From Methanobrevibacter sp. V74 (GTDB taxonomy: Archaea > Methanobacteriota > Methanobacteria > Methanobacteriales > Methanobacteriaceae), in the NCBI RefSeq assembly GCF_963082495.1, contig NZ_CAUJAN010000002.1, forward strand, positions 372,001-436,000: 64,000 nt of DNA. Reading direction: 5' to 3'. The notes beneath the pieces are model-generated. The model saw only the letters and a list, made by a program, of their open reading frames with translations. It did no database searches and was not told the origin of the DNA. The position numbers and the translations under genes were made by a program. Positions 1 to 64,000 of this stretch are shown piece by piece; within the stretch, counting starts at the first letter, position 1, and every line of letters begins with the position of its first letter.

Positions 1-1139
1 ATCTCAGGCAAATTAAAAAAGCTAGTAATTTAATTAAAAAAGCTAAAAAACCAATTATTTTAGCTGGTGCGGGAGTTATAATTTCAAATGCATGCTGTGA
101 GTTACAAAAACTTGCAGAAACTATTAATGCACCTGTCATGACATCTTTATTAGGTAAAGGAGCTATTGATGAAACTGCCGATTTGTCATTGGGTATGCTT
201 GGTATGCATGGACGTAAAGTTTCAAATGATACAATCAACGAATCTGATTTGTTAATAGCTGTAGGTATTAGATTTTCAGATAGGACTACTGGAAGATTGG
301 ACAGTTTCGTTCCAGATACTAAAATTATTCATATTGATATTGATCCGGCTGAAATTGGTAAAAATGTAGATGTGGACTTGCCAATAGTTGGAGATGCAAA
401 AAATATACTTAAATCACTTAATAAGACTTTAAATGGTTATAAATATTCAGATGAAGTAAGATCTTGGACTGATAATCTTATTAAGGCTAAAAAAGAATTG
501 CTTCCAAGAGTAAGTTATAATAATGTTCCATTAAAACCTCAAAGAGTTATAAAAGAGATTTCAGAAGTTTTAAATGCTGATGCAATCCTCACAACTGATG
601 TAGGTCAAAACCAGATGTGGGCAGCACACTTTTATGATACACAAAAACCGCGTAAATTCATCTCATCCGGAGGACTTGGAACAATGGGATTTGGATTCCC
701 AGCAGCTATTGGAGCAAAAGTAGCATGTCCAGAAGAGGTTGTTGTATCTATTAATGGTGATGGTGGATTTTTGATGGTTTGCCAGGAACTTGCAACAGTT
801 CATGATTATGACTTGCCGGTTATTGCTATTGTCTTGGAAAATAGAACATTAGGAATGGTATATCAATGGCAAAGTTTATTGTATAATGAAAGACACTCAC
901 AAACTAAATTTAAGGATTCACCAGACTTTGTAAAACTTGCAGAAAGTTTTGGAATAAATGCAGAAAGAATAACTAAACCTGGTGAAACTCGTGATGCCTT
1001 ATCAAAAGCTATTAAAGATAATGAAGCAATAGTTCTTGATATTGTTATTGACCCAGAAGAAGCATTGCCTATGCTTCCACCAGGAGCGGGAATTAATGAA
1101 ATGATTGGTGAGTATAAGCTTGAAAAGGATGTGATTTAA
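1..1139 (+). CDS. ilvB: acetolactate synthase, large (catalytic) subunit, 5' partial
   Basis: Thiamine-diphosphate enzyme that condenses two pyruvates (or pyruvate and 2-oxobutyrate) in the first common step of branched-chain amino-acid synthesis. The reading frame is open from base 3, so the gene starts upstream of the window; the ATG at 138 is internal. Visible parts are the central domain (AGAGVI, then IRFSDRTTGR) and the C-terminal ThDP domain with the GDGGFLM metal/diphosphate motif and an MVYQWQ segment typical of the family. The stop codon touches the ATG of the small-subunit gene, so the two are translationally linked. Identity is secure; the missing N-terminus cannot be judged. Confidence 0.96.
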   Translation, partial: LRQIKKASNLIKKAKKPIILAGAGVIISNACCELQKLAETINAPVMTSLLGKGAIDETADLSLGMLGMHGRKVSNDTINESDLLIAVGIRFSDRTTGRLDSFVPDTKIIHIDIDPAEIGKNVDVDLPIVGDAKNILKSLNKTLNGYKYSDEVRSWTDNLIKAKKELLPRVSYNNVPLKPQRVIKEISEVLNADAILTTDVGQNQMWAAHFYDTQKPRKFISSGGLGTMGFGFPAAIGAKVACPEEVVVSINGDGGFLMVCQELATVHDYDLPVIAIVLENRTLGMVYQWQSLLYNERHSQTKFKDSPDFVKLAESFGINAERITKPGETRDALSKAIKDNEAIVLDIVIDPEEALPMLPPGAGINEMIGEYKLEKDVI

Positions 1140-1625
1140 ATGAATGGAAATTGTCACGTTATTTCAACATTAGTAGAAGACAGACCTGGTGTTTTACAGA
1201 AAGTAGCTGGTTTATTTAATAGAAGAGGTTTTAATATTGACAGTATCACAGTTGGCCAATCAGAAGTAGCAGGCCTATCTCGTATGATAATCACTGTTCA
1301 TGCAGACCAAAAAGACCTAGAGCAAGTTACAAAACAATTAAATAAATTAGTTGACGTTATCAAGATTAAAGATATTACTGAAACTGCTGTTCAAAGGGAA
1401 TTATGCCTTATTAAAGTGAATGTTCCTGATCAAAAAGCAAGAGCAGAAATAATGCAATATACAAATATTTTCAGAGCAAAAATTATTGATGTTACTGATC
1501 AAACACTATTAATTGAATTAACTGGAGATAGGAAAAAAATTAATGCATTTATATCTTTAGTAGAAAGTTACGGGATTAAAAAAATTGCCCGTACCGGCCT
1601 TACAGCAATTGCAAGGGGAGTATAG
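1140..1625 (+). CDS. ilvN: acetolactate synthase, small (regulatory) subunit
   Basis: A 161-residue regulatory subunit that binds the catalytic subunit and gives valine feedback control. The N-terminal ACT domain is clear (STLVEDRPGVLQKVAGLF, then RGFNIDSITVG). A second, C-terminal regulatory domain follows from about residue 80. The length is normal for archaeal and bacterial IlvN/IlvH. The ATG follows the ilvB stop with no gap, and the next gene begins two bases after this one ends, so the three are probably one transcript. Confidence 0.95.
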   Translation: MNGNCHVISTLVEDRPGVLQKVAGLFNRRGFNIDSITVGQSEVAGLSRMIITVHADQKDLEQVTKQLNKLVDVIKIKDITETAVQRELCLIKVNVPDQKARAEIMQYTNIFRAKIIDVTDQTLLIELTGDRKKINAFISLVESYGIKKIARTGLTAIARGV

Positions 1626-1627
1626 TT

Positions 1628-2155
1628 ATGACCATTTTGGAAGATGTATTAAAAGACAATAAAGAATTTGTTGAAAATTTTGAAGGCACAGAGATGTCAC
1701 ACCATGCGCAAAAAAAATTAGCAATCCTTACTTGTATGGATTGTCGGTTAATAGACTTTTTTGAACCAGCACTTGGTCTTAAAAGAGGCGATGCAAAAAT
1801 AGTTAGAAATGCAGGAAACTCAATTGTAGGCGAAGATGCAATTAGATCAATCGGAGCAGCTTTATATAATTTAGGTGCTGAAGAAGTAATGGTTGTAGGT
1901 CACACTGAATGCGGTATGGCTGGTGCAGATGCTGAAGCCCTTAAAGCTAAAATGCTTGAAAGAGGTATTGCAGAGGGAGATATTGCAAAATATAATCTTG
2001 AAGAGTGGATTGGCGGATTTGAATCTGAAGAAGAAAACGTCAAAAATGTTGTTGATAAAATTAAAAACCATCCATTGATTCCTGATGTACCTGTTCACGG
2101 TTTAATTATAGATATTGTAACAGGCGAATTGAAAGTTTTAGTAGATGGTTATTAG
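1628..2155 (+). CDS. cab: beta-class carbonic anhydrase (Cab type)
   Basis: A 175-residue cytosolic zinc enzyme interconverting CO2 and bicarbonate. The zinc ligands expected for the plant/archaeal beta class are present: C36 in LTCMDCR, H92 and C95 in VVGHTECGM, with the D38-R40 dyad. The motif is MDCR where MDSR is more usual, so an extra Cys (C39) lies next to the metal site. The compact length matches the Methanothermobacter Cab enzyme. It is 2 bp behind ilvN and has a purine-rich GGGGAG upstream, so it is probably co-transcribed with acetolactate synthase, whose reaction releases CO2. Confidence 0.93.
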   Translation: MTILEDVLKDNKEFVENFEGTEMSHHAQKKLAILTCMDCRLIDFFEPALGLKRGDAKIVRNAGNSIVGEDAIRSIGAALYNLGAEEVMVVGHTECGMAGADAEALKAKMLERGIAEGDIAKYNLEEWIGGFESEEENVKNVVDKIKNHPLIPDVPVHGLIIDIVTGELKVLVDGY

Positions 2156-2174
2156 CCCATCTCTTTTTTTATTT
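2156..2174 (+). terminator. T-rich transcription stop after the ilvB-ilvN-cab operon
   Basis: Directly after the carbonic anhydrase stop comes a run of eight T within a pyrimidine-rich stretch. Archaeal RNA polymerase stops at such U-tracts without needing a hairpin. No stem is visible here. Confidence 0.45.
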
Positions 2175-2202
2175 ATGAGTGTCTGCCAAAACTCAAAAAT
2201 TA

Positions 2203-2340
2203 ATTTTGAAAGAATACTGGGACGGATATGACTTCTCAATTAAATAACATTAACGCCCACCATCAGCTATTCGAAACCATTGCATATATGTCCCAGTTCA
2301 AAATCGGATTTGATATTCGAAATGGTTTCCGTTAATGTTA
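2203..2340. repeat. intergenic element with two interlocking inverted repeats
   Basis: The 318-bp gap between cab and the ATPase gene is not featureless. An 11-bp perfect inverted repeat pairs 2245-2255 with 2330-2340, and a 9-bp perfect one (gaaaccatt / aatggtttc) pairs 2273-2281 with 2321-2329. A second stem pairs 2203-2210 with 2297-2304 and 2217-2223 with 2290-2296. The two stems overlap, so as RNA they would form a pseudoknot or be mutually exclusive. A 35-codon open frame (ATG 2228 to TAA 2335, plus strand) lies across it. It could be a regulatory RNA, a small non-autonomous mobile element or remnant coding DNA. The remainder of the gap (2341-2473) shows nothing. Confidence 0.5.
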
Positions 2341-2473
2341 AAGTCATTCAAGTAAATTGAATGAAAAAAGCAGTTATTTCTTTTATCAACAATATCTGTT
2401 GGAAACATAAAGTAACAACTAATACAATAAATTACAACCATCTGTTTATCAAATATTGTCTTAAATTTAATTT

Positions 2474-3682
2474 TTATATATAATCTGAAATTAAAAAGTC
2501 TATCATGTTCCTGTGTTTTAATCCATTTCCGGAGAAATCTAGTTTGTCCATGCTTAAAACATATTTGTCAAAGTTATCGTTTATTTTTGCAAGTTCTGAA
2601 AATTCCCGTTCTATTGTTTTATCATTTTCTAATTGGTATGTTACTTGGATATAAATTTTTTCTTTGTCTTTGGTGCAGACGAAGTCTATTTCCTTTTTGT
2701 TTATCATTCCAATTTTAACATCATATCCTCTTCTGAGTAGTTCTATGTAGACTATATTTTCAAGGATTGAACCCATGTTTTCTATTTCTCCATATTTTGC
2801 TTGATAGAATCCATGATCAACTAGGAAGTATTTTTCGTTGTGTTGCAGTACCTTTTTTCCTTTTATGTCTTCTCTTGGTGCCTGATGTATGAAACATGCA
2901 TTTTTTGAGTATAGGATGTAATCTAGTATTGTGTCTTTTGATATTTTTCTTCTCTCGTGTTTCATGTATTTGGCGATGTTGCCTGCTGAGAAGTTTTTTC
3001 CAAGATTCATTATTACATAGTCAAGTATTCTGTTGAGTATGTCTGTGTTTCTGATGTTGTGTCTTGTGACAATGTCTTTTAGGAGTATTGTATTGTATAT
3101 GTCCCCCAGATAGGAATATTTGTCTTGTTGTGCTACTTGTTGTATTGGAGGCATTCCTCCATATTCCACATATTCTTTAAATAGTTCCTCCAAGTCTTTT
3201 GTGTCTGTTTTTTCTATTTCTTTTTTGTATTGTATGAATTCAGCGAATGAAAATGGGTAGATGTTTATTTTGTAGTATCGCCCAGAGATTAGTGTCGCCA
3301 TTTCACCGGAGAGCAGTTCTGAGTTGGATCCTGTTATATATATGTCGCAGTCCAGGTCTACTCTGCATGCGTTTATGCTTTTTTCCCAGTTTTCTACATT
3401 TTGTATTTCATCAAATAGCAGGTAAATTTTGCCTTTTGTGTTTTCAGTCAGGTTTATTATGCATTCATCGAGCTGTTTGAAGTTTTCTATTTTGTTGTAT
3501 TTCATGGATTCAAATGAAATAAGAAACATGTTTTCTTCATTTACTCCTCTGTTTTTTAGTTCTTCCTGAATGCTTTTTAATAGATATGTCTTACCGCTTC
3601 TTCTAACACCTGTAATAATTTTAATAGGTTCCTTACCTATTAATCTTTCAATTTGGTTTAAGTACAATTCCCTTTTAATCAT
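2474..3682 (-). CDS. P-loop ATPase of the AAA_14 / DUF4143 family
   Basis: About 402 residues. The Walker A motif is GVRRSGKT at residues 25-32, and a Walker B-like LLFDEIQN follows. A sensor-like YITGSNSELLSGE leads to SGRYYKI..YPFSFAEF, a signature of this ATPase family. The C-terminal third (IDFVCTKDKEKIYIQVTYQL) looks like the DUF4143 nuclease-like fold. Such genes are abundant and mobile in archaea and gut bacteria; the cellular role is unknown. I place the start at ATG 3682, preceded by GGTGA; an in-frame TTG at 3697 lacks a good site. It stands alone on the minus strand between plus-strand operons and has a repeat array upstream. Confidence 0.85.
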   Translation of the reverse strand: MIKRELYLNQIERLIGKEPIKIITGVRRSGKTYLLKSIQEELKNRGVNEENMFLISFESMKYNKIENFKQLDECIINLTENTKGKIYLLFDEIQNVENWEKSINACRVDLDCDIYITGSNSELLSGEMATLISGRYYKINIYPFSFAEFIQYKKEIEKTDTKDLEELFKEYVEYGGMPPIQQVAQQDKYSYLGDIYNTILLKDIVTRHNIRNTDILNRILDYVIMNLGKNFSAGNIAKYMKHERRKISKDTILDYILYSKNACFIHQAPREDIKGKKVLQHNEKYFLVDHGFYQAKYGEIENMGSILENIVYIELLRRGYDVKIGMINKKEIDFVCTKDKEKIYIQVTYQLENDKTIEREFSELAKINDNFDKYVLSMDKLDFSGNGLKHRNMIDFLISDYI

Positions 3683-3739
3683 TTTTTCACCGAACAATAC
3701 TTATTGCATTAAATTTTGTATTTTAAAATATATAAATTT

Positions 3740-3859
3740 TGTCGAATATAATCGATAATATTAATAATTTTAATATAATCATCTAGTACAATCTACAATA
3801 CATATGATTTTAATGTAATTGTCGAATACAATCGACAATATACTGACTTATAATCAAAT
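3740..3859. repeat. three tandem 40-bp imperfect repeats, each headed by an 18-bp partial palindrome
   Basis: Copies start at 3740, 3780 and 3820, exactly 40 bp apart. The first and third begin with tgtcgaatayaatcgaya, a tgtcga/tcgaca-type inverted repeat; the middle copy has decayed to catctagtacaatctaca. The rest of each unit keeps a degenerate aatatta...attttaatataat pattern. The array lies 58 bp upstream of the ATPase start codon, the position expected for an operator or promoter array. It has no spacers, so it is not a CRISPR. Confidence 0.6.
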
Positions 3860-4228
3860 AATAGATTATGCTCCAATATTTAAGTGGTTTTGCTTATAAA
3901 TGAAAATAATTTTACAAACTCATACAATTATTGCTTCAAATATGAAAATAATACCTATATTAAATAAATTTAATTAAAATAAGATAAAATAACAAGTTAT
4001 TCTTCAGAATGTTAACAAATTTAATACAAAAGCAGAAACAATTAGTCCATAAAATAACAAAGTTTAGCAAAAAAATAAAATTATGAAAAAACAGTTTAGT
4101 TTGTTGCAGATATTGGATTTTGGAGTGTGTCTTTTTTGCCAATAATTGTTCCTATATAAAAAATACAACATGTCAATTCGACCTCTGCTCTTTGTTCTTG
4201 ATTCAATCCAATTTAAACCACCTAAATT
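3860..4228. other. AT-rich intergenic stretch with no recognisable feature
   Basis: I see no convincing gene, RNA or repeat here. A 60-codon minus-strand open frame (4142 to 3960) is rich in Phe, Asn, Leu and Ile, as random AT-rich DNA would give, and lacks a ribosome-binding site. Confidence 0.5.
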
Positions 4229-4471
4229 TTATTTTAAGGGTTGATCCAGTAATTCTTTTAATTTGAATGCAGCGGATTTGTTTAGTATTATTTGGGTGTC
4301 TGATTCGTTTATTATTTCAATGTTTTCGCCGTCTGAAGTTAGGCGTTTGTTAAATAGGATTAATCTCACTTCCTCATCATCTGCACCTACACCTACTGAT
4401 GATGCATAAATTATTTCTGAATCAGGATCAATTATCATGTTTTTATTGATTGGAATTTTTTCATTTCTCAT
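4229..4471 (-). CDS. small hypothetical protein, second gene of a two-gene module
   Basis: An 80-residue acidic protein with no signal peptide or membrane segment. The middle reads IIYASSVGVGADDEEVRLILF and the end IILNKSAAFKLKELLDQ. The pattern (start with YA.., a beta-rich core, then a C-terminal 'AxxLKxLL' helix) resembles DUF3467-type small proteins, but I cannot confirm that by eye. The ATG has GAGGT upstream at good spacing. It begins 17 bp after the winged-helix gene and is surely co-transcribed with it. Function unknown; a partner or target of that regulator is the natural inference. Confidence 0.7.
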   Translation of the reverse strand: MRNEKIPINKNMIIDPDSEIIYASSVGVGADDEEVRLILFNKRLTSDGENIEIINESDTQIILNKSAAFKLKELLDQPLK

Positions 4472-4488
4472 GTTAAAAACCTCATAAT

Positions 4489-4929
4489 TTATACTATCAA
4501 TACATAATTTTCATTTACATCTTCAATGTAAACATCATAACTTTCTTTTATTCGAATTTCTTTTTCTAGTTGGATTAAATCTACATCAGGACTGTTTTCA
4601 TCAAAAATTTCATCCAATTCTTCATCACTTAAATCATCATAAGGTTCATCAGCATAATTCATTGCTTCTTCAATTGCTGTCTTGTTTAATTCATCTAAAA
4701 GCATATTTAAGTTCACTACAATTGGAGATTGTAAATTTAAACGATATTTTGAGTTAGTGCTAATAACTAATTGTTTATCTATTAAATCATCAATGAATTT
4801 GTTTAATGTAATCCTAGAGATTTTAGCTCCAACTGCAATTTGTAATTTGGATAATTCGGCAAATGGATTCATCAATAAATAATCGATTACTTTTATTTGA
4901 GGATAATCACCTAAGATTTCATCTAACAT
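4489..4929 (-). CDS. winged-helix DNA-binding protein with an acidic C-terminal half
   Basis: About 146 residues. The first 65 or so look like a winged helix-turn-helix: a helix (VIDYLLMNPF), a turn-helix (ELSKLQIAVGAKISRITLNKFIDDLIDKQLV) and a wing (ISTNSKYRLN). The second half is strongly acidic (DDLSDEELDEIFDE). ATG 4929 is preceded by AGAGGTG; an in-frame GTG at 4938 overlaps that site and is less likely. An inverted repeat lies just upstream, consistent with autoregulation. With the 80-residue protein it forms a two-gene cassette. Toxin-antitoxin or phage-type regulation is possible, but nothing in the sequence proves it. Confidence 0.75.
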   Translation of the reverse strand: MLDEILGDYPQIKVIDYLLMNPFAELSKLQIAVGAKISRITLNKFIDDLIDKQLVISTNSKYRLNLQSPIVVNLNMLLDELNKTAIEEAMNYADEPYDDLSDEELDEIFDENSPDVDLIQLEKEIRIKESYDVYIEDVNENYVLIV

Positions 4930-4942
4930 AATAAACACCTCT

Positions 4943-4992
4943 GTATACTAAATATACAATCAGTCATTTAAATAATTTGCTATTGTATATAC
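4943..4992 (-). promoter_or_regulatory. candidate operator of the winged-helix pair
   Basis: Positions 4943-4957 form gtata-ctaaa-tatac, a 5-bp inverted repeat with a 5-bp spacer, 14 bp upstream of the start codon. A related gtatatac lies at about 4985. Paired tatac/gtata sites beside a winged-helix gene suggest binding by its own product. This is inference from position and symmetry only. Confidence 0.35.
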
Positions 4993-5226
4993 TCTATCCA
5001 ACAATTTGTCCAAATATTACCAAGTTGAAAGTTTGTCTGATGACCATTATCAAATCCAAACAATATACCAAAAATTTAATCAACAATTTCAATAATAGAA
5101 TTACATGAAAAACATTTTATAACGCCAAATGTAAACTATAGTGTTTTACTAAATATTCATACCTAAATATTCATTGACCCAGTTGTGTAGAATGAGGTTA
5201 AATCGACTATTTTGTAGAATTCTCCT

Positions 5227-5393
5227 TTAAATATTTTCTATTAACTCATTTAAGTTTTCATATATCATTTTTATTTGCCTTTTAAGTTGTCCTAGGGAGC
5301 ATTTGGTAGTATTATTTGCAATGTACATTTTTGTACATGAGTTTAAAATCTTAATTTTTTTAGTCTCTTTCAAAAACTTGTGTGATTTGAATT
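5227..5393 (-). pseudogene. 55-codon open fragment, unidentified C-terminal gene remnant
   Basis: On the minus strand a frame opens behind two consecutive stop codons near 5393 and runs to a TAA at 5227-5229. Its translation (ends QLKRQIKMIYENLNELIENI) has natural protein composition with a long amphipathic helix, unlike the neighbouring non-coding DNA, but no start codon or ribosome-binding site fits. It abuts the broken transposase. I do not recognise the family. It is probably the tail of a gene truncated when the insertion element decayed. Confidence 0.35.
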
Positions 5394-5429
5394 TTTACTA
5401 GTTTTTGAGCCATGAAATTTTTTCGTTTT

Positions 5430-5950
5430 ACTGTTGTTTCAACAATTTTTGCTGTTAAAATATGTTTAGAATGAATGTCTAAAAAGCGAAACTCTTGCTC
5501 GAATTCTTTTTTCCCTTAACAAATTTTTATCACCAACATGGGAACTGTATACGGGTTAATGTAACATTCGGCAGATCAAATATGCTGCCATCACAAGCAC
5601 AAACAATATATCCTTTATATTTTGAAAATCCAGAAAATTTATCCATATAATTTCTCAATAAAAACATTCATTTAAGTCGATGAATGCCTGTGGGTTGATG
5701 AACATTCTTATGTTTTCCAATTGCTTGACTTGAAATCGTCTCGAAATCTTTTTTCATCATTAATGTGAAAAATCTTATCGATTCAATATAATCCTGTACA
5801 GCCTCTTTGAGAAAGAATATAAACCATACAATCTTTTTGATTCATTTTCCTTTCCTTAATGAATCTATTGGCCTCAGTAATATATTTTTTTGACACAAAA
5901 CAATCAAATATTTTAAAAAAATCTATGATGAATCTATCAAAATAATACAT
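5430..5950 (-). pseudogene. transposase pseudogene, N-terminal half only
   Basis: It begins at ATG 5950 behind a perfect GGAGGT. The start (MYYFDRFI.DFFKIFDCFVSKKYITEANRFI) is clearly homologous to the transposase at 27745. Later pieces in other frames match IGKQRMF, FSKFKGYIVSACDGS, DLPNVTLTR and RIRARVS of that protein. Several single-base indels break the frame (for example after RGCTG, in the T-run near 5670, and after QFPC). Homology fades beyond KIVETT near 5430, before the DRGY active-site block, so the catalytic C-terminal half is gone. Confidence 0.85.
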
Positions 5951-6198
5951 CAGTCCACCTCCAATTAACTTAATCAGTGACTAAAAAAACTTTAATCACT
6001 AATATTAATATTTATAGTTAATAATATATAAAATAAACTATGCTTAATTATTGAAACTAACTATAAGTAAATTAAAACTATTCAATAAAGTATCAGAATA
6101 AGCACAGGTAAAATCAATTAAAATAAGTAAAAACTAAGCAATTTAGTAAAAAAAATTAAGAATAAAAAAAGAAGAAAAACCTTAAGTTTCTAGGAATG
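5430..6198 (-). mobile_element. decayed 5' half of an IS4-type insertion element
   Basis: The outer end is at 6175-6198, which matches the 24-bp terminal inverted repeat of the complete element at 27495-29257 with one mismatch. The distance from this end to the transposase start (248 bp) nearly equals that in the complete copy (250 bp). The opposite end is missing: no second inverted repeat is seen near 5.1-5.4 kb. The copy is therefore truncated and immobile, and lies 78 bp upstream of the broken ALP gene. Confidence 0.85.
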
Positions 6199-6275
6199 TC
6201 ACTTAACCGTAAAGAATATATATCATGAAATAAAAAAATAAAATATTATTGCTATTAAACTAAAGGAGTGTAAAT

Positions 6276-9200
6276 TTGAAGAATATAACTAAATTTTTAT
6301 GTATATTAATATTTTTTTGTTTTATAATTTGTTTAAACTGCACTTATGCAGTTTCAGACAATGCAGTCGAAAATGATACGTTAAGCGTCGATTATCAATC
6401 AGAGGATATCTATTCTGATAGTATAGATGTTTCATCAGATGATAATCATGTTGATGAAAAAATTGAAAATTCATCAGATGTTAAAATTAAAGACGATAAT
6501 GTGAAACCCAGTAATGTTGTAAAAAAAGCTAGTTCTACAGTTAAAACAACTATTACTGCAAAAGATGTGCTAAGTATTACCAAGACGGAACTACTCTTAA
6601 AGCTTATTTGAAAAATTCAAACGGTAAAGCATTATCCGGGAAAAAGATTACATTAACTTATTCTGGTAAAACTTACTCATGTACAACCGATTCCAAAGGT
6701 TGGGTTAGTTGGAATGTTCAAAAAGGACCAGGAACCTATTCAGTGAAATTTTCTTTTTCAGCAAGCGGTTATGCAAGAAGCAGTAAAACAGTAAAAGTTA
6801 CAGTAAAAGCAATGCCAACAACATTAACTGCAAATAATCTTGCTTTCACATATGGTGATGGCAACAATAAGTTGAAAGCGACTCTAAAAGATAAAAATGG
6901 AAAGGTTTTAGTAGATAAAACTGTTGTTTTTAATTTTAATGGTAAAAACTATAATCAAAAAACTGATTCCAAAGGAGTTGCAACACTAATAATTGGAGCA
7001 GGACCAAAAAAATACACAACAACAATTTCATTTACAAATTCAAATTATGTAACCAGTAAAAAGACAGTAACCGTAACAGTCAACAGTATCCCTACAAGTT
7101 TAACAGTGAATGATTTAACTTGTAATTATGATGACAGCAATGCATACTTATATGCAACTTTAAAAGATACCAAGAATAATAAATTTTTAAGTGGACAAAC
7201 CATCACATTTAAAATCAATGATAAAAGTACAAATGTAGTTAGTGACAGTAATGGGCGAGCAGGAATTAAAATAGAAGAAAAACCCGGAACGTATAATGTT
7301 GAAGTCTCATTTGCTAAAAGTCCATATGCAAGTGTTAGTAAAAAAATTAATGTAAATGTAATATCATTTCACCCAACAGTGAATTATGATGGTGGATTTT
7401 ACAATAACTCTTATCTAAATTTATCATTAAACATAAATAATGCTAAATTGATTAAATATAGTTGGGACAATAATAATTGGAACCAATCTAATAAATCAAA
7501 GTCATTTATCTTGACAAATGGCATTTATGATTTATATTACAGCAACGGCACCTGTAGTATTTACCATGAACATTATATAATTGACAATAAACGTCCACTC
7601 GTCTGGAGTAATTTGGATTCCGATTTATATAGCTCACCTATTCTTGTAAATTTGACTAGCTGGGATAATCTTGATCAAAACCCTAAAATTTATTATTCAT
7701 TAAATGAATCAAATTTCAGATTATATGAAAATGTATTAAGTATTTCCAAAACTACCTCTTTACGATTTTATGCAATTGATTTTAATGGGCATAAAAGTGA
7801 AGTAATAACCTGCAATTACATTTTTGAAAAAGTAGGTAATTTAAATTCAGGTAAAGGATACACAACAATTTAATCAGCAATTAATGATGCGAATACTCAT
7901 AATGGAGACGTAATTAAAATTGGTGAAGGTTTATATAATGAACAAATAACTGTAAATAAATTTATTAATTTAATATCAATTAACGCTACATTAAAAGCCA
8001 TAGACTCTACTCATCCAGTTATTGGAGTTACCAATGGAGGAAGCAATAGTGTTATTCGTGGATTTAAAATTAAGGATTCTTCTTTTGGAATTGTAATTTA
8101 TCAAGCAGAAAATGTTACTCTCATTAATAATCAATTTATTAATGTGGTTAGTTCTATAGAAACTGATTGTGATACAAATACTTTGATTGCTTATAATTCA
8201 ATTGATTCAAATAAGTTCATAAATTCCATGAGAGGTATAAGTGTTAGAAAATCCGATAATCTTATGGTTTTAAATAATAATATATTATTAAATTCTAATA
8301 TGGGTGCTGGAGGTATTCTTGTTTTAAATAATACTTCAAATAATATTTCAATTGTTAACAACAATATTATCAATAAAAACAAGTTAAATGGTATTGGATT
8401 ATATATTCTTTGTCCGAATATAAATATAAATTCCAATAATATTTCAGATTTTGATACTGGATCATATGTAATCTCTTATAACTCCCACGTGCTTTATAAT
8501 GAATTTAAAAACAATAAATATGGAGTATTCTTAAGAGTTTCAGTTAATAATACTTATGCTTTTAATAATATTCATGATAATAAATTATGTGGTTTTGTTT
8601 TAGACGCCTCTCTTTTATCATATGATGATTCATTTTATTTAAATAGATTATGTGATAATGGTCAATATGATTTTTATTCCGAAGCAAATTGCTCTTATGT
8701 TATAGATAATAACTGGTGGGGTGAAAATACTCCTAAGATTTCTACAAGTCGCAATGTTCTTTCTAATGTTTATAATGCTACTGGAAATTTAATAATGAAC
8801 ACCTGGATGGTTGCACATTTATTTTCATCATCTTATAAAGTAAATGAATATAGTCAAATTGAAAGAGCTAAATTCTATGTTGATTTAACTTATAATAATT
8901 TGGGAAATAAATTATCTTCATTAGGATATATTCCAGATAATCTTGAATCTTTTATTTCTGTATTTAATGTTGATGGAAATAAAAAGTTTAATACAACTTA
9001 TTTAAAAGACGGAAAAGCATTTGTTGATTTTGAATTAAGTAGTTTATTTGCAAATCATGACCATATTTCAGTTATGGTTATTTTTGATAATGAAAAAATA
9101 GTTAACACATTTAATAAGAATGCAACAATAGACATAACATTATTTTCATCTGCATGGGATGTTGAAAATAATTATTTTGTAAACAAAACATATCATATCC

Positions 9201-10957
9201 CATTTAGTAATAATGCCTCTTGGATTACTTTTAGTTGGGGTGAAACAGGATTATATTCTGGTAAAATTTATATGATCGTTAATGGAGAAATTATTGATGA
9301 AATTAATATCAACAATCTTTTTTATCAATATTTTAAAAATAATTATTCGACAAAGGTTTTTGAAGCCATTAAATTTTTAAATAATGTTTTTGCAAGTATG
9401 AAAGAAGGTGTTTGGGAGCCTAATGGCTACTATTTAAGTTTTGCAAAAGCAGCAAATATTGATGCAAGTAATTTTAATTTAGTTTATAATAGATTCTTAA
9501 ATTATCTGCAATTAGATTATAAACTAACTAATTCAGAATTAGATTTCGTTAAAAATCATAAAAACTATTTTATTGATATGATTGAAATGACTGCGGATTA
9601 TCATGGTGACGTAACTCCAGACATTAATTTTGAATATAATGGACAGCATAAGCTTTTAAATCCACCATCCAGTTATGCGTACCGTATAAGCAATATCTAT
9701 TATACTGATATTACTGATGAAAATAATATGAGCATTGGTTATGAAGGTATGCGCAGTTTTGCAGTTGTTAAAAATAATCTAACAAGCAATGATTTACGTT
9801 ACTGGTTAGATCAAAAAGAACTATATGCACCAGGTTTGATGAAAGCCGCTTATGGTACATTTTTAACACCATTAATTGTCATTTACGAAAATGACCGTGT
9901 CGCTGATGAGTTTGCGACTGAATTTAATGTAACTTGGAGCCGTATTAGTCCAGCATGTGTTTCACTATGTAATGATTATAACAGTCTGTACATTACTGGT
10001 GAGTCTGACCATAATATGGGTCGTGAAGCCATAGGAAACATTAGTAATGTTTGGAAGTTTAATTATGCTACAAGTTTCAGTTTCAGTTTAGTGGAACAAT
10101 TAGTCGGCAATAATGTATGGAATACAACAGTAATTGGCAGCGTTACTCTTGGTTTAATTGAAAGTTTCATGAACAATGAAACTCTAGAGATATTCACCAG
10201 TAATGGTTATACTTTTATCAAACATGCAGACGATAATAGTACTTTATTATTTTTAGATTTAGAAACAGGTATTGTACGTGATTACTTTAGTAATTATGGA
10301 TTACTTGGAACAATGCCCTGCTACCATGACAACATAACAGAAAATGCTTGGAATTATGGTGGAAAAATATTAAATAAATCAAGTAATGATTATTCTGATT
10401 TAGAATCCATTGGGAATTATTCAATAAATAATGTTTTATTCAATACCTCTCTTGGAAATGATTGGTCTGAATTGGAATCATTTTTTACTAGTTTAATTGT
10501 TGGAATTGTAGGTGGAGAATTAGTTTTAGCAGGCATTACTCTTACAGCAGGGGGATTAATTACAGGTGATATTCCCGTATCTATCGCAGGAATATTTTTA
10601 TTTGCATCAGGAGAAGTTGGATTATTATATGCCGATGGATTATTAGATGGGGAAATAACCTATATTGATGCGGCATTTTTCCTTTTAGATAATGGTTTAT
10701 CTTTTATTGGGTTAGGTGGCACTTTAAAAATAGGTACACAAATTACCAAAGTTACTGTTGAGCGAATAATACTTTCAAAAGGAGGAAAAATTGCAACTAT
10801 AACTTCAATCAAAATTGATGAGAAGTTGATTAGATATAATCCAATTGAGTTAATATTAAAAAACAATTATGATGATCCAGTTATTCGTCAAATAATTAAT
10901 TTTTTCAATACCAATATTGTTCCTCCAGTATTTAAAGAGGCAATCGAAAATAAATAA
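6276..10957 (+). pseudogene. adhesin-like surface protein gene broken by a frameshift and an in-frame ochre codon
   Basis: Originally about 1,560 residues. It starts at TTG 6276 behind AAAGGAG with a signal peptide (hydrophobic residues 8-24, ending TYAVSDN). Between GTG 6567-6569 and AAG 6572 the frame shifts; reading on in the new frame restores KYYQDGTTLKAYLKN, which fits the Ig-like repeat pattern of the next two units. That frame runs to a TAA at 7871-7873, where repeat logic predicts CAA (GYTTI-Q-SAINDA), and then stays open to 10957. Parts in order: acidic linker, three Ig-like repeats (6.6-7.35 kb), a chitobiase-like Ig segment, a right-handed beta-helix (7.85-8.75 kb), a large mixed domain, and a hydrophobic segment near the C-terminus. 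As read, only about 110 residues would be secreted. Confidence 0.85.
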
Positions 10958-10980
10958 ATAAATAAAACAGAGGAAATATA

Positions 10981-11751
10981 ATGAAATCATTCGCTGAAAT
11001 TATGAAGACTAGTTGGAGAGATTTGAATTCATATGAACTTAAATATTATACATTGGGTTTGATTATAGAATGCGAACTCTTATCATTCTTCACTTCAGTT
11101 TTCATTGCATTTTTAATTGGAGACTTTAATTATTTATTAATTTCATTTACGGGTTTATCTTTTTCATCACTAATAATAATTTTAATTATTTATAAACGTG
11201 ATTATTTAAATGAGAGGTATGTTTTATTTGATATGAGGTATCCTGGAATTTCATATCAGGGAATGGTTTTCATTTTATTTGGAGTTAGTGGATTATTATC
11301 CACTGGTGTGGGAATTTTAGCTTTTAAACAAGGTGGTTTGTATTCCACTATTGCTTTTAGTTTAATAGAATTTTTCCCACCCCTATTTATGTTTTTGAAA
11401 TTAAATGTGTATAATAATGAGAGTAGAGGGTGTTTAAATGACTTTAAGAATAACATGACTTTTGGATATCATCCCTTTTATTATTATATGTTATCTCTTA
11501 TGGTGTGTAATGGTCCAATGGGCATTTCACTTTTATGGATATTTAAAAGCATTTTTCAAAATGTAATGTCTTTGAATCATAGTTTATTTTATTTTTTACT
11601 ATCATTCTGTTTATTTTGCTTTGTACTATCTCCAGATAAAATTAATAACATAATTCCATTTGAATTAAAAACAGAAAAAGGATTTAAAAAATATGCCTTT
11701 TTATCATTAATTTTAACAACCACATTATTAATATCAATGATATGGAAGTAA
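10981..11751 (+). CDS. polytopic membrane protein of unknown function
   Basis: A 256-residue protein with about seven hydrophobic segments (for example LLSFFTSVFIAFLIGDF, FSSLIIILIIY, GMVFILFGVSGLLSTGVGIL). I recognise no family. GAGGAAAT precedes the ATG, and the gene starts 23 bp after the broken ALP gene, so it may have been co-transcribed with it. The following membrane-protein gene starts 4 bp after this one ends. Position suggests a job linked to the upstream surface protein (export, immunity or anchoring), but the sequence alone does not show it. Confidence 0.65.
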   Translation: MKSFAEIMKTSWRDLNSYELKYYTLGLIIECELLSFFTSVFIAFLIGDFNYLLISFTGLSFSSLIIILIIYKRDYLNERYVLFDMRYPGISYQGMVFILFGVSGLLSTGVGILAFKQGGLYSTIAFSLIEFFPPLFMFLKLNVYNNESRGCLNDFKNNMTFGYHPFYYYMLSLMVCNGPMGISLLWIFKSIFQNVMSLNHSLFYFLLSFCLFCFVLSPDKINNIIPFELKTEKGFKKYAFLSLILTTTLLISMIWK

Positions 11752-11755
11752 TAAC

Positions 11756-12109
11756 ATGTTTATAGGAAATGATAAAGGTCGTCAATTAGCAAGATATATT
11801 GCTTGGATATATATTATTTTATGGATTTTATTCATTATCTTTATGGTAGTTAGATTTAATCTTAATGAACTTTTTGAAATTGATTTGATAATACCATTAA
11901 TTATAACAACTATTGTTGACATCTTATTGTCATTAATTATTTACATATCGTCATATAAAATTAAAAATAATAATCAATTATGTATTTTATATAATAGCGT
12001 TATTTGTTTATTTTCAATTTTTTGGTATTTTAATTGGTTTGGGTTAATTTTATTAATACTATTTATAATTACCATAGCAATAATTAAATTAGAAAGGGAC
12101 ACTTATTAA
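11756..12109 (+). CDS. small membrane protein of unknown function
   Basis: 117 residues with three predicted membrane helices (IAWIYIILWILFIIFMVV; LIIPLIITTIVDILLSLIIYI; LFSIFWYFNWFGLILLILFII). The N-terminus (MFIGNDKGRQLARY) is polar and probably cytoplasmic. Its tight spacing (4 bp) behind the 256-residue membrane protein indicates one transcript. No family recognised. Confidence 0.6.
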   Translation: MFIGNDKGRQLARYIAWIYIILWILFIIFMVVRFNLNELFEIDLIIPLIITTIVDILLSLIIYISSYKIKNNNQLCILYNSVICLFSIFWYFNWFGLILLILFIITIAIIKLERDTY

Positions 12110-12527
12110 AAATTATATAAATGACCATAAATTAATTAGATTTGGACTTCATAAATTGGTGATTTATCGAAATCATAATCCGTTGCAGGTATTTCATATA
12201 TGATTTTATTTTTGGATGAATTTTTTCTCCTCATTGCAATTAATATTTATGAGGACATGTCAATTATAAAACTTTTTTTAATGCAAATTATCTTAATAAT
12301 CTATGACATATTATATTATAGATGCAGATTTCCTATTTTTAAATCGTGTAGTCAAGATTGCAAAACTTGTTCGTTTCATTCGCTATGAGCATTCTAAAAA
12401 TGTTAGGGATATTTTCATAACAACTTATATACTAGGATGTATAAAAATTACGTGCCGAGAGTGTGAAAGTATTCATAAACACAAATCTTTTAGTTACTTT
12501 TATTAATAATTAACAATCATAATTATT
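12110..12527. other. gene debris between the membrane-protein pair and ilvC
   Basis: No full gene. On the minus strand a 32-codon frame (ATG 12234 to TAA 12136) reads with ordinary composition (NKIIYEIPATDYDFDKSPIY). On the plus strand, a frame from 12200 gives two hydrophobic stretches and a CSQDCKTC cluster. It runs out at 12388, while the overlapping next frame continues with LVRFIRYEHSKNVRDIF and CIKITCRECES to 12506. Together these look like a frameshifted small membrane protein with a Cys cluster, but no homologue is recognised and each piece could be chance. Confidence 0.3.
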
Positions 12528-12569
12528 AAGTGATATTTTAAGATATCTTAATTTTTAACAAGTGATATT
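12528..12569 (+). promoter_or_regulatory. candidate ilvC operator: 14-bp palindrome between two direct repeats
   Basis: TTAAGATATCTTAA at 12538-12551 is a perfect palindrome. It is flanked by two identical copies of aagtgatatt (12528-12537 and 12560-12569), the second ending at the ilvC start codon and containing the ribosome-binding purines. The palindrome ends 18 bp upstream of the start. Such symmetry beside a biosynthetic gene fits an Lrp-type or similar regulator; the regulator itself is not in the window. Confidence 0.4.
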
Positions 12570-13562
12570 ATGAAAATGTATTATGACGACGATGTAAATA
12601 CAGATGCTCTTGAAGGAAAAACCATTGCAGTAATAGGTTATGGTTCACAAGGAAGAGCTCAATCTAGAAATATGGCTGATAGTGGAGCTAACGTTATTGT
12701 TGGTGTAAGGGAAAATGGTAATTCTTGGGATTTAGTTAAAGAAGATGGCATGACTGTAAAAACCATTGAAGATGCAGCTGCTGAAGCGGACATTATTCAC
12801 ATTTTGCTTCCGGATGAAATCCAAGAAAAGGTATATGCAGAGCAAATTGCACCTTATGTTGAAGCTGGAAACACTATTTCTTTCTCTCATGGTTACAATA
12901 TTCACTTTAAATTAATTAAACCTGGAGAAGACGTAAATATTGTAATGTTTGCCCCAAAAGGACCGGGATCAATGGTAAGAAGAACTTATGAAGAAGGATT
13001 TGGTATTCCTGGTTTGGTAGCAGTTGAACAAGATGCAACTGGTGACGCTTTACAATTGGCATTAGGTATGGCAAAAGCATGTGGTTTAACCAAAGCTGGT
13101 GTTTTAGAAACTACATTTAAAGAAGAAACTGAAACTGATTTGTTCGGTGAACAAACTGTATTGTGCGGAGGAGTTACTGAATTAATCAACGCGGGATTTA
13201 CAACTTTAGTTGAAGCTGGTTACCAACCTGAAATCGCTTACTTTGAAACTTGTCACGAAGTAAAACTAATCGTTGATTTAATCTATGAAAAAGGTTTCGA
13301 AGGAATGTGGACAGATGTCAGTAACACTGCTGAATACGGTGGATTAACTAGAGGTAAAACCATTATTACTGATGAAGCTAGAGAAGGTATGAAAGTAGCT
13401 TTAAAACAAATACAAGATGGCACATTCAAAAAACAATGGGCTGAAGAAAACGCAACTAATGGAGCTAACTTAAAAGAAATGCGTGCAGCCGAAGGTCAAA
13501 AAGACATTGAAATTGTTGGTAAAAGATTAAGAAAAGCTTGTGGATTACAAAAAGACGATTAA
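12570..13562 (+). CDS. ilvC: ketol-acid reductoisomerase (NADP+)
   Basis: Second step of branched-chain amino-acid synthesis: isomerises and reduces 2-acetolactate to 2,3-dihydroxyisovalerate with NADPH and Mg2+. 330 residues, the normal length of the short class I form. The Rossmann motif [12 protein letters not shown] lies near residue 25. Family blocks follow ([32 protein letters not shown], acidic Mg ligands in [32 protein letters not shown] and SNTAEYGG). It is separated from ilvB-ilvN by 10 kb of accessory DNA and has its own promoter region. Confidence 0.97.
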
Positions 13563-13563
13563 A

Positions 13564-13605
13564 TGCCTTTTTTCTTTTTTTTATTTTATTTTTAATATAT
13601 TTTTA
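13564..13605 (+). terminator. T-rich stop after ilvC
   Basis: Immediately after the ilvC stop there is a 40-bp stretch made almost only of T with occasional A and C, including two long T runs. This is a typical archaeal U-tract terminator; no hairpin is seen. Confidence 0.55.
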
Positions 13606-13616
13606 GTGTGGTAATC

Positions 13617-14621
13617 ATGGTATTTATTGGAATGGACCATGGAACAACTGGAATCTCTTTTTGCATAATGTCTGATGGGGGGGATGTTATTGATGTTTTT
13701 AAAATTGGAAGGGAGGAAAGTAAAGACGGTCTGGTTTCTGCATCAGAAGAACTTAAAAAGCGTGTGGATTTCAGTGATGTTAAATTAATGGCAATTACAT
13801 ATGCAATGGGTGACGGAATTAATCAGATTTTGCCAACGGATAAAGTTAAAAATCGGGGGATATTGTCAATTAATGGTGCAGGTAAAGTAACCGGCGGCGG
13901 AACATCCGTATTCAGCGAACTTGAACAATTGGATATTCCTTCAGTCATGATTCCCGGTCTTCATAAAGACTCTGAATCTTTAGATAAACTGTTTAGGGCA
14001 GCTTATTCACATCAAACAAGTCCAGAAAAGGTCAGCATTTCATATAATGCTATAAAAGAAACTGGGTGGAGTAATTTCATCGTTGCGGACATATCATCTA
14101 ACAGTGTTGATATTTTAATTGAAAACGGTAAAATTAAAGGGGCTGTTGATGCATGTTTAGGTGCAATGGGTGTTGTTCATGGACCGCTTGATTTAGAAAT
14201 GCTTCGCGATATTGATGAGAACGATGCATCAGCTAATACATGTTTTTCACATGCAGGCGCTATTAAAATAGCAGGTATTGATGGAAAAGTTTCCAATATG
14301 AAAAATCAACTTTTAGATAATTATCGTGAAGGCGATGAGAAAGCTAAACTTGCAATCGATACATTAATAATGACTGTTGCAATGGAAATAGCTGGTTTGG
14401 AGATTGTTTGCGAAAATGAAATTGAAGGGGTTGTATTAACCGGTTCTATTGGGAGTGCGGCTGAACCATTTAACTTTAAAGATGAGATTAATAAGTACTT
14501 TAAAGATAAATATGATTTAAGAATAATTTCAGCAGAATCAGGAGCGATTGGCGCAGCTCAAATTGCAATGGATGTTTATAATGGTGAAAAAGAGATATTG
14601 GGTGTTAAAGTTAATATCTAA
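13617..14621 (+). CDS. methanogenesis marker protein 12
   Basis: A 334-residue protein of the ASKHA (actin/sugar kinase) type. The N-terminus FIGMDHGTTGISFCIM is the phosphate-1 loop; GKVTGGGTSVFSE and GVVLTGSIGSAAEPF are further nucleotide-fold segments. The overall sequence matches the family found only in methanogens and close relatives and annotated as methanogenesis marker 12, whose biochemical role is not established. I prefer ATG 13617 over the in-frame GTG 13608, since the protein proper begins MVFIGMDHG. It converges on the Lsm gene with a 4-bp overlap of stop codons. Confidence 0.85.
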   Translation: MVFIGMDHGTTGISFCIMSDGGDVIDVFKIGREESKDGLVSASEELKKRVDFSDVKLMAITYAMGDGINQILPTDKVKNRGILSINGAGKVTGGGTSVFSELEQLDIPSVMIPGLHKDSESLDKLFRAAYSHQTSPEKVSISYNAIKETGWSNFIVADISSNSVDILIENGKIKGAVDACLGAMGVVHGPLDLEMLRDIDENDASANTCFSHAGAIKIAGIDGKVSNMKNQLLDNYREGDEKAKLAIDTLIMTVAMEIAGLEIVCENEIEGVVLTGSIGSAAEPFNFKDEINKYFKDKYDLRIISAESGAIGAAQIAMDVYNGEKEILGVKVNI

Positions 14622-14815
14622 TCTTCTTTTAAATTTATAAATATTATATTTCCGCCTTTAATGGTTTCAAGGTTATTATTATTTTCTAATACAAGATTTA
14701 AGTAATTGTCAATAGCCACCACTTTACCTTCGGTTTGATAATTTCCTCTTAAATCAACACTTACATATTTATTTTTAAATTGACTAAAAAGTTTGTTTAC
14801 AGTATCATCACTCAT
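14618..14815 (-). CDS. Sm-like (Lsm) small RNA-binding protein
   Basis: 65 residues, one Sm fold and nothing else. The Sm1 motif is visible (KNKYVSVDLRGNYQTEGKVVAIDNYLNLVLEN) and the Sm2 motif (IKGGNIIFINL) near the C-terminus; IKGGNI corresponds to the usual IRGxNI. Archaeal Lsm proteins form heptameric rings that bind U-rich RNA. The length is slightly short for the family because the N-terminal helix is brief. It runs opposite to and overlaps mmp12 by 4 bp. Confidence 0.85.
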   Translation of the reverse strand: MSDDTVNKLFSQFKNKYVSVDLRGNYQTEGKVVAIDNYLNLVLENNNNLETIKGGNIIFINLKED

Positions 14816-14891
14816 TATTTCAAATCCTTGAATATTCTATTTTTACATTAGTTTTTCAACTTTAAATACTTTAATGTTTATAATATATATT

Positions 14892-15035
14892 ATGGCAATT
14901 AATCAATTAGAAAGTAATTTAGAAGCTATTACCCGTACAATAGCCAAACTTAAACAAGAAGGTTGTACTGATGAGAAAGTTTTAGGAGAACTTAGAGAAG
15001 AAAGAGATAAAATACTTAAAGATTTAAATTTATAA
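14892..15035 (+). CDS. 47-residue helical protein, probably leaderless
   Basis: M-A-I-N-Q-L-E-S-N-L... a short, charged, all-helical protein (ITRTIAKLKQEGCTDEKV, then ELREERDKIL). Amphipathic heptads suggest a short coiled coil. There is no ribosome-binding site; instead a TATA-like tttataatatatat lies immediately upstream of the ATG, which suggests a leaderless mRNA or that transcription starts further upstream. It sits between the divergent lsm gene and the convergent surE gene with only a 5-bp gap to the latter. Function unknown; composition and codon use look real. Confidence 0.55.
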   Translation: MAINQLESNLEAITRTIAKLKQEGCTDEKVLGELREERDKILKDLNL

Positions 15036-15040
15036 GTATT

Positions 15041-15817
15041 TTAATCTAACCATTCATGTAATGATGCCATATCTCCAGTCATATCGATTTTTATTGGAGT
15101 TATTGTAGTTTTTCCTAAATTACGTAAAGCATAACCGTCACTTTTAGATTCGTATGATTCATAAGGTTCACCACCAATCCAATAATATGGTTTTCCACGG
15201 GGATCTAGGCGTTTTTCAACATGTGGAGTATACATCCTTTCGCATAAGTTAACAATTTTAAATGAATCGTCTGAAGGATTAGCAGGAATATTAACGTTTA
15301 ACAAGTCGATTCCTTCAGGTAAACCTTTTTTTAAAACAATTTTAGTCAGTTTGTTAAGCATTTTTTCAGCAAAATCAAAATTAACTTCTATGTCTCCATT
15401 TTCAAACTTAATATCGTCACGAGTAACTTCCTGGGATATTGCAATTGTTGGAATTCCAAAAGTTGCAGATTCAATAGCGGCTCCTAGTGTTCCAGATGTT
15501 GTAAGTTCTGCTTTACCAATATTAAAACCAGTATTTATTCCTGAAATCATTATATCAGGTTTTTCATCCATTATTTCAAATAAAGCTAGTGTTACAGCAT
15601 CAGTTGGTGTTCCTTCAACTCCTAAACCTTTACTCCCGTCTTTTAAGGTATATTCATTTATTCTTAAAGGGTCATACAATGTTAACGCATGACCAATTCC
15701 ACTTTGTTGAGTTTCAGGAGCTATGACATAGGTTTCACATAAATCTTCAATGGCCTTTTTACAAGCAAGGATTCCTGAAGCGGTTATTCCATCATCATTA
15801 CTAATTAACGCTTTCAT
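15041..15817 (-). CDS. surE: 5'/3'-nucleotidase SurE
   Basis: Divalent-metal phosphatase that removes phosphate from nucleoside monophosphates. The family N-terminus MKALISNDDGITASG carries the metal-binding D8-D9, and ISGINTGFNIG, SGTLGAAIE and INVNIPANP-like blocks follow in order. I start at ATG 15817 because SurE proteins begin at this Met; the frame stays open to an ATG at 15862 that would add 15 unusual residues. From 15817 the length is 258, normal for archaeal SurE. Confidence 0.93.
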   Translation of the reverse strand: MKALISNDDGITASGILACKKAIEDLCETYVIAPETQQSGIGHALTLYDPLRINEYTLKDGSKGLGVEGTPTDAVTLALFEIMDEKPDIMISGINTGFNIGKAELTTSGTLGAAIESATFGIPTIAISQEVTRDDIKFENGDIEVNFDFAEKMLNKLTKIVLKKGLPEGIDLLNVNIPANPSDDSFKIVNLCERMYTPHVEKRLDPRGKPYYWIGGEPYESYESKSDGYALRNLGKTTITPIKIDMTGDMASLHEWLD

Positions 15818-15939
15818 ATATTTATTAATAGCATACTTTGTTAAAATAATTTTAGGTTGCAATGAAATATAAAAAGGTTTAATAACAATTTAATCTATAA
15901 AATATAATAATCATTTAAAAAACACATATGGGTGGAAAC

Positions 15940-16872
15940 TTGGAAAAACCACAATTGATTAATTTTATAGCGAAGGTAATGGAAGATTCTGGTTTTAAGG
16001 TTTATAAGAATTTTAAAACCTCACAGAAAGTCATTGACATATATGCTATTCTACCCACTACAATTGGGGATTTTGGGGTAGTTGTAGCATGTAAAAATTA
16101 TGATAAAGAATTTCAGATTGGTGTCGATGTTTTAAAAGAAATGGAAGATGTACAAGAGAGTATTAAAGCTTCTAAAGTAACTATTGTGACCTCAGCATAT
16201 TTTTCTGAACAAGCTAAAAACTATGCAATTAGAAAAAATATTAAATTAGTTGACAGGGATAATTTACTTGAATTGGCTAAGAAATATCAGGACAGAACTA
16301 AACAAACAACTCTTGATAATACACCATATGATGGCGGTGCATCTGGTTATATTGAAGAAGACTATCCAGAATACAGTTATGATGCTTCAGATATGGAGTA
16401 TATAATGCAGAGAAGGGATGCTAATCCACATGTTTATAAAAATACCTTATACAGACAAGTTGATGAGCCTAGGTCAAGAACAAGGTTTTTAAATAGACAA
16501 CTTGATGAACCTAGAGGTGGATTTTTAAATAGGGCACCATCTAGAAATAGAGGACATTATGGTCAAACTAATTTATATAATTATGATACAAGAAAAAGTC
16601 ATTTTGGGCCTGATTCATTATTCTTTAAAATTATTAGCAATCCAATCGGCTTAATTATTTTAGTAGTGATCTTTTCATACTTGATTTCATTTATTGCAGG
16701 GAAATTAATTGGAATGGATTCAGGCATGACAGGTTTAATAGAAATGTTCGCTGCCTTAGCTCTATCATATGGGGGATCATTCTATATTGATAGGAATGCT
16801 GACTTTATTGTAAAAGGAACATTCATATTCTTTATTTCATTAATAATTTTAATCATATTAATTTTTGTATAA
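15940..16872 (+). CDS. Mrr/RecB-like nuclease-fold protein with C-terminal membrane anchor
   Basis: About 310 residues. The N-terminal 110 resemble an Mrr-type restriction endonuclease fold: a helix (LINFIAKVMEDSGF), KVIDIYAI carrying the expected acidic residue, VVACKNYDKEFQIGVD as the (Q/K)xK-like strand, and a final strand TIVTSAYFSEQAKNYA. A Tyr/Arg/Pro-rich linker with two copies of (R)QVDEPR / RQLDEPR follows, then three hydrophobic segments at the C-terminus. The start is unclear: GGGTGG lies just before TTG 15940, whereas ATG 15928 has no site. A membrane-tethered nuclease-like protein is unusual; it may instead act in protein or DNA quality control. Confidence 0.7.
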   Translation: MEKPQLINFIAKVMEDSGFKVYKNFKTSQKVIDIYAILPTTIGDFGVVVACKNYDKEFQIGVDVLKEMEDVQESIKASKVTIVTSAYFSEQAKNYAIRKNIKLVDRDNLLELAKKYQDRTKQTTLDNTPYDGGASGYIEEDYPEYSYDASDMEYIMQRRDANPHVYKNTLYRQVDEPRSRTRFLNRQLDEPRGGFLNRAPSRNRGHYGQTNLYNYDTRKSHFGPDSLFFKIISNPIGLIILVVIFSYLISFIAGKLIGMDSGMTGLIEMFAALALSYGGSFYIDRNADFIVKGTFIFFISLIILIILIFV

Positions 16873-16893
16873 AAAGATTAATATTAGGATTTT

Positions 16894-17964
16894 TCATTTG
16901 GGTTGGGTTTTTAATTTCACTCCACTCTTTCCTTTTCTGTAAATTATAATTAAATAAATCAATCCAATTAAGTATAAAAACCAAATCATGATGTCTGTAG
17001 GACCTGTTTCTATCCAAATTAGCGTATGTGTCAAAATAATGGAATATATTCCGATTCCAATGCCTTTTTTTATTTTATGTATTAATCCTAAAAATGTTCC
17101 CATAAATAACATTTGAACTGTAAGGCCGACATATCCAAAATCAAGCATCACCGGACCAAATAAAGTTGATGTTAAACATACGGTATAATGCAGGACATAT
17201 TCACCGATAAATGTTCTAGGACTTCCTGATGAGAAAATCATTGATAATATTTTACCGTTTGTTGTTCCTGCAAGTGGAATGATCTTTTCAAATACTTCTA
17301 AAGTAAATCCTGCGCGGTAAAATATTAATTCTAATGGGTTCAATGTCCATGTTTGACCTATAATTGATTGAGATGCAATATAACCAATACCGGCAATTCC
17401 AGCTATTATTATTGCAATAAATAGTATTCCAAATTTCCTTGATATTTTATCTAAATAATATAGTGTGATAAATGTACTTCCTAAAATTCCTAAAACAGAT
17501 GTTCTATAACCGTTTAAGCCGAATATTAAAGCTCCAAGCATTACTAAAATTAAATATTTCCGATTATAATATTTGGCAAGTAAAAAGTTAACGCCTATTA
17601 AAAATAATGGATAAGCGATTCTCCAAATATTGGTTGTAGCATTTGCTTTTAATTCGCTGTTAAAAAGCGGAATTCCTCCGAGCAAAACAAGATTAAGTGC
17701 TTGTAAGATTAATGCAACAATAGTTAAAATTAAAAGTAATTTTTCACTTAAATAGTCAATTTCAGATGATTCAAGAGTTATTTTGTATTGGATTGTTATC
17801 AAAGATATTATAAATACTGTACAGGAAAAAATAACGGTTAAAATCACATTTGAATTTAATGGATCTTCGAATCGGTAGTTAAATGAGCCAATATAGCCCA
17901 TTGCGAGAAATGCCAAAATAGCAACTACTGCAATTGATGGATTAAAAAAATCATGGTTTTTCAT
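16894..17964 (-). CDS. polytopic membrane protein, oligosaccharide-repeat polymerase-like
   Basis: 356 residues with about ten to eleven membrane helices. The arrangement of short loops, the LNPLELIFYRAGFTLEVF loop and the late large loop before the last helices resemble archaeal and bacterial O-antigen/oligosaccharide repeat unit polymerases (Wzy-like). Motif conservation in that group is weak, so the call is tentative. Its ATG lies 1 bp after the stop of the cfbB-like gene, so the two share a transcript despite unrelated functions. A role in envelope glycan polymerisation would suit an organism rich in surface polymers. Confidence 0.55.
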   Translation of the reverse strand: MKNHDFFNPSIAVVAILAFLAMGYIGSFNYRFEDPLNSNVILTVIFSCTVFIISLITIQYKITLESSEIDYLSEKLLLILTIVALILQALNLVLLGGIPLFNSELKANATTNIWRIAYPLFLIGVNFLLAKYYNRKYLILVMLGALIFGLNGYRTSVLGILGSTFITLYYLDKISRKFGILFIAIIIAGIAGIGYIASQSIIGQTWTLNPLELIFYRAGFTLEVFEKIIPLAGTTNGKILSMIFSSGSPRTFIGEYVLHYTVCLTSTLFGPVMLDFGYVGLTVQMLFMGTFLGLIHKIKKGIGIGIYSIILTHTLIWIETGPTDIMIWFLYLIGLIYLIIIYRKGKSGVKLKTQPK

Positions 17965-17965
17965 T

Positions 17966-19315
17966 TTAATCTCCCAATTCTCTTGCAGAAATTGCTAAAT
18001 TACCTCCAAAATTAGGCATAGCTGCAACATGTGTGTGAACATAACTTGCAAGAGTGTTTTTTTCCATAAAACCATCTTGTAGGTTATAAGAACCTTTTCC
18101 TCTTGTGACTTTAAAAGCCAAGGGATTTTTTAAATTATCAACAATAACTTTTGAATAGTGGAATTCATGTCCATTGAAGACTTCTCCTTTCTTTGAAATA
18201 ATATTATCTTCTTGCACTTCAGCAACGGTATATTTTAATGCTTGCACTCTATCGGTTAAGACAGATTTATATGGATAAATTCCAACTTGTTTATCATCAT
18301 GAATAGCATCCATTAAATACATCAAACCTCCACATTCAGCAAAAATAGGTCTTGATTCATCATGGAACTGTTTAATGTCCCTTAACATTTGAGAATTTTG
18401 TGATAGTTCTTTTGAGAATAATTCAGGATATCCTCCACCGATATAAAGGCCATCAGCATCAGGTAGGCCTTCATCATTTAAAGGTGAGAAATATTGTATT
18501 TTGGCATTGTTCGCTTCTAAAGATTCAATGTTTTCTTTATAGTAAAAATTAAACACTTCGTCATAAGCAACTGCAATTTTAACACTTTGTTTATTTAGTT
18601 TATTCCAAATTGGAATTGTTTTTGAATTTATTTTTGGAGCTGATTTAGCTATTTCAACTAATCTGTCTAAGTCAATTGATTCTTTAATGGTTTTAGACCA
18701 AATATCAATAAATTTAATTGAAGTTTCCTTCTCCCGTGCTGGAACAAGGCCTAAATGTCTTTGTTCAATCGAAATATCGTCATCTCTTTTAATGCTGCCG
18801 ATAACTTCAGTATTGGTAATTTCTTCAATTGATCTTTTAGTCTTTTCGTAATGTGCGTTATTTTTAACTTTATTTAAAATAACTCCCGCAATATTGATTT
18901 CTGGGTCAAGACTTTTAAAACCTAAAACAAGTGCAGCAGCACTTTTAACAAGACTTCTAGAATTAATAATCAGTATTACTGGTGCTTCTAGGGATTTTGC
19001 AATACTTGCGGTACTTCCAATATCATTAATTGAATCGATTCCTTCATATAGTCCTCTAACGCCTTCAATCACAGCAATATCTTTGCCTTTCATTCCTTTT
19101 AAGAAAGAATCTCTAACTTGCCCTTCTTTCATGAAAAACGAATCCAGATTTCTTGATGTATTGCCGGTAGCAAGTGTGTGGTAGGAGGGGTCAATATAGT
19201 CGGGTCCAACTTTAAATGGTTGGACATTATATTTTTCACTTAAAGCTTTCATTATTCCAGTTGCAACAGTTGTTTTTCCAACTGCACTGCCTGTTCCTGC
19301 TAAAATAATTCTCAT
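17966..19315 (-). CDS. cfbB: a,c-diamide synthase, CfbB/CbiA family (Ni-sirohydrochlorin or cobyrinate amidation)
   Basis: 449 residues. It uses ATP and glutamine to amidate the a and c side chains of a tetrapyrrole. The N-terminal dethiobiotin-synthetase-like P-loop is [23 protein letters not shown] and [12 protein letters not shown] follow. The C-terminal glutaminase domain has [12 protein letters not shown], the nucleophile in [11 protein letters not shown] and a late HVAAMP. In methanogens CfbB acts on Ni-sirohydrochlorin for coenzyme F430 and CbiA on cobyrinate for B12; the two are close paralogues and I cannot separate them by eye, so the symbol is tentative. The promoter lies in the divergent region shared with the large ALP. 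Confidence 0.88.
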
Positions 19316-19711
19316 AGTTATATAGTATTATATTGTTTATTTAATTAATTTTGGTATTTAAAATTCTAAGTATTACCTTTTTTCAAATTTTAGTCAATAA
19401 ATATTACCTTTGTTACTATTTATTTTTGCGGTAAATTTGTTTGAAAAAGTTATGCTGCTTTTAATCTTTTGGTAAACCTTAATTTAAAAAATAAACAAAG
19501 GAATTATTTATCATGAAAAAATTATAAAAAATCAGTATTTTTATATTTTTTTTAAAAATTTTATAATTTTATTAAAATTTTTTAAACATAATAATTACAA
19601 TATTGCAAACATCATAAAAATTATTTAGTTAAGTATATATATTATGTGTATTTTATATATAAGATGTTGATTTATAATTATATGTATTAAATCAATTAAA
19701 GAGGTTATGTA
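19316..19711. promoter_or_regulatory. divergent promoter region between cfbB and the large ALP
   Basis: About 395 bp, extremely AT-rich, no open frame. Near the ALP end there are several TATA-like tracts (tatatatattatg at about 19635 and ttttatatataag at about 19650), and AAAGAGG precedes the ALP start codon. No palindrome or RNA structure stands out. Confidence 0.5.
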
Positions 19712-22700
19712 ATGAAGAAATTTAAGATATCATTATTGATAATTTTGATAATGACTATATCAATTGCTGCAGTTTCTGCAGCTGACAATTCTTCAGAATT
19801 AGAAATTGCTCAAGTTGAGGATTCTATGTTGGATGTAAGTTCTGATGTAGAAAACAATGTTGTTCAATCAACAAACGATTTTGAGATATTGTCTGATGAG
19901 GAGAATGGAAATAATTTCACTTCACTTCAATCAACTATTGACAATGGAGGATTAGTATCATTATCCTCCGATTATGTTTGTGTTGATGGAGAGTATGAGG
20001 TATTAATTTCAAAAAATGTTACCCTTTTTGGTAATAATCATAAAATTGATGCAGACAACAAAGGTGGAATTTTTAAGGTTCAATCTGGTTGCACTTTAAC
20101 TTTAATTGGTGTAACTTTGATTAATGGAAATGCTGAATATGGTGGGGCTATTTATAATAATGGAAATTTAGCCATTTCTCATTCTTATTTAATAAATAAC
20201 ACTGCTACTAAAAGTGGTGGTGCAATATATGATGAGGGAGGCAATGTTAATGTATTTGGTTCTACTTTTGATAATAATATAGTTCGTGATTTGACTAAGA
20301 ATGATGATACTGGTGGCGCAGCAATTCATGCTATAAATTCAAATATAACTATAACTGACTCTAGAATTACTAATAATGGTAATAAATCTATGAGTCGTAC
20401 TAATAATGATTTAACTAATGGAGCTATTAACTTACTTAGTTCAGAAGCTCATATTACCAATACATTATTTGAAAACAACACCGGTATCTATGGTAGTGCA
20501 ATTACTGCTTTACCGGTTTCAGGTTCTACAAGTAAAAATATTAAAATAGATGCTTGTAACTTCACTAATAACGTTGCTTATGCAGGTACAGTTCATATTG
20601 AAAAATCATCTTATACTATTTTGAATTCAATATTTACTAAAAACATGGCAACTGGTGTTGGCAGTAACGGATATACTGCAGCAGGCGGCGCTATTTCTAT
20701 ATTATATAATGCAGATGAATGTTTAATAGATAATTGTACTTTTATTAAAAATAGTGTAACAAATACTTCTAATGCTCAAGGAGGAGCAATATCTATTGAA
20801 TTTAACGAAGTAACTATAATTAACTCCAGATTTGAAGAAAACTCTGCTGAAATTGTAGGAGGAGCTATTGACGCTTATGAAACTACTATTATAATAAAAA
20901 ATTGTGACTTTACAGGCAATAGTGCTAATACTGGCGGAGCCATTTCGGCTTCTGGAAATACTAGTATTTCTAATTCAGCATTCGTTGATAATGAAGCTGC
21001 AAATTACACTAATGCTATGTACATATGGAAAACCGGTTCTTCATTAAATTTATCTAATAATACTATTACTGCTGGTGAATATGCACAAATACGTGTTCAG
21101 AACGGGGTTAATGTTGTTAGTCCACTGAAAGTTGTTATTTTAGAAAATAGTACTAAAAACATAACTATGGCCGGATGCAATATTACAGCTGTTGTAACTG
21201 ATGATATGGATAATTTAATAATTGATCTTTCATTCAGATTTGTTGTAGGGGACAATGAAGTTTCAGGAATAATAATTAATTCTACAACTGGAGTATATGC
21301 CACTACATTTATTCCTAATGATGATGGAACTTTTGTTGTTTCTACAAATCTTGAAAATACTAGTAAAATTCAAACTGCTACTTTAAATATTTATAGAACT
21401 TTATCTGATTTAGTCAGATTAATTAACGATGCAGAAGAGGATAGTACAATTGTCTTAGATGATGATTATGCATATAATGATGAATTCGATTCAGACCTTA
21501 AAATGGGTATTGTAATTAATAAAAATATTGTTATTGACGGTAAAGGTTTTGTTATTAGTGGATCTGATGTTGCTAGAATCTTCAATATAACTAATGCGAA
21601 TTTAACTTTACTCAATGTAACTATCCGCGATGCTAAAGCTGATAAAGGTGCAGGTGTTTATGTGAATAAAAATTCTACTTTAATGGCGAAAAATGTAAAC
21701 TTTATTAATAACACTGCTACCTATCGTGGTGGAGCAATTTATTCTGAAGGTAAAGTAAGTGTTGTTTCTTCTGTATTTGATAGCAACGATATTACTTTCC
21801 GTGTTAGCAATAATGATAATGGTGGAGCTGCCATTTATAATTTGAACGGTACTTTAACTGTTACTAATGTGAATGTTACAAATAATTTGAAGGATATTGT
21901 CATCCGTAATGGTAATGCTGGCGATTTGTTAGTTGGTGTTGTTGTAACTAGTGGCGAGACTTTAATTGAAGGTTCTTACTTTGCTAATAATGCTGGTTCC
22001 TGGGGAGGTGCCATATCCTCTCTCGGTTATTTGAATAGTGAAAACTATACTTTAACTATTAAGGATACTAAATTTGAAGGCAATAATGCTACTTTTGGCG
22101 GTTCAGTATTTGTTGAATCTTCTAAGTTAGTTGTTGATAATTGTACTTTCGAAAACAATAGAGGAGTTGGTATAGGTAGTCCTGGTACTTCATATACTCA
22201 AGGAGGTGCTATTGTCACATTTGGCGATGTTGCTTCTGCTAGAATTGTTGATTCTACTTTTGTTGATAATTCCGCCGATGTTGGTGGTGCTGTAAGTCTT
22301 GCTGGTGTTGGTGTGGATAGTATTATTGATAATTGTACTTTCACTGACAATGTTGCACATTCTGGTGGAGGTGCCGTATACCTTCGGACTAACAATGATG
22401 CTAGTGTAACTATTGAAGACTCTAAATTTAATGGTAATGAAGCAAGCTTTGGTGGTGCTATATTATCAGGTAATGCTAAGTTATTTGTCACTAATTCCAA
22501 ATTTATTGAAAACACTGCTGTTGAAGGTGGTGCTATTAATGCTGCTGGCATAACATCTGTTTCAAATTCTAATTTTACAGATAATGTTGCACAATCATTT
22601 ACTAATGCAATTCTATATCGTTCAGGTGAAATAACTTTATCTGAAAACAATATTACTGGTAATAACGGTCATGCACAAATTCATGTTGCAGAAGGTTCTA

Positions 22701-25700
22701 AAATTATTTCTAAAGTAAAAGCGGTTATTTTAGATAATAAAACTATTAATTGGGCTATAGTTCCTTGTAATGTTCCACTTATAATTACTGATGATGTTGG
22801 AAATAAAATAGTTGATTTAAGCTTTAAATTTACCCTAAATGGTGATGAAACTGATTTAATTACTTATGGAATAAATTCAAGTACTGGTGAGTATGAAGCA
22901 GTTTTCACACCAAATCAGGCTGGAATTTTTGTTGTCGGTCTCAACTATGAAAATGAATCTGAAATTCAAACAGGTAAAATAATTATCTCCAGATCTTTAA
23001 CTGACTTAAAAACCATGATTGACAATAGTAATGAGAATACTATTGTTTTAGATGGAGGTTATACCTACATCGAAGAATTTGATAGCGAAATTGTCAACGG
23101 TATTGTAGTTAATAAAAATATTGTTATTGACGGTAAAGGTTTTGTTATTAGTGGATCTGATGTTGCTAGAATCTTCAATATAACTAATGCGAATTTGACA
23201 TTACTTAATGTAACTATCTGTGATGCTAAAGCTGACAAAGGTGCAGGTGTTTATGTGAATAAAAATTCTACTTTAATGGCGAAAAATGTAAACTTTATTA
23301 ATAACACTGCTACCTATCGTGGTGGAGCAATTTATTCTGAAGGTAAAGTAAGTGTTGTTTCTTCTGTATTTGATAGCAACGATATTACTTTCCGTGTTAG
23401 CAATAATGATAATGGTGGAGCTGCCATTTATAATTTGAACGGTACTTTAACTGTTACTAATGTGAATGTTACAAATAATTTGAAGGATATTGTCATCCGT
23501 AATGGTAATGCTGGCGATTTGTTAGTTGGTGTTGTTGTAACTAGTGGCGAGACTTTAATTGAAGGTTCTTACTTTGCTAATAATGCTGGTTCCTGGGGAG
23601 GTGCCATATCCTCTCTCGGTTATTTGAATAGTGAAAACTATACTTTAACTATTAAGGATACTAAATTTGAAGGCAATAATGCTACTTTTGGCGGTTCAGT
23701 ATTTGTTGAATCTTCTAAGTTAGTTGTTGATAATTGTACTTTCGAAAACAATAGAGGAGTTGGTATAGGTAGTCCTGGTACTTCATATACTCAAGGAGGT
23801 GCTATTGTCACATTTGGCGATGTTGCTTCTGCTAGAATTGTTGATTCTACTTTTGTTGATAATTCCGCCGATGTTGGTGGTGCTGTAAGTCTTGCTGGTG
23901 TTGGTGTGGATAGTATTATTGATAATTGTACTTTCACTGACAATGTTGCACATTCTGGTGGAGCTGCCGTATACATTCGAACTAACAATGATGCTAGTGT
24001 AACTATTGAAGACTCTAAATTTAATGGTAATGTTAATCCACGTGGCGCTACTATTTTAAACGATGGAGTATTAAAATTAAGAAATAACACAATTAATAAA
24101 ATTAATGCTGAAATTTATAATTATAAAATTATTAATTCATACATCAATATTACATTTTTGGGAAATCAAACTTTATCTGCAAAATTAGATGATATTGTTA
24201 TACTTAATGCTACTTTTGTTGATGATAATGGAAATAGGGTATATGATTCATATCTTAAATTCTCAGTAAATGGGGAAACTATTTCTGATATTAAGTTTAA
24301 TGAAACAACTGGAGTTTATACTTGTGAATATAAAATTGTATCAGCTGGTGAAAATATAATTTCATCTATTTACAATTATGGTAATGTAGAAAAATTCATC
24401 GGTATTTATAATGTTCCAAAAGAAAATGTAACTTCATTTATTGTTGTAACAGGTCAAGACAATAAATTTGCGTATGGTGAAAATGTAACAGTATTTGTAA
24501 GTTTATATGGTGTAAACGGTGCTGGATTAAACGACAATGTTATTGTTATTGTTAATAATACTCCAATTACTGTAAATGTTGTTGATGGTAAAGCTTCATT
24601 TAATGTAAGTGGATTTGAACCTGGTCAATATGCTATTTTAGGCATATTTGAAGGTAATAATAATTATAATGGCTTTAAATATGCATCCACTACATTTGAT
24701 GTCTTATTGCCGGACAAAATATTGTCTATTGAAGTTGAAGATATTAAATATGGTGAAGTTGCTATAGTAAACATTACAGTAACTGATGCTAACGGTGAAA
24801 AAGAACAGGGTATTGTTATCTTAAATATTAGTGGTACTGATTATGTTGTAAGAGTAGATGGTAAGGCATCTTTAGAAATCAAAGATTTACCAATTGGTAC
24901 ATATCTCATAAATGCTACATTACTCCACGGTTCACTTGAAGCTGAAATCATAAATGATACAGAATCATTTAAAGTATCTATTCAGGATGAATATGATATG
25001 AATGCTATAGGTATTGAAACACATTGTGGTCAGGCTGTTGAAATTGATGTTGTTTTACCTGAAGATGTTGTTGATGGTATTGTATCTGTAACTATAAATG
25101 GTATTGATTACACAGCTAACGTTAACAACGGTAAGGCAGTTATTCACGGTCCAGCTGATTTACCAATAGGTAATTACAGTAATTTAGTTGTAACTTACAG
25201 TGGGGGCAGTAAATATGCTGATTCTTCAGTTAAAGTTAATCTTACTGTAGTCGGTGCTAATTCACAATTAAAATCATCTGCTGCTTATTATGTAATTGAT
25301 TATGAGCAAATGCTAATAATATCAGTTAATGCTGATAATTTAGTGTCTGGTGAAATTGATGCATATAATAATGGAGAATATTATTCCTCATTCGATGTAC
25401 AGGATGCACTTGAAAATGGAATTAGTATATCATCATTAACTGTTGGTACTCACAATATTACATTAGCATACAAAGGTAATCAATACTTTGCACCTGCTAA
25501 TGTTAGTGTATTGTGTGTTGTTGAAAAAATCACTCCGGTAATTAAATCTAATGTAACTCAGGATGCTTCTGTTGGTGATATTATTACTATTAATGCAACT
25601 ATATCTGGGCATACTGAAGGAAATGTAACTATTACAGTAGATGGTGAATTGGTATACAATGGCAAAACCAATCATGGCGTTGTATCTGTTGATGTTGATA

Positions 25701-27445
25701 GTATCGTTGCGGGTAAACACACTTATATTGTTTCTTTCTTAGGTGATGATAATTACTTAGCATGTGACAATGTAGGCACTTTTAATGTTGTTAAAGTTGT
25801 TCCGGTTATAAGTATTGGTGAGATTTCTGGTAATGTTGGTGATACTGTTAATGTAGTTGTTACTGTTGCCGGTGGAGATGCATCTGGTTATGTTTTAATT
25901 GATGGTGTCAGTGCTGTTGTTGAAAATGGTCAGGCGACTATCCCGATCAATATTTTAAATGCTGGTGAAAATACTATTTCTGTTGTTTACACTGGTGATG
26001 ACAAATATAATGGTGGAACTCAAACCGCTACTTATGCTGCTGGTAAATACGCTTCTAAAGTCACTATTGTTCCTATTGTTAATGTGACTTATGGTAATGT
26101 TGTTGAAATTGCATATGTTATTGATAATGAAACTGAATCCGTTACCGTTTCTGTAAATGATGCTGCAGGAGGTACTTATGAGGCTGTTGTTAATAAAGGT
26201 GTAATTGCTGTAAGTAATTTACCTGTTGGAACATACACTATTACTATTAAAAATGGTGAAAACAATAAATACAGTGGATCTGAAGCTGATGCTAACTTTA
26301 TAGTATCTAAATCTGAAGTCAATATTGTTGTTAGTTCTAATACTCCTGCTTTCGGTGAAGATGCAATTGTTAGTGTAACTCTTCCTGAAGATGTAACAGG
26401 CAATGTAACTGTTACTATTAACGGTATATCTTACAAAAATACTGTTGAAAGGGGTTCTGCAACTGTAACTATTCCTGCTAATGCTTTAACTGCCGGCGAG
26501 AATAACATTACAGTTACTTACTCTGGTGATAAGAATTATGCTTCAAAAGAAGTCAAATCATCAATTAATGTTAAAAAAGCAGTTCCAAAATTCACTTCTG
26601 ATGTATCTGAAAACAATATTTATGGTGGGGATGTAACTATTACTGTTACTGCCTCTAGCGATGCTACTGGTGCAGTATCTCTCTTAGTTGACGGCAAAAT
26701 TATCTCAACTGGTAAAGATTTAGATAATGGAAAAGTTGTATTTGCAGTTGGAGGATTAGCTGCTGGTTACCACTCATATAATGTAACTTATGAAGGTGAT
26801 AACAATTATGAATCTAGTTCTAATTCAGGAGCATTTGAAGTCACTAAAGTTTCAACTGTAATTATCTCACAAAACTTCGCACAATACTCTTGTGAAGCAT
26901 CAACTGGTGAAAAAGGAGGATATTACACAATACGTTTAACTGATGTTAATGGTAACCCATTAGCAAACAAATCCGTTGGAATCGGATATAATGGTATTCT
27001 TGCATGGTATACTACTGATGAAAACGGAACTGTTAATAAATTAATTGGTTTACAAAATGCAGGCCCATACACATTTGCAACCGCATTCCTAGGTGATGAA
27101 AATTACACAGCTTCCTATGCTGTAAATAAAATCACTATTAATATGAAACCTACATATATTAAAGCCTCTGCAAAAACATATAAAGCGTCTGCTAAGACCA
27201 AAACATTTAAAGTTAAACTCACAACAGTTAATAACATTAATGGTAAAATGTATTTGAATTCTGGTAAGAAAATAACCTTGAATGTAAACGGCAAAACCTA
27301 TACTGCAAAAACAAATTCCAAAGGTATTGCAACATTTAAACTTAAACTTACCAAAAAAGGCAAATACACAGCCATGATTTCTTATGAGGGTCAATATCTG
27401 TTATATGAAAAGTCAACTAAAAGTGTAAAAATAACAATTAAATAG
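19712..27445 (+). CDS. giant adhesin-like surface protein (beta-helix plus Ig-like repeats)
   Basis: 2,577 residues. Signal peptide at residues 1-23 (KISLLIILIMTISIAAVSAA). Three right-handed beta-helix modules follow (about 60-480, 600-1010, 1130-1475), built from short repeats such as NNTAxxGGAIY and DNCTFTDNVA that resemble polymorphic outer-membrane-protein repeats. Two similar Ig-like linkers join them (for example LIITDDVGNKIVDLSFKF). Then come about nine Ig-like repeats ending 'NYxGxxKYxxS' and a lysine-rich C-terminal domain (about 2478-2577). There is no C-terminal membrane helix, so attachment to the pseudomurein wall is probably through the C-terminal domain. Such ALPs in gut Methanobrevibacter are thought to mediate contact with partner bacteria or host. 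A hairpin terminator follows. Confidence 0.93.
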   Translation: MKKFKISLLIILIMTISIAAVSAADNSSELEIAQVEDSMLDVSSDVENNVVQSTNDFEILSDEENGNNFTSLQSTIDNGGLVSLSSDYVCVDGEYEVLISKNVTLFGNNHKIDADNKGGIFKVQSGCTLTLIGVTLINGNAEYGGAIYNNGNLAISHSYLINNTATKSGGAIYDEGGNVNVFGSTFDNNIVRDLTKNDDTGGAAIHAINSNITITDSRITNNGNKSMSRTNNDLTNGAINLLSSEAHITNTLFENNTGIYGSAITALPVSGSTSKNIKIDACNFTNNVAYAGTVHIEKSSYTILNSIFTKNMATGVGSNGYTAAGGAISILYNADECLIDNCTFIKNSVTNTSNAQGGAISIEFNEVTIINSRFEENSAEIVGGAIDAYETTIIIKNCDFTGNSANTGGAISASGNTSISNSAFVDNEAANYTNAMYIWKTGSSLNLSNNTITAGEYAQIRVQNGVNVVSPLKVVILENSTKNITMAGCNITAVVTDDMDNLIIDLSFRFVVGDNEVSGIIINSTTGVYATTFIPNDDGTFVVSTNLENTSKIQTATLNIYRTLSDLVRLINDAEEDSTIVLDDDYAYNDEFDSDLKMGIVINKNIVIDGKGFVISGSDVARIFNITNANLTLLNVTIRDAKADKGAGVYVNKNSTLMAKNVNFINNTATYRGGAIYSEGKVSVVSSVFDSNDITFRVSNNDNGGAAIYNLNGTLTVTNVNVTNNLKDIVIRNGNAGDLLVGVVVTSGETLIEGSYFANNAGSWGGAISSLGYLNSENYTLTIKDTKFEGNNATFGGSVFVESSKLVVDNCTFENNRGVGIGSPGTSYTQGGAIVTFGDVASARIVDSTFVDNSADVGGAVSLAGVGVDSIIDNCTFTDNVAHSGGGAVYLRTNNDASVTIEDSKFNGNEASFGGAILSGNAKLFVTNSKFIENTAVEGGAINAAGITSVSNSNFTDNVAQSFTNAILYRSGEITLSENNITGNNGHAQIHVAEGSKIISKVKAVILDNKTINWAIVPCNVPLIITDDVGNKIVDLSFKFTLNGDETDLITYGINSSTGEYEAVFTPNQAGIFVVGLNYENESEIQTGKIIISRSLTDLKTMIDNSNENTIVLDGGYTYIEEFDSEIVNGIVVNKNIVIDGKGFVISGSDVARIFNITNANLTLLNVTICDAKADKGAGVYVNKNSTLMAKNVNFINNTATYRGGAIYSEGKVSVVSSVFDSNDITFRVSNNDNGGAAIYNLNGTLTVTNVNVTNNLKDIVIRNGNAGDLLVGVVVTSGETLIEGSYFANNAGSWGGAISSLGYLNSENYTLTIKDTKFEGNNATFGGSVFVESSKLVVDNCTFENNRGVGIGSPGTSYTQGGAIVTFGDVASARIVDSTFVDNSADVGGAVSLAGVGVDSIIDNCTFTDNVAHSGGAAVYIRTNNDASVTIEDSKFNGNVNPRGATILNDGVLKLRNNTINKINAEIYNYKIINSYINITFLGNQTLSAKLDDIVILNATFVDDNGNRVYDSYLKFSVNGETISDIKFNETTGVYTCEYKIVSAGENIISSIYNYGNVEKFIGIYNVPKENVTSFIVVTGQDNKFAYGENVTVFVSLYGVNGAGLNDNVIVIVNNTPITVNVVDGKASFNVSGFEPGQYAILGIFEGNNNYNGFKYASTTFDVLLPDKILSIEVEDIKYGEVAIVNITVTDANGEKEQGIVILNISGTDYVVRVDGKASLEIKDLPIGTYLINATLLHGSLEAEIINDTESFKVSIQDEYDMNAIGIETHCGQAVEIDVVLPEDVVDGIVSVTINGIDYTANVNNGKAVIHGPADLPIGNYSNLVVTYSGGSKYADSSVKVNLTVVGANSQLKSSAAYYVIDYEQMLIISVNADNLVSGEIDAYNNGEYYSSFDVQDALENGISISSLTVGTHNITLAYKGNQYFAPANVSVLCVVEKITPVIKSNVTQDASVGDIITINATISGHTEGNVTITVDGELVYNGKTNHGVVSVDVDSIVAGKHTYIVSFLGDDNYLACDNVGTFNVVKVVPVISIGEISGNVGDTVNVVVTVAGGDASGYVLIDGVSAVVENGQATIPINILNAGENTISVVYTGDDKYNGGTQTATYAAGKYASKVTIVPIVNVTYGNVVEIAYVIDNETESVTVSVNDAAGGTYEAVVNKGVIAVSNLPVGTYTITIKNGENNKYSGSEADANFIVSKSEVNIVVSSNTPAFGEDAIVSVTLPEDVTGNVTVTINGISYKNTVERGSATVTIPANALTAGENNITVTYSGDKNYASKEVKSSINVKKAVPKFTSDVSENNIYGGDVTITVTASSDATGAVSLLVDGKIISTGKDLDNGKVVFAVGGLAAGYHSYNVTYEGDNNYESSSNSGAFEVTKVSTVIISQNFAQYSCEASTGEKGGYYTIRLTDVNGNPLANKSVGIGYNGILAWYTTDENGTVNKLIGLQNAGPYTFATAFLGDENYTASYAVNKITINMKPTYIKASAKTYKASAKTKTFKVKLTTVNNINGKMYLNSGKKITLNVNGKTYTAKTNSKGIATFKLKLTKKGKYTAMISYEGQYLLYEKSTKSVKITIK
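21508..22439 (+). repeat. internal duplication in the large ALP, copy 1
   Basis: 932 bp (residues about 599-910) that recurs at 23101-24032, an offset of 1,593 bp. The first 140 bp carry a handful of differences, mostly synonymous; from about 21650 to 22368 I see none at all. Confidence 0.9.
23101..24032 (+). repeat. internal duplication in the large ALP, copy 2
   Basis: Second copy of the 932-bp unit (residues about 1130-1441). One early change turns Arg (cgc) into Cys (tgt) and one near the end turns GGG to GGA-type codons (Gly to Ala). After the shared end, copy 1 continues into another helix run whereas copy 2 goes to a short cap and the Ig-like region. Confidence 0.9.
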
Positions 27446-27481
27446 TGAGAAAAATTTTCTCACTTAAATTTTCTTTTTTTT
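27445..27481 (+). terminator. hairpin terminator of the large ALP gene
   Basis: gtgagaaaa and ttttctcac form a 9-bp perfect stem with a one-base loop (27445-27463), starting inside the stop codon, followed by a T-rich run with eight T at its end. The insertion element landed only 5 bp further on (target site from 27486), so the terminator is intact. Confidence 0.8.
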
Positions 27482-27494
27482 AAATTCAAATTTT

Positions 27495-29257
27495 CATTCC
27501 TAGAAACTTAAGATTTTTTATTTTTTTTATCATTGTTTATTCATTGAAAATTGCTAATTTACTGATTTATTTTGCTTTAATCAGTTATTATTTATTTTAA
27601 TACTTTATTAATTAATTTTAATTTATTTATATCTAATTTTAATAATTATTAATAGTTTATTTTAAATATTATTAATTATATATATATTTATATAAGTAAT
27701 TAAAGTTTTTTAATCATGAATTTATTTGATTGGGGGTTGGATTGATGTATTCTTATGATAGATTTGTCAAAGATTTTTTCAGTTTATTTGATGTTTTTAT
27801 ATCTGAAAAATATGTAACTGAAGATAATAAGTTTATTAGAGATAGAAAAATGACTCAAAAAGAGTATACAACATTTATTCTTTCTCAAAGAAGCTGTACA
27901 TCTTATATTGAAACGATTAGATTTTTCACAATAGGATTGAATAAGAAGTTTAAAACAATTTCTAGCCAAGGAATTGGAAAACAAAGAATGTTCATTGACC
28001 CAAAAGTTTTTATTGATATGAATGAATCTTTTATTGACCAATTATATGGCAAATATTCCTGGATTTTCAAAATTTAAAGGATATATTGTTAGTGCTTGTG
28101 ATGGAAGTATTATTGATCTTCCCAATGTTACTTTAACACGTGAAGAATTCCCTGTTGGTGATGAAAACCTGTTAAAAGAAAAAAGAATTCGTGCAAGAGT
28201 TTCATGTCTTTTAGACGTTCATTCTAAACATATTTTAACAGCAAAAATTGTTGAAACAACAATAAATGAAGTAGATTTAGCAATTGAACATTTAGAGAAC
28301 TTAAAACAAAGATTAAACATTACAAAATTAATTACCATTTACGATCGAGGATATCCATCAATCGAACTCATGGCAAAAACCATTGATTTAAACTCTAAAT
28401 TTTTAATAAGACTACCAAAAAATGTATTTAGACATTTAATCAAACAAATGAAGACTAATGATGAAATTATAAAAATAAATTTAACAAATAATAGATTAAG
28501 TCATTTTGATGATGAAAATTTAAAAGAAAAAGCAAGAAAGATGGGGCGATTAGAAATTCGCATAGCATTAGTAGATATTGGTAAGAACGAACCTGAAATA
28601 CTTGCAACAAATTTAACATCTGAAGAATTCTCAACAGAAGATTTAAAAGAATTATATGGTAAAAGATGGGCAGTTGAAACTGGATTTGACAGATTAAAAA
28701 ATTTAATCGAAATCGAAGATTTCAGCGGAATTCGAAGAACAATAATCGAACAAGATTTTCACGCCCACATATTCGTTTATAACCTAGCAATGACAATTAA
28801 AAATCATGCAGAAAACAATATAACAAGAATACCCAGAAATAAAGATGAAAAAATAATTTATCAGTCGAATTTCGCAAAAATAACGGGAAACATCTATTTA
28901 TTCTTATTTGACCTAATATTTGAAACGCAAACGAAAAGAGAGCAAATAATCGATTTTATAGTAAAAGAAGCATCTAAAGAACTAATACAATATAAAGAAA
29001 ATCAATACAATAATAAAGAACGAAAAACCCCGGATGTTTATAATAAACATCCAGGAAACAAGAAAAAAAAAACACACTAATCAAATAATTTCACCAAAAA
29101 TTAGTGAGTTTTCACATCTTGTTTAATAGTTCTGTTCACAAATCATATAAAAAACTTACGAAAATCAAATCCTAATCCCAAAATAATATAACAACGTTAT
29201 CAAATAAACAGAATTAATAAAAAATTTCACATGAAAAATCTTAAGTTTCTAGGAATG
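27495..29257 (+). mobile_element. complete IS4-type insertion sequence, 1,763 bp
   Basis: The ends are perfect 24-bp inverted repeats: 27495-27518 (starts cattcctagaaacttaag) and 29234-29257. Both are flanked by the same 9 bp, tcaaatttt, at 27486-27494 and 29258-29266, the target duplication. Unmutated repeats and duplication indicate a recent insertion. It carries one split transposase gene. A half copy of the same family lies at 5430-6198. The 9-bp duplication and the Y-(2)-R-(3)-E-(6)-K motif both point to the IS4 family. Confidence 0.95.
27745..29080 (+). CDS. IS4-type transposase split over two reading frames
   Basis: DDE transposase. Frame 1 runs from ATG 27745 (purine-rich GGGGGTTGG upstream) to TAA at 28075-28077 and holds the N-terminal helical part. 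Frame 2 is open at least from ATG 28022 to 29080 and holds the catalytic core: the first Asp in ACDGS, the second in YDRGYPS, and YGKRWAVETGFDRLK, where Y-x2-R-x3-E-x6-K supplies the Glu. Homology to the half copy at 5.9 kb joins ...LYGKYS to GFSKFKGYIV, so a +1 shift near 28057-28062 would make one protein of about 445 residues. The same +1 offset is present in the diverged half copy. It is either a programmed shift or an inherited defect. Confidence 0.85.
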
Positions 29258-29323
29258 TCAAATTTTAGCTATTTTTATATAATATTAAACATAAAAATTT
29301 AATCACTAATATATGGTGATTAA

Positions 29324-31147
29324 ATGAGAATACTTCTTATTCATTCTGATTATTTAAATTATACAGTAAAAAAAGAAACACCTGTAGCTGAAGAAATTGA
29401 AGAAGCTAAAAAAAAGGGTTCATTTGATGATTCTTTAGTTGTATTTACAGCTGTTGAAAAAGACGACGAAAATAATCCAGAAGGTATTGTTAAAAATTTA
29501 GTTAAAGAAGTTATCAAAACTAATGATCAAGTTAAAGCTGAAAATATAGTCCTGTATCCATATGCTCACTTATCTTCATCATTAAGTTCTCCAAAAGTTG
29601 CTGTTCAAATTTTAAAAGATGTAGAACAAGCATTATTGGATGAAAACTTAACTGTTAAAAGAGTACCTTTCGGATGGTATAAATCATTTGAAATTTCCTG
29701 TAAAGGACATCCATTAAGCGAACTTTCAAGAACAATCACTGCTGATGACGAAGAAACTAAAGTTGAAAGAAAACCTTCTAAATGGCAAATTCTTGAAGGA
29801 GATAAAATCACAGAGATTGATGATTTCAAATTTGAAAACCATGCTTTCAAACAATTAGTTGATTATGAGACCGGTCGTGGAGCATCTGATGAAGGTGAAC
29901 CGCCTCATGTTAAATTAATGAGAGAAAAAGAAATCTGTGATTACGAACCGGCATCTGATGTTGGAAACCTTAGATGGTATCCTAAAGGTAGGTTAATAAG
30001 GGATTTATTAACCGATTATGTTTATAATTTAACTGTTGATCATGGGGCAATGCCAATTGAAACCCCAATTTTCTATGACTTGGACAATGAAGCAATATAT
30101 CAGCATGCTTATAAATTTGGCGAAAGACAATACAGGACAGATACCAAGAAAAACTTAATGCTTAGATTTGCATGTTGTTTTGGTGCATTCCGTGTAATGG
30201 GAGACTCATATTTAACCTGGAAAAACTTACCTGCTAAAGTTTATGAGTTATCAACTTACAGCTTTAGGTTTGAGAAAAAAGGTGAAGTAGTTGGTCTTAA
30301 AAGATTAAGAGCATTTACCATGCCGGATTTTCATTCATTCTGTGCTGATGTGCAGGCTTCCTTAGAAGAATTTTCTGCTCAAACTGATATGTGTATGCAA
30401 ACAGGTAAAGATTTAGAATTAGACTTTGAAGTAATTTTTAGAGCAACCCAAGACTTCTTCGAAGAACATGAAGAATGGATGTATGAAATTGCAAGTAAAT
30501 TCAACAAACCTATTCTTTTGGAAGTTTTGCCTGAAAGACATCATTACTGGACATGTAAAATTGATTTAGCCAATATTGATGCTTTAGGCCGTCCAATTGA
30601 AAATCCTACTGTTCAAATTGATGTTGAAAGTGGTAAAAGATTTGATATCTCTTATCTTGGCGAAGACGGCAAGCAACATAATCCTGCTATTTTGCATTGT
30701 TCACCAACAGGAAGTATCGAAAGAGTTCTATGTGCAATGCTTGAAAAAACAGCAATGGAAATTAATGAGAAATCTCCAATGTTACCATTATGGTTAAGTC
30801 CTATTCAAGCTCGTGTAATCACTGTCGGAGAATCACATAAGGAGTTTGCAGAAGATATATATGAACAGATAAATACTGCAAAAATCCGTGTCGACATTGA
30901 TGATAGGGACGAAAGTGTAGGTAAAAAAATCAGGAATGCGGCTAAGGAATGGATACCGTATATCTTTGTTGTTGGAGATAAAGAAGTTGAAACTGGTAAA
31001 TTCCAAGTGACTGTTCGTGAAACCGGTGAAAAAGTCGATATGACTGTCGATGAATTAATAGATGAAATTAATCAAAAAACTATTGGCAAACCATTTAGAA
31101 GATTACCTTTACCAAAAGATATCTCAAGAAGAATCAACTTCCAATAG
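29324..31147 (+). CDS. thrS: threonyl-tRNA synthetase, archaeal type
   Basis: 607 residues. The N-terminal 140 (begins [13 protein letters not shown]) are the archaea-specific editing domain related to D-aminoacyl-tRNA deacylase, which clears Ser-tRNA(Thr). The class II core follows: motif 2 around [33 protein letters not shown], zinc-site Cys/His in RFACCFG and later HYW, and motif 3 with [10 protein letters not shown]. The anticodon-binding domain ends the protein (ARVITVG..., [14 protein letters not shown]). GGTGAT precedes the ATG. The promoter lies between the insertion element and the gene (only 57 bp after the target duplication). Confidence 0.96.
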
Positions 31148-31190
31148 TTTATTACAAATAAAAATTATAATATAATATGGAGGAAATTTA

Positions 31191-32438
31191 ATGGACCCAA
31201 TGTATAGAATAGGAGAAGCTCTTATTGGAGACGGCCCAGAATTAGCACACATTGATTTACTAATTGGTGATAAACAAGGGCCTGTTGGTCAAGCATTTGC
31301 AAATGGTTTATCCAATTTATCTGTAGGCCACACTCCACTAACTAGTGTAATTAGACCTAATTTAATGACAAAACCAGCTACTTTAATTATTCCTAAAGTA
31401 AGTGTTGGAGATTTAGACGATGCAAGTAAAATATTTGGACCTGCACAAACAGCTGTTGCAAGAGCGGTAGCAGATGCGGTAGCAGATGGATACATTCCAA
31501 TGGATATTGTAGAAGACATTGTTATTAATGTTAGTGTATTTATTGATCCCTCTGCAAAAGATTTCCGTAAAATCTACCAATACAATTATGGGGCAACCAA
31601 ATTAGCAATCAGAAGAGCTATGGAAAACTACCCATCAATTGAAAAAGTACTTGCAGAAAAAGACCGTGGAACTCACCCAATCATGGGATTCAAAGTCAAA
31701 AAACTCTGGAGTCCACCATACTTACAAGTTGCACTTGATCTTGATAACGAACAAGTAATGGAAAAAATTATCAACGATTTGCCTGATAATGACAGAATAC
31801 TCCTTGAAGCAGGTACGCCCCTTGTTAAGAAGTTCGGTGTTGGAATTATTGGAAAGATCAGAGCTTTACGTCCAGATGCATTCATTATTGCCGATTTAAA
31901 AACTTTAGATGTAGGTCGTGTTGAAGTTAAAATGGCAGCTGATGAAACTGCAGATGCTGTGGCAATTTCTGGTCTGGGTACTGTTGAATCAATTGCTAAA
32001 GCTATTCATGAAACTCAAAAACAAGGTATTTACTCAATTCTTGATATGATGAATGTAGCAGAATTTGAGCAAAAATTAGCTAAATTACCTGAAGACTTAA
32101 AACCAGACATTGTATTATTACACAGAAATGTTGATATGGAAACCTACAGAGCAGAACACGGTGAAGACACTAGTGATATGACCGAATGGGGTAATATTAA
32201 AGATATCAAAGCATCACTTGGTGAAAAAGGTTTAATCGCTGTTGCTGGTGGAATCAAACCTAATAATGTTAAAGAAGCCATTGATAAAGGTGCAAACATT
32301 ATTATTGCTGGTAGGTACATTATTGGTTCAAGAGATGTAAGAAGAGCTGCACAAGACTTCTTAGAACATTTTGACCCAGATCCAGACAACATGAGACTTG
32401 CAATGGATGAAGACGAAAACATTGAAGTAAAAGAGTAA
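31191..32438 (+). CDS. fae-hps: bifunctional formaldehyde-activating enzyme / 3-hexulose-6-phosphate synthase
   Basis: 415 residues. The N-terminal 165 are Fae ([21 protein letters not shown], then [12 protein letters not shown]), which joins formaldehyde to tetrahydromethanopterin. The C-terminal part (from [18 protein letters not shown]) is Hps, a TIM-barrel enzyme of the OMP-decarboxylase group with [12 protein letters not shown] and [10 protein letters not shown]. In methanogens lacking an oxidative pentose pathway this fusion makes ribulose-5-phosphate for nucleotides while trapping the formaldehyde released. GGAGG stands before the ATG. A strong hairpin terminator follows. Confidence 0.95.
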
Positions 32439-32477
32439 ATTAGGCAAATTTCTAATTTACATTCTATTTTTTTTTAA
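32435..32477 (+). terminator. hairpin terminator after fae-hps
   Basis: gtaaattag (32435-32443) and ctaatttac (32452-32460) form a perfect 9-bp stem overlapping the stop codon, with T-rich sequence downstream including a run of nine T. Confidence 0.8.
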
Positions 32478-32489
32478 GGTGTATTTTTC

Positions 32490-32771
32490 ATGGGATTTTG
32501 TAATTCATGCGGAAGACCAATCGTAAAAGAAGATTATGGAACCAATAAAGATGGTAGTCTAAATAATGAGTTCTGTAAGGATTGTTATCATAATGGTGAA
32601 TACACAGAACCAGATATAACATTAGAAGAGATGATTGTTAGAAAAACAAAAGAAATGATGGAAAAAAATCCTAGACTTGCTGAAACCCAAGCAACCGGTA
32701 TAACTGCAATGTTTATTCCAGGATTAAAAAGATGGAATCCAGAGTTTCAAGATGATTACAAAACTCTTTAG
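32490..32771 (+). CDS. zinc-ribbon protein
   Basis: 93 residues. The first half is a zinc ribbon: CNSCGRPI near the start and FCKDCY about 25 residues later supply four Cys. The spacing and the G-K-DYGTN-DGS-NNEFC pattern match the 'putative zinc ribbon' family (PF12674 type) found in archaea and bacteria. The second half is helical (LEEMIVRKTKEMMEKNP) and ends with a tryptophan-containing tail. Role unknown. Its end overlaps the convergent coiled-coil gene by 4 bp. Confidence 0.8.
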   Translation: MGFCNSCGRPIVKEDYGTNKDGSLNNEFCKDCYHNGEYTEPDITLEEMIVRKTKEMMEKNPRLAETQATGITAMFIPGLKRWNPEFQDDYKTL

Positions 32772-33610
32772 GATCTGTTTAGTATAAATTCTTTAACTCT
32801 ACTGGCTATATAATCATCACGAGTTTGATTAGATTTAATATTGTATAATTCTTCTTGCAAATCATTGAATTTGTCAACCAAATCATTATATTCTAGAAGT
32901 AGAGAATCATAATCTTTTTCTAAATTTTCATTCATTTCAAAGATTTCAGCATAGCTAGTTTTTGTATTTAAATTTTCTTGTTTTAAAATGTCATATTTAT
33001 TTGAAACTTTATTGTAACTGTCATGAATTGATTCACGTTCTTCTTTGAGATTAGAACACTTGTTTTTAAGGTTTTTATTTTCTTCTTTTATGTTAGTATA
33101 CTTTGCTTTCAAGTTTTCATTTTCAGTTTTAATATTGACAAATTTATTTTTTAAGTTTTCATTTTCAACGATTAACTTAGAATGCTTGTCTTTAATAGTT
33201 TCATTTTCTTTTTTTAAATTATCTTGATGTAAATTTTCATATTTACTTTCCATTTCACTTAAAGCATTAGTTTGCTTTAATAATTTTGCTTTAAGGGTTT
33301 CGATTTCTTTTTCGTATTCTAAATTGGTTGAGTCTCTACCCTCTTTTAATTGTTTTTCCAATTCCTTCACATCCTCAACATGTAAGTAATTAGCTATCTT
33401 TAAAAACTCGTTTTCTTTTTCTCTATTTTCAAATTCTTTAATTTCAGAATTTGGGATAATCAAAACATTTTCTTTGTTTTCGTAGATGTCTTCGTTTTTC
33501 GGTACTGTAATTTGGATTTGTTCTGTGATATATTTCTTTTTCTCACCACTTTTGAGTGTTCTATTATATTCTCTTGAATATTTTTTTACAATGCCTTTTC
33601 CGACTTTCAT
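32768..33610 (-). CDS. long coiled-coil protein of unknown function
   Basis: 280 residues. The first 80 are a basic beta-rich head (GKGIVKKYSREYNRTLKSG). Residues of about 85-265 form an almost unbroken coiled coil with heptad-like repeats of 'ENENLKxKxxNIKxE' (four near-copies spaced by about 14 residues). The end is short and basic. There are no membrane segments. It is transcribed away from the CobN-like gene, and a role as a structural or scaffold protein is the most one can infer. Confidence 0.75.
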   Translation of the reverse strand: MKVGKGIVKKYSREYNRTLKSGEKKKYITEQIQITVPKNEDIYENKENVLIIPNSEIKEFENREKENEFLKIANYLHVEDVKELEKQLKEGRDSTNLEYEKEIETLKAKLLKQTNALSEMESKYENLHQDNLKKENETIKDKHSKLIVENENLKNKFVNIKTENENLKAKYTNIKEENKNLKNKCSNLKEERESIHDSYNKVSNKYDILKQENLNTKTSYAEIFEMNENLEKDYDSLLLEYNDLVDKFNDLQEELYNIKSNQTRDDYIASRVKEFILNRS

Positions 33611-33791
33611 ATTATCTCCAGTTTATCAATATTCTATGTTTTGATTTTTAGATGTAATAAATATTTTGTAGAACCTTTTCATCATGAGTATTACTTTTTT
33701 GTCCAGATTAGTAATAATTATATCTAAATACTTATTAATTTAATTATTATAAATTATAAAATATATATTAAAAAAATTATTGGGGTATTGT

Positions 33792-36700
33792 ATGAATAAA
33801 AAATATATTTTTATAATGTTGTTATTATTGTTTTTATGTTTGCAAGTAAATTTTGCTGAAACATCTAATGATAATATAACTTTAGATGAAAATACTCAAG
33901 AGGATTTAGAAGATATTAACCCGCCAGACAAAACGATATTTATTATTTCAGATACTCCTGGGACAAACATTGTTGATTATGCTTGTGAGGAACTCTATAA
34001 TAAAGATAATTTGTCCGGGTTTAATATTGTTTTGAGAAGTGGTGAACAAGTAAAAGGCATGAAGGAGGAAGAGTTGCATTCATTATTTGTTAACTCTGAT
34101 GCATTCATTGGTGAATGGATAAGTACAGATGTCGATTCTGTTTTAACAAATTTATTGGGCAAATATCCGGAATTATCTCATAAAGAACTATTTTTAATAC
34201 TGGAACTTCCTTCTGGTAATTTAAATTCTGGTTCAACTTCATTAAACTTGATTAGAAACAATACTATAAACTATAATAAAATATTTGCCTCAAATACTAA
34301 TGATGAATTAATAGATTATTTCAATCATACCAAAAGAGGAACGTCTTATGTTAATGTTAACAATTATATTACAAATGAAGGATATAAATTTAACAGTATT
34401 TTAAATCAGTTAGTTCTCTATAAAGACCTAAACGATAAAAATAATCTTAAAAATCAAATTTTATACACTTTGAATCTTATTGGTTATAATTTTTCTTATA
34501 ATGTTCCTGATTTCACAGGCAGTAAAAATTATGGGATTTATCGTGATAGGTGGTACTCTTTAGAAGAGTATATGAGTGTATTTTTCGATGCTTCGAGGAT
34601 ACGGACTGTAGGAATTTTAGAAAGTACAATGTATATTGCATCTCAACAGTTACATCCAACAATTTCAATCATTGAATCATTAGAATCAAAGGGATATAAT
34701 GTTATTCCAGTTTATGCAGCTGGAGGATCAGCAGAACAATTACGAGTGATGGTTGAATCATGGACTAGTGCAGGTAGTGATATAGGTGGGTTTTTATTAA
34801 ATTCTTCAAATTATGATACATATGTTGATGCAATCGTGTCTATGGTTGCATATGGTGTTGGCGGTGAAAATTTCACAAAAGCAACAGATTTTTTTGAAAA
34901 AGTTGGAGTGCCTGTTTTTAGGTCAGTTCATTCAGATTATGTATCAAATGAGATGTGGGAGTTAGGATCCACAGGTCTTACAACAGAACGTAGTGATAAA
35001 TGGTGGCATATTACTATTGCTGAGACTCAGGGTATTATAGATGCAACTTTTGTTGGAGGTCAAGATTACTACATTTCAAATTTAACCGGTGCTAGAATCG
35101 TTACTTATATTCCTTATGAACGGAATGTTGATTTGTTAACTGATAGAATTGATTCATGGGTTGATTTAAAATACACTCCAAATGCTGATAAATTATTATC
35201 TATTATTTATTATAACTATCCTCCAGGAAAACAAAATATTGGTTCTAGTTACCTGAATTCAATAACAAGTATTTACAATATTCTTCATGTTTTAAAAAAT
35301 GCAGGTTATAATGTTGGACAATTGCCTTCAAGTGTTGATGAACTTGAAAATTTAATGCTTAAGTGTGGTATCAATGTAGCTACTTGGGCACCGGGAGAGC
35401 TTGAAAAATTAGCCAACCAATCAGGAATTACCCTTTTATCAGTTGATGAGTATACTGCTTGGTTTAATTCTCTAGATGAGATTGTTAAAATACAAGTTAC
35501 TCAAGGTCCGGTTGCTTATATTGGGGAACTTTCAAGAAGGGCCGTTGAGTTAAATTATACTGTAACTATTGGAGATACGATTGATGATTGGTATAATCAG
35601 GTTGTTGCGCTTCTTCCTGAAAAGAATCTAGATGGATCTAAAAGTATTTTAACCAATATTGTCAATGCTTTAAAGAGATATACCTCAACACGTGATGATA
35701 GTTATTTTATTTTATTTAAAAAATACTTTGAAAAATTTAAAAGTTTAAATATTTCAGGTTTAAATGGCTGGGGTGATGCGCCAGGTAATGTAATGGTTGT
35801 TAATAGAAATGGCAGTGATTATTTCGTTATCCCTGGTTTAACTTATGGTAATATTTTCATTGCTCCTGAACCTCAAAGAGGATGGGAATCCGATATTGAA
35901 AACTTATATCATTGTACTGCTGTTGCTCCAACTCATCAATATTTGGCCGCTTACTATTATATGCAAAATAAATACGATAATGCAATGATATTTGTTGGAA
36001 GGCATGCCACTCATGAGTGGCTGCCCGGCAAAGAGATTTTACTTTCAGTCACTGATTATGGTTCTGTTGTTGTCGGGGATGTTCCACAGTTATATTTCTA
36101 TATTGCCGATGGTCTTGCCGAAGCCATTCAAGCTAAAAGAAGAGGTTTTGCGGTAATTATTTCACACTTAACTTCTCCAATGTCTTATACTCATGTATAT
36201 GGTAATTTATCTGTCATGGCCAATAATTTAAATAATCCTGAATTGCTTCGCCAGTTAATCATCAGCAATGATTATTCTACTAATTTGGGGTTAACAAAAG
36301 AAGAGGTTCAAACAATAGATGATAATTTGATTATGGATAAGGTAAATAACTTCTTAAAAACAATGCAATCAACATTATATCCATTAGGACTTCATGCACT
36401 AGGTCAAGCTTGGAGTGATGATGATATTGCAAGTACAGTATCAGCCATGTTATCTTATAATTATGTACTCGAAAATAATCAAGGAGTGTTGAATTTATTT
36501 GATGAGCTATCAGATTATTATTATTCCCGCGGGTATAATGATTTAAATGTATTGCAAAGAGAAGCAATCTTAAATAAATCCTATGACATTGTCAATGCAT
36601 TAATTTATTGGGATACTCAAAAAGTTTATGAGTTATTAGTATCACAAGACTCTAAATTCGACAATCCTATATTTTTAGCATGTTTGGAGTTAGGTAAAAA

Positions 36701-38756
36701 ATATATTGAGTTAATTAAGTTTTCCGTCGGCAATGAATTAAATGCAATGCTTGATGGATTAAATGGGAGATACATTCCAGTTGGTGAAGGAGGAGAGTTG
36801 GTTATAAAACCGGCTATTCTTCCAACAGGCAATAACATGTTCCAAGACCAATCAAGCGAACTTCCAACAATGGAGGCTTGGGATTATGCTAAAACTTTAG
36901 CTTTATTAACTCTCGCTGGATTAAATGATACGACTGAAAAGATTATAATGGGAATTTGGTGTGTAGAAACAGCAAGAGATGACGGAGCTCTTGTTTCAAC
37001 AGTTTTATATTTATTGGGCATGAAACCAGTTTGGACAAATTCGTCAAGTGCGGGTTTTGATGATGAAGGAAACCCAACAGGTAAAAAGGTAAGTTCAATG
37101 CCTGAAGTAATTAAACTGAATAATTTAATTCGTCCTAATGGTTGGAGTAAAAAAAGAATTGATGTAACTGTAATCACTAGTGGATTATTTAGAGATTTGT
37201 ATTCTTCACAAGCTATTTTAATGGATAATGCATTTCGTGTATCACTTGCAAGATCATACTTCGCAATAATTAGAAATTCCACATTAATGAACTCAGAAAA
37301 TGGTATATATTTAAGAGAAGCTCTTGAAGGAGTAATGGAAAGTATTAATTATTATGGGGTTTCTTCAGAGGCATTGAAAAATAATTATGTAGCTCAACAT
37401 TGGATAGAAGATACTTTATACTATAAAAGTGTAGGATATAATTCTACTTACGCAGGTGAATGTGCTATAACAAGGATATTTGCACCGCCAAATGGGGATT
37501 ATGGTGCAGGAATATCAAAATTAGTATCGATGTCATGGACATGGAATGATACAAGCGAATTGGCTGATTTTTATCTTGGAAGAATGGGCAATATGTACTC
37601 TAAGAAGTATTGGGGAGATACAAATCCATTAGTTTTCTTAAGAGCACTATCAAACTCAGACACAATTGTAGCTAGTCGTAATACAAACCAGTATGGAGTT
37701 TTGGATAATGATGACTTCTTTGATTATTGGGGAGGTTTGTCAATGACTGTAGAAAAAATTTTAGGTAAAGCTCCAAAATTCAATGTATTGATGTATGCTG
37801 ATAAAAATAATGCATATATTTCATCATTGGAGGAAGTAATGTATAAAGAAATTGCTGCAAGATATGATAATCCTGAATGGATCAGTGGAATGATGAAAGA
37901 AGGTTATAGTGGAGCTCGTTATATGTCAAATAAATTTATAAGTAATTTACAGGGCTGGCAAGTAACAAGACCATCTGCAGTTTCTGATGACTTATGGAAT
38001 AGGATTTATAATACTTATTACAAGGATAAATATGGAATTGGTGTTAAAGATTGGTTAATGAAGGGTAATAATGCTTATTCACTTATTTCAATGAGCGGAA
38101 CAATGCTTACAACAATACATAAAGGTTATTGGAATGCAGATGATGAAATTATTAGGGATATAGCAAATACCTGGGCTCAAGCAACAGTTCAAAATGGTGT
38201 GGCATGTTGCGATTGTAGTTGTGGTAATATTGCAATGATGCAATGGGCTGTACAATATGTAAATCCTGATATTCTGGCTCAATTGCTTCCAAAACTATAT
38301 GACGCAACTAAAAATCCAAAATTTAAAAACAATACTCAATCAACACAACCTCCAGAAAGTGATACAAATGAAAATCAAAAAGAAGCTTCAACTCAAAATC
38401 CAGTGGAGGGTTCAAATTCCTCTTCAACAATAAAAACTAATTCAACTACAACTACAACTCAAACTAATGCTCAAAATGGTGAAAATGGATATGGTGAAGC
38501 ATTTTCAAATGTTGGTGAAAATTCACAATCTCCTCAGGCAGGACAATCCTCTTTGGAAGGTGCTGATGTTAAAAAATCAGTTGAAATCAATCCAATTACT
38601 TCACAATCAGCTAGTGAAGTTGGTTTGTCTGTTTTAGCAGTATTAGCAATTTTGTGCTTAATCATGGTCGTTGCAGTTGGATACTTTAGAGATAGCGATA
38701 AATCTAATAGAAATCAAGATTTAGATAATCTCTTCAATGAAAAATTAGGTGATTAA
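33792..38756 (+). CDS. secreted, membrane-anchored CobN-like chelatase subunit
   Basis: 1,654 residues. CobN is the large, metal- and tetrapyrrole-binding subunit of cobaltochelatase, normally cytosolic. This one has a signal peptide (MNKKYIFIMLLLLFLCLQ...) and a C-terminal membrane helix (about 1608-1632) after a Ser/Thr/Asn/Gln-rich stalk, so the body lies outside the membrane. CobN hallmarks are present: GWGDAPGNVMV near 659, then YHCTAVAPTHQY, and VGRHATHEWLPGKE at about 735-748. Near the end is an unusual CCDCSC cluster (C1472, C1473, C1475, C1477). ATG 33792 has GGGG upstream; TTG 33780 is less likely. The next three genes follow tightly as an operon. No ATPase partners (CobS/CobT or ChlI/ChlD) are nearby. 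Confidence 0.88.
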   Translation: MNKKYIFIMLLLLFLCLQVNFAETSNDNITLDENTQEDLEDINPPDKTIFIISDTPGTNIVDYACEELYNKDNLSGFNIVLRSGEQVKGMKEEELHSLFVNSDAFIGEWISTDVDSVLTNLLGKYPELSHKELFLILELPSGNLNSGSTSLNLIRNNTINYNKIFASNTNDELIDYFNHTKRGTSYVNVNNYITNEGYKFNSILNQLVLYKDLNDKNNLKNQILYTLNLIGYNFSYNVPDFTGSKNYGIYRDRWYSLEEYMSVFFDASRIRTVGILESTMYIASQQLHPTISIIESLESKGYNVIPVYAAGGSAEQLRVMVESWTSAGSDIGGFLLNSSNYDTYVDAIVSMVAYGVGGENFTKATDFFEKVGVPVFRSVHSDYVSNEMWELGSTGLTTERSDKWWHITIAETQGIIDATFVGGQDYYISNLTGARIVTYIPYERNVDLLTDRIDSWVDLKYTPNADKLLSIIYYNYPPGKQNIGSSYLNSITSIYNILHVLKNAGYNVGQLPSSVDELENLMLKCGINVATWAPGELEKLANQSGITLLSVDEYTAWFNSLDEIVKIQVTQGPVAYIGELSRRAVELNYTVTIGDTIDDWYNQVVALLPEKNLDGSKSILTNIVNALKRYTSTRDDSYFILFKKYFEKFKSLNISGLNGWGDAPGNVMVVNRNGSDYFVIPGLTYGNIFIAPEPQRGWESDIENLYHCTAVAPTHQYLAAYYYMQNKYDNAMIFVGRHATHEWLPGKEILLSVTDYGSVVVGDVPQLYFYIADGLAEAIQAKRRGFAVIISHLTSPMSYTHVYGNLSVMANNLNNPELLRQLIISNDYSTNLGLTKEEVQTIDDNLIMDKVNNFLKTMQSTLYPLGLHALGQAWSDDDIASTVSAMLSYNYVLENNQGVLNLFDELSDYYYSRGYNDLNVLQREAILNKSYDIVNALIYWDTQKVYELLVSQDSKFDNPIFLACLELGKKYIELIKFSVGNELNAMLDGLNGRYIPVGEGGELVIKPAILPTGNNMFQDQSSELPTMEAWDYAKTLALLTLAGLNDTTEKIIMGIWCVETARDDGALVSTVLYLLGMKPVWTNSSSAGFDDEGNPTGKKVSSMPEVIKLNNLIRPNGWSKKRIDVTVITSGLFRDLYSSQAILMDNAFRVSLARSYFAIIRNSTLMNSENGIYLREALEGVMESINYYGVSSEALKNNYVAQHWIEDTLYYKSVGYNSTYAGECAITRIFAPPNGDYGAGISKLVSMSWTWNDTSELADFYLGRMGNMYSKKYWGDTNPLVFLRALSNSDTIVASRNTNQYGVLDNDDFFDYWGGLSMTVEKILGKAPKFNVLMYADKNNAYISSLEEVMYKEIAARYDNPEWISGMMKEGYSGARYMSNKFISNLQGWQVTRPSAVSDDLWNRIYNTYYKDKYGIGVKDWLMKGNNAYSLISMSGTMLTTIHKGYWNADDEIIRDIANTWAQATVQNGVACCDCSCGNIAMMQWAVQYVNPDILAQLLPKLYDATKNPKFKNNTQSTQPPESDTNENQKEASTQNPVEGSNSSSTIKTNSTTTTTQTNAQNGENGYGEAFSNVGENSQSPQAGQSSLEGADVKKSVEINPITSQSASEVGLSVLAVLAILCLIMVVAVGYFRDSDKSNRNQDLDNLFNEKLGD

Positions 38757-38757
38757 T

Positions 38758-39465
38758 TTGGATGCAGTCAATATTTTATGGCAGGTAGGTATTTTATCCG
38801 CTGTTTTAATTTTTGGAATAAAATTGGGTCTTGCAACAGGTCTTGCGAATATGTCAAAGAAATATTTGGCATTGGTTTCAATTGGTTATGGTGGGGGAGT
38901 GTTAATCTTAACTGAAATTTCTTCACATTTCACAAACCAGATTACAGATTTAATTTATACCTATAACTTTGAATTCTTCTTGATCATGGCAGTAATCATG
39001 ATTTTAGCAGGAATTTTTACAATTAGAGAATATAAGGTATTTGAAAAAAATACAACTAAAGCTACATGCATGGCTGTTGTAGCACCATGCCCATGTTGTT
39101 TTGGATCAATTATTGTAAGTATAATGCTTGTTGCGCCAAGTGTTAGTTTAGGTTTGATTGATTTGAGTTTTATTGTAGCTGGAGCATTAGTTCTAACTAT
39201 TGTTTTAACCTATTTTGCATCTAATTATCTAGTTAAATTCATCAATAAACCATATCCAATTGTGCTTGGCAATTTTATGTTCTTTTTAGGAATATATTTC
39301 CTATTGTCAGCATTATTTTTACCAAACATTACAGCAATGATACAAAATCCAATGGATGCAATTACGATATCCTCACCTTACTCATTGATCGGGGCATTAA
39401 TGTTGATGATTGTAATTGTAGTGATTGGGGGATTAATTTCAAGGAGAAATAGTAATTTCAATTAA
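38758..39465 (+). CDS. DUF2162-type membrane protein (putative transporter)
   Basis: About 235 residues with six or seven membrane helices. The general look is that of the DUF2162 'predicted transporter' group of methanogens. Around residues 104-114 a membrane-adjacent motif CMAVVAPCPCCFGS offers four Cys (104, 111, 113, 114), suited to binding a soft metal. The start is probably TTG 38758, 6 bp behind GGTGA, just past the cobN stop; GTG 38749 would overlap it. Position in the CobN operon suggests it passes metal or a tetrapyrrole across the membrane, which is inference. Confidence 0.75.
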   Translation: MDAVNILWQVGILSAVLIFGIKLGLATGLANMSKKYLALVSIGYGGGVLILTEISSHFTNQITDLIYTYNFEFFLIMAVIMILAGIFTIREYKVFEKNTTKATCMAVVAPCPCCFGSIIVSIMLVAPSVSLGLIDLSFIVAGALVLTIVLTYFASNYLVKFINKPYPIVLGNFMFFLGIYFLLSALFLPNITAMIQNPMDAITISSPYSLIGALMLMIVIVVIGGLISRRNSNFN

Positions 39466-39474
39466 GGTGATTTA

Positions 39475-40119
39475 ATGGTATCGACAATTCCGGGAAGTGA
39501 AATATTAACATCAGCATTAAATATGATTTCACAAAGTTTACAAATTCCTGTAATCATATTTTTAGTAATCTTTGCCATATTTGCAATATTGGCTATTGGA
39601 GGTTTGATTTCTGAGTATACATCAAGAAAAAAGGTAACGCCTGATATTATTGAAGAGTTAATTTATTTGATTTCAAATGCTAATTCAATTGAAGATATTA
39701 AAAACATAATTAAAAATGCAAAAATTTATGAATCCCAAAAGGTTGTTTTGATTAAAATATTGCGTTCAAACTCTCTAACTCGTGATTCAAGGCATGCTCT
39801 TGCTAAAAAGCTAATTGAGTTTGAAGAGAATAACTTCACTAAAAAAATTGAAAAAACTGATGTTGTAACCCGTATCGGACCAACATTAGGATTGATGGGT
39901 ACTTTAATACCAATGGGTCCGGGTCTCGCTGCTCTTGGTGCAGGGGATGTAAATACATTGGCCAATGCTATTATTATCGCATTTGATACAACTGTCGTTG
40001 GTATTGGAGCAGGTGCAGTTGCTTATTTTGTATCTAAAGTAAGGCGTCGGTGGTATGAGGAGTATTTGTCCAATTTAGATGCTTTGGCAGATGCATTATT
40101 GGATAAATTGAATCAATAG
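39475..40119 (+). CDS. MotA/TolQ/ExbB-family proton-channel protein
   Basis: 214 residues. An N-terminal membrane helix (VIIFLVIFAIFAILAIGGLI), a charged cytosolic stretch, then the family signature: TRIGPTLGLMGTLIPMGPGLAALGAGD and NAIIIAFDTTVVGIGAGAVAYFV, the two helices that line the proton path in TolQ/ExbB/MotA. AGGTGA precedes the ATG, 9 bp after the DUF2162 gene. In bacteria this protein with ExbD or TolR turns proton motive force into motion of an envelope partner. Here the partner should be the DUF2149 protein encoded next. Confidence 0.9.
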   Translation: MVSTIPGSEILTSALNMISQSLQIPVIIFLVIFAIFAILAIGGLISEYTSRKKVTPDIIEELIYLISNANSIEDIKNIIKNAKIYESQKVVLIKILRSNSLTRDSRHALAKKLIEFEENNFTKKIEKTDVVTRIGPTLGLMGTLIPMGPGLAALGAGDVNTLANAIIIAFDTTVVGIGAGAVAYFVSKVRRRWYEEYLSNLDALADALLDKLNQ

Positions 40120-40131
40120 GAGGTTTTAGTT

Positions 40132-40464
40132 ATGGTTCGCGATAAGTCTAAAAAACGCTTTGCTGAAGGGGAAGAAGATCCAATGGCTGGAACATCAAAT
40201 CTAGTTGACGCAATGCTTGTAATAGCTGTTGGATTGTTAATTTTTGTTGTTATAAGTTGGAATATGCAAAGTGTAATATTTCAGGATTCTCAAAACCAAC
40301 AGAAGGCTATTGAAGAATCATCCTCTGATGTAACTGAGGTCAATGAAGGAAAAGTTTTGAATGAAACTCCTGATACTTCTGATGATTCTGGTTCTGGATA
40401 TATGGAAATGGGCAAAGTTTATAAAGATCCTTCAACGGGCAAATTAATCATGGTTGAAGGTTAA
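40132..40464 (+). CDS. DUF2149 protein, ExbD/TolR-like single-pass partner
   Basis: 110 residues: a short basic N-terminus, one membrane helix (VDAMLVIAVGLLIFVVI), then an acidic extracellular part. The NLVDAMLVIAVG segment aligns well with the N-terminal helix of ExbD/TolR, which has the form (I/V)DVMLVLLIIFMV; D26 matches the essential proton-carrying Asp. GGAGG stands before the ATG, 12 bp after the ExbB-like gene. The extracellular part (about 65 residues) is short compared with ExbD. The family is known by name only (DUF2149); the ExbD parallel is my inference. Confidence 0.8.
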   Translation: MVRDKSKKRFAEGEEDPMAGTSNLVDAMLVIAVGLLIFVVISWNMQSVIFQDSQNQQKAIEESSSDVTEVNEGKVLNETPDTSDDSGSGYMEMGKVYKDPSTGKLIMVEG

Positions 40465-40649
40465 AATATTCTTTTTTTATATTTTTAAGTTTTATAAATT
40501 CATTATTTTATATATGAAATAAGTAATAATAAAATTTAAATATTTATTATTTAATATAATAAAAATAAGCATATTATTATTAAATTTAATTATATTAATT
40601 ATTTTTTTTAAATAAATGCTTCGAATTTTATTAAAAAGGTTAGGGTAGA

Positions 40650-43600
40650 ATGAAATTGAAAACAAAAGTTAAAAAATTGGCATTGTCATTAACTTTATTA
40701 TTTGTTTTAATCATGGTTATTTCATCGGTTTGTGCACATGATTTGGATAATCCAACGGATAATTTAATTTGTAGTGATGATGGAAGTATTGAAAGTTCAG
40801 ATAGGGGATCTGATTCAAAATTAGCTTATTCTCAAAGCACTTCAGGCGCATACATTAATTCTGATCAGGAAGATATTACAATCACCAAAGGAGACACGCC
40901 CAATGGTTCTGGCTCTCTTGTAGATATTGATGGAAATAATCATGATGGTGAAGATTTTCCAATAACAATATCTTCAAATGAAAAAACAGCATCTCGGGAA
41001 TTATCAAATCATAAAATTAGTTGTAATTTCGATGATTCTTTGAATTTTATTGCAAGCGATAATCCATATAGTATAGAATTTGCTCCTGATGAATCTGAAT
41101 ACGGATCGGGATATTTAGAACAAGGTTCATCTGATCTGGACAAATCTTGGGTGAAATCGACTGTAAAATCAAGAGTAATTGAACCTTCATTAACATATGA
41201 GGGGGTTGTTTCTGGTGATGTAGAGGTAAATAGTACAAATCCTTGGACAATTAGTGGGGTACTTAATTATACAATTCCAAATAATGCAAAAGAAATTAAA
41301 AATGCAATAATATACATAAATATTTATTCTGGTAGTGGTAGTAATCCGAATTATGCTTTGGATTCTAATGCCAGTATTACAACTATCAACGGCAATGTGA
41401 ATCTTGGATATGAGGAACTATTGACTTTAGAATGCAGTCCGGATGCTACTGTTTATACACTTAACGGTCATGTTACAAGAGTTTATTCAGATTATCAACT
41501 TCTTTATAATGTTACTGAAATAGTCAATGGTTTAAACGGAACTTCAGTATCTGTTAATGTTGATTCTATTCAAAAGGAGGGTTATCAGTTTGATGGTAGA
41601 ATTAAATTAATCGCTTTATTATTAGCTTATGATGATGGAGATGAAGATATAATTAATTATTGGGTTGATGCTAATCAGAGGTACACAACTGAAAGCATGA
41701 ATTTAGAATTTGATACTTCTTCTATAAAATACGTTGATGAATCAATGTGGAAGAATATTCTTTTATCAAGTGCAGAGGCAAGCTATAAAATTAATTCACA
41801 ACCGGTTGATGATGCATTGGTACATGTATCTGGTCAGTATTATCAATTCAATAAATGGAATGTAACTGAAAGTCTTACTCCGGCTACTAAAACAACATTA
41901 ACTTATTCAAATAATGGGTTTTCAGCAAAATCAGTTCTTGCGGTTTTAACTGTAAAAACCCACGAAGATCCAACTGCTGAAATCAATAGCATATCTCCGG
42001 AATATTCCGGAATTGCTTATCCTGGAACTGTTAATGCATTGAATATAAAAGTTACACCAAGTAGGACAGGTAAATATATTATCCGGCTATTGGCTGATGA
42101 TGTAGTTGTAAATACTACAGAATTTGATTTGATTGGTGGTCAAAATACATTAACAATCATTGACCCAACAATTAGGGCCATTGATGAAACAACTGTTTTA
42201 AATAACAATAATAAAAATGTTAATTGGACAGTTGAGGTGGGTTACGGTGAAAACACAATCGCTACTAAAAATTTAACTGTTAAAATATTATATAATGGGT
42301 ATTTGGGCAGTGAATATGCTTATGGTATTGATGGTTATGATTCATTAATGAATATTTCCTTCACCGGAGATGTTGTTGTTGATATAAAAGGAGATTCAAC
42401 TTATATGTCTTCTGGTAATAGTGCAAGAACCGATGTTTGGGATGTTAATTTAGACAACAATTCAAATATTGCTGGCGGATTTATTATTGTTCCATATAAT
42501 TGGTTTAATTATGCAAATGGTGCAAATGTTGAAAATAGTAACATGATTAATGCCACATTTAACGGACACTCTTTAACTGCTATCGCATTTAATCATGATA
42601 ATCCAAATTTAGGATGGAACTATGGGTATGGATCTTTAATTTATGATGTAAGTGGTTTAATTAATTCTTCCGGTGAAAATTCTTTAGTTTTAAATAGGAT
42701 AATCGGCGATCCTGCTTTAAATCCAAGTATTTTTGTTTACTATTATAACACTACTGGAAGCACAACACTTAAAAACATGTACATTGTAAAGGGATATGAT
42801 TTATTTAATAATAGGTTTAATAAAGCAAATAGAACCAATCAAGCTAAATCTATAATAAATGTAGAATCTAATAAAATAACTAATGCAACTATTTATATTT
42901 TTGCAGCTGGTGCTGATAAAACAGACGGACATGTTGTTGTAAATGGGGAGATATTTGAAAATTGTTGGAATGGCGGTTCTAAAACTACTGATTTATTCCA
43001 AACTGATGTAACTAGTATTGTTAAGGATTCGAATAATGTATCTTTTGTATGCACCGGTGAGACTATTTCTTCTTTAGCTCAATTTATTGTAACATCTAAA
43101 GATTTTGCTCAGGTTACCGCTTCGATGAAAGTATTACAAAACACTAAAAACATTATTTATCCCGAGTTTAATAATACATTATCTATCACTGTTAATACAA
43201 ATAAGGCAGGTAGATATACATTTAATTTATTAGCTAATGGATTAATTGTCAATACAACTGAAATTGATTTAAATAATGGTAATAATACTTTAAGTTTGGT
43301 TGATCCTACAATTAGGCCATTGAATGAATCTGCTAAATACATTGGATCATCTGGTAGTTATAATAATGTAGATTATCAACTTCAAGTTTTATTCAATGAA
43401 GAAAAAGTAGGTGAAACTTCTTGTCAGGCTATTGTGTTATATAATGGTTATCTTGGTAAAGATATTTATAATGAAACTGGTTTAGAGCCATTTTATAATG
43501 CCACTATTACAGGCAATATTGTTTTCTTAACAAATGGAACTTATGCCTCTGGTATCAATAAATATGATTTAACAAACTTCACTGTTAATTTAACAGAAAA

Positions 43601-44807
43601 AGATTTAATTGTTAAAGCATTTTTATATGTTACATATACTTATGGTGGAGCTAATGACAATATTGACATGTTCATTGTCACTTTAAATGACAATAAATTG
43701 AATCCTGTCTTTTTTGCCCGTGATCAAAGTAATTTAAAATCCAATACTGGATCAGGTGTTGTTGTTTATGATGTAAGTAATTATATCATAAATGGTACTA
43801 ATGTATTGGATTTAAATAAAACAGGTTCTGCAGGAGTTTATCCAGCAACTTTAGTTTATATGTATAATACTACTGGCAGTAAACTTATAAAAGAAGTTTA
43901 TATTTCTAACGGAGCTGATTTATTAGGTACTTATGGGGGATTAAACAACCCTATTCAAGTTAATTCACTCATCAATGTTGATTCATCAGGCATGATTAAT
44001 GCTACTGCTTATATTTTCGCTAATGGTGCTGTAGATGGTAGAGGTACTGTTGTAATAAATGGGGAAAGTGAAAGTCATCCGTGGAAGGGTTCATCTTTAT
44101 CAACAGATTTATATGTAAAAGATATGACCTCTACAATTAATGATAAAAACAATATTTCCGTAATATTCAGCGGAACTTCTGGCAGCTTTACAGTATTGCA
44201 ACAAATCATTGTTTTAACCAAGAAGGTTCCTGAAAAACTTCCAACCAAAATTATTGCTCCTAGTGTAAAAACAGTTTATAACTCCAATAAAAAATTAATT
44301 GTAACTTTAAAAGACAGTAATGGAAATTTAATTGCCAATGCTAAGATTACCATAGTTTTAAATGGTCAATCTAGTGAAATAATTACAAAGGAGAACGGTC
44401 AAACTAGTTTATCTATTCCAAGTAAATTATCTCCAAAAGACTATACTGTAAGCATTTCATATGATGGTGATGAAACACATATTAAATCCACCGCTATTAC
44501 AAAAGTTATAGTTAAAAAAGCAACTCCTAAACTAATCGCCAAAAAGAAAACTTTCAAAGCTAAAGAAAAAATCAAAAAATATAAAATTGTTTTAAAAGAC
44601 AATGGATATAAGGCTATGAAGAAAGTAAAGGTTAAACTCAGAATTAAAGGCAAAATCTATAATGCAAAAACTAATTCTAAAGGTAAAGCAGTCTTTAAGA
44701 TTAAAAAGTTAACTAAAAAAGGAAAATACACAGCTAAAGTTATATTTAATGGTAGCAAATGTTTTAACGCAGTAAGTAAAAAAGTCAAAATCTATATTAA
44801 AAAATAG
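40650..44807 (+). CDS. adhesin-like surface protein with DUF3344-type repeats
   Basis: 1,385 residues. Signal peptide (LALSLTLLFVLIMVISSVCA). After an acidic linker there are three related units of about 330 residues beginning near 175, 460 and 830. Each holds a beta-sandwich with 'DVWDVNL... IIVPY' or 'KAFLYVTYTYGG' type strands and an Ig-like 'GKYIIRLLADDVVVNTTEFDL' segment, the look of DUF3344 surface proteins. A Big_3-like Ig domain and a very basic C-terminal domain (about 1290-1385) follow; the latter matches the C-terminus of the 2,577-residue ALP. It lies 185 bp after the CobN module, with its own TATA-rich leader, so co-regulation is possible but not shown. Confidence 0.88.
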   Translation: MKLKTKVKKLALSLTLLFVLIMVISSVCAHDLDNPTDNLICSDDGSIESSDRGSDSKLAYSQSTSGAYINSDQEDITITKGDTPNGSGSLVDIDGNNHDGEDFPITISSNEKTASRELSNHKISCNFDDSLNFIASDNPYSIEFAPDESEYGSGYLEQGSSDLDKSWVKSTVKSRVIEPSLTYEGVVSGDVEVNSTNPWTISGVLNYTIPNNAKEIKNAIIYINIYSGSGSNPNYALDSNASITTINGNVNLGYEELLTLECSPDATVYTLNGHVTRVYSDYQLLYNVTEIVNGLNGTSVSVNVDSIQKEGYQFDGRIKLIALLLAYDDGDEDIINYWVDANQRYTTESMNLEFDTSSIKYVDESMWKNILLSSAEASYKINSQPVDDALVHVSGQYYQFNKWNVTESLTPATKTTLTYSNNGFSAKSVLAVLTVKTHEDPTAEINSISPEYSGIAYPGTVNALNIKVTPSRTGKYIIRLLADDVVVNTTEFDLIGGQNTLTIIDPTIRAIDETTVLNNNNKNVNWTVEVGYGENTIATKNLTVKILYNGYLGSEYAYGIDGYDSLMNISFTGDVVVDIKGDSTYMSSGNSARTDVWDVNLDNNSNIAGGFIIVPYNWFNYANGANVENSNMINATFNGHSLTAIAFNHDNPNLGWNYGYGSLIYDVSGLINSSGENSLVLNRIIGDPALNPSIFVYYYNTTGSTTLKNMYIVKGYDLFNNRFNKANRTNQAKSIINVESNKITNATIYIFAAGADKTDGHVVVNGEIFENCWNGGSKTTDLFQTDVTSIVKDSNNVSFVCTGETISSLAQFIVTSKDFAQVTASMKVLQNTKNIIYPEFNNTLSITVNTNKAGRYTFNLLANGLIVNTTEIDLNNGNNTLSLVDPTIRPLNESAKYIGSSGSYNNVDYQLQVLFNEEKVGETSCQAIVLYNGYLGKDIYNETGLEPFYNATITGNIVFLTNGTYASGINKYDLTNFTVNLTEKDLIVKAFLYVTYTYGGANDNIDMFIVTLNDNKLNPVFFARDQSNLKSNTGSGVVVYDVSNYIINGTNVLDLNKTGSAGVYPATLVYMYNTTGSKLIKEVYISNGADLLGTYGGLNNPIQVNSLINVDSSGMINATAYIFANGAVDGRGTVVINGESESHPWKGSSLSTDLYVKDMTSTINDKNNISVIFSGTSGSFTVLQQIIVLTKKVPEKLPTKIIAPSVKTVYNSNKKLIVTLKDSNGNLIANAKITIVLNGQSSEIITKENGQTSLSIPSKLSPKDYTVSISYDGDETHIKSTAITKVIVKKATPKLIAKKKTFKAKEKIKKYKIVLKDNGYKAMKKVKVKLRIKGKIYNAKTNSKGKAVFKIKKLTKKGKYTAKVIFNGSKCFNAVSKKVKIYIKK

Positions 44808-44840
44808 GGATGGCTCTCCTTCCCTATTCTTTCTTTTTTT
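44803..44840 (+). terminator. hairpin terminator after the 1,385-residue ALP
   Basis: aataggga (44803-44810) and tccctatt (44821-44828) form an 8-bp perfect stem overlapping the stop codon, followed by a pyrimidine run with eight T. Confidence 0.8.
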
Positions 44841-44877
44841 ACAAAATTATTTTAATTAAGTTTTATAAACTATCTTC

Positions 44878-45462
44878 ATGAAAGTTTTTGGAATTTGTGC
44901 AAGTCCCAGAATTAATACAACAAATCATGTTTTAACTGAGGCATTAGATAAATTAAGTGGGCATGGTTTTGAAACAGAATTGTTTAATTGTCAGGCTAAA
45001 GATCTTAAACCATGTCTTCATTGTGATTATTGTTTAGAGCATAAAAAATGCATTATACAAGATGATATGGGGGAAGTTTATGAAAACCTCCAGAATTCCG
45101 ATGGAATTATTCTGGCCACTCCAATTCAATCTGGTTCTATTTCAGCAAATTTATCAATAATTATGGATAGGACTCGAGCTCTGGAAGCTATTGATTATAA
45201 TTTATTGAGAGGTAAAATCGGTATGAGTATTGCTATTGGTGGCGATCGTACTGGTGGTCAGGATTTTGCTCATTTAGCCAATATAACTTATTTTATGATA
45301 CATGGCATTATTCCTGTTAGTGGCGGACCATTCGGTTCTAATTTAGGTGCATCTTTTTGGTCTCAAGATTCTTTAGATGGAATTAAGAAAGATGAATATG
45401 GTATGGAGTCATTAAACAGGACTTTACATGAGTTTGAAAATTTCTTAAATAAATATATTTAA
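44878..45462 (+). CDS. iron-sulfur flavoprotein / NADPH-dependent FMN reductase family
   Basis: 194 residues with a flavodoxin-like fold. GICASPRINTTNHVL is the FMN phosphate loop. C46-x2-C49-x2-C52-x5-C58 is the compact cysteine motif of Isf-type proteins, which bind a 4Fe-4S cluster beside FMN. The later segment LATPIQSGSISANLSIIMDR and GGDRTGGQDF are typical of the family. Isf proteins carry out electron transfer or peroxide/O2 reduction in methanogens. It is monocistronic. There is no clear Shine-Dalgarno; the ATG at 44878 follows an AT-rich promoter. Confidence 0.85.
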   Translation: MKVFGICASPRINTTNHVLTEALDKLSGHGFETELFNCQAKDLKPCLHCDYCLEHKKCIIQDDMGEVYENLQNSDGIILATPIQSGSISANLSIIMDRTRALEAIDYNLLRGKIGMSIAIGGDRTGGQDFAHLANITYFMIHGIIPVSGGPFGSNLGASFWSQDSLDGIKKDEYGMESLNRTLHEFENFLNKYI

Positions 45463-45512
45463 ATACTATAATCAAGTTAAAATACATTAAAAACTTTTTT
45501 TTAGGTTATAAT

Positions 45513-47069
45513 ATGGCTAATAAGTTGATAAGAGGTAGTTTGATAATTCTCATAGGTAACATAATTTTTCGTTTAGGTGGTTATGTTTATCGTTTTTTAA
45601 TGGCTATACTTTTAGGCCCCACTGCCTATGGTATTTTAGGGATTACTCTTCCGTTTCAGGGAATTTTTCAGACTTTATCAGCTGGTGGGCTTCCTCCTGC
45701 AATAGCTAAGTATGTTGCTGAGTATGAAGCTATTAATGAGCATGACATGGCTCGTCACACGATATATACGGCTTTAAAAATAATGATATTTTTAGGTCTC
45801 TTCTTTGGAATTTTAATGATTTTCGTTGTTTCTCCATGGTTGGCTTATGGGTATCTTGAAAAACCGGCAGCATTAATACCTTTACAGATTGTTGGTCTTA
45901 TTACTCCGTTTAGTGTTATTGTCGGTGCTTTTAGAGGAGCATTTCAGGGCGTTTATAAAATGGAGTATATTGTCTATACTCGTGCTGTTGAACAATTGGG
46001 GATGATTCTATTTGCTACTGCTTTTGTTTTAATCGGTTTGTCTACTGTTGGGGCTCTATGGGGTACAGTTTTAGGTTATTCCTTATCTGTCGTGGTTGCA
46101 ATTTATATTTTTAAAGTTCATATGCCTAAATATATTCCAAAACTCAGTGAAAACTTTGTTTTTACAAGAAAAGATGAATTAACGCTTGTCGGAACTTTAG
46201 TTAAATTTTCAATTCCGGTTATTATCACAGCTATTGCAGAAATGCTTATTTATAATATTTGTACTATTGTCATGGGCAGATTTTTAACTTTTGAGGATAT
46301 TGGATTTTTTGCAGCAGCAGATCCTATCGCACGTTTGCCGTTAATTATTTCTATATCTATTGCAACAACAATTTTGCCTGCTTCTTCGGAAGCTTTTAAA
46401 CTTAAGGATAATCTAACTTTGCAGAAATATGTTTCTGAAGCTTATAAATATTCATTATTATTTGTTGTTCCTATGTGTGTAGGCCTTGCATTGTTCGCTT
46501 CTCCTACTTTAAGAATTTTATATTTTAAAAATCCGGCTTATGTTGCAGGTGCATCTGCTTTGGCCATTCTTTCCATTGGAATGACATTTTATTCAATATT
46601 TGCTATATCAACTAGTATTATTCAGGGTATTGGCAATCCGAGGATTCCTATGTATATTTTAGTTGGTGGAACTATTGTAACTGGAGTTTTAAATTGGATT
46701 ATGGTTCCTAGTTTAGGTATTGCTGGCGGTGCATTGGCCACCAGTATTGCTTGCTTTTTAATGATGGTTCCATGTATTTATTTCGTATTCAAATTAACTA
46801 AAACAAAGGCTCCGACAAAATCCATTGTTAAAATATTGATTGCATCATTAATAATGGGTATTTTTGCATTAATTATTCCTAAAACTACTTTATACTTGTT
46901 CCCAAGCATTTTTGCTTGTATTATTCTGTATTTCTTTGCATTAATTTTAGTTAAATTCTTCCAAAAAGAAGATATTGATAGTTTAAGGCAATTGTCATCT
47001 AAATTAGGTCCGATTGCTAAGATTGTTAATAGATTACTGAACTTAATTGAAAAATTAGAATTTAGATAA
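45513..47069 (+). CDS. oligosaccharide flippase, MATE/MVF superfamily (SpoVB/Wzx-like)
   Basis: 518 residues and about 14 membrane helices. The N-terminus (IRGSLIILIGNIIFRLGGYVYRFLMAILLGP.AYGILG) and FQGIFQTLSAGGLPPAIAKYVAEY are characteristic of polysaccharide biosynthesis flippases of the SpoVB/MurJ type. It would move lipid-linked oligosaccharide or pseudomurein precursors across the membrane. AGGTT precedes the ATG. In Methanobrevibacter the pseudomurein flippase has not been fixed by this sequence alone, so the substrate is open. Confidence 0.88.
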   Translation: MANKLIRGSLIILIGNIIFRLGGYVYRFLMAILLGPTAYGILGITLPFQGIFQTLSAGGLPPAIAKYVAEYEAINEHDMARHTIYTALKIMIFLGLFFGILMIFVVSPWLAYGYLEKPAALIPLQIVGLITPFSVIVGAFRGAFQGVYKMEYIVYTRAVEQLGMILFATAFVLIGLSTVGALWGTVLGYSLSVVVAIYIFKVHMPKYIPKLSENFVFTRKDELTLVGTLVKFSIPVIITAIAEMLIYNICTIVMGRFLTFEDIGFFAAADPIARLPLIISISIATTILPASSEAFKLKDNLTLQKYVSEAYKYSLLFVVPMCVGLALFASPTLRILYFKNPAYVAGASALAILSIGMTFYSIFAISTSIIQGIGNPRIPMYILVGGTIVTGVLNWIMVPSLGIAGGALATSIACFLMMVPCIYFVFKLTKTKAPTKSIVKILIASLIMGIFALIIPKTTLYLFPSIFACIILYFFALILVKFFQKEDIDSLRQLSSKLGPIAKIVNRLLNLIEKLEFR

Positions 47070-47130
47070 ACGAAAACTTATTTAAATGTTATTAATATAA
47101 ATAATAATATTATATTTCGGGGGATTTATA

Positions 47131-47823
47131 ATGACTGATGTGAGTGCAGGTGTTGAATATAAAATTAATGTCGATGGCAATTCTTTTTTATTAGATAATA
47201 AAAAATACAATTTACTTGTATCTATATTGGAAACCGGTTCTTTAACTGCATCGGCTAAGAAAATCGATGTTTCTTATAGGACTGCATTAAATTATATTGA
47301 TAAAATTGAATCAACACTCGATGTTAAAGTTGTAACTACTACAAAAGGTGGAAAAGGCGGAGGTGGAGGAACCTCATTAACTGAAGAGGGTTATTCTATC
47401 TTAAAAGAATGTAAAAAGATTAATGCTATTATGGAACTCCATAAAGATGTTAATGAAATTGAAGCTGAAGTTGTCGATATTAAGGATGCTAAGGGCATAA
47501 TGACAATTAAAAATGAAGAATTTCAGATTAATGCTCCATTAAATAGAAATTACGAAATCGGCGACAGGATATTAGCTTTAATTAGTTATGACAATATTTT
47601 TTTAATGTTAGAGCCACAAACTTCCAGTATCCGTAATATTTTAGAAGGTCAGATAATTGAAATGAGACTTGAAAGCGAGATTATTCGTGTTAAAGTCAAT
47701 GTTGGTGGGGTTATATTATGTTGTGATATTACTGTATCAGCCGAAAAAGAATTAAATCTAAACATCGGTAAATCAGTTTACCTGGGATTTAAAGCTATGT
47801 CTGTTGCAACTTTGAAATTATAA
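47131..47823 (+). CDS. ModE-like molybdate/tungstate-responsive regulator
   Basis: 230 residues. The N-terminal winged helix is of the ModE/LysR type (LLVSILETGSLTASAKKIDVSYRTALNYIDKIE), and the glycine-rich turn GGKGGGGGTSLTEEG is a known ModE feature. The C-terminal half carries two Mop/TOBE-like beta domains (EIEAEVVDIKDAKGIMTI and ILEGQIIEMRLESEIIRVKV), the oxyanion sensor. A TTTAAATG promoter box and GGGGGA lie just upstream. It heads a probable operon with the ferredoxin (20 bp) and hisB. Likely targets are the tungstate/molybdate transport and formylmethanofuran dehydrogenase genes elsewhere. Confidence 0.85.
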   Translation: MTDVSAGVEYKINVDGNSFLLDNKKYNLLVSILETGSLTASAKKIDVSYRTALNYIDKIESTLDVKVVTTTKGGKGGGGGTSLTEEGYSILKECKKINAIMELHKDVNEIEAEVVDIKDAKGIMTIKNEEFQINAPLNRNYEIGDRILALISYDNIFLMLEPQTSSIRNILEGQIIEMRLESEIIRVKVNVGGVILCCDITVSAEKELNLNIGKSVYLGFKAMSVATLKL

Positions 47824-47843
47824 CATTTAAGAGGGAGTAGTTA

Positions 47844-48044
47844 ATGTTACAAATTTTAGTTGATGAAGATAAATGTATCGGTTGTGGAAAATGTGAGGAG
47901 ATTTGTCCTAAAGGAGCTAAAATTTGGAAAGTGGGGCGAGTTGCACGTATATTGGATTTAAGATATTGTCACGTTTGCACACTATGTGCTATGGAATGCC
48001 CTACAGACTGTATTAAAATCATACGTCCAGGTGAAGAAGACTAA
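47844..48044 (+). CDS. 2x[4Fe-4S] ferredoxin-like protein
   Basis: 66 residues with two classical motifs: C11-x2-C14-x2-C17-x3-C21-P and C42-x2-C45-x2-C48-x3-C52-P. The 20-residue loop between them (KGAKIWKVGRVARILDLRY) is basic and longer than in simple ferredoxins. GAGGGAG precedes the ATG. It would carry electrons between enzymes of C1 or biosynthetic metabolism. It sits between the ModE-like gene and hisB; no functional tie is evident. Confidence 0.93.
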   Translation: MLQILVDEDKCIGCGKCEEICPKGAKIWKVGRVARILDLRYCHVCTLCAMECPTDCIKIIRPGEED

Positions 48045-48083
48045 ATTATTGAAGCTAAAATTAATATTTTAATGGGTTAGATT

Positions 48084-48662
48084 ATGACTAGAATTGCAAA
48101 TGTTTCAAGAAAAACATCAGAAACAGATATTCAAATTAAAATGAATCTAGATGGAACTGGAGTTTACAATATTTCAACTGGTATACACTTTTTCAATCAC
48201 ATGCTAGAATCGTTTTCCAAACATTCAATGATTGATTTGGATGTTAAAGCACTAGGGGATCTTGAAATAGATGATCACCACACTATAGAAGATGTTGGAA
48301 TTTTATTAGGCGAAGCTTTTCTTGAAGCTATTGGTGATAAGAAAGGTATTAAAAGAATGGCTCATGCAATTGTTCCGATGGATGAGTCAGTATCGACTGT
48401 CGCAATCGATATTAGTGGACGTAGTTATTGCAACATGTTTTTAAACTTTAAAAACGAAAAAATCGGAGACATGACCTCTGATATTGTAATACATTTTTTC
48501 GAATCCTTTGCTTCATCAGCAAAATTAAATATTTATGGTGCCGTCGAAGGGGTTAACGATCATCACAAGGCGGAAGCTGTTTTTAAAGCATTCGCTAAAT
48601 CTCTAAAAGAAGCTATTAAAATTGAGCATGATCAAATACCTTCTACAAAAGGCATATTGTGA
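48084..48662 (+). CDS. hisB: imidazoleglycerol-phosphate dehydratase
   Basis: Sixth step of histidine synthesis, Mn-dependent. 192 residues, the usual monofunctional length. Both metal-binding blocks are present: [16 protein letters not shown] with [11 protein letters not shown], and the repeat half with [15 protein letters not shown] and [17 protein letters not shown]. It lies 39 bp behind the ferredoxin gene and ends in a hairpin terminator. No other his genes are in the window. Confidence 0.96.
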
Positions 48663-48668
48663 TTAATG

Positions 48669-48692
48669 GATAGTGGGTTTGCTATCTTTTTA
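48669..48692 (+). terminator. hairpin terminator after hisB
   Basis: gatag (48669-48673) and ctatc (48682-48686) form a short stem followed by TTTTTT starting at 48686. Confidence 0.6.
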
Positions 48693-48721
48693 ACTTATTT
48701 TATAAAATTAGACACTTTAAA

Positions 48722-48758
48722 CTAAAAAAATAAAATGAAAGTAGCAAAGTTTGCTACT
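48722..48758 (-). terminator. hairpin terminator after mtd
   Basis: Read on the minus strand, agtagca and tgctact (48740-48746 and 48752-48758) form a 7-bp stem with a 5-base loop overlapping the mtd stop, followed by a U-rich tract (the complement of aaaaaaataaaatgaa). Confidence 0.7.
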
Positions 48759-49585
48759 TATTCTGGTTTTGAAATTAAATTTGTTTTACAACCAGGATTT
48801 CCTTCTTTCATATGTGGGGTTCTTAAAACAGTATCATTTGCTTTTTCGATATCTCTTGCTTCTTGTGCTAAGTTAGCAGCACATGCAGCGATTTCATGAG
48901 CAGCAGCCACTAATGGAATGAAGTTTTCGAAACCTTTGGTCATGAAACAACCTTTCATGTCTAAGTTTGCAACAGATCCAGCCATTTCATATGCAGCAAT
49001 AGCCTTAGCTTTTGCATATGGGTTTTCAAATCCGCCAGCTTCTGCAGCCTTTTCAGCAGTAACAATAAGTTTTGGCAATTCGATTTCTCCAGATTCTGCT
49101 TGTTCGATTACAGTATCAATGGTTTGTTGTACTAATCTTAAAGCACCGGTTTCTGCGAGAACTTTTAAAATGTCAGCATTGAAAATAGCCATTTCGGTTG
49201 GGTCTAGCCATTCTCTTTTAGCACCAATCATTGGGTCAGACATTACAATGATGTAACCTAAACCTTGTTCGTCCATTTCATCTTTTTTACCTTTACCTGG
49301 TGCATCACCAACGATAATTGCTGGAATATCTTTTGCAGATAAGAGCTCTCTTGCTTTAGCTGGTCCAGGTGCTCCTGGGTTAGGGCTTATGAAAATTGCG
49401 AAATCTGGTTTGAAATCGTCTATTTTAGGCACGACGTCTTCTACTTGTTCAGGATTCATTTTCGCACCAGATCCAAATGTTCTTACATCGATATTTGGTC
49501 TGTCTGCTCTTTCGTCTAACAATAGGTCAATTACTGGGGATGTACCAATATTCCCACTTTTAATAATAGCAATTTTTACTACCAT
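48758..49585 (-). CDS. mtd: F420-dependent methylenetetrahydromethanopterin dehydrogenase
   Basis: Central enzyme of hydrogenotrophic methanogenesis: reversible hydride transfer from reduced F420 to methenyl-H4MPT, giving methylene-H4MPT. 275 residues, the standard length. The N-terminus VVKIAIIKSGNIGTSPVIDLLLDERADR and the blocks FISPNPGAPGPAKARE, IIVGDAPGKGKKDEM and HEIAACAANLAQEARDIEK are diagnostic. The codon choice is restricted as in highly expressed genes. AAGGAGAT precedes the ATG. A 230-bp leader separates it from the tRNA gene. Confidence 0.97.
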   Translation of the reverse strand: MVVKIAIIKSGNIGTSPVIDLLLDERADRPNIDVRTFGSGAKMNPEQVEDVVPKIDDFKPDFAIFISPNPGAPGPAKARELLSAKDIPAIIVGDAPGKGKKDEMDEQGLGYIIVMSDPMIGAKREWLDPTEMAIFNADILKVLAETGALRLVQQTIDTVIEQAESGEIELPKLIVTAEKAAEAGGFENPYAKAKAIAAYEMAGSVANLDMKGCFMTKGFENFIPLVAAAHEIAACAANLAQEARDIEKANDTVLRTPHMKEGNPGCKTNLISKPE

Positions 49586-49816
49586 AATATTAATCTCCTT
49601 ATTTGATAATTAAAATTTTAATCTAGAATGTATTTAAATTTTATTATTTGTTTTTTAACTGCTTATTTTGTTATATTTTTATTAAACAATCAGTTATTAT
49701 TAAAACAAATTTATTTAACTTAAATAACCTTATTCTTCATGTTAAATCATTATAAATGATATGGAAGGTAAAAAATGCTCTAAAAGTGAAAATATCATTT
49801 AAAAATAGAAATCAAG

Positions 49817-49888
49817 TGGTTCCGACGAGACTCGAACTCGTGATCCCCTCCTTGTAAGGGAGGTATCATACCACTAGACCACGGAACC
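49817..49888 (-). tRNA. tRNA-Val, anticodon UAC
   Basis: Read on the minus strand, the acceptor arms ggttccg and cggaacc pair fully. The anticodon stem ctccC/Ggag with flanking pair encloses the loop cttacaa, giving anticodon TAC (valine). The T arm is acgag-ttcgagt-ctcgt and the D loop has agtggtat. Discriminator base A is encoded, CCA is not. There is no intron. Confidence 0.95.
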
Positions 49889-49914
49889 AACAAGCAATGT
49901 TATGAATTTACTAA

Positions 49915-49922
49915 TATATATA
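49915..49922 (-). promoter_or_regulatory. TATA box of the tRNA-Val gene
   Basis: TATATATA centred about 30 bp upstream of the mature tRNA 5' end, on the minus strand, in the place expected for an archaeal box A. Confidence 0.65.
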
Positions 49923-49996
49923 CTTTTCTATTTTTCAAATTGCCTCTAAGAAAATTTTATTACTTACTAAAAATAAATAAATAAACTGGTGATAAA

Positions 49997-50920
49997 ATGG
50001 CATGGGATGACAAGCAAACAAAAGTATGGTTTGATGGTGAATTAGTTGACTGGAAGGATGCAAATATTTCAGTACTTTCACATGTAGTTCATTATGGAAC
50101 TAGCGTTTTTGAAGGAATTCGTGCATATAAAAATGACAATGGAGTAGCAGTTTTCCGTTTAGAGGAACATGTTCAACGTCTATTCGACTCAGCAAAAGTA
50201 TATAAGATGGATATTCCATTCACACAAGATGAAATCGCAGAAGCAATCTTAGAAACTGTCCGTGTAAATGACCTCGATGGATGTTACATACGTCCAATTG
50301 TATTTAGGGGTTATGGAGAACTTGGTGTAAACCCATTAGGATGTCCGGTAAATGTTGCAATAGCTGCATGGGAATGGGGATCATACCTTGGAGAAGAAGG
50401 TATGGCTAATGGTGTAGATATTGGTGTGTCCTCTTGGAGAAAACCGGCTCCGGATACTTTCCCAACACTTGCAAAATGTGGAGCTAATTACATGAACTCC
50501 CAACTTGCAAAATTGGAAGCTATAGATAATGGATTTGATGAAGCAATCATGCTTGACTATCAGGGACATGTTTCAGAAGGTAGTGGGGAAAACATATTTT
50601 TAGTTGAAGGGGAAAGATTATACACTCCGTCCATGTCATCATCTAACCTTAAAGGAATCACAAGGGATTCAATCATGACTATTGCAGCTGATTTAGGTTA
50701 TGAAGTTGTTGAAGAAACAATTTCCAGGGAAAGATTATACTTTGCAGATGAAGTATTCTTCACAGGGACTGCAGCTGAAATCACTCCTATTCGTTCAATC
50801 GACCGCAGGACTATTGGATTTGGTAAGAGAGGTCCGATTTCTGAAAAATTACAAACTGCTTTCTTTGATTTAGTTGAAGGCAAGTCTGAAGATAAATATG
50901 GTTGGTTATCATATATCTAA
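49997..50920 (+). CDS. ilvE: branched-chain amino-acid aminotransferase
   Basis: PLP enzyme (fold type IV) that makes valine, leucine and isoleucine from their oxoacids. 307 residues. [17 protein letters not shown] lies near the N-terminus, then [25 protein letters not shown] with the Schiff-base lysine region upstream ([19 protein letters not shown]), then GSGENIFLV and [20 protein letters not shown] precedes the ATG. uppP starts 12 bp after it. It is the last enzyme of the pathway served by ilvB, ilvN and ilvC elsewhere in the window. Confidence 0.96.
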
Positions 50921-50932
50921 GTGGTGTAAATT

Positions 50933-51766
50933 ATGGATATAATTCAAGGAATAATAATCGGTATTGTTCAGGGATTAACTGAATTTTTACCAGTTAGTAG
51001 TTCGGCACACTTGGTATTTGCTCAAAAGTTATTGGGTGTTGAAAGCTCTCTTGCTTTTGATATTTTTCTTCATTTGGGAACTTTAATTGCAGTATTATGG
51101 TTCTTTAGAGGGGATATTTATAAAATGCTTAAATCTTGGTGGTTAAGTATTGGAGATATCCTTCAAGGAAGATTCAAGCAGGGTTTTATGGAGGATCCTT
51201 ATAAAAGACTTGCATGGTATGTAATTCTTGCAACAATTCCTGTAGGTGTTGTAGGGGTGTTATTTGAAAATTCTGTCGATGCATTATTTGCAGGTGCATT
51301 GTATGTTCCGGCATTCTTTTTATTTGTAACTGGTACTATATTATTCTTGTCTCAAAGAATGACTAGTGGCAATGTTAATTATGATACAATTACAAAAAAA
51401 GAAGCATTATTCATGGGATTAGGTCAAGCATGTGCAATATTGCCCGGTCTTTCACGTTCAGGAACAACCATAGCTGCAGGTTTAACAATAGATCTTGATA
51501 AAGAATTTGCAGCAAAATTCAGTTTTATATTATCAATACCGGCTATTTTAGGTGCTTTTCTGTTACAGGCTAAGGATATTGGTTCTACAATGGATGCAAA
51601 CTTCTTACCTGTATTTTTAGGTTTTATTGCATCAATTATCGCAGGATATCTCGCAATTAAATGGATGCTTGATTTAATACAAAATAGGAGTCTGGATATT
51701 TTTGCTTATTATTGCTGGTTGATGGGTTTAATAGTATTTATGGGTTCAATTGCCCATATTTTTTAA
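50933..51766 (+). CDS. uppP: undecaprenyl-diphosphatase-like enzyme (BacA/UppP)
   Basis: 277 residues, about eight membrane helices. The two phosphatase motifs are clear: GLTEFLPVSSSAHLV with the EFLPVSSxxH core, and LPGLSRSGTTIAAGL. It recycles the polyprenyl-diphosphate carrier used for exported glycans, here presumably for pseudomurein or other surface polymers. It is 12 bp behind ilvE, so the two are co-transcribed. Confidence 0.95.
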   Translation: MDIIQGIIIGIVQGLTEFLPVSSSAHLVFAQKLLGVESSLAFDIFLHLGTLIAVLWFFRGDIYKMLKSWWLSIGDILQGRFKQGFMEDPYKRLAWYVILATIPVGVVGVLFENSVDALFAGALYVPAFFLFVTGTILFLSQRMTSGNVNYDTITKKEALFMGLGQACAILPGLSRSGTTIAAGLTIDLDKEFAAKFSFILSIPAILGAFLLQAKDIGSTMDANFLPVFLGFIASIIAGYLAIKWMLDLIQNRSLDIFAYYCWLMGLIVFMGSIAHIF

Positions 51767-51798
51767 AATTAAAAAATTATAGAGATTTGAATTAATCT

Positions 51799-52863
51799 CT
51801 ATTTACATACTTTTTCTATTTTTTTTCTTAATCTTTCAACTGAATTTCCTAACACTAATGCTGCAAACATTGCCCCCCCTGCTCCGGCACCTTCTTTAAC
51901 AAATCCGGTTAAATAATTTTTCAATCCCTCGTGCTGTGATTCTTCAAATCTCGGGTCAACTACATTTACAGTAATATTGTCATCAATTTGCTTTAATATG
52001 CCGAATAAATCTGCAGTTTCATCATTTGCAACAAACACCGTAGTTACTAGGTTGATTCTTGAAAAGTCAAAAGTAGGTTGGATGGATTTTATAATAGCAC
52101 AAACGGCAGCCATTTGCGTTCCTCCTGCTAATATGATTGGAACATCAGAACCTAAAACTAATCCTGCAATAGCTGGAAGTGTCGGGTCACCTACAGCACC
52201 AATAGCTTGCATCGCATCTGCTTCACCGGGGGTTATTCCGGCATTTTTCAATCCTTCATCAACAGTTTCTGATTTTAAATCATGGGGGTTGTATGGCATA
52301 CTGCCGCTTACTTTTTCATTAGCTTCATAACCTAAGGCTTTTAGGACTCCTAATGCGGTTGTTGTTCCGGCAGGAATACTTTCGCCGATGATTAACATTT
52401 CATGTCTCTGGGATAATTCCCCACCTAAATCCTTACCATTTTCAAAAATTTCTAGGGGATTTAAAATACCTTTTCCAGTTCTAATGTCTCTTCCGTATTC
52501 TTTTCCAAAACTTACATATTCAACATCTGGTTTGATTTTGGATCCTGCATCAATAATAACAAATGGGATATTTGCAAGTTGAAGTGCTGCTTTTGTAAGT
52601 CTTGCAGGGGTTGGTGCAGATGCTCCGTCAACAACGGTTTCAGCAGCAGTTTCTGTACATCTTACTTCACCTAATACCATAAATTCAACATCAGCCGCCG
52701 GTGTATATTCAGTTAATTCCGCACTAGCTCCAGCTCCAGAAATTCCTTCAATTTTAGAGGTTTCTGTTGTCCCTATGTTGAGTAAAAATACGGTATCCTC
52801 TTCTACTTCTTGTAATTTTTCGATCAATTCAGTTGAACCATATGTGGTTATTCCATCAATCAT
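51799..52863 (-). CDS. cobT: nicotinate-nucleotide-dimethylbenzimidazole phosphoribosyltransferase, archaeal type
   Basis: About 354 residues. It activates the lower-ligand base of corrinoids by phosphoribosyl transfer. GGxTQMAAVCAIIKSI and GESIPAGTTTALGVLKALGY are CobT signatures, and the whole matches the divergent archaeal group (formerly UPF0284). I start at ATG 52863, behind AAGGTG; the in-frame GTG 52872 overlaps that site. It overlaps the upstream gene by 8 bp. With the CobN module it is the second corrinoid-linked locus in the window. Confidence 0.88.
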   Translation of the reverse strand: MIDGITTYGSTELIEKLQEVEEDTVFLLNIGTTETSKIEGISGAGASAELTEYTPAADVEFMVLGEVRCTETAAETVVDGASAPTPARLTKAALQLANIPFVIIDAGSKIKPDVEYVSFGKEYGRDIRTGKGILNPLEIFENGKDLGGELSQRHEMLIIGESIPAGTTTALGVLKALGYEANEKVSGSMPYNPHDLKSETVDEGLKNAGITPGEADAMQAIGAVGDPTLPAIAGLVLGSDVPIILAGGTQMAAVCAIIKSIQPTFDFSRINLVTTVFVANDETADLFGILKQIDDNITVNVVDPRFEESQHEGLKNYLTGFVKEGAGAGGAMFAALVLGNSVERLRKKIEKVCK

Positions 52864-53359
52864 TGTTTTCACCTTGTTTTTTCAACAAATCAATAATTAT
52901 CTTATTTTGATTAATAATTTTTTTGTTTTGGAGCATGATTTTCTTTAACATCTCTTCTTGTGATAATTCATCATCAGTTTTAAATGTTTGCCCATCTCTT
53001 GCTCTTGGAGGGATTTTTATTTTATCTTTTGGAGGAAACGAACTACTTGGGGATTGTTTTAAAGGTATTGATCCTCTTGAAGCACTATCTTCTTTTGATA
53101 CATAATCCACATATCTGTGAGTTACTTTATTCTTCCCTCTCTCCTCTAAAAGTTCCATCAATCTTTCATCAACTTTATCAATGCCAATCAACTCTTCCTG
53201 TTCTATTTCGTGTATTAACCTTTTTTGAATATTGTATGCATTGTAAATAGGTATTCCTCTTGTTGCACATTCGTTTTTAAACATGTCATTTATGTTAATA
53301 TCACCAGTCAATTGTTTGACTCTTTTCTGTTCTAATGTATTAGCACTATAAAATCCCAT
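52856..53359 (-). CDS. conserved-looking protein of unknown function upstream of cobT
   Basis: 167 residues, no membrane segment. The N-terminal 90 (MGFYSANTLEQKRVKQLTG...) are helical and charged; a Pro/Ser-rich linker follows (KQSPSSSFPPKDKIKIPPR), then a C-terminal coiled coil (MLQNKKIINQNKIIIDLLKK). I do not recognise the family. Its stop overlaps the cobT start (ATGATTGA), a sign of translational coupling, so it may assist or simply accompany cobT. Confidence 0.7.
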   Translation of the reverse strand: MGFYSANTLEQKRVKQLTGDININDMFKNECATRGIPIYNAYNIQKRLIHEIEQEELIGIDKVDERLMELLEERGKNKVTHRYVDYVSKEDSASRGSIPLKQSPSSSFPPKDKIKIPPRARDGQTFKTDDELSQEEMLKKIMLQNKKIINQNKIIIDLLKKQGENND

Positions 53360-53447
53360 ATTTTAACTTTTGTATTTTGAATTTAAAAAATATTTTTATA
53401 TTTTGGAATTATAATAATTAATTAATTAAATTTTTTAGTTGATTGTT

Positions 53448-55037
53448 TTGATAAGTTTAGGCATTGAAGGAACTGCAGAAAAAACTGGTATAGGCATCGT
53501 TGATAGTGATGGTAATATTTTAGCTATGGCTGGAAAGCAGCTATTCCCAGAAGAAGGAGGCATCCATCCAAGAGTTGCTGCTGAACATCATGCAGAATGG
53601 ATTCCTAAATTAATACCGCAGGCTATTGAAGAAGCGGACTTAGACTATTCTGATATTGATTTAATTTCATTTTCACAGGGGCCTGGTCTTGGCCCGGCTT
53701 TAAGAATCGTTGCAACTTCTGCCCGTAGCTTATCATTATCACTTAAAAAACCAATCATTGGAGTTAACCATTGCATTGGTCATGTTGAAGTTGGAAAACT
53801 TGACACTGGTGCAATTAATCCTGTTTCATTATATGTAAGTGGTGGAAACAGTCAGGTAATTGCTCATGAAAGTGGAAGATATAGGATATTTGGTGAAACC
53901 TTAGATATTGCCGTTGGAAATTGCCTTGATCACTTTGGTCGTGAAATCGGTCTTGGACATCCCGGAGGGCCTGTTATTGAAAAACTGGCTAAAAAAGGTT
54001 CATATATTGATTTGCCTTATATTGTAAAAGGTATGGACTTTTCATTTTCAGGATTGCTGTCTGCAGCACTTAGGGAAGCTCAAAAAGGAACTCCTATGGA
54101 GGATGTTTGTTTTTCACTTCAGGAAACTGCTTTTTCAATGCTTGTTGAGGTAACAGAGCGTGCACTGTCTCACACTCAAAAAGATGAAGTGATGTTGTGC
54201 GGTGGAGTGTCAGCTAACTCAAGATTACGTGAAATGCTTAAAACAATGTCGGAAGAGCATGGTGCTAAATTTTACATGCCTGAAATGAAACTTTGTGGGG
54301 ATAATGGTGTAATGATTGCATGGCTAGGTCTTTTAATGTGTAATGAGTTTGGACCGATGGATTTATCCCAAACTGGAATTATTCAGAAATTTAGAACTGA
54401 TGAAGTGGATATTCCATGGATCGATAATAGCAAAAGTTATTTAAAATTGTCTGATGACTTAATAGCTAAAGGTGCAGAATCAAATATTGTCAAAAGTCAA
54501 TATTTAGGCCAAAAAGCTGTTATTAAAGACCGTATTGTAAAAGGTTATAGGATTTCTGAAATTGATGGCAAAATTAGAAAAGCAAGATGCAGGGAAGAAG
54601 CTAAGTTATTGTCTGATGCTAAACGTGCAGGTGTTAAAACTCCTGTGTTGTACGATGTTGATTTAGCAAGAAAGGCCATTGTCATGGAAGAGATTGAGGG
54701 AGTAATGGTTAAAGATGTAATTGATGAGGATTTGGCATTTAAGATAGGTGGTGAGATAGCTAAACTTCATGCATTCGATATTATTCATGGGGACATTACC
54801 ACTTCAAATATTATGCTGCAGGATGATAAACTGGTTTTCATTGATTTTGGCCTTGGAAGATACTCCCAACTAAAGGAAGATAAGGCTGTTGATTTGCTTG
54901 TCTTAAAAAAATCTTTGCAAAGTATTGACTATAAATTGGCGGTCAAATTCTTTAATTGTGTTTTAAAAGGTTATGGGGATGAATTTATCTTTAAAACAAT
55001 TAATGACATCGAGTTTCGTGGAAGATATACACATTAA
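53448..55037 (+). CDS. Kae1-Bud32 fusion (tRNA t6A threonylcarbamoyltransferase and kinase)
   Basis: About 529 residues, two KEOPS subunits in one chain. Kae1 (first 325 residues): ISLGIEGTAEKTGIG, the metal-binding NHCIGHVEVG, SGGNSQV and MLCGGVSANSRLR. Bud32 (last 200): LGQKAVIKDRIVKGYR, the catalytic loop IIHGDITTSNIML and FIDFGLGRYS, a minimal atypical kinase that works as an ATPase. The pair adds threonylcarbamoyl to A37 of ANN-decoding tRNAs. The fusion is known in Methanobacteriales and others. I favour TTG 53448 because Kae1 begins M-I-x-LGIEGTAEKT; TTG 53439 is the other option. Confidence 0.95.
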   Translation: MISLGIEGTAEKTGIGIVDSDGNILAMAGKQLFPEEGGIHPRVAAEHHAEWIPKLIPQAIEEADLDYSDIDLISFSQGPGLGPALRIVATSARSLSLSLKKPIIGVNHCIGHVEVGKLDTGAINPVSLYVSGGNSQVIAHESGRYRIFGETLDIAVGNCLDHFGREIGLGHPGGPVIEKLAKKGSYIDLPYIVKGMDFSFSGLLSAALREAQKGTPMEDVCFSLQETAFSMLVEVTERALSHTQKDEVMLCGGVSANSRLREMLKTMSEEHGAKFYMPEMKLCGDNGVMIAWLGLLMCNEFGPMDLSQTGIIQKFRTDEVDIPWIDNSKSYLKLSDDLIAKGAESNIVKSQYLGQKAVIKDRIVKGYRISEIDGKIRKARCREEAKLLSDAKRAGVKTPVLYDVDLARKAIVMEEIEGVMVKDVIDEDLAFKIGGEIAKLHAFDIIHGDITTSNIMLQDDKLVFIDFGLGRYSQLKEDKAVDLLVLKKSLQSIDYKLAVKFFNCVLKGYGDEFIFKTINDIEFRGRYTH

Positions 55038-55080
55038 TTAAGCAAAGATATAATAAAAATTACTATTAATAATTAAAAAT

Positions 55081-55632
55081 ATGATAACATTTATAACTGG
55101 TAACGAACATAAAGTAAAAGAAGCAGAGAATATTTTCAAAGATTATGACATTACTTTAGAGCATATTGATTTAGGTTACACGGAACCTCAGGGAAGTCTT
55201 GAGGAAGTGGCTATATCAGGTGCAAAATATGCTTGTCATAAATTAAGAAAACCTGTGATTGTTGAAGATGCTGGTTTATTCATTAAAGCTTTAAATGGAT
55301 TTCCTGGAACTTATTCCCATTATGTTCAGGATACTCTAGGCAATCAAGGAATTTTAAAGTTATTAGCAGATTCCTCTGACCGGTATGCCGAATTCAGGTC
55401 AGTTATTGGGTACTGTGCCCCCAATTCTGAGCCCAAGATCTTTTTAGGCAAAGTCAAAGGAGAAATCGCAGTTGAAGAAAAAGGAGATTTAGGATTTGCT
55501 TTTGATCCAATTTTTTATGTCCCTGGTGAGGGTAAAACATTTGGAGAACTTACAACTGATGAAAAAAACCAATTTTCACATAGAAAAAATTCTTTAGAGA
55601 AATTTATCAAATGGTATTCTACTAAAGAGTGA
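55081..55632 (+). CDS. rdgB: XTP/dITP pyrophosphatase (RdgB/HAM1)
   Basis: 183 residues. It hydrolyses non-canonical ITP, dITP and XTP to monophosphates. [18 protein letters not shown] at the start, [22 protein letters not shown] and [21 protein letters not shown]-type blocks are diagnostic, as is the [10 protein letters not shown] end. No Shine-Dalgarno precedes the ATG, suggesting a short leader or coupling. It lies in the common archaeal kae1-rdgB-rps15-recJ order. Confidence 0.95.
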
Positions 55633-55680
55633 ATTTTATATTTATTGGGCTTATCTAAAAGAATATATAGAGGTTATATT

Positions 55681-56079
55681 ATGTCAAGACCAGAATGGGT
55701 AACTTATAGTGATGAAGAAATTGAAGAAATGATTTTAAAGTTTAACAGAGAAGGTAAAAGCACTTCTGAAATAGGTATTATCTTAAGAGATCAATATGGA
55801 ATTCCATCAGTTAGTGATGTAACTGGTGAGAGAATCACTCAAATTTTAAAAAGAAATGGTCAAGCTGGCGAATACCCGGAAGATTTATTAAACTTAATCA
55901 GAAGGGCGGTTAACATCAGAGACCACTTGGAAGAAAATCCTAAAGATTTACATTCTAAAAGAGGATTGACCATTATTGAAGCTAGGATTAGAAAATTAGC
56001 ATCTTATTATGTAAATGAAGGTGCTTTACCAGAAGGTTGGAGATATAATCCAAAAGAAGCAGCACTCCTTGTTAAATAA
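55681..56079 (+). CDS. rps15: 30S ribosomal protein S15, archaeal/eukaryotic type
   Basis: 132 residues, uS15. It begins [18 protein letters not shown], followed by the S13-like N-terminal extension of archaeal S15 and the rRNA-binding core ([28 protein letters not shown]). The start is ATG 55681 behind AGAGGTT; the frame is open 36 bp further upstream but those residues are not part of the family. The recJ-like gene overlaps its end. Confidence 0.96.
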
Positions 56080-57403
56080 ATCTAGTGAAGCAACCAATAT
56101 GCTTAAGGAGCATATTGACAATGATAGTGTTGTTAGATTAATTTCTCACAACGATGCTGATGGCATATCAGCTGCGGCAATTATAGCTAATGCTTTAAAG
56201 GAGGAGGATGTTCAATTCCACACTACTCTTGTTTCACGTTTAAAAGAGGATATTGTAAATCAACTTAGAAGTGAAAAATATGATTTATTTATTTTCTCTG
56301 ACATGGGAAGTTCATTTATTAAGGAATTCAACACTTATAAACATGATGTTATAGTTGCTGACCACCATCAAGTGGATGATACTGAATCTGACAGTAATGT
56401 TGTCCACATCAACCCTCATTTATTTGAAATTGATGGCAGTAGAGATTTGTGTGGTGCGGGTTCTGCTTATCTTGTGGTTCGTGATTTGGACAAAAAACAC
56501 TTGGCATATTTTGCTCTTGTTGGAGCATTTGGTGATATGCAAGGTCAAAACGGTTTTACAGGTATTAACAGATTAATACTGGATGATGCTATTGCAAGTG
56601 GAAATGTCGAAATTCATGAAGGTTTGAAAATCGTATCAAAAGCAACAGAACCTATTTATAAATCTTTAGCTTACACCTTCTCACCACCTCTTCCAGGAAT
56701 AAGTGGTGATTTGGAAGGTTCTCAGGAATTTTTAGAAAAAATGAATTTGTCTTATGGTATCAAATTCACAGACTTGGAAGATGAGGAAAAAGATTTATTG
56801 AAAGAAGCTTTAATCAGTGTTAATCCTGAAATTTTTGGAGATTGTTACACTCTTCCAAAAGAAACACCAATGCTTAAGGATTTAGAAGAATACTCTTATA
56901 TTCTTGATGCATGTGGCAAGAATAAAAAACAAGGTCTTGGTTTAAGTATTGCACTTGGGGAACGTGAACAAGCTCTTGATGCAGCTTTAAAACTCCAATG
57001 TCAATATCGTGATCAAGTTGTTAAAGGCCTTGAATGGGTTAAACGTGAAGGGGCTCAACAATTGGAATCTATTCAATACTTGTACTCGGAAGATAAAGTA
57101 TTAAAATCTGTAATGGGTACTATTGCAAGTATTGGTCTTTCTGTTCAACTATTGGATAATTCAAAACCAGTTATAGGATTGTCACACCTTCATAATGATA
57201 TTAAAATATCCGGCAGAACAACTCGTGACATGGTTGCAAGGGGTGTTGATTTAGGTCAGGCATTAAGAGATTCTTCTGCTAATTTCAATGGAACTGGCGG
57301 AGGACATGATATTGCGGCTGGTGCCATGATACCATATGAGGCTAAAGATAATTTCCTACACTTAGTTGATGAGATGGTTGAATATCAATTAAGTAATGAT
57401 TAA
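56069..57403 (+). CDS. RecJ-like DHH-family single-strand exonuclease
   Basis: About 444 residues. DHH phosphoesterase motifs: [14 protein letters not shown] (motif I), [10 protein letters not shown], then [11 protein letters not shown] (the DHH), and [18 protein letters not shown]1 near the C-terminus with [14 protein letters not shown]. Archaeal RecJ homologues (GAN) associate with GINS and the replicative helicase or act in repair. The start is uncertain: the frame is open to 56015 inside rps15, TTG 56069 gives an 11-bp overlap, and ATG 56099 is also possible. It is encoded directly behind rps15 as in many archaea. Confidence 0.88.
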
Positions 57404-58592
57404 TATGTTTTTAACAAAAAAAGAGCAAGAAATGTGTGATGGGGAGTATGGAGAAACTATTAGAAAAAGTATGGATATTCTTGTTGCATTGGGGGATATT
57501 TATGGTGCTTCTAAGTTAGTTGACATTACTTCTGCTCAAGTATCAGGCGTTTCTTATAAAACAATCGGAGATGCAGGTTTAGAGTATTTGCAGGATTTGG
57601 CTAGTGATGGATCTGGAAAAGCAGTTATAAATGCTTCTTTAAATCCTCCTGGAACTGATTTAGATAATTGGAAAGAATTAGGTTTTCCAGAGTACTTTGC
57701 AGTTAAACAAAATGAAATTGTAGATGCTTATGCTGAATTGGGAATTTCTAAAACTTGTACTTGTACTCCATATTTGGTTGGCAATGTTCCAAGATTCAGA
57801 GACCATGTTTCATGGTCCGAATCTTCAGCTGTTGCATATGTAAATTCAGTTATTGGAGCTCGTACTAATCGTGAAGGTGGTCCAGCGGCTCTTGCAGCAG
57901 CTATTGTGGGTAAAACTCCACTTTACGGATTCCATTTGGAACAAAATCGGAAAGCAAACTTGGTTGTTAATGTGTCCGCTGAATTAAGTGGCGCTGATTT
58001 TGGTGCATTGGGATATGTTATTGGTAAATTTGTCGGAGGGGGTGTTCCTTATTTTAAACTACAAAACACTCCAAACAACAATGACTTAAAAACTTTAGGT
58101 GCAGCACTTGCATCTTCAGGTTCAGTTGCACTTTATCATGTGGATGATGTGACTCCGGAATATAATCTTGCAGGCGAAGAAGATGTTGAGGATATAATGT
58201 TTATTTCTGATAAGGAAATTGCTGAAACTCGTCAGAAATTAACAACAACTGATCGCCAGCCTGATTTAATTTGTCTTGGTTGTCCTCATGCATCACTTGA
58301 AGAAATTAAACAAGTAGCAACTATTGTCCAAGGCAAAACCATTAAAAATAAATTGTGGATTTGCACCTCGGTTAGTGTAAAAGCAACTGCTGATAGGATG
58401 GGTTACACTAAAATAATTGAAGATGCAGGTGGAAATGTTGTATGTGACACTTGTATGGTTGTAGCTCCTATCGAAGAAATGGGCTTTGAAGTAATCGGTG
58501 TAAATTCGGCAAAAGCAGCAAACTATGTTCCATCAATGTGCGGACTTGATGTTGTTTATAATGATGTAGAAAACCTTATTCAATTCGAATAG
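57396..58592 (+). CDS. aconitase X, phosphomevalonate dehydratase large subunit
   Basis: 398 residues of the AcnX (formerly DUF521) family. [17 protein letters not shown] at the start, [13 protein letters not shown] and [13 protein letters not shown] are family blocks, and several Cys ([19 protein letters not shown]) can hold the Fe-S cluster. In most archaea AcnX dehydrates mevalonate-5-phosphate in the archaeal mevalonate pathway, feeding isoprenoid lipid synthesis; a small subunit should be encoded elsewhere. ATG 57396 overlaps the recJ stop by 8 bp; ATG 57405 is the alternative. Confidence 0.9.
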
Positions 58593-58680
58593 GTTTTCCC
58601 AATTCTATTTTTTTAAAAATTTAAACTTTAAATTTAATGAAATCTATACATTATAACTAGAAATTGTGAGGATACTATTT

Positions 58681-60066
58681 ATGAATTATTTAGTTGTTGG
58701 CGCTGGAAATGCTAGTCGGCCTGTTGCAAGATTACTTAATTTTTTAGGCTATGATGTTACAGTAACTGATTTAAAGGATATTTCAGAATTTAAAATTGAA
58801 TTTCAAAGAAGCTTACTTGAAATGGAAAAAGAAGGTGTTAAGTTAGACATGGCCAATAAAGGCCCGTCCATTGAAGGTTTTGAAGCTGTTTATATGCCTC
58901 CCACTTTGCCGGATTCTGCTCCAATAGCTCAAAAAATTAAGAGTTCAGATTTAAAAGTTTTAACCAATGAAAAATTCTCTAGAATTGTCAATGATTTAAT
59001 TCCAGCAGACATTGTTGGAATAACAGGAACAATGGGTAAAACCACCACTACATTTATCACAACAAGCCTATTTAAACAAGCGGGATATAAAGTATGGGCT
59101 TGCTCATCACTTGTTAATAATTTAGTTTCAGAAGCCATTGTTGATGGCATTGTCAAAGGTAAAGCTCAGGAATGTGATGTTGCAATTTTTGAACTTCCTC
59201 ATGGAACCATCGGTCTTTTAAATTCTTTGGATATTAAGATAGGTCTTTTAACAAATATCGCTGAGGATCACTTGTCCGAGTTTGGAGGTTCACTTGAATT
59301 ATACAGGCAACGCAAATTAGTTTTGGAGTCCATGAGCGAAACATTTATAGCAAACAACTCATGTTTTGATATCATTAGTCCTCAAAGAAAGGATGCATTA
59401 TATTATGCATTGGATGAAGATGTTGATTTTAAAGGTAGTGTTGGGGATGAATCCTTAACTGTGCATTATAAAGATGGTTCTTTTACTACGCCATTCCACA
59501 TGATGAGCTACTTTTTTGAAAATTCTGTCGGAGCAAGTGCTGTAGCACTAACATATGGCATTAAAAAAGAAGACATAATTGATGCTTTAACTGTGTTTAA
59601 AGGTCTGCCGGCACATATGGAAGATGTTGGCATCTACAATGGGAGAAAAGTAATTTTGGATTCCGCATTTTTATATGATGGGATGAAAATCACTCTTGAT
59701 TACTTTGAAGATGAAAATGTAGTGTTGTTCTTGGATCATTTTGATACATTATCTGTAAGGGACAAGGCGGAAGTTGGTCAATTAATAAGTAATTATAACA
59801 TTAAGGTTGTAATAGCTAGTGGATTTAATGAAGTAACTCAGAAGGTTGAAATACAAGCGGCTCATGAGATTTTAGATGCAATAACAAATCCTAATATTAA
59901 AAAGATAGCTGTTGACGATATTCAAGTTGCTGCTCAGGAAACATTAAAATATTCCGAATCTGGAGATATTATTCTGCATATGGGACCACTTATAGCATAT
60001 GATAGACTAACTACTGTTGATAAAATCATGAAAGGACTTGAAATGGGAAGTAAAAAATATGAATAA
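58681..60066 (+). CDS. Mur ligase family protein, probable pseudomurein peptide ligase (first of pair)
   Basis: About 461 residues. An N-terminal Rossmann-like domain (YLVVGAGNASRPVARLLNFLGYDV), then the Mur-ligase ATP loop GITGTMGKTTTTF, TNIAEDHLSEFGG and a C-terminal ligase domain. It joins an amino acid to a nucleotide-linked or lipid-linked acceptor with ATP. In Methanobacteriales such enzymes build the pseudomurein peptide. I start at ATG 58681 behind GTGAGGA; GTG 58666 overlaps that site. The next Mur ligase overlaps it by 8 bp, so both act together. Confidence 0.85.
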   Translation: MNYLVVGAGNASRPVARLLNFLGYDVTVTDLKDISEFKIEFQRSLLEMEKEGVKLDMANKGPSIEGFEAVYMPPTLPDSAPIAQKIKSSDLKVLTNEKFSRIVNDLIPADIVGITGTMGKTTTTFITTSLFKQAGYKVWACSSLVNNLVSEAIVDGIVKGKAQECDVAIFELPHGTIGLLNSLDIKIGLLTNIAEDHLSEFGGSLELYRQRKLVLESMSETFIANNSCFDIISPQRKDALYYALDEDVDFKGSVGDESLTVHYKDGSFTTPFHMMSYFFENSVGASAVALTYGIKKEDIIDALTVFKGLPAHMEDVGIYNGRKVILDSAFLYDGMKITLDYFEDENVVLFLDHFDTLSVRDKAEVGQLISNYNIKVVIASGFNEVTQKVEIQAAHEILDAITNPNIKKIAVDDIQVAAQETLKYSESGDIILHMGPLIAYDRLTTVDKIMKGLEMGSKKYE

Positions 60067-61567
60067 AAATAAAACCTTCGGAATAATAGGTGTTTGCGGT
60101 GCAAACGGTAATCTGATTGCAAGAATCCTAAAACAAAGAGGATATGATGTTATAGGAACTGATTTATCATTCAAAAAGGATTGCCTGTTTGCAAAATCCC
60201 TGGAAGGTTATGATATTGAAGTCTTTTATGGTAAAGCTCCTGAATCATTTTTTAAAAAGGCAGATGTCATTATTCCTCCTGCAAGCTTATCAAAGGATTC
60301 TGAAATAATTAAAAATTGTGAAAAACCAATTTTGGAATTAACTGATGTCATTGAGATGATACAACCTGAAAAGCCAGTATTCGGAGTTACCGGAACTAAT
60401 GGGAAAACAACCTCAACATCACTGCTTAAAAAAATTGCTTATGATAATGGGATAAAGCCATGTGAACATGATCTTGAAGGGATGCAGGGTAATGCAGAAT
60501 ATATCCCAATTCTACAGTCAAGATTAAATGGAGATGTGGCTATTATTGAAGTTGGAACATTTGGGGTTCCTGGAACTGTTGGAAGAATAGTTAATAATAC
60601 TCAAATGTCTGGAGGCATTATTACAAACATTACTCCAGACCATTTAAATGACCTTGGAAGCTTCATGGATTATGCTAACGTTAAAGGGGAATTCATTAAG
60701 GAGCTTGGAATTGGCAAGTTAATTGTCAATGGTCAGGATCCAACCATTGTCGGCCTTTTGAAAAAACTTGATTTTAAAGGGGAGATTATAACCTTTGGAG
60801 TTGATGAACTTCCAGATTCAATTGGTATGAAGGAATGCGTTTGCGGACGGGAGATCGCTGTTAAGGAAATCATTTCCGGTTGTGGATATTACTTCTGTCA
60901 ATGTGGCATAACAACTCCTCAGGTGGACTACATTGCGACCAATGTTGATTTAACTAACAGGACATTCGATTTGCATACTCCAACTGAAAAGTTAACAGTT
61001 AAAATGGGTGTTGACGGTCTTCATAATGTTTATAACTTAACTGGAGTCATAATTGCTGCCCATGAATTTTTAAATCTTCCATATGATAAAATATTACCGA
61101 GTATTGCTGGTTTCAATGGTGTAAGTGGAAGAATGGAAGAGGTCGGTAAAGTTAAAGGAAAAGATATTTTCGTTGACTATGCACATAATCCTGCAGGGGT
61201 AGAAACAGTTTTAAAAGAATTTAAAAAGTTATTCGGTGACTTTACCACTGTCATTACCGTATCTTCTGAGTCAGGTTATGCTGGAGATTTGGATATATTC
61301 AATAGTGTTTTAAAATTCTCAAAATTCATTGTTCCGGCTTCTGTAGCTTCACAAAAAATTGCGCTTGAAAAATTAAAGGATAATCCAAAATTAAATGACA
61401 GAATCTTTTTAAATCATGTTGATGAGTTTGAAAAAACAGGAACATTGGGAGCTTCCAAACAGGAGGTTAAGGATGGTTTAAGAAAAGCATTGAATTTGGA
61501 TTGTGAAATGGTAATAGCTATTGGTGAGGCTGCCACCAAATTCAAATCTATTGTTTTTGAATTATGA
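60059..61567 (+). CDS. Mur ligase family protein with a cysteine-rich insert (second of pair)
   Basis: About 502 residues. IIGVCGANGNLIARILKQRG is an N-terminal Rossmann-type domain; the ATP loop is GVTGTNGKTTSTSLL; VEVGTFGVPG and TNITPDHLNDLGSF follow; the C-terminal domain has GVSGRMEEV and DYAHNPAGV as in MurE. An insert at about 258-285 carries C260, C262, C275, C280 and C282, which looks like a zinc site, as in MurT-type ligases and reported for archaeal pMurE relatives. I start at ATG 60059 behind GGGAAG; the frame is open to ATG 60038 within the upstream gene. A role in pseudomurein peptide assembly is inferred from family and organism. Confidence 0.85.
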   Translation: MNKNKTFGIIGVCGANGNLIARILKQRGYDVIGTDLSFKKDCLFAKSLEGYDIEVFYGKAPESFFKKADVIIPPASLSKDSEIIKNCEKPILELTDVIEMIQPEKPVFGVTGTNGKTTSTSLLKKIAYDNGIKPCEHDLEGMQGNAEYIPILQSRLNGDVAIIEVGTFGVPGTVGRIVNNTQMSGGIITNITPDHLNDLGSFMDYANVKGEFIKELGIGKLIVNGQDPTIVGLLKKLDFKGEIITFGVDELPDSIGMKECVCGREIAVKEIISGCGYYFCQCGITTPQVDYIATNVDLTNRTFDLHTPTEKLTVKMGVDGLHNVYNLTGVIIAAHEFLNLPYDKILPSIAGFNGVSGRMEEVGKVKGKDIFVDYAHNPAGVETVLKEFKKLFGDFTTVITVSSESGYAGDLDIFNSVLKFSKFIVPASVASQKIALEKLKDNPKLNDRIFLNHVDEFEKTGTLGASKQEVKDGLRKALNLDCEMVIAIGEAATKFKSIVFEL

Positions 61568-61827
61568 TTCACAAGTTTTAGGAGGAAATCTGATCACTAT
61601 TGCAGCTTTTCTGGAATGGTGAACACTTCAAAAGTGGAGTTATCGGCTGTTTGATATATTATCTAATTCATTTGCATATATTAATTTTTGTTTCAAATCA
61701 ATTGGGTCTGTTAATTCTACTTTACCAGCAATTTTTAGTAAGCATCAATACTGTTCAAATGCTCTCTGTTAATATATTAATAATACTTAAAACAATATGT
61801 TAATAGAAAAGGGTTTAGGTTTTATTA

Positions 61828-64000
61828 TGGCTAGTTATATTAATCATCCATTATTGAGAAAAGATGCAATTGAATCACGTCTGTATCAACAAATTTTGGC
61901 AGGGGATGTATTAAAAAAAGGAAATACTATGGTTGTTGCACCTACAGCATTAGGTAAAACAATTGTGGCTATTTTGGTCGCCGCTGACAGACTAAACAAG
62001 GTCAAAAATTCAAAAGTACTAGTTCTAGCCCCTTCAAAACCTTTGGCAATTCAGCATGAGGAAAGTTTTAAAGATTTCATAGCTCTTCCATGTAGCTCAA
62101 TAACCGGAGCTGTTACAACAGATGAGCGTGTTAAAAAATGGGAAGAGTCAAGAATCATCTGTGCAACTCCACAAACCGTTGAATCAGATTTATTAAACGG
62201 CAGGTATGATTTAAGTAATGTTTCATTAATTGTATTTGATGAATGCCATCATGGAATTGGATCTTATTCTTACGTATACTTGGCATCAAGATATATTCAA
62301 GAATCTAAATTTAACCTCATTTTGGGATTGACTGCTTCTCCAGGTTCGGATAAATACAAAATCAAAGAGGTATGTGAAAATCTGTATATTCAGAATATTG
62401 TTGTTAAAACTGAAGATGACCCTGATGTAAAACCTTACTTTAATCCAGTGGATATTGATTGGGTTAAAATTAAGATGAGCTCTGAGCTATTAAAAATTAA
62501 AGAAAATGTTGATAAATCATTAAAAGTAAGACTCAAGGCTCTAAAAAATATGGGCATTATTAAAACGGTTTCTGTTGGTAAAGTTGATATCTTAAAGACA
62601 AGAGGGAAAGTTCAAAGTGAAATAGCTCGCTCAACAAATCCTGATAAGGAATTATTTAGGGCAATATCTATTTTAAGTGCTGTAATCAATGTTCAGCATG
62701 CTCAGGAACTAATAGAAACTCAGGGAATTCAAACATTTAATAAATATGTTGACCGTTTGCGTAAGAAAAAAACAAAAGCGGCTAAATCTTTAATGTGGGA
62801 TGATAACTTTTCACATGCTGTCAAACTTGCAAGGGAAGCTGAAAAACATGGTTGGGAACATCCAAAACTACGTGAAATAACTAAAATCCTTAAACAGGAA
62901 TTAGGTGATGATGGCCAAACTAAACTCAAAACCTCTCGTTTTGAAGATAAAAATGATGAACACGCTTCTAAAATTATTGTATTTACACAGTACCGCGATA
63001 CACTTGAGATGATACATCAGAAACTTGAAAAAGAAGGGATTAAATCGGTTAAATTCTTTGGTCAAGCATCAAAGGACGGTGAAAAAGGTCTTACTCAAAA
63101 ACAACAAAAAGCAATTATTAAATCATTTAGAATGGGGGAATATGATGTATTGCTTTCAACAAGTGTAGCTGAAGAGGGTATTGATATTCCTGCCGTTGAT
63201 TTAGTAGTGCTGTATGAACCAGTACCTTCTGAAGTGCGTATGATACAACGTCGTGGCAGAACCGGCCGTAAAAGAACCGGTCGTGTAAAAATCTTGATTA
63301 CAGAAGGAACTCGTGATGAAGCTTATTATTGGTCAAGCATTAGAAAAGAAGACAACATGAAAAACCAATTAATTGATCCTGAGGTATTGGAGGAATTAAA
63401 TGCATCAGCAATTGAGAGAATGGAAAACCAAACTAGTATAAAGGTAATTGACAGGCCTAAAAAAGAAAATGATTTTCCCGTTGTTTATGCTGATTCTCGT
63501 GAAGGGAATTCCAAAGTGATTAGGCATTTGACTGAAATGGAACTTAATGTTAAGGTTCGTTCTATGTCTGTTGCTGATTATCAGGTAAGTGATGAGGTAG
63601 CTATTGAGAGAAAAACTGCAAAGGATTTTGTCGACTCAATTATTGATAAAAGATTGTTTAAACAAGCTAAAGAATTGGCTGAAGAGTTTAAACATCCAAT
63701 ATTAATCCTTGAAGGTGATGATTTGTATAATGGTATGATCAATCCAAATGCTATTAGGGGATCAATGGCATCAATTGCAATTGATTTTGGAATTAGCATT
63801 ATTCCTACAAGAAACTCTCAGGATACTGCAGCCATGATAAAAAGAATAGCTGTTCGTGAACAAAATGGGGAGAGAACTCCAATTCAAATTAGGACAGATA
63901 GAAAACCAGTTAGTTTAATGGAGCAACAATTGTTTATTATTGAATCCCTGCCTAATATTGGTCCGGTTAATGCTAAAAACTTATTAAAACATTTTGGAAC
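61828..64000 (+). CDS. hef: Hef, XPF-family helicase/nuclease, 3' partial
   Basis: 724 residues are visible and the frame is open at the window end. The N-terminal superfamily 2 helicase has APTALGKT (motif I), VFDECHHGIG (DExH variant), GLTASPGS (motif III) and QRRGRTGRKR (motif VI). The XPF nuclease domain follows: VVYADSREG, then ERKTAKDFVDSIIDKRLFKQ, the ERKxxxD active site. The start of the (HhH)2 domain (IESLPNIGPVNAKNLLKHFG) closes the visible part. Hef unwinds and cleaves stalled forks in Euryarchaeota. The ATG lies 261 bp after the Mur ligase; the gap holds only AT-rich sequence and an unconvincing 67-codon frame. Confidence 0.94.

Follow-up and report, generated by a model that had tools for sequence, protein, structure and literature searches.

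The 64 kb window, the whole stretch of DNA that was analysed, contains a conserved operon encoding a CobN-like protein, a DUF2162 protein, a MotA/TolQ/ExbB-family protein and a DUF2149 protein. This archaeal set is a variant of the HmuSTUV system of Bacteroidota, for which demetallation, import and energisation would be the activities. We regard the evidence as evenly poised on whether it is a metal-acquisition system for nickel starvation, a cousin of HmuSTUV driven by a motor without TonB. The case was built on the gene set, the homology of its products to HmuS, HmuU and HmuV, the conservation of the operon, the cysteine motifs, and boxes shared with nickel genes in relatives. New here are the sharing of these boxes with nickel genes, the tie to nickel-limitation proteomics of M. 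marburgensis, and an exchange of FeoAB and motor modules within one CobN clade. No description of the archaeal set as an HmuSTUV relative, or of its boxes, was found in a literature search that had subscription papers mostly outside its reach.

The gene set and its kinship with HmuSTUV

Open reading frames and Pfam matches confirmed the four genes at 33792-40464 given in the preliminary description. The features of the region were as follows:

33687..33695, unstranded: perfect box AGTATTACT, operator-like, upstream of the CobN-like gene
33710..33718, unstranded: one-mismatch box AGTAATAAT, second box upstream of the CobN-like gene
33792..38756, + strand: CobN-like gene (HmuS relative), product predicted extracytoplasmic with a signal-peptide-like N-terminus and a C-terminal TM anchor
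38749..39465, + strand: DUF2162 gene, putative metal permease, polytopic, with an APCPCCFG motif
39475..40119, + strand: MotA/TolQ/ExbB-family gene, HmuU homologue, GTLIPxGPxL core common to both
40132..40464, + strand: DUF2149 gene, single-pass HmuV homologue, TM helix starting at an invariant N-x-x-D
40522..40530, unstranded: one-mismatch box upstream of the DUF3344 gene
40650..44807, + strand: DUF3344/Ig-like gene, secreted surface protein, repeatedly found next to the operon, with boxes of this kind upstream in relatives

The CobN-like ORF starts at 33780 (TTG) or 33792 (ATG) and ends at 38756, giving 1654 aa from the ATG and a match to PF02514 at E 9.9e-216. The DUF2162 protein matched PF09930 (E 3.2e-66), the MotA_ExbB protein PF01618 with its channel domain present (E 8.3e-10), and the DUF2149 protein PF09919 (E 2.7e-22). 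Spacings of 1-12 bp had been claimed, which held for the DUF2162-ExbB (9 bp) and ExbB-DUF2149 (12 bp) gaps and for a 1 bp gap after the CobN-like gene if DUF2162 starts at a TTG, but from its GTG start DUF2162 overlaps the CobN-like gene by 8 bp. The N-terminus of the CobN-like protein (MNKKYIFIMLLLLFLCLQVNFAET) is signal-peptide-like and a TM helix at around residue 1610 precedes a short charged tail; the secretion and anchoring described earlier are thus predicted, from hydropathy alone rather than by a trained predictor. No CobS/CobT or ChlI/ChlD partners were found near the gene and the genome yielded only five partial PF01078 matches (best E 4.7e-9), in agreement with the earlier remark that no chelatase ATPase lies nearby. 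A second ecto-CobN (L034) was located at another place in the same genome without motor genes.

The best PDB sequence match of the CobN-like protein was HmuS of Bacteroides (9d26, E 8e-86), a haem dechelatase (EMBO J 2025, PMC12583661), and no PDB sequence relatives of DUF2162 or DUF2149 were found. The archaeal ExbB profile matched HmuU in five of the six Bacteroidota loci listed (9.6e-40 to 1.7e-42), the DUF2149 profile matched HmuV in three of these six (1.6e-12 to 2.7e-13), and one HmuV matched PF09919 at 1.1e-34. Profile-profile comparison gave 99.9% for HmuU with the ExbB-like protein and 97% for HmuV with DUF2149. DUF2162 was rejected as HmuT by this comparison (0.4-1.5%, no detectable relation), but it occupies the same place in the gene order. 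In a search with an HmuS piece, which returned contigs with nearly all Bacteroidota titles, some of them cut by contig ends, the best 80 of 244 matched places had the complete set of S, polytopic T, U and V in 50, no recognised V in 10, S alone in 12 and other mixtures in 8. The archaeal set therefore resembles hmuYRSTUV (BtuS in B. fragilis, where BtuS1/2 and FeoAB are treated in PMC6460266) in its secreted anchored CobN-like, polytopic, ExbB-like and DUF2149 proteins in the same order, with S, U and V homologous. It differs in having DUF2162 for HmuT, in lacking the HmuS haem ligands, in the nickel-type boxes upstream in archaeal relatives, and in the absence of HmuY and HmuR among the neighbouring ORFs scanned, which belonged to other families or had no family match. 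The system had been put forward as a new type, which was partly right, but three of its four proteins are homologous to HmuS, HmuU and HmuV, and HmuS is a characterised dechelatase. The role of HmuS/CobN homologues in archaea has been called unclear (PMC12583661).

The histidine of the superfamily (HmuS His538, HFG(T/A)HG) is present in the CobN-like protein as GRHATHEW from residue 736, while two aspartates occupy the places of HmuS His1209 and Glu1212 (LSLDHxxEFMGG) in LDNDDFFDYWGG from residue 1304, and the haem ligands Met79 and His254 are replaced by Ile and Ala in a head and neck alignment that is weak. With Met79, His254 and His1209 absent, the window protein is a relative of HmuS and not HmuS itself. 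His1209 was discarded as a mark of HmuS only, as LDHYYEF was also seen in archaeal cytosolic CobN rows. The protein shares the body domain and superfamily histidine of the CobN/ChlH class I chelatases. However, CobN cobaltochelatase is cytosolic and works with AAA+/VWA partners, whereas the window protein is predicted to be secreted and anchored, PF01078 matches in its genome are only partial, and it has a C-terminal cysteine motif (CCDCSC from residue 1472) that lies beyond the end of all four cytosolic CobN rows from archaea in the alignment. This motif is common to HmuS (CSGFVC.N) and most archaeal ectoproteins (CC[D/H][C/H][S/T]C or CSGS[V/I]C). It was missing from one of ten HmuS rows (L183), from eight archaeal ecto-type rows (L241-L248) and from one L082 CobN, and in view of the archaeal exceptions the idea that all archaeal ectoproteins bear it was dropped.

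A second cysteine motif, PCPCC, was kept in all 29 CobN-linked DUF2162 copies examined. A co-loss of the motifs in CobN and DUF2162 was looked for and dismissed, with no loss in the 29 linked pairs, many of them from close relatives and two (L214, L235) missed by the regular expression and checked by eye. PCPCYF stands in place of PCPCC in L022 and L023, which lie outside those pairs, and two 7TM relatives in the window's own genome lack PCPCC. The cysteines may be structural.

The ExbB-like and DUF2149 proteins recall TonB-ExbB-ExbD and Tol-Pal in pairing a MotA/TolQ/ExbB-family channel protein with a single-pass partner, and the N-x-x-D at the start of the DUF2149 TM helix falls at the place of the ExbD aspartate. 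They differ in that TonB is missing, as had been stated (TonB_C, 0 matches in the genome). Against the ExbD profile DUF2149 gave 0.5-7%, with the aspartate position aligned, by a profile-profile method so insensitive that archaeal ExbB scored only 10% against E. coli ExbB. Three further ExbB-DUF2149 pairs in the same genome have other partners: DUF2162 by itself in one case, a secreted protein with an FmdE domain in another, and FecCD/periplasmic-binding and FmdE genes beside the third. A fifth MotA_ExbB gene has no adjoining DUF2149. Among 51 distinct ExbB ORFs in the fetched stretches, which were picked through CobN or DUF2149 and hence are not a random sample, 44 were preceded by a DUF2162-type gene and 49 preceded DUF2149. 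In Bacteroides, HmuU/HmuV have been drawn as powering HmuR (PMC12583661) and HmuTUV has been placed at the inner membrane (Front Microbiol 2026, PMC13227078). Canonical ExbD genes were also present in the four Bacteroidota genomes tested (21 matches), so that HmuU and HmuV would be free for another task.

AGTAWTACT boxes and nickel genes

The palindrome AGTAWTACT was repeated upstream of the operon CobN and of DUF3344 in relatives of the same family. Within 350 bp upstream it was found for 16 of 17 window-type CobN genes (two or more boxes in 13) and 14 of 21 DUF3344 genes, compared to 2 of 23 other CobN, 9 of 252 other ORFs, 1 of 28 DUF2162 and 0 of 30 ExbB genes. These counts left out ORFs shorter than 150 aa or with less than 200 bp upstream, which removed the CobN genes of L097 and L106, the latter from a stretch that contained no box. 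The two boxed "other CobN" were L231, which belongs to the window clade by the tree, and one L194 CobN, and the L233 CobN, also of the window clade, was scored as a miss among the other CobN. In the 64 kb window itself two perfect boxes are within chance (0.78 expected; two reached in 20 of 100 shuffles). Each of 12 genomes contained 2-12 pairs of boxes 16-46 bp apart, start to start (82 pairs in total), and a reversed-pattern control gave 0 pairs in every genome.

Genes beside the box clusters were taken from 40 stretches, among the matches listed, from 11 of the 12 genomes (none from G103), and were named by NCBIfam/Pfam on one or two representatives each. They included a NikA-like binding protein of about 540 aa (TIGR02294, n=12), a heavy-metal P-type ATPase (n=9, one in the window's own genome, L303), CbiM/NikM (n=8, two examples being followed by genes sized like N, Q and O), Hmd (n=4) and HmdC (n=4). 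Also beside clusters were QueG-like (7), GNAT (6) and ABC-ATPase-type (4) genes and genes met only once, TatD and IF-2B-like for example, many of these being divergent neighbours; QueG-like, GNAT, TatD and IF-2B-like are families with no known nickel role. Four clusters had no gene of at least 90 aa within 450 bp, and the CbiM beside boxes could carry cobalt. Beyond the two genera closest to the window, boxes were rare: the upstream regions tested had only two perfect ones, before FmdE (L250) and before a DUF3344-type gene (L217).

An operator common to the operon and to nickel-uptake and nickel-sparing genes was therefore observed in relatives of two genera and is weak in the window; the genus grouping of the relatives' genomes is presumed. 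Most likely the operon and DUF3344 are members of a nickel-starvation regulon in the window's two closest genera, for which NikR would be the regulator. The other three motor modules of the window's genome had no perfect box, so the motor is not tied to nickel in general.

Published nickel-limitation data point in the same direction. CobN1 and NikR1 of M. marburgensis reached high levels only under nickel limitation, under which the "Transporter MTBMA_c10530", proposed for nickel transport, also rose (Nature 2025, PMC12350162), as did Hmd (PMC12350162, PMC3087415). A CobN-like gene over MTBMA_c10550-10570 had been proposed as a nickel chelatase (Kaster 2011, PMC3087415). In L250 (G143) the CobN is split into ORFs and followed by DUF2162, ExbB and DUF2149, and by tag order and position MTBMA_c10550-10570 and c10530 fit this operon, G143 being apparently M. 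marburgensis. From the gene order after the split CobN, MTBMA_c10530 should be DUF2162 or ExbB, and the transporter tag that is up under nickel limitation thus falls in an apparently orthologous operon. The parts of PMC12350162 that were accessible describe no operon, HmuS kinship or mechanism, nor do they assign CobN1 to one of the CobN genes. Other papers deal with haem and nickel in methanogens as background (PMC8351635, PMC2667541, PMC10617489). Nickel is the best-supported metal for the operon, and the cobalt and B12 side of the earlier proposal was less supported.

Distribution and phylogeny of the CobN-like proteins

A survey of 151 genomes of the phylum found CobN in 118 and DUF2149 in 135. 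In 23 genomes chosen for few contigs, 18 of 73 CobN ORFs longer than 1000 aa had a DUF2162 or ExbB gene no more than 6 kb away and 55 were unlinked, because several other paralogue classes exist. Inside the window's own clade the four genes were not routinely separated, in line with the preliminary description, as 9 of 12 rows were linked by this measure, an association beyond chance, and DUF3344 adjoined CobN in the remaining three.

Another ecto-CobN was followed on the same strand, at 329-368 bp, by FeoB in all five genomes that were surveyed from a single genus (G143, G144, G145, G148, G149), with FeoA between the two in L224, the one tested; FeoB was identified by Pfam in L081 and by similarity to L081 in the remaining loci. 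In L082 and L194, from two other genera, the nearest relatives of this CobN are accompanied by the motor module in place of FeoB, in a clade supported at 99 (LG) and 94 (mixture model). In the Methanothermobacter-like genomes with FeoAB a CobN-like ectoenzyme adjoins a divalent metal importer, but with FeoB in the place of the motor module, and the exchange points to import of the freed metal ion by either module. A FeoB beside CobN in L201 was discounted, being 4.7 kb off with genes between and a weak match. A guess of ABC transporters for the neighbours of L206 and L237 proved wrong, these neighbours being a flippase-type protein, Ftr, phosphoesterase and DHODH genes and an AI-2E-type transporter.

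HmuS branched within the radiation of ecto-CobN proteins, on the side of the window protein and apart from the FeoAB-linked and L034-type clades, with support of 94 (LG) and 98 (mixture model, 39 rows), in a tree where HmuS has a long branch and the outgroup was archaeal cytosolic CobN only, bacterial CobN and ChlH being left out. The motor/permease label required eight changes on the full tree, which indicates that the module was gained or lost repeatedly.

Proposed mechanism and alternative readings

The earlier suggestion, in which an ExbB-type motor is linked to metal-tetrapyrrole capture or remodelling outside the cell, is still the best kind of reading, and nickel is the metal that the boxes of relatives suggest. 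On the outside of the single membrane, the anchored CobN-like ectoenzyme would bind a metallo-tetrapyrrole in its chelatase cleft, F430 or another nickel tetrapyrrole from lysed cells being a candidate, and would remove rather than insert the metal in reverse-chelatase fashion. The freed ion may move through the C-terminal CCDCSC cluster and on to PCPCC in DUF2162. Powered by an ion gradient, the ExbB-like and DUF2149 proteins would drive DUF2162, or else the ectoenzyme, such that metal enters against its gradient with neither TonB nor an outer membrane involved. The secreted DUF3344/Ig-like protein is a possible capture protein. In its specific form, a secreted reverse chelatase that demetallates nickel tetrapyrroles such as F430 of dead methanogens, with a DUF2162 permease driven directly by an ExbB/ExbD-type motor, this scheme is tentative, and we would sooner doubt it than assume it.

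Haem-iron acquisition as in Bacteroidota, in which the ectoenzyme would take iron from gut haem and the motor module import Fe2+ or haem, is improbable but deserves attention. It would account for the homology of S, U and V and for the related CobN clade that sits with FeoAB, and in Bacteroidota iron controls the hmu genes, those for ExbB and DUF2149 among them (PMC10434189). Two CobN-like "BtuS" proteins of M. barkeri respond to the Fe/S source, which speaks against nickel, and possible metalloporphyrin salvage was noted for them, with no operon in the accessible portion of that paper (PMC10846266). Against haem iron are the loss of the HmuS residues at 79, 254 and 1209 (with the weak head and neck alignment noted above), the company of the boxes with nickel genes, and the lack of AGTAWTACT in the 3.5 kb looked at of the window genome's own FeoB stretch (L259).

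Salvage of cobalt or corrinoids, the ectoenzyme remodelling or demetallating cobamides, is unlikely. Cobalt is hard to remove from corrins, no cob genes were present among the neighbours of the operon examined, and the same boxes also adjoin hmd/hmdC and NikA-like genes, an indication of nickel, although the CobN body, the CbiM among boxed genes, and the one motor module of this genome that adjoins FecCD/periplasmic-binding genes, possible B12 transporters, would suit such a role. It is also quite unlikely that the motor, in the manner of Tol-type motors in envelope remodelling, drives surface proteins such as the adhesin-like DUF3344 and not uptake: several copies of the module have no DUF3344 beside them and a DUF2162-type protein precedes ExbB in most distinct copies, as counted above, even if DUF3344 is often linked and the boxes are common to both. 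Biosynthetic insertion by a true chelatase, for example of nickel into an F430 precursor as suggested for MTBMA_c10550-10570 (PMC3087415) and as CobN/ChlH homology might imply, is very unlikely for a protein predicted to be secreted and anchored in a genome with no good ChlI-type ATPase match and with separate CbiX-type chelatases (CbiX domains in two ORFs away from the operon).

Under the preferred reading of metal acquisition in nickel starvation, one archaeal HmuS/CobN clade gains operon partners, a candidate regulon and a candidate metal. The methanogens concerned rely on nickel enzymes to form methane. The role drawn for HmuU and HmuV in Bacteroides is also called into question. If the specific form with a motor-driven DUF2162 permease is true, these proteins would by homology serve HmuS and HmuT at the inner membrane and not the TonB-dependent receptor as drawn. 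Ion-gradient motors would then be added as a power source of a membrane permease, defining a class of motor-energised inner-membrane metal transporter.

Other genes of the window

An adhesin-like protein of 2577 amino acids containing a long, nearly identical internal duplication is encoded at 19712-27445. Two overlapping open reading frames of 115 and 352 amino acids lie at 27730-29080, and these we take to be a single transposase-like gene.

Further ExbB and CobN-like genes

Three additional ExbB-DUF2149 modules (L074, L075 and L076) were identified in the same genome, with partners that differ from those of the motor operon. Across these loci the partner sets were DUF2162 alone, a secreted 985-amino-acid FmdE-domain protein, and FecCD/periplasmic-binding/FmdE genes, and the PCPCC cysteine motif was lost from the seven-transmembrane proteins of the latter two modules. 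The genome also encodes a fifth MotA/ExbB gene and a second CobN-like protein:

G000:C3:209073-209426 (L077): MotA/ExbB gene, more canonical, no adjoining DUF2149
L034, 7692-12572 (G000:C3): secreted CobN-like protein, motifs CCHHTCK and DSDDYYDWFGG

Neither motor genes nor AGTAWTACT boxes, the palindromic operator-like sites found upstream of the motor operon in same-family relatives, were present at the L034 locus, and of the 15 genomes surveyed from the same family, 12 carried a CobN protein of this clade. CobN had expanded into numerous paralogues in relatives from the same order or class, with 6-13 first-look candidates in each of G001, G003, G004, G143, G144, G145, G148 and G149.

Disrupted CobN genes

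The motor-operon CobN was split in G143 (locus L250), where the adjoining DUF2162, ExbB and DUF2149 genes were open reading frames, and contained stops in G150 (G150:C1:985055-987406), a genome from the same genus.

AGTAWTACT boxes at a metal ATPase gene

In the window's own genome, four AGTAWTACT boxes at G000:C1:273278 (L303, 4779-4939) precede a heavy-metal P-type ATPase gene, and members of this ATPase family were also located downstream of such boxes in eight further genomes.
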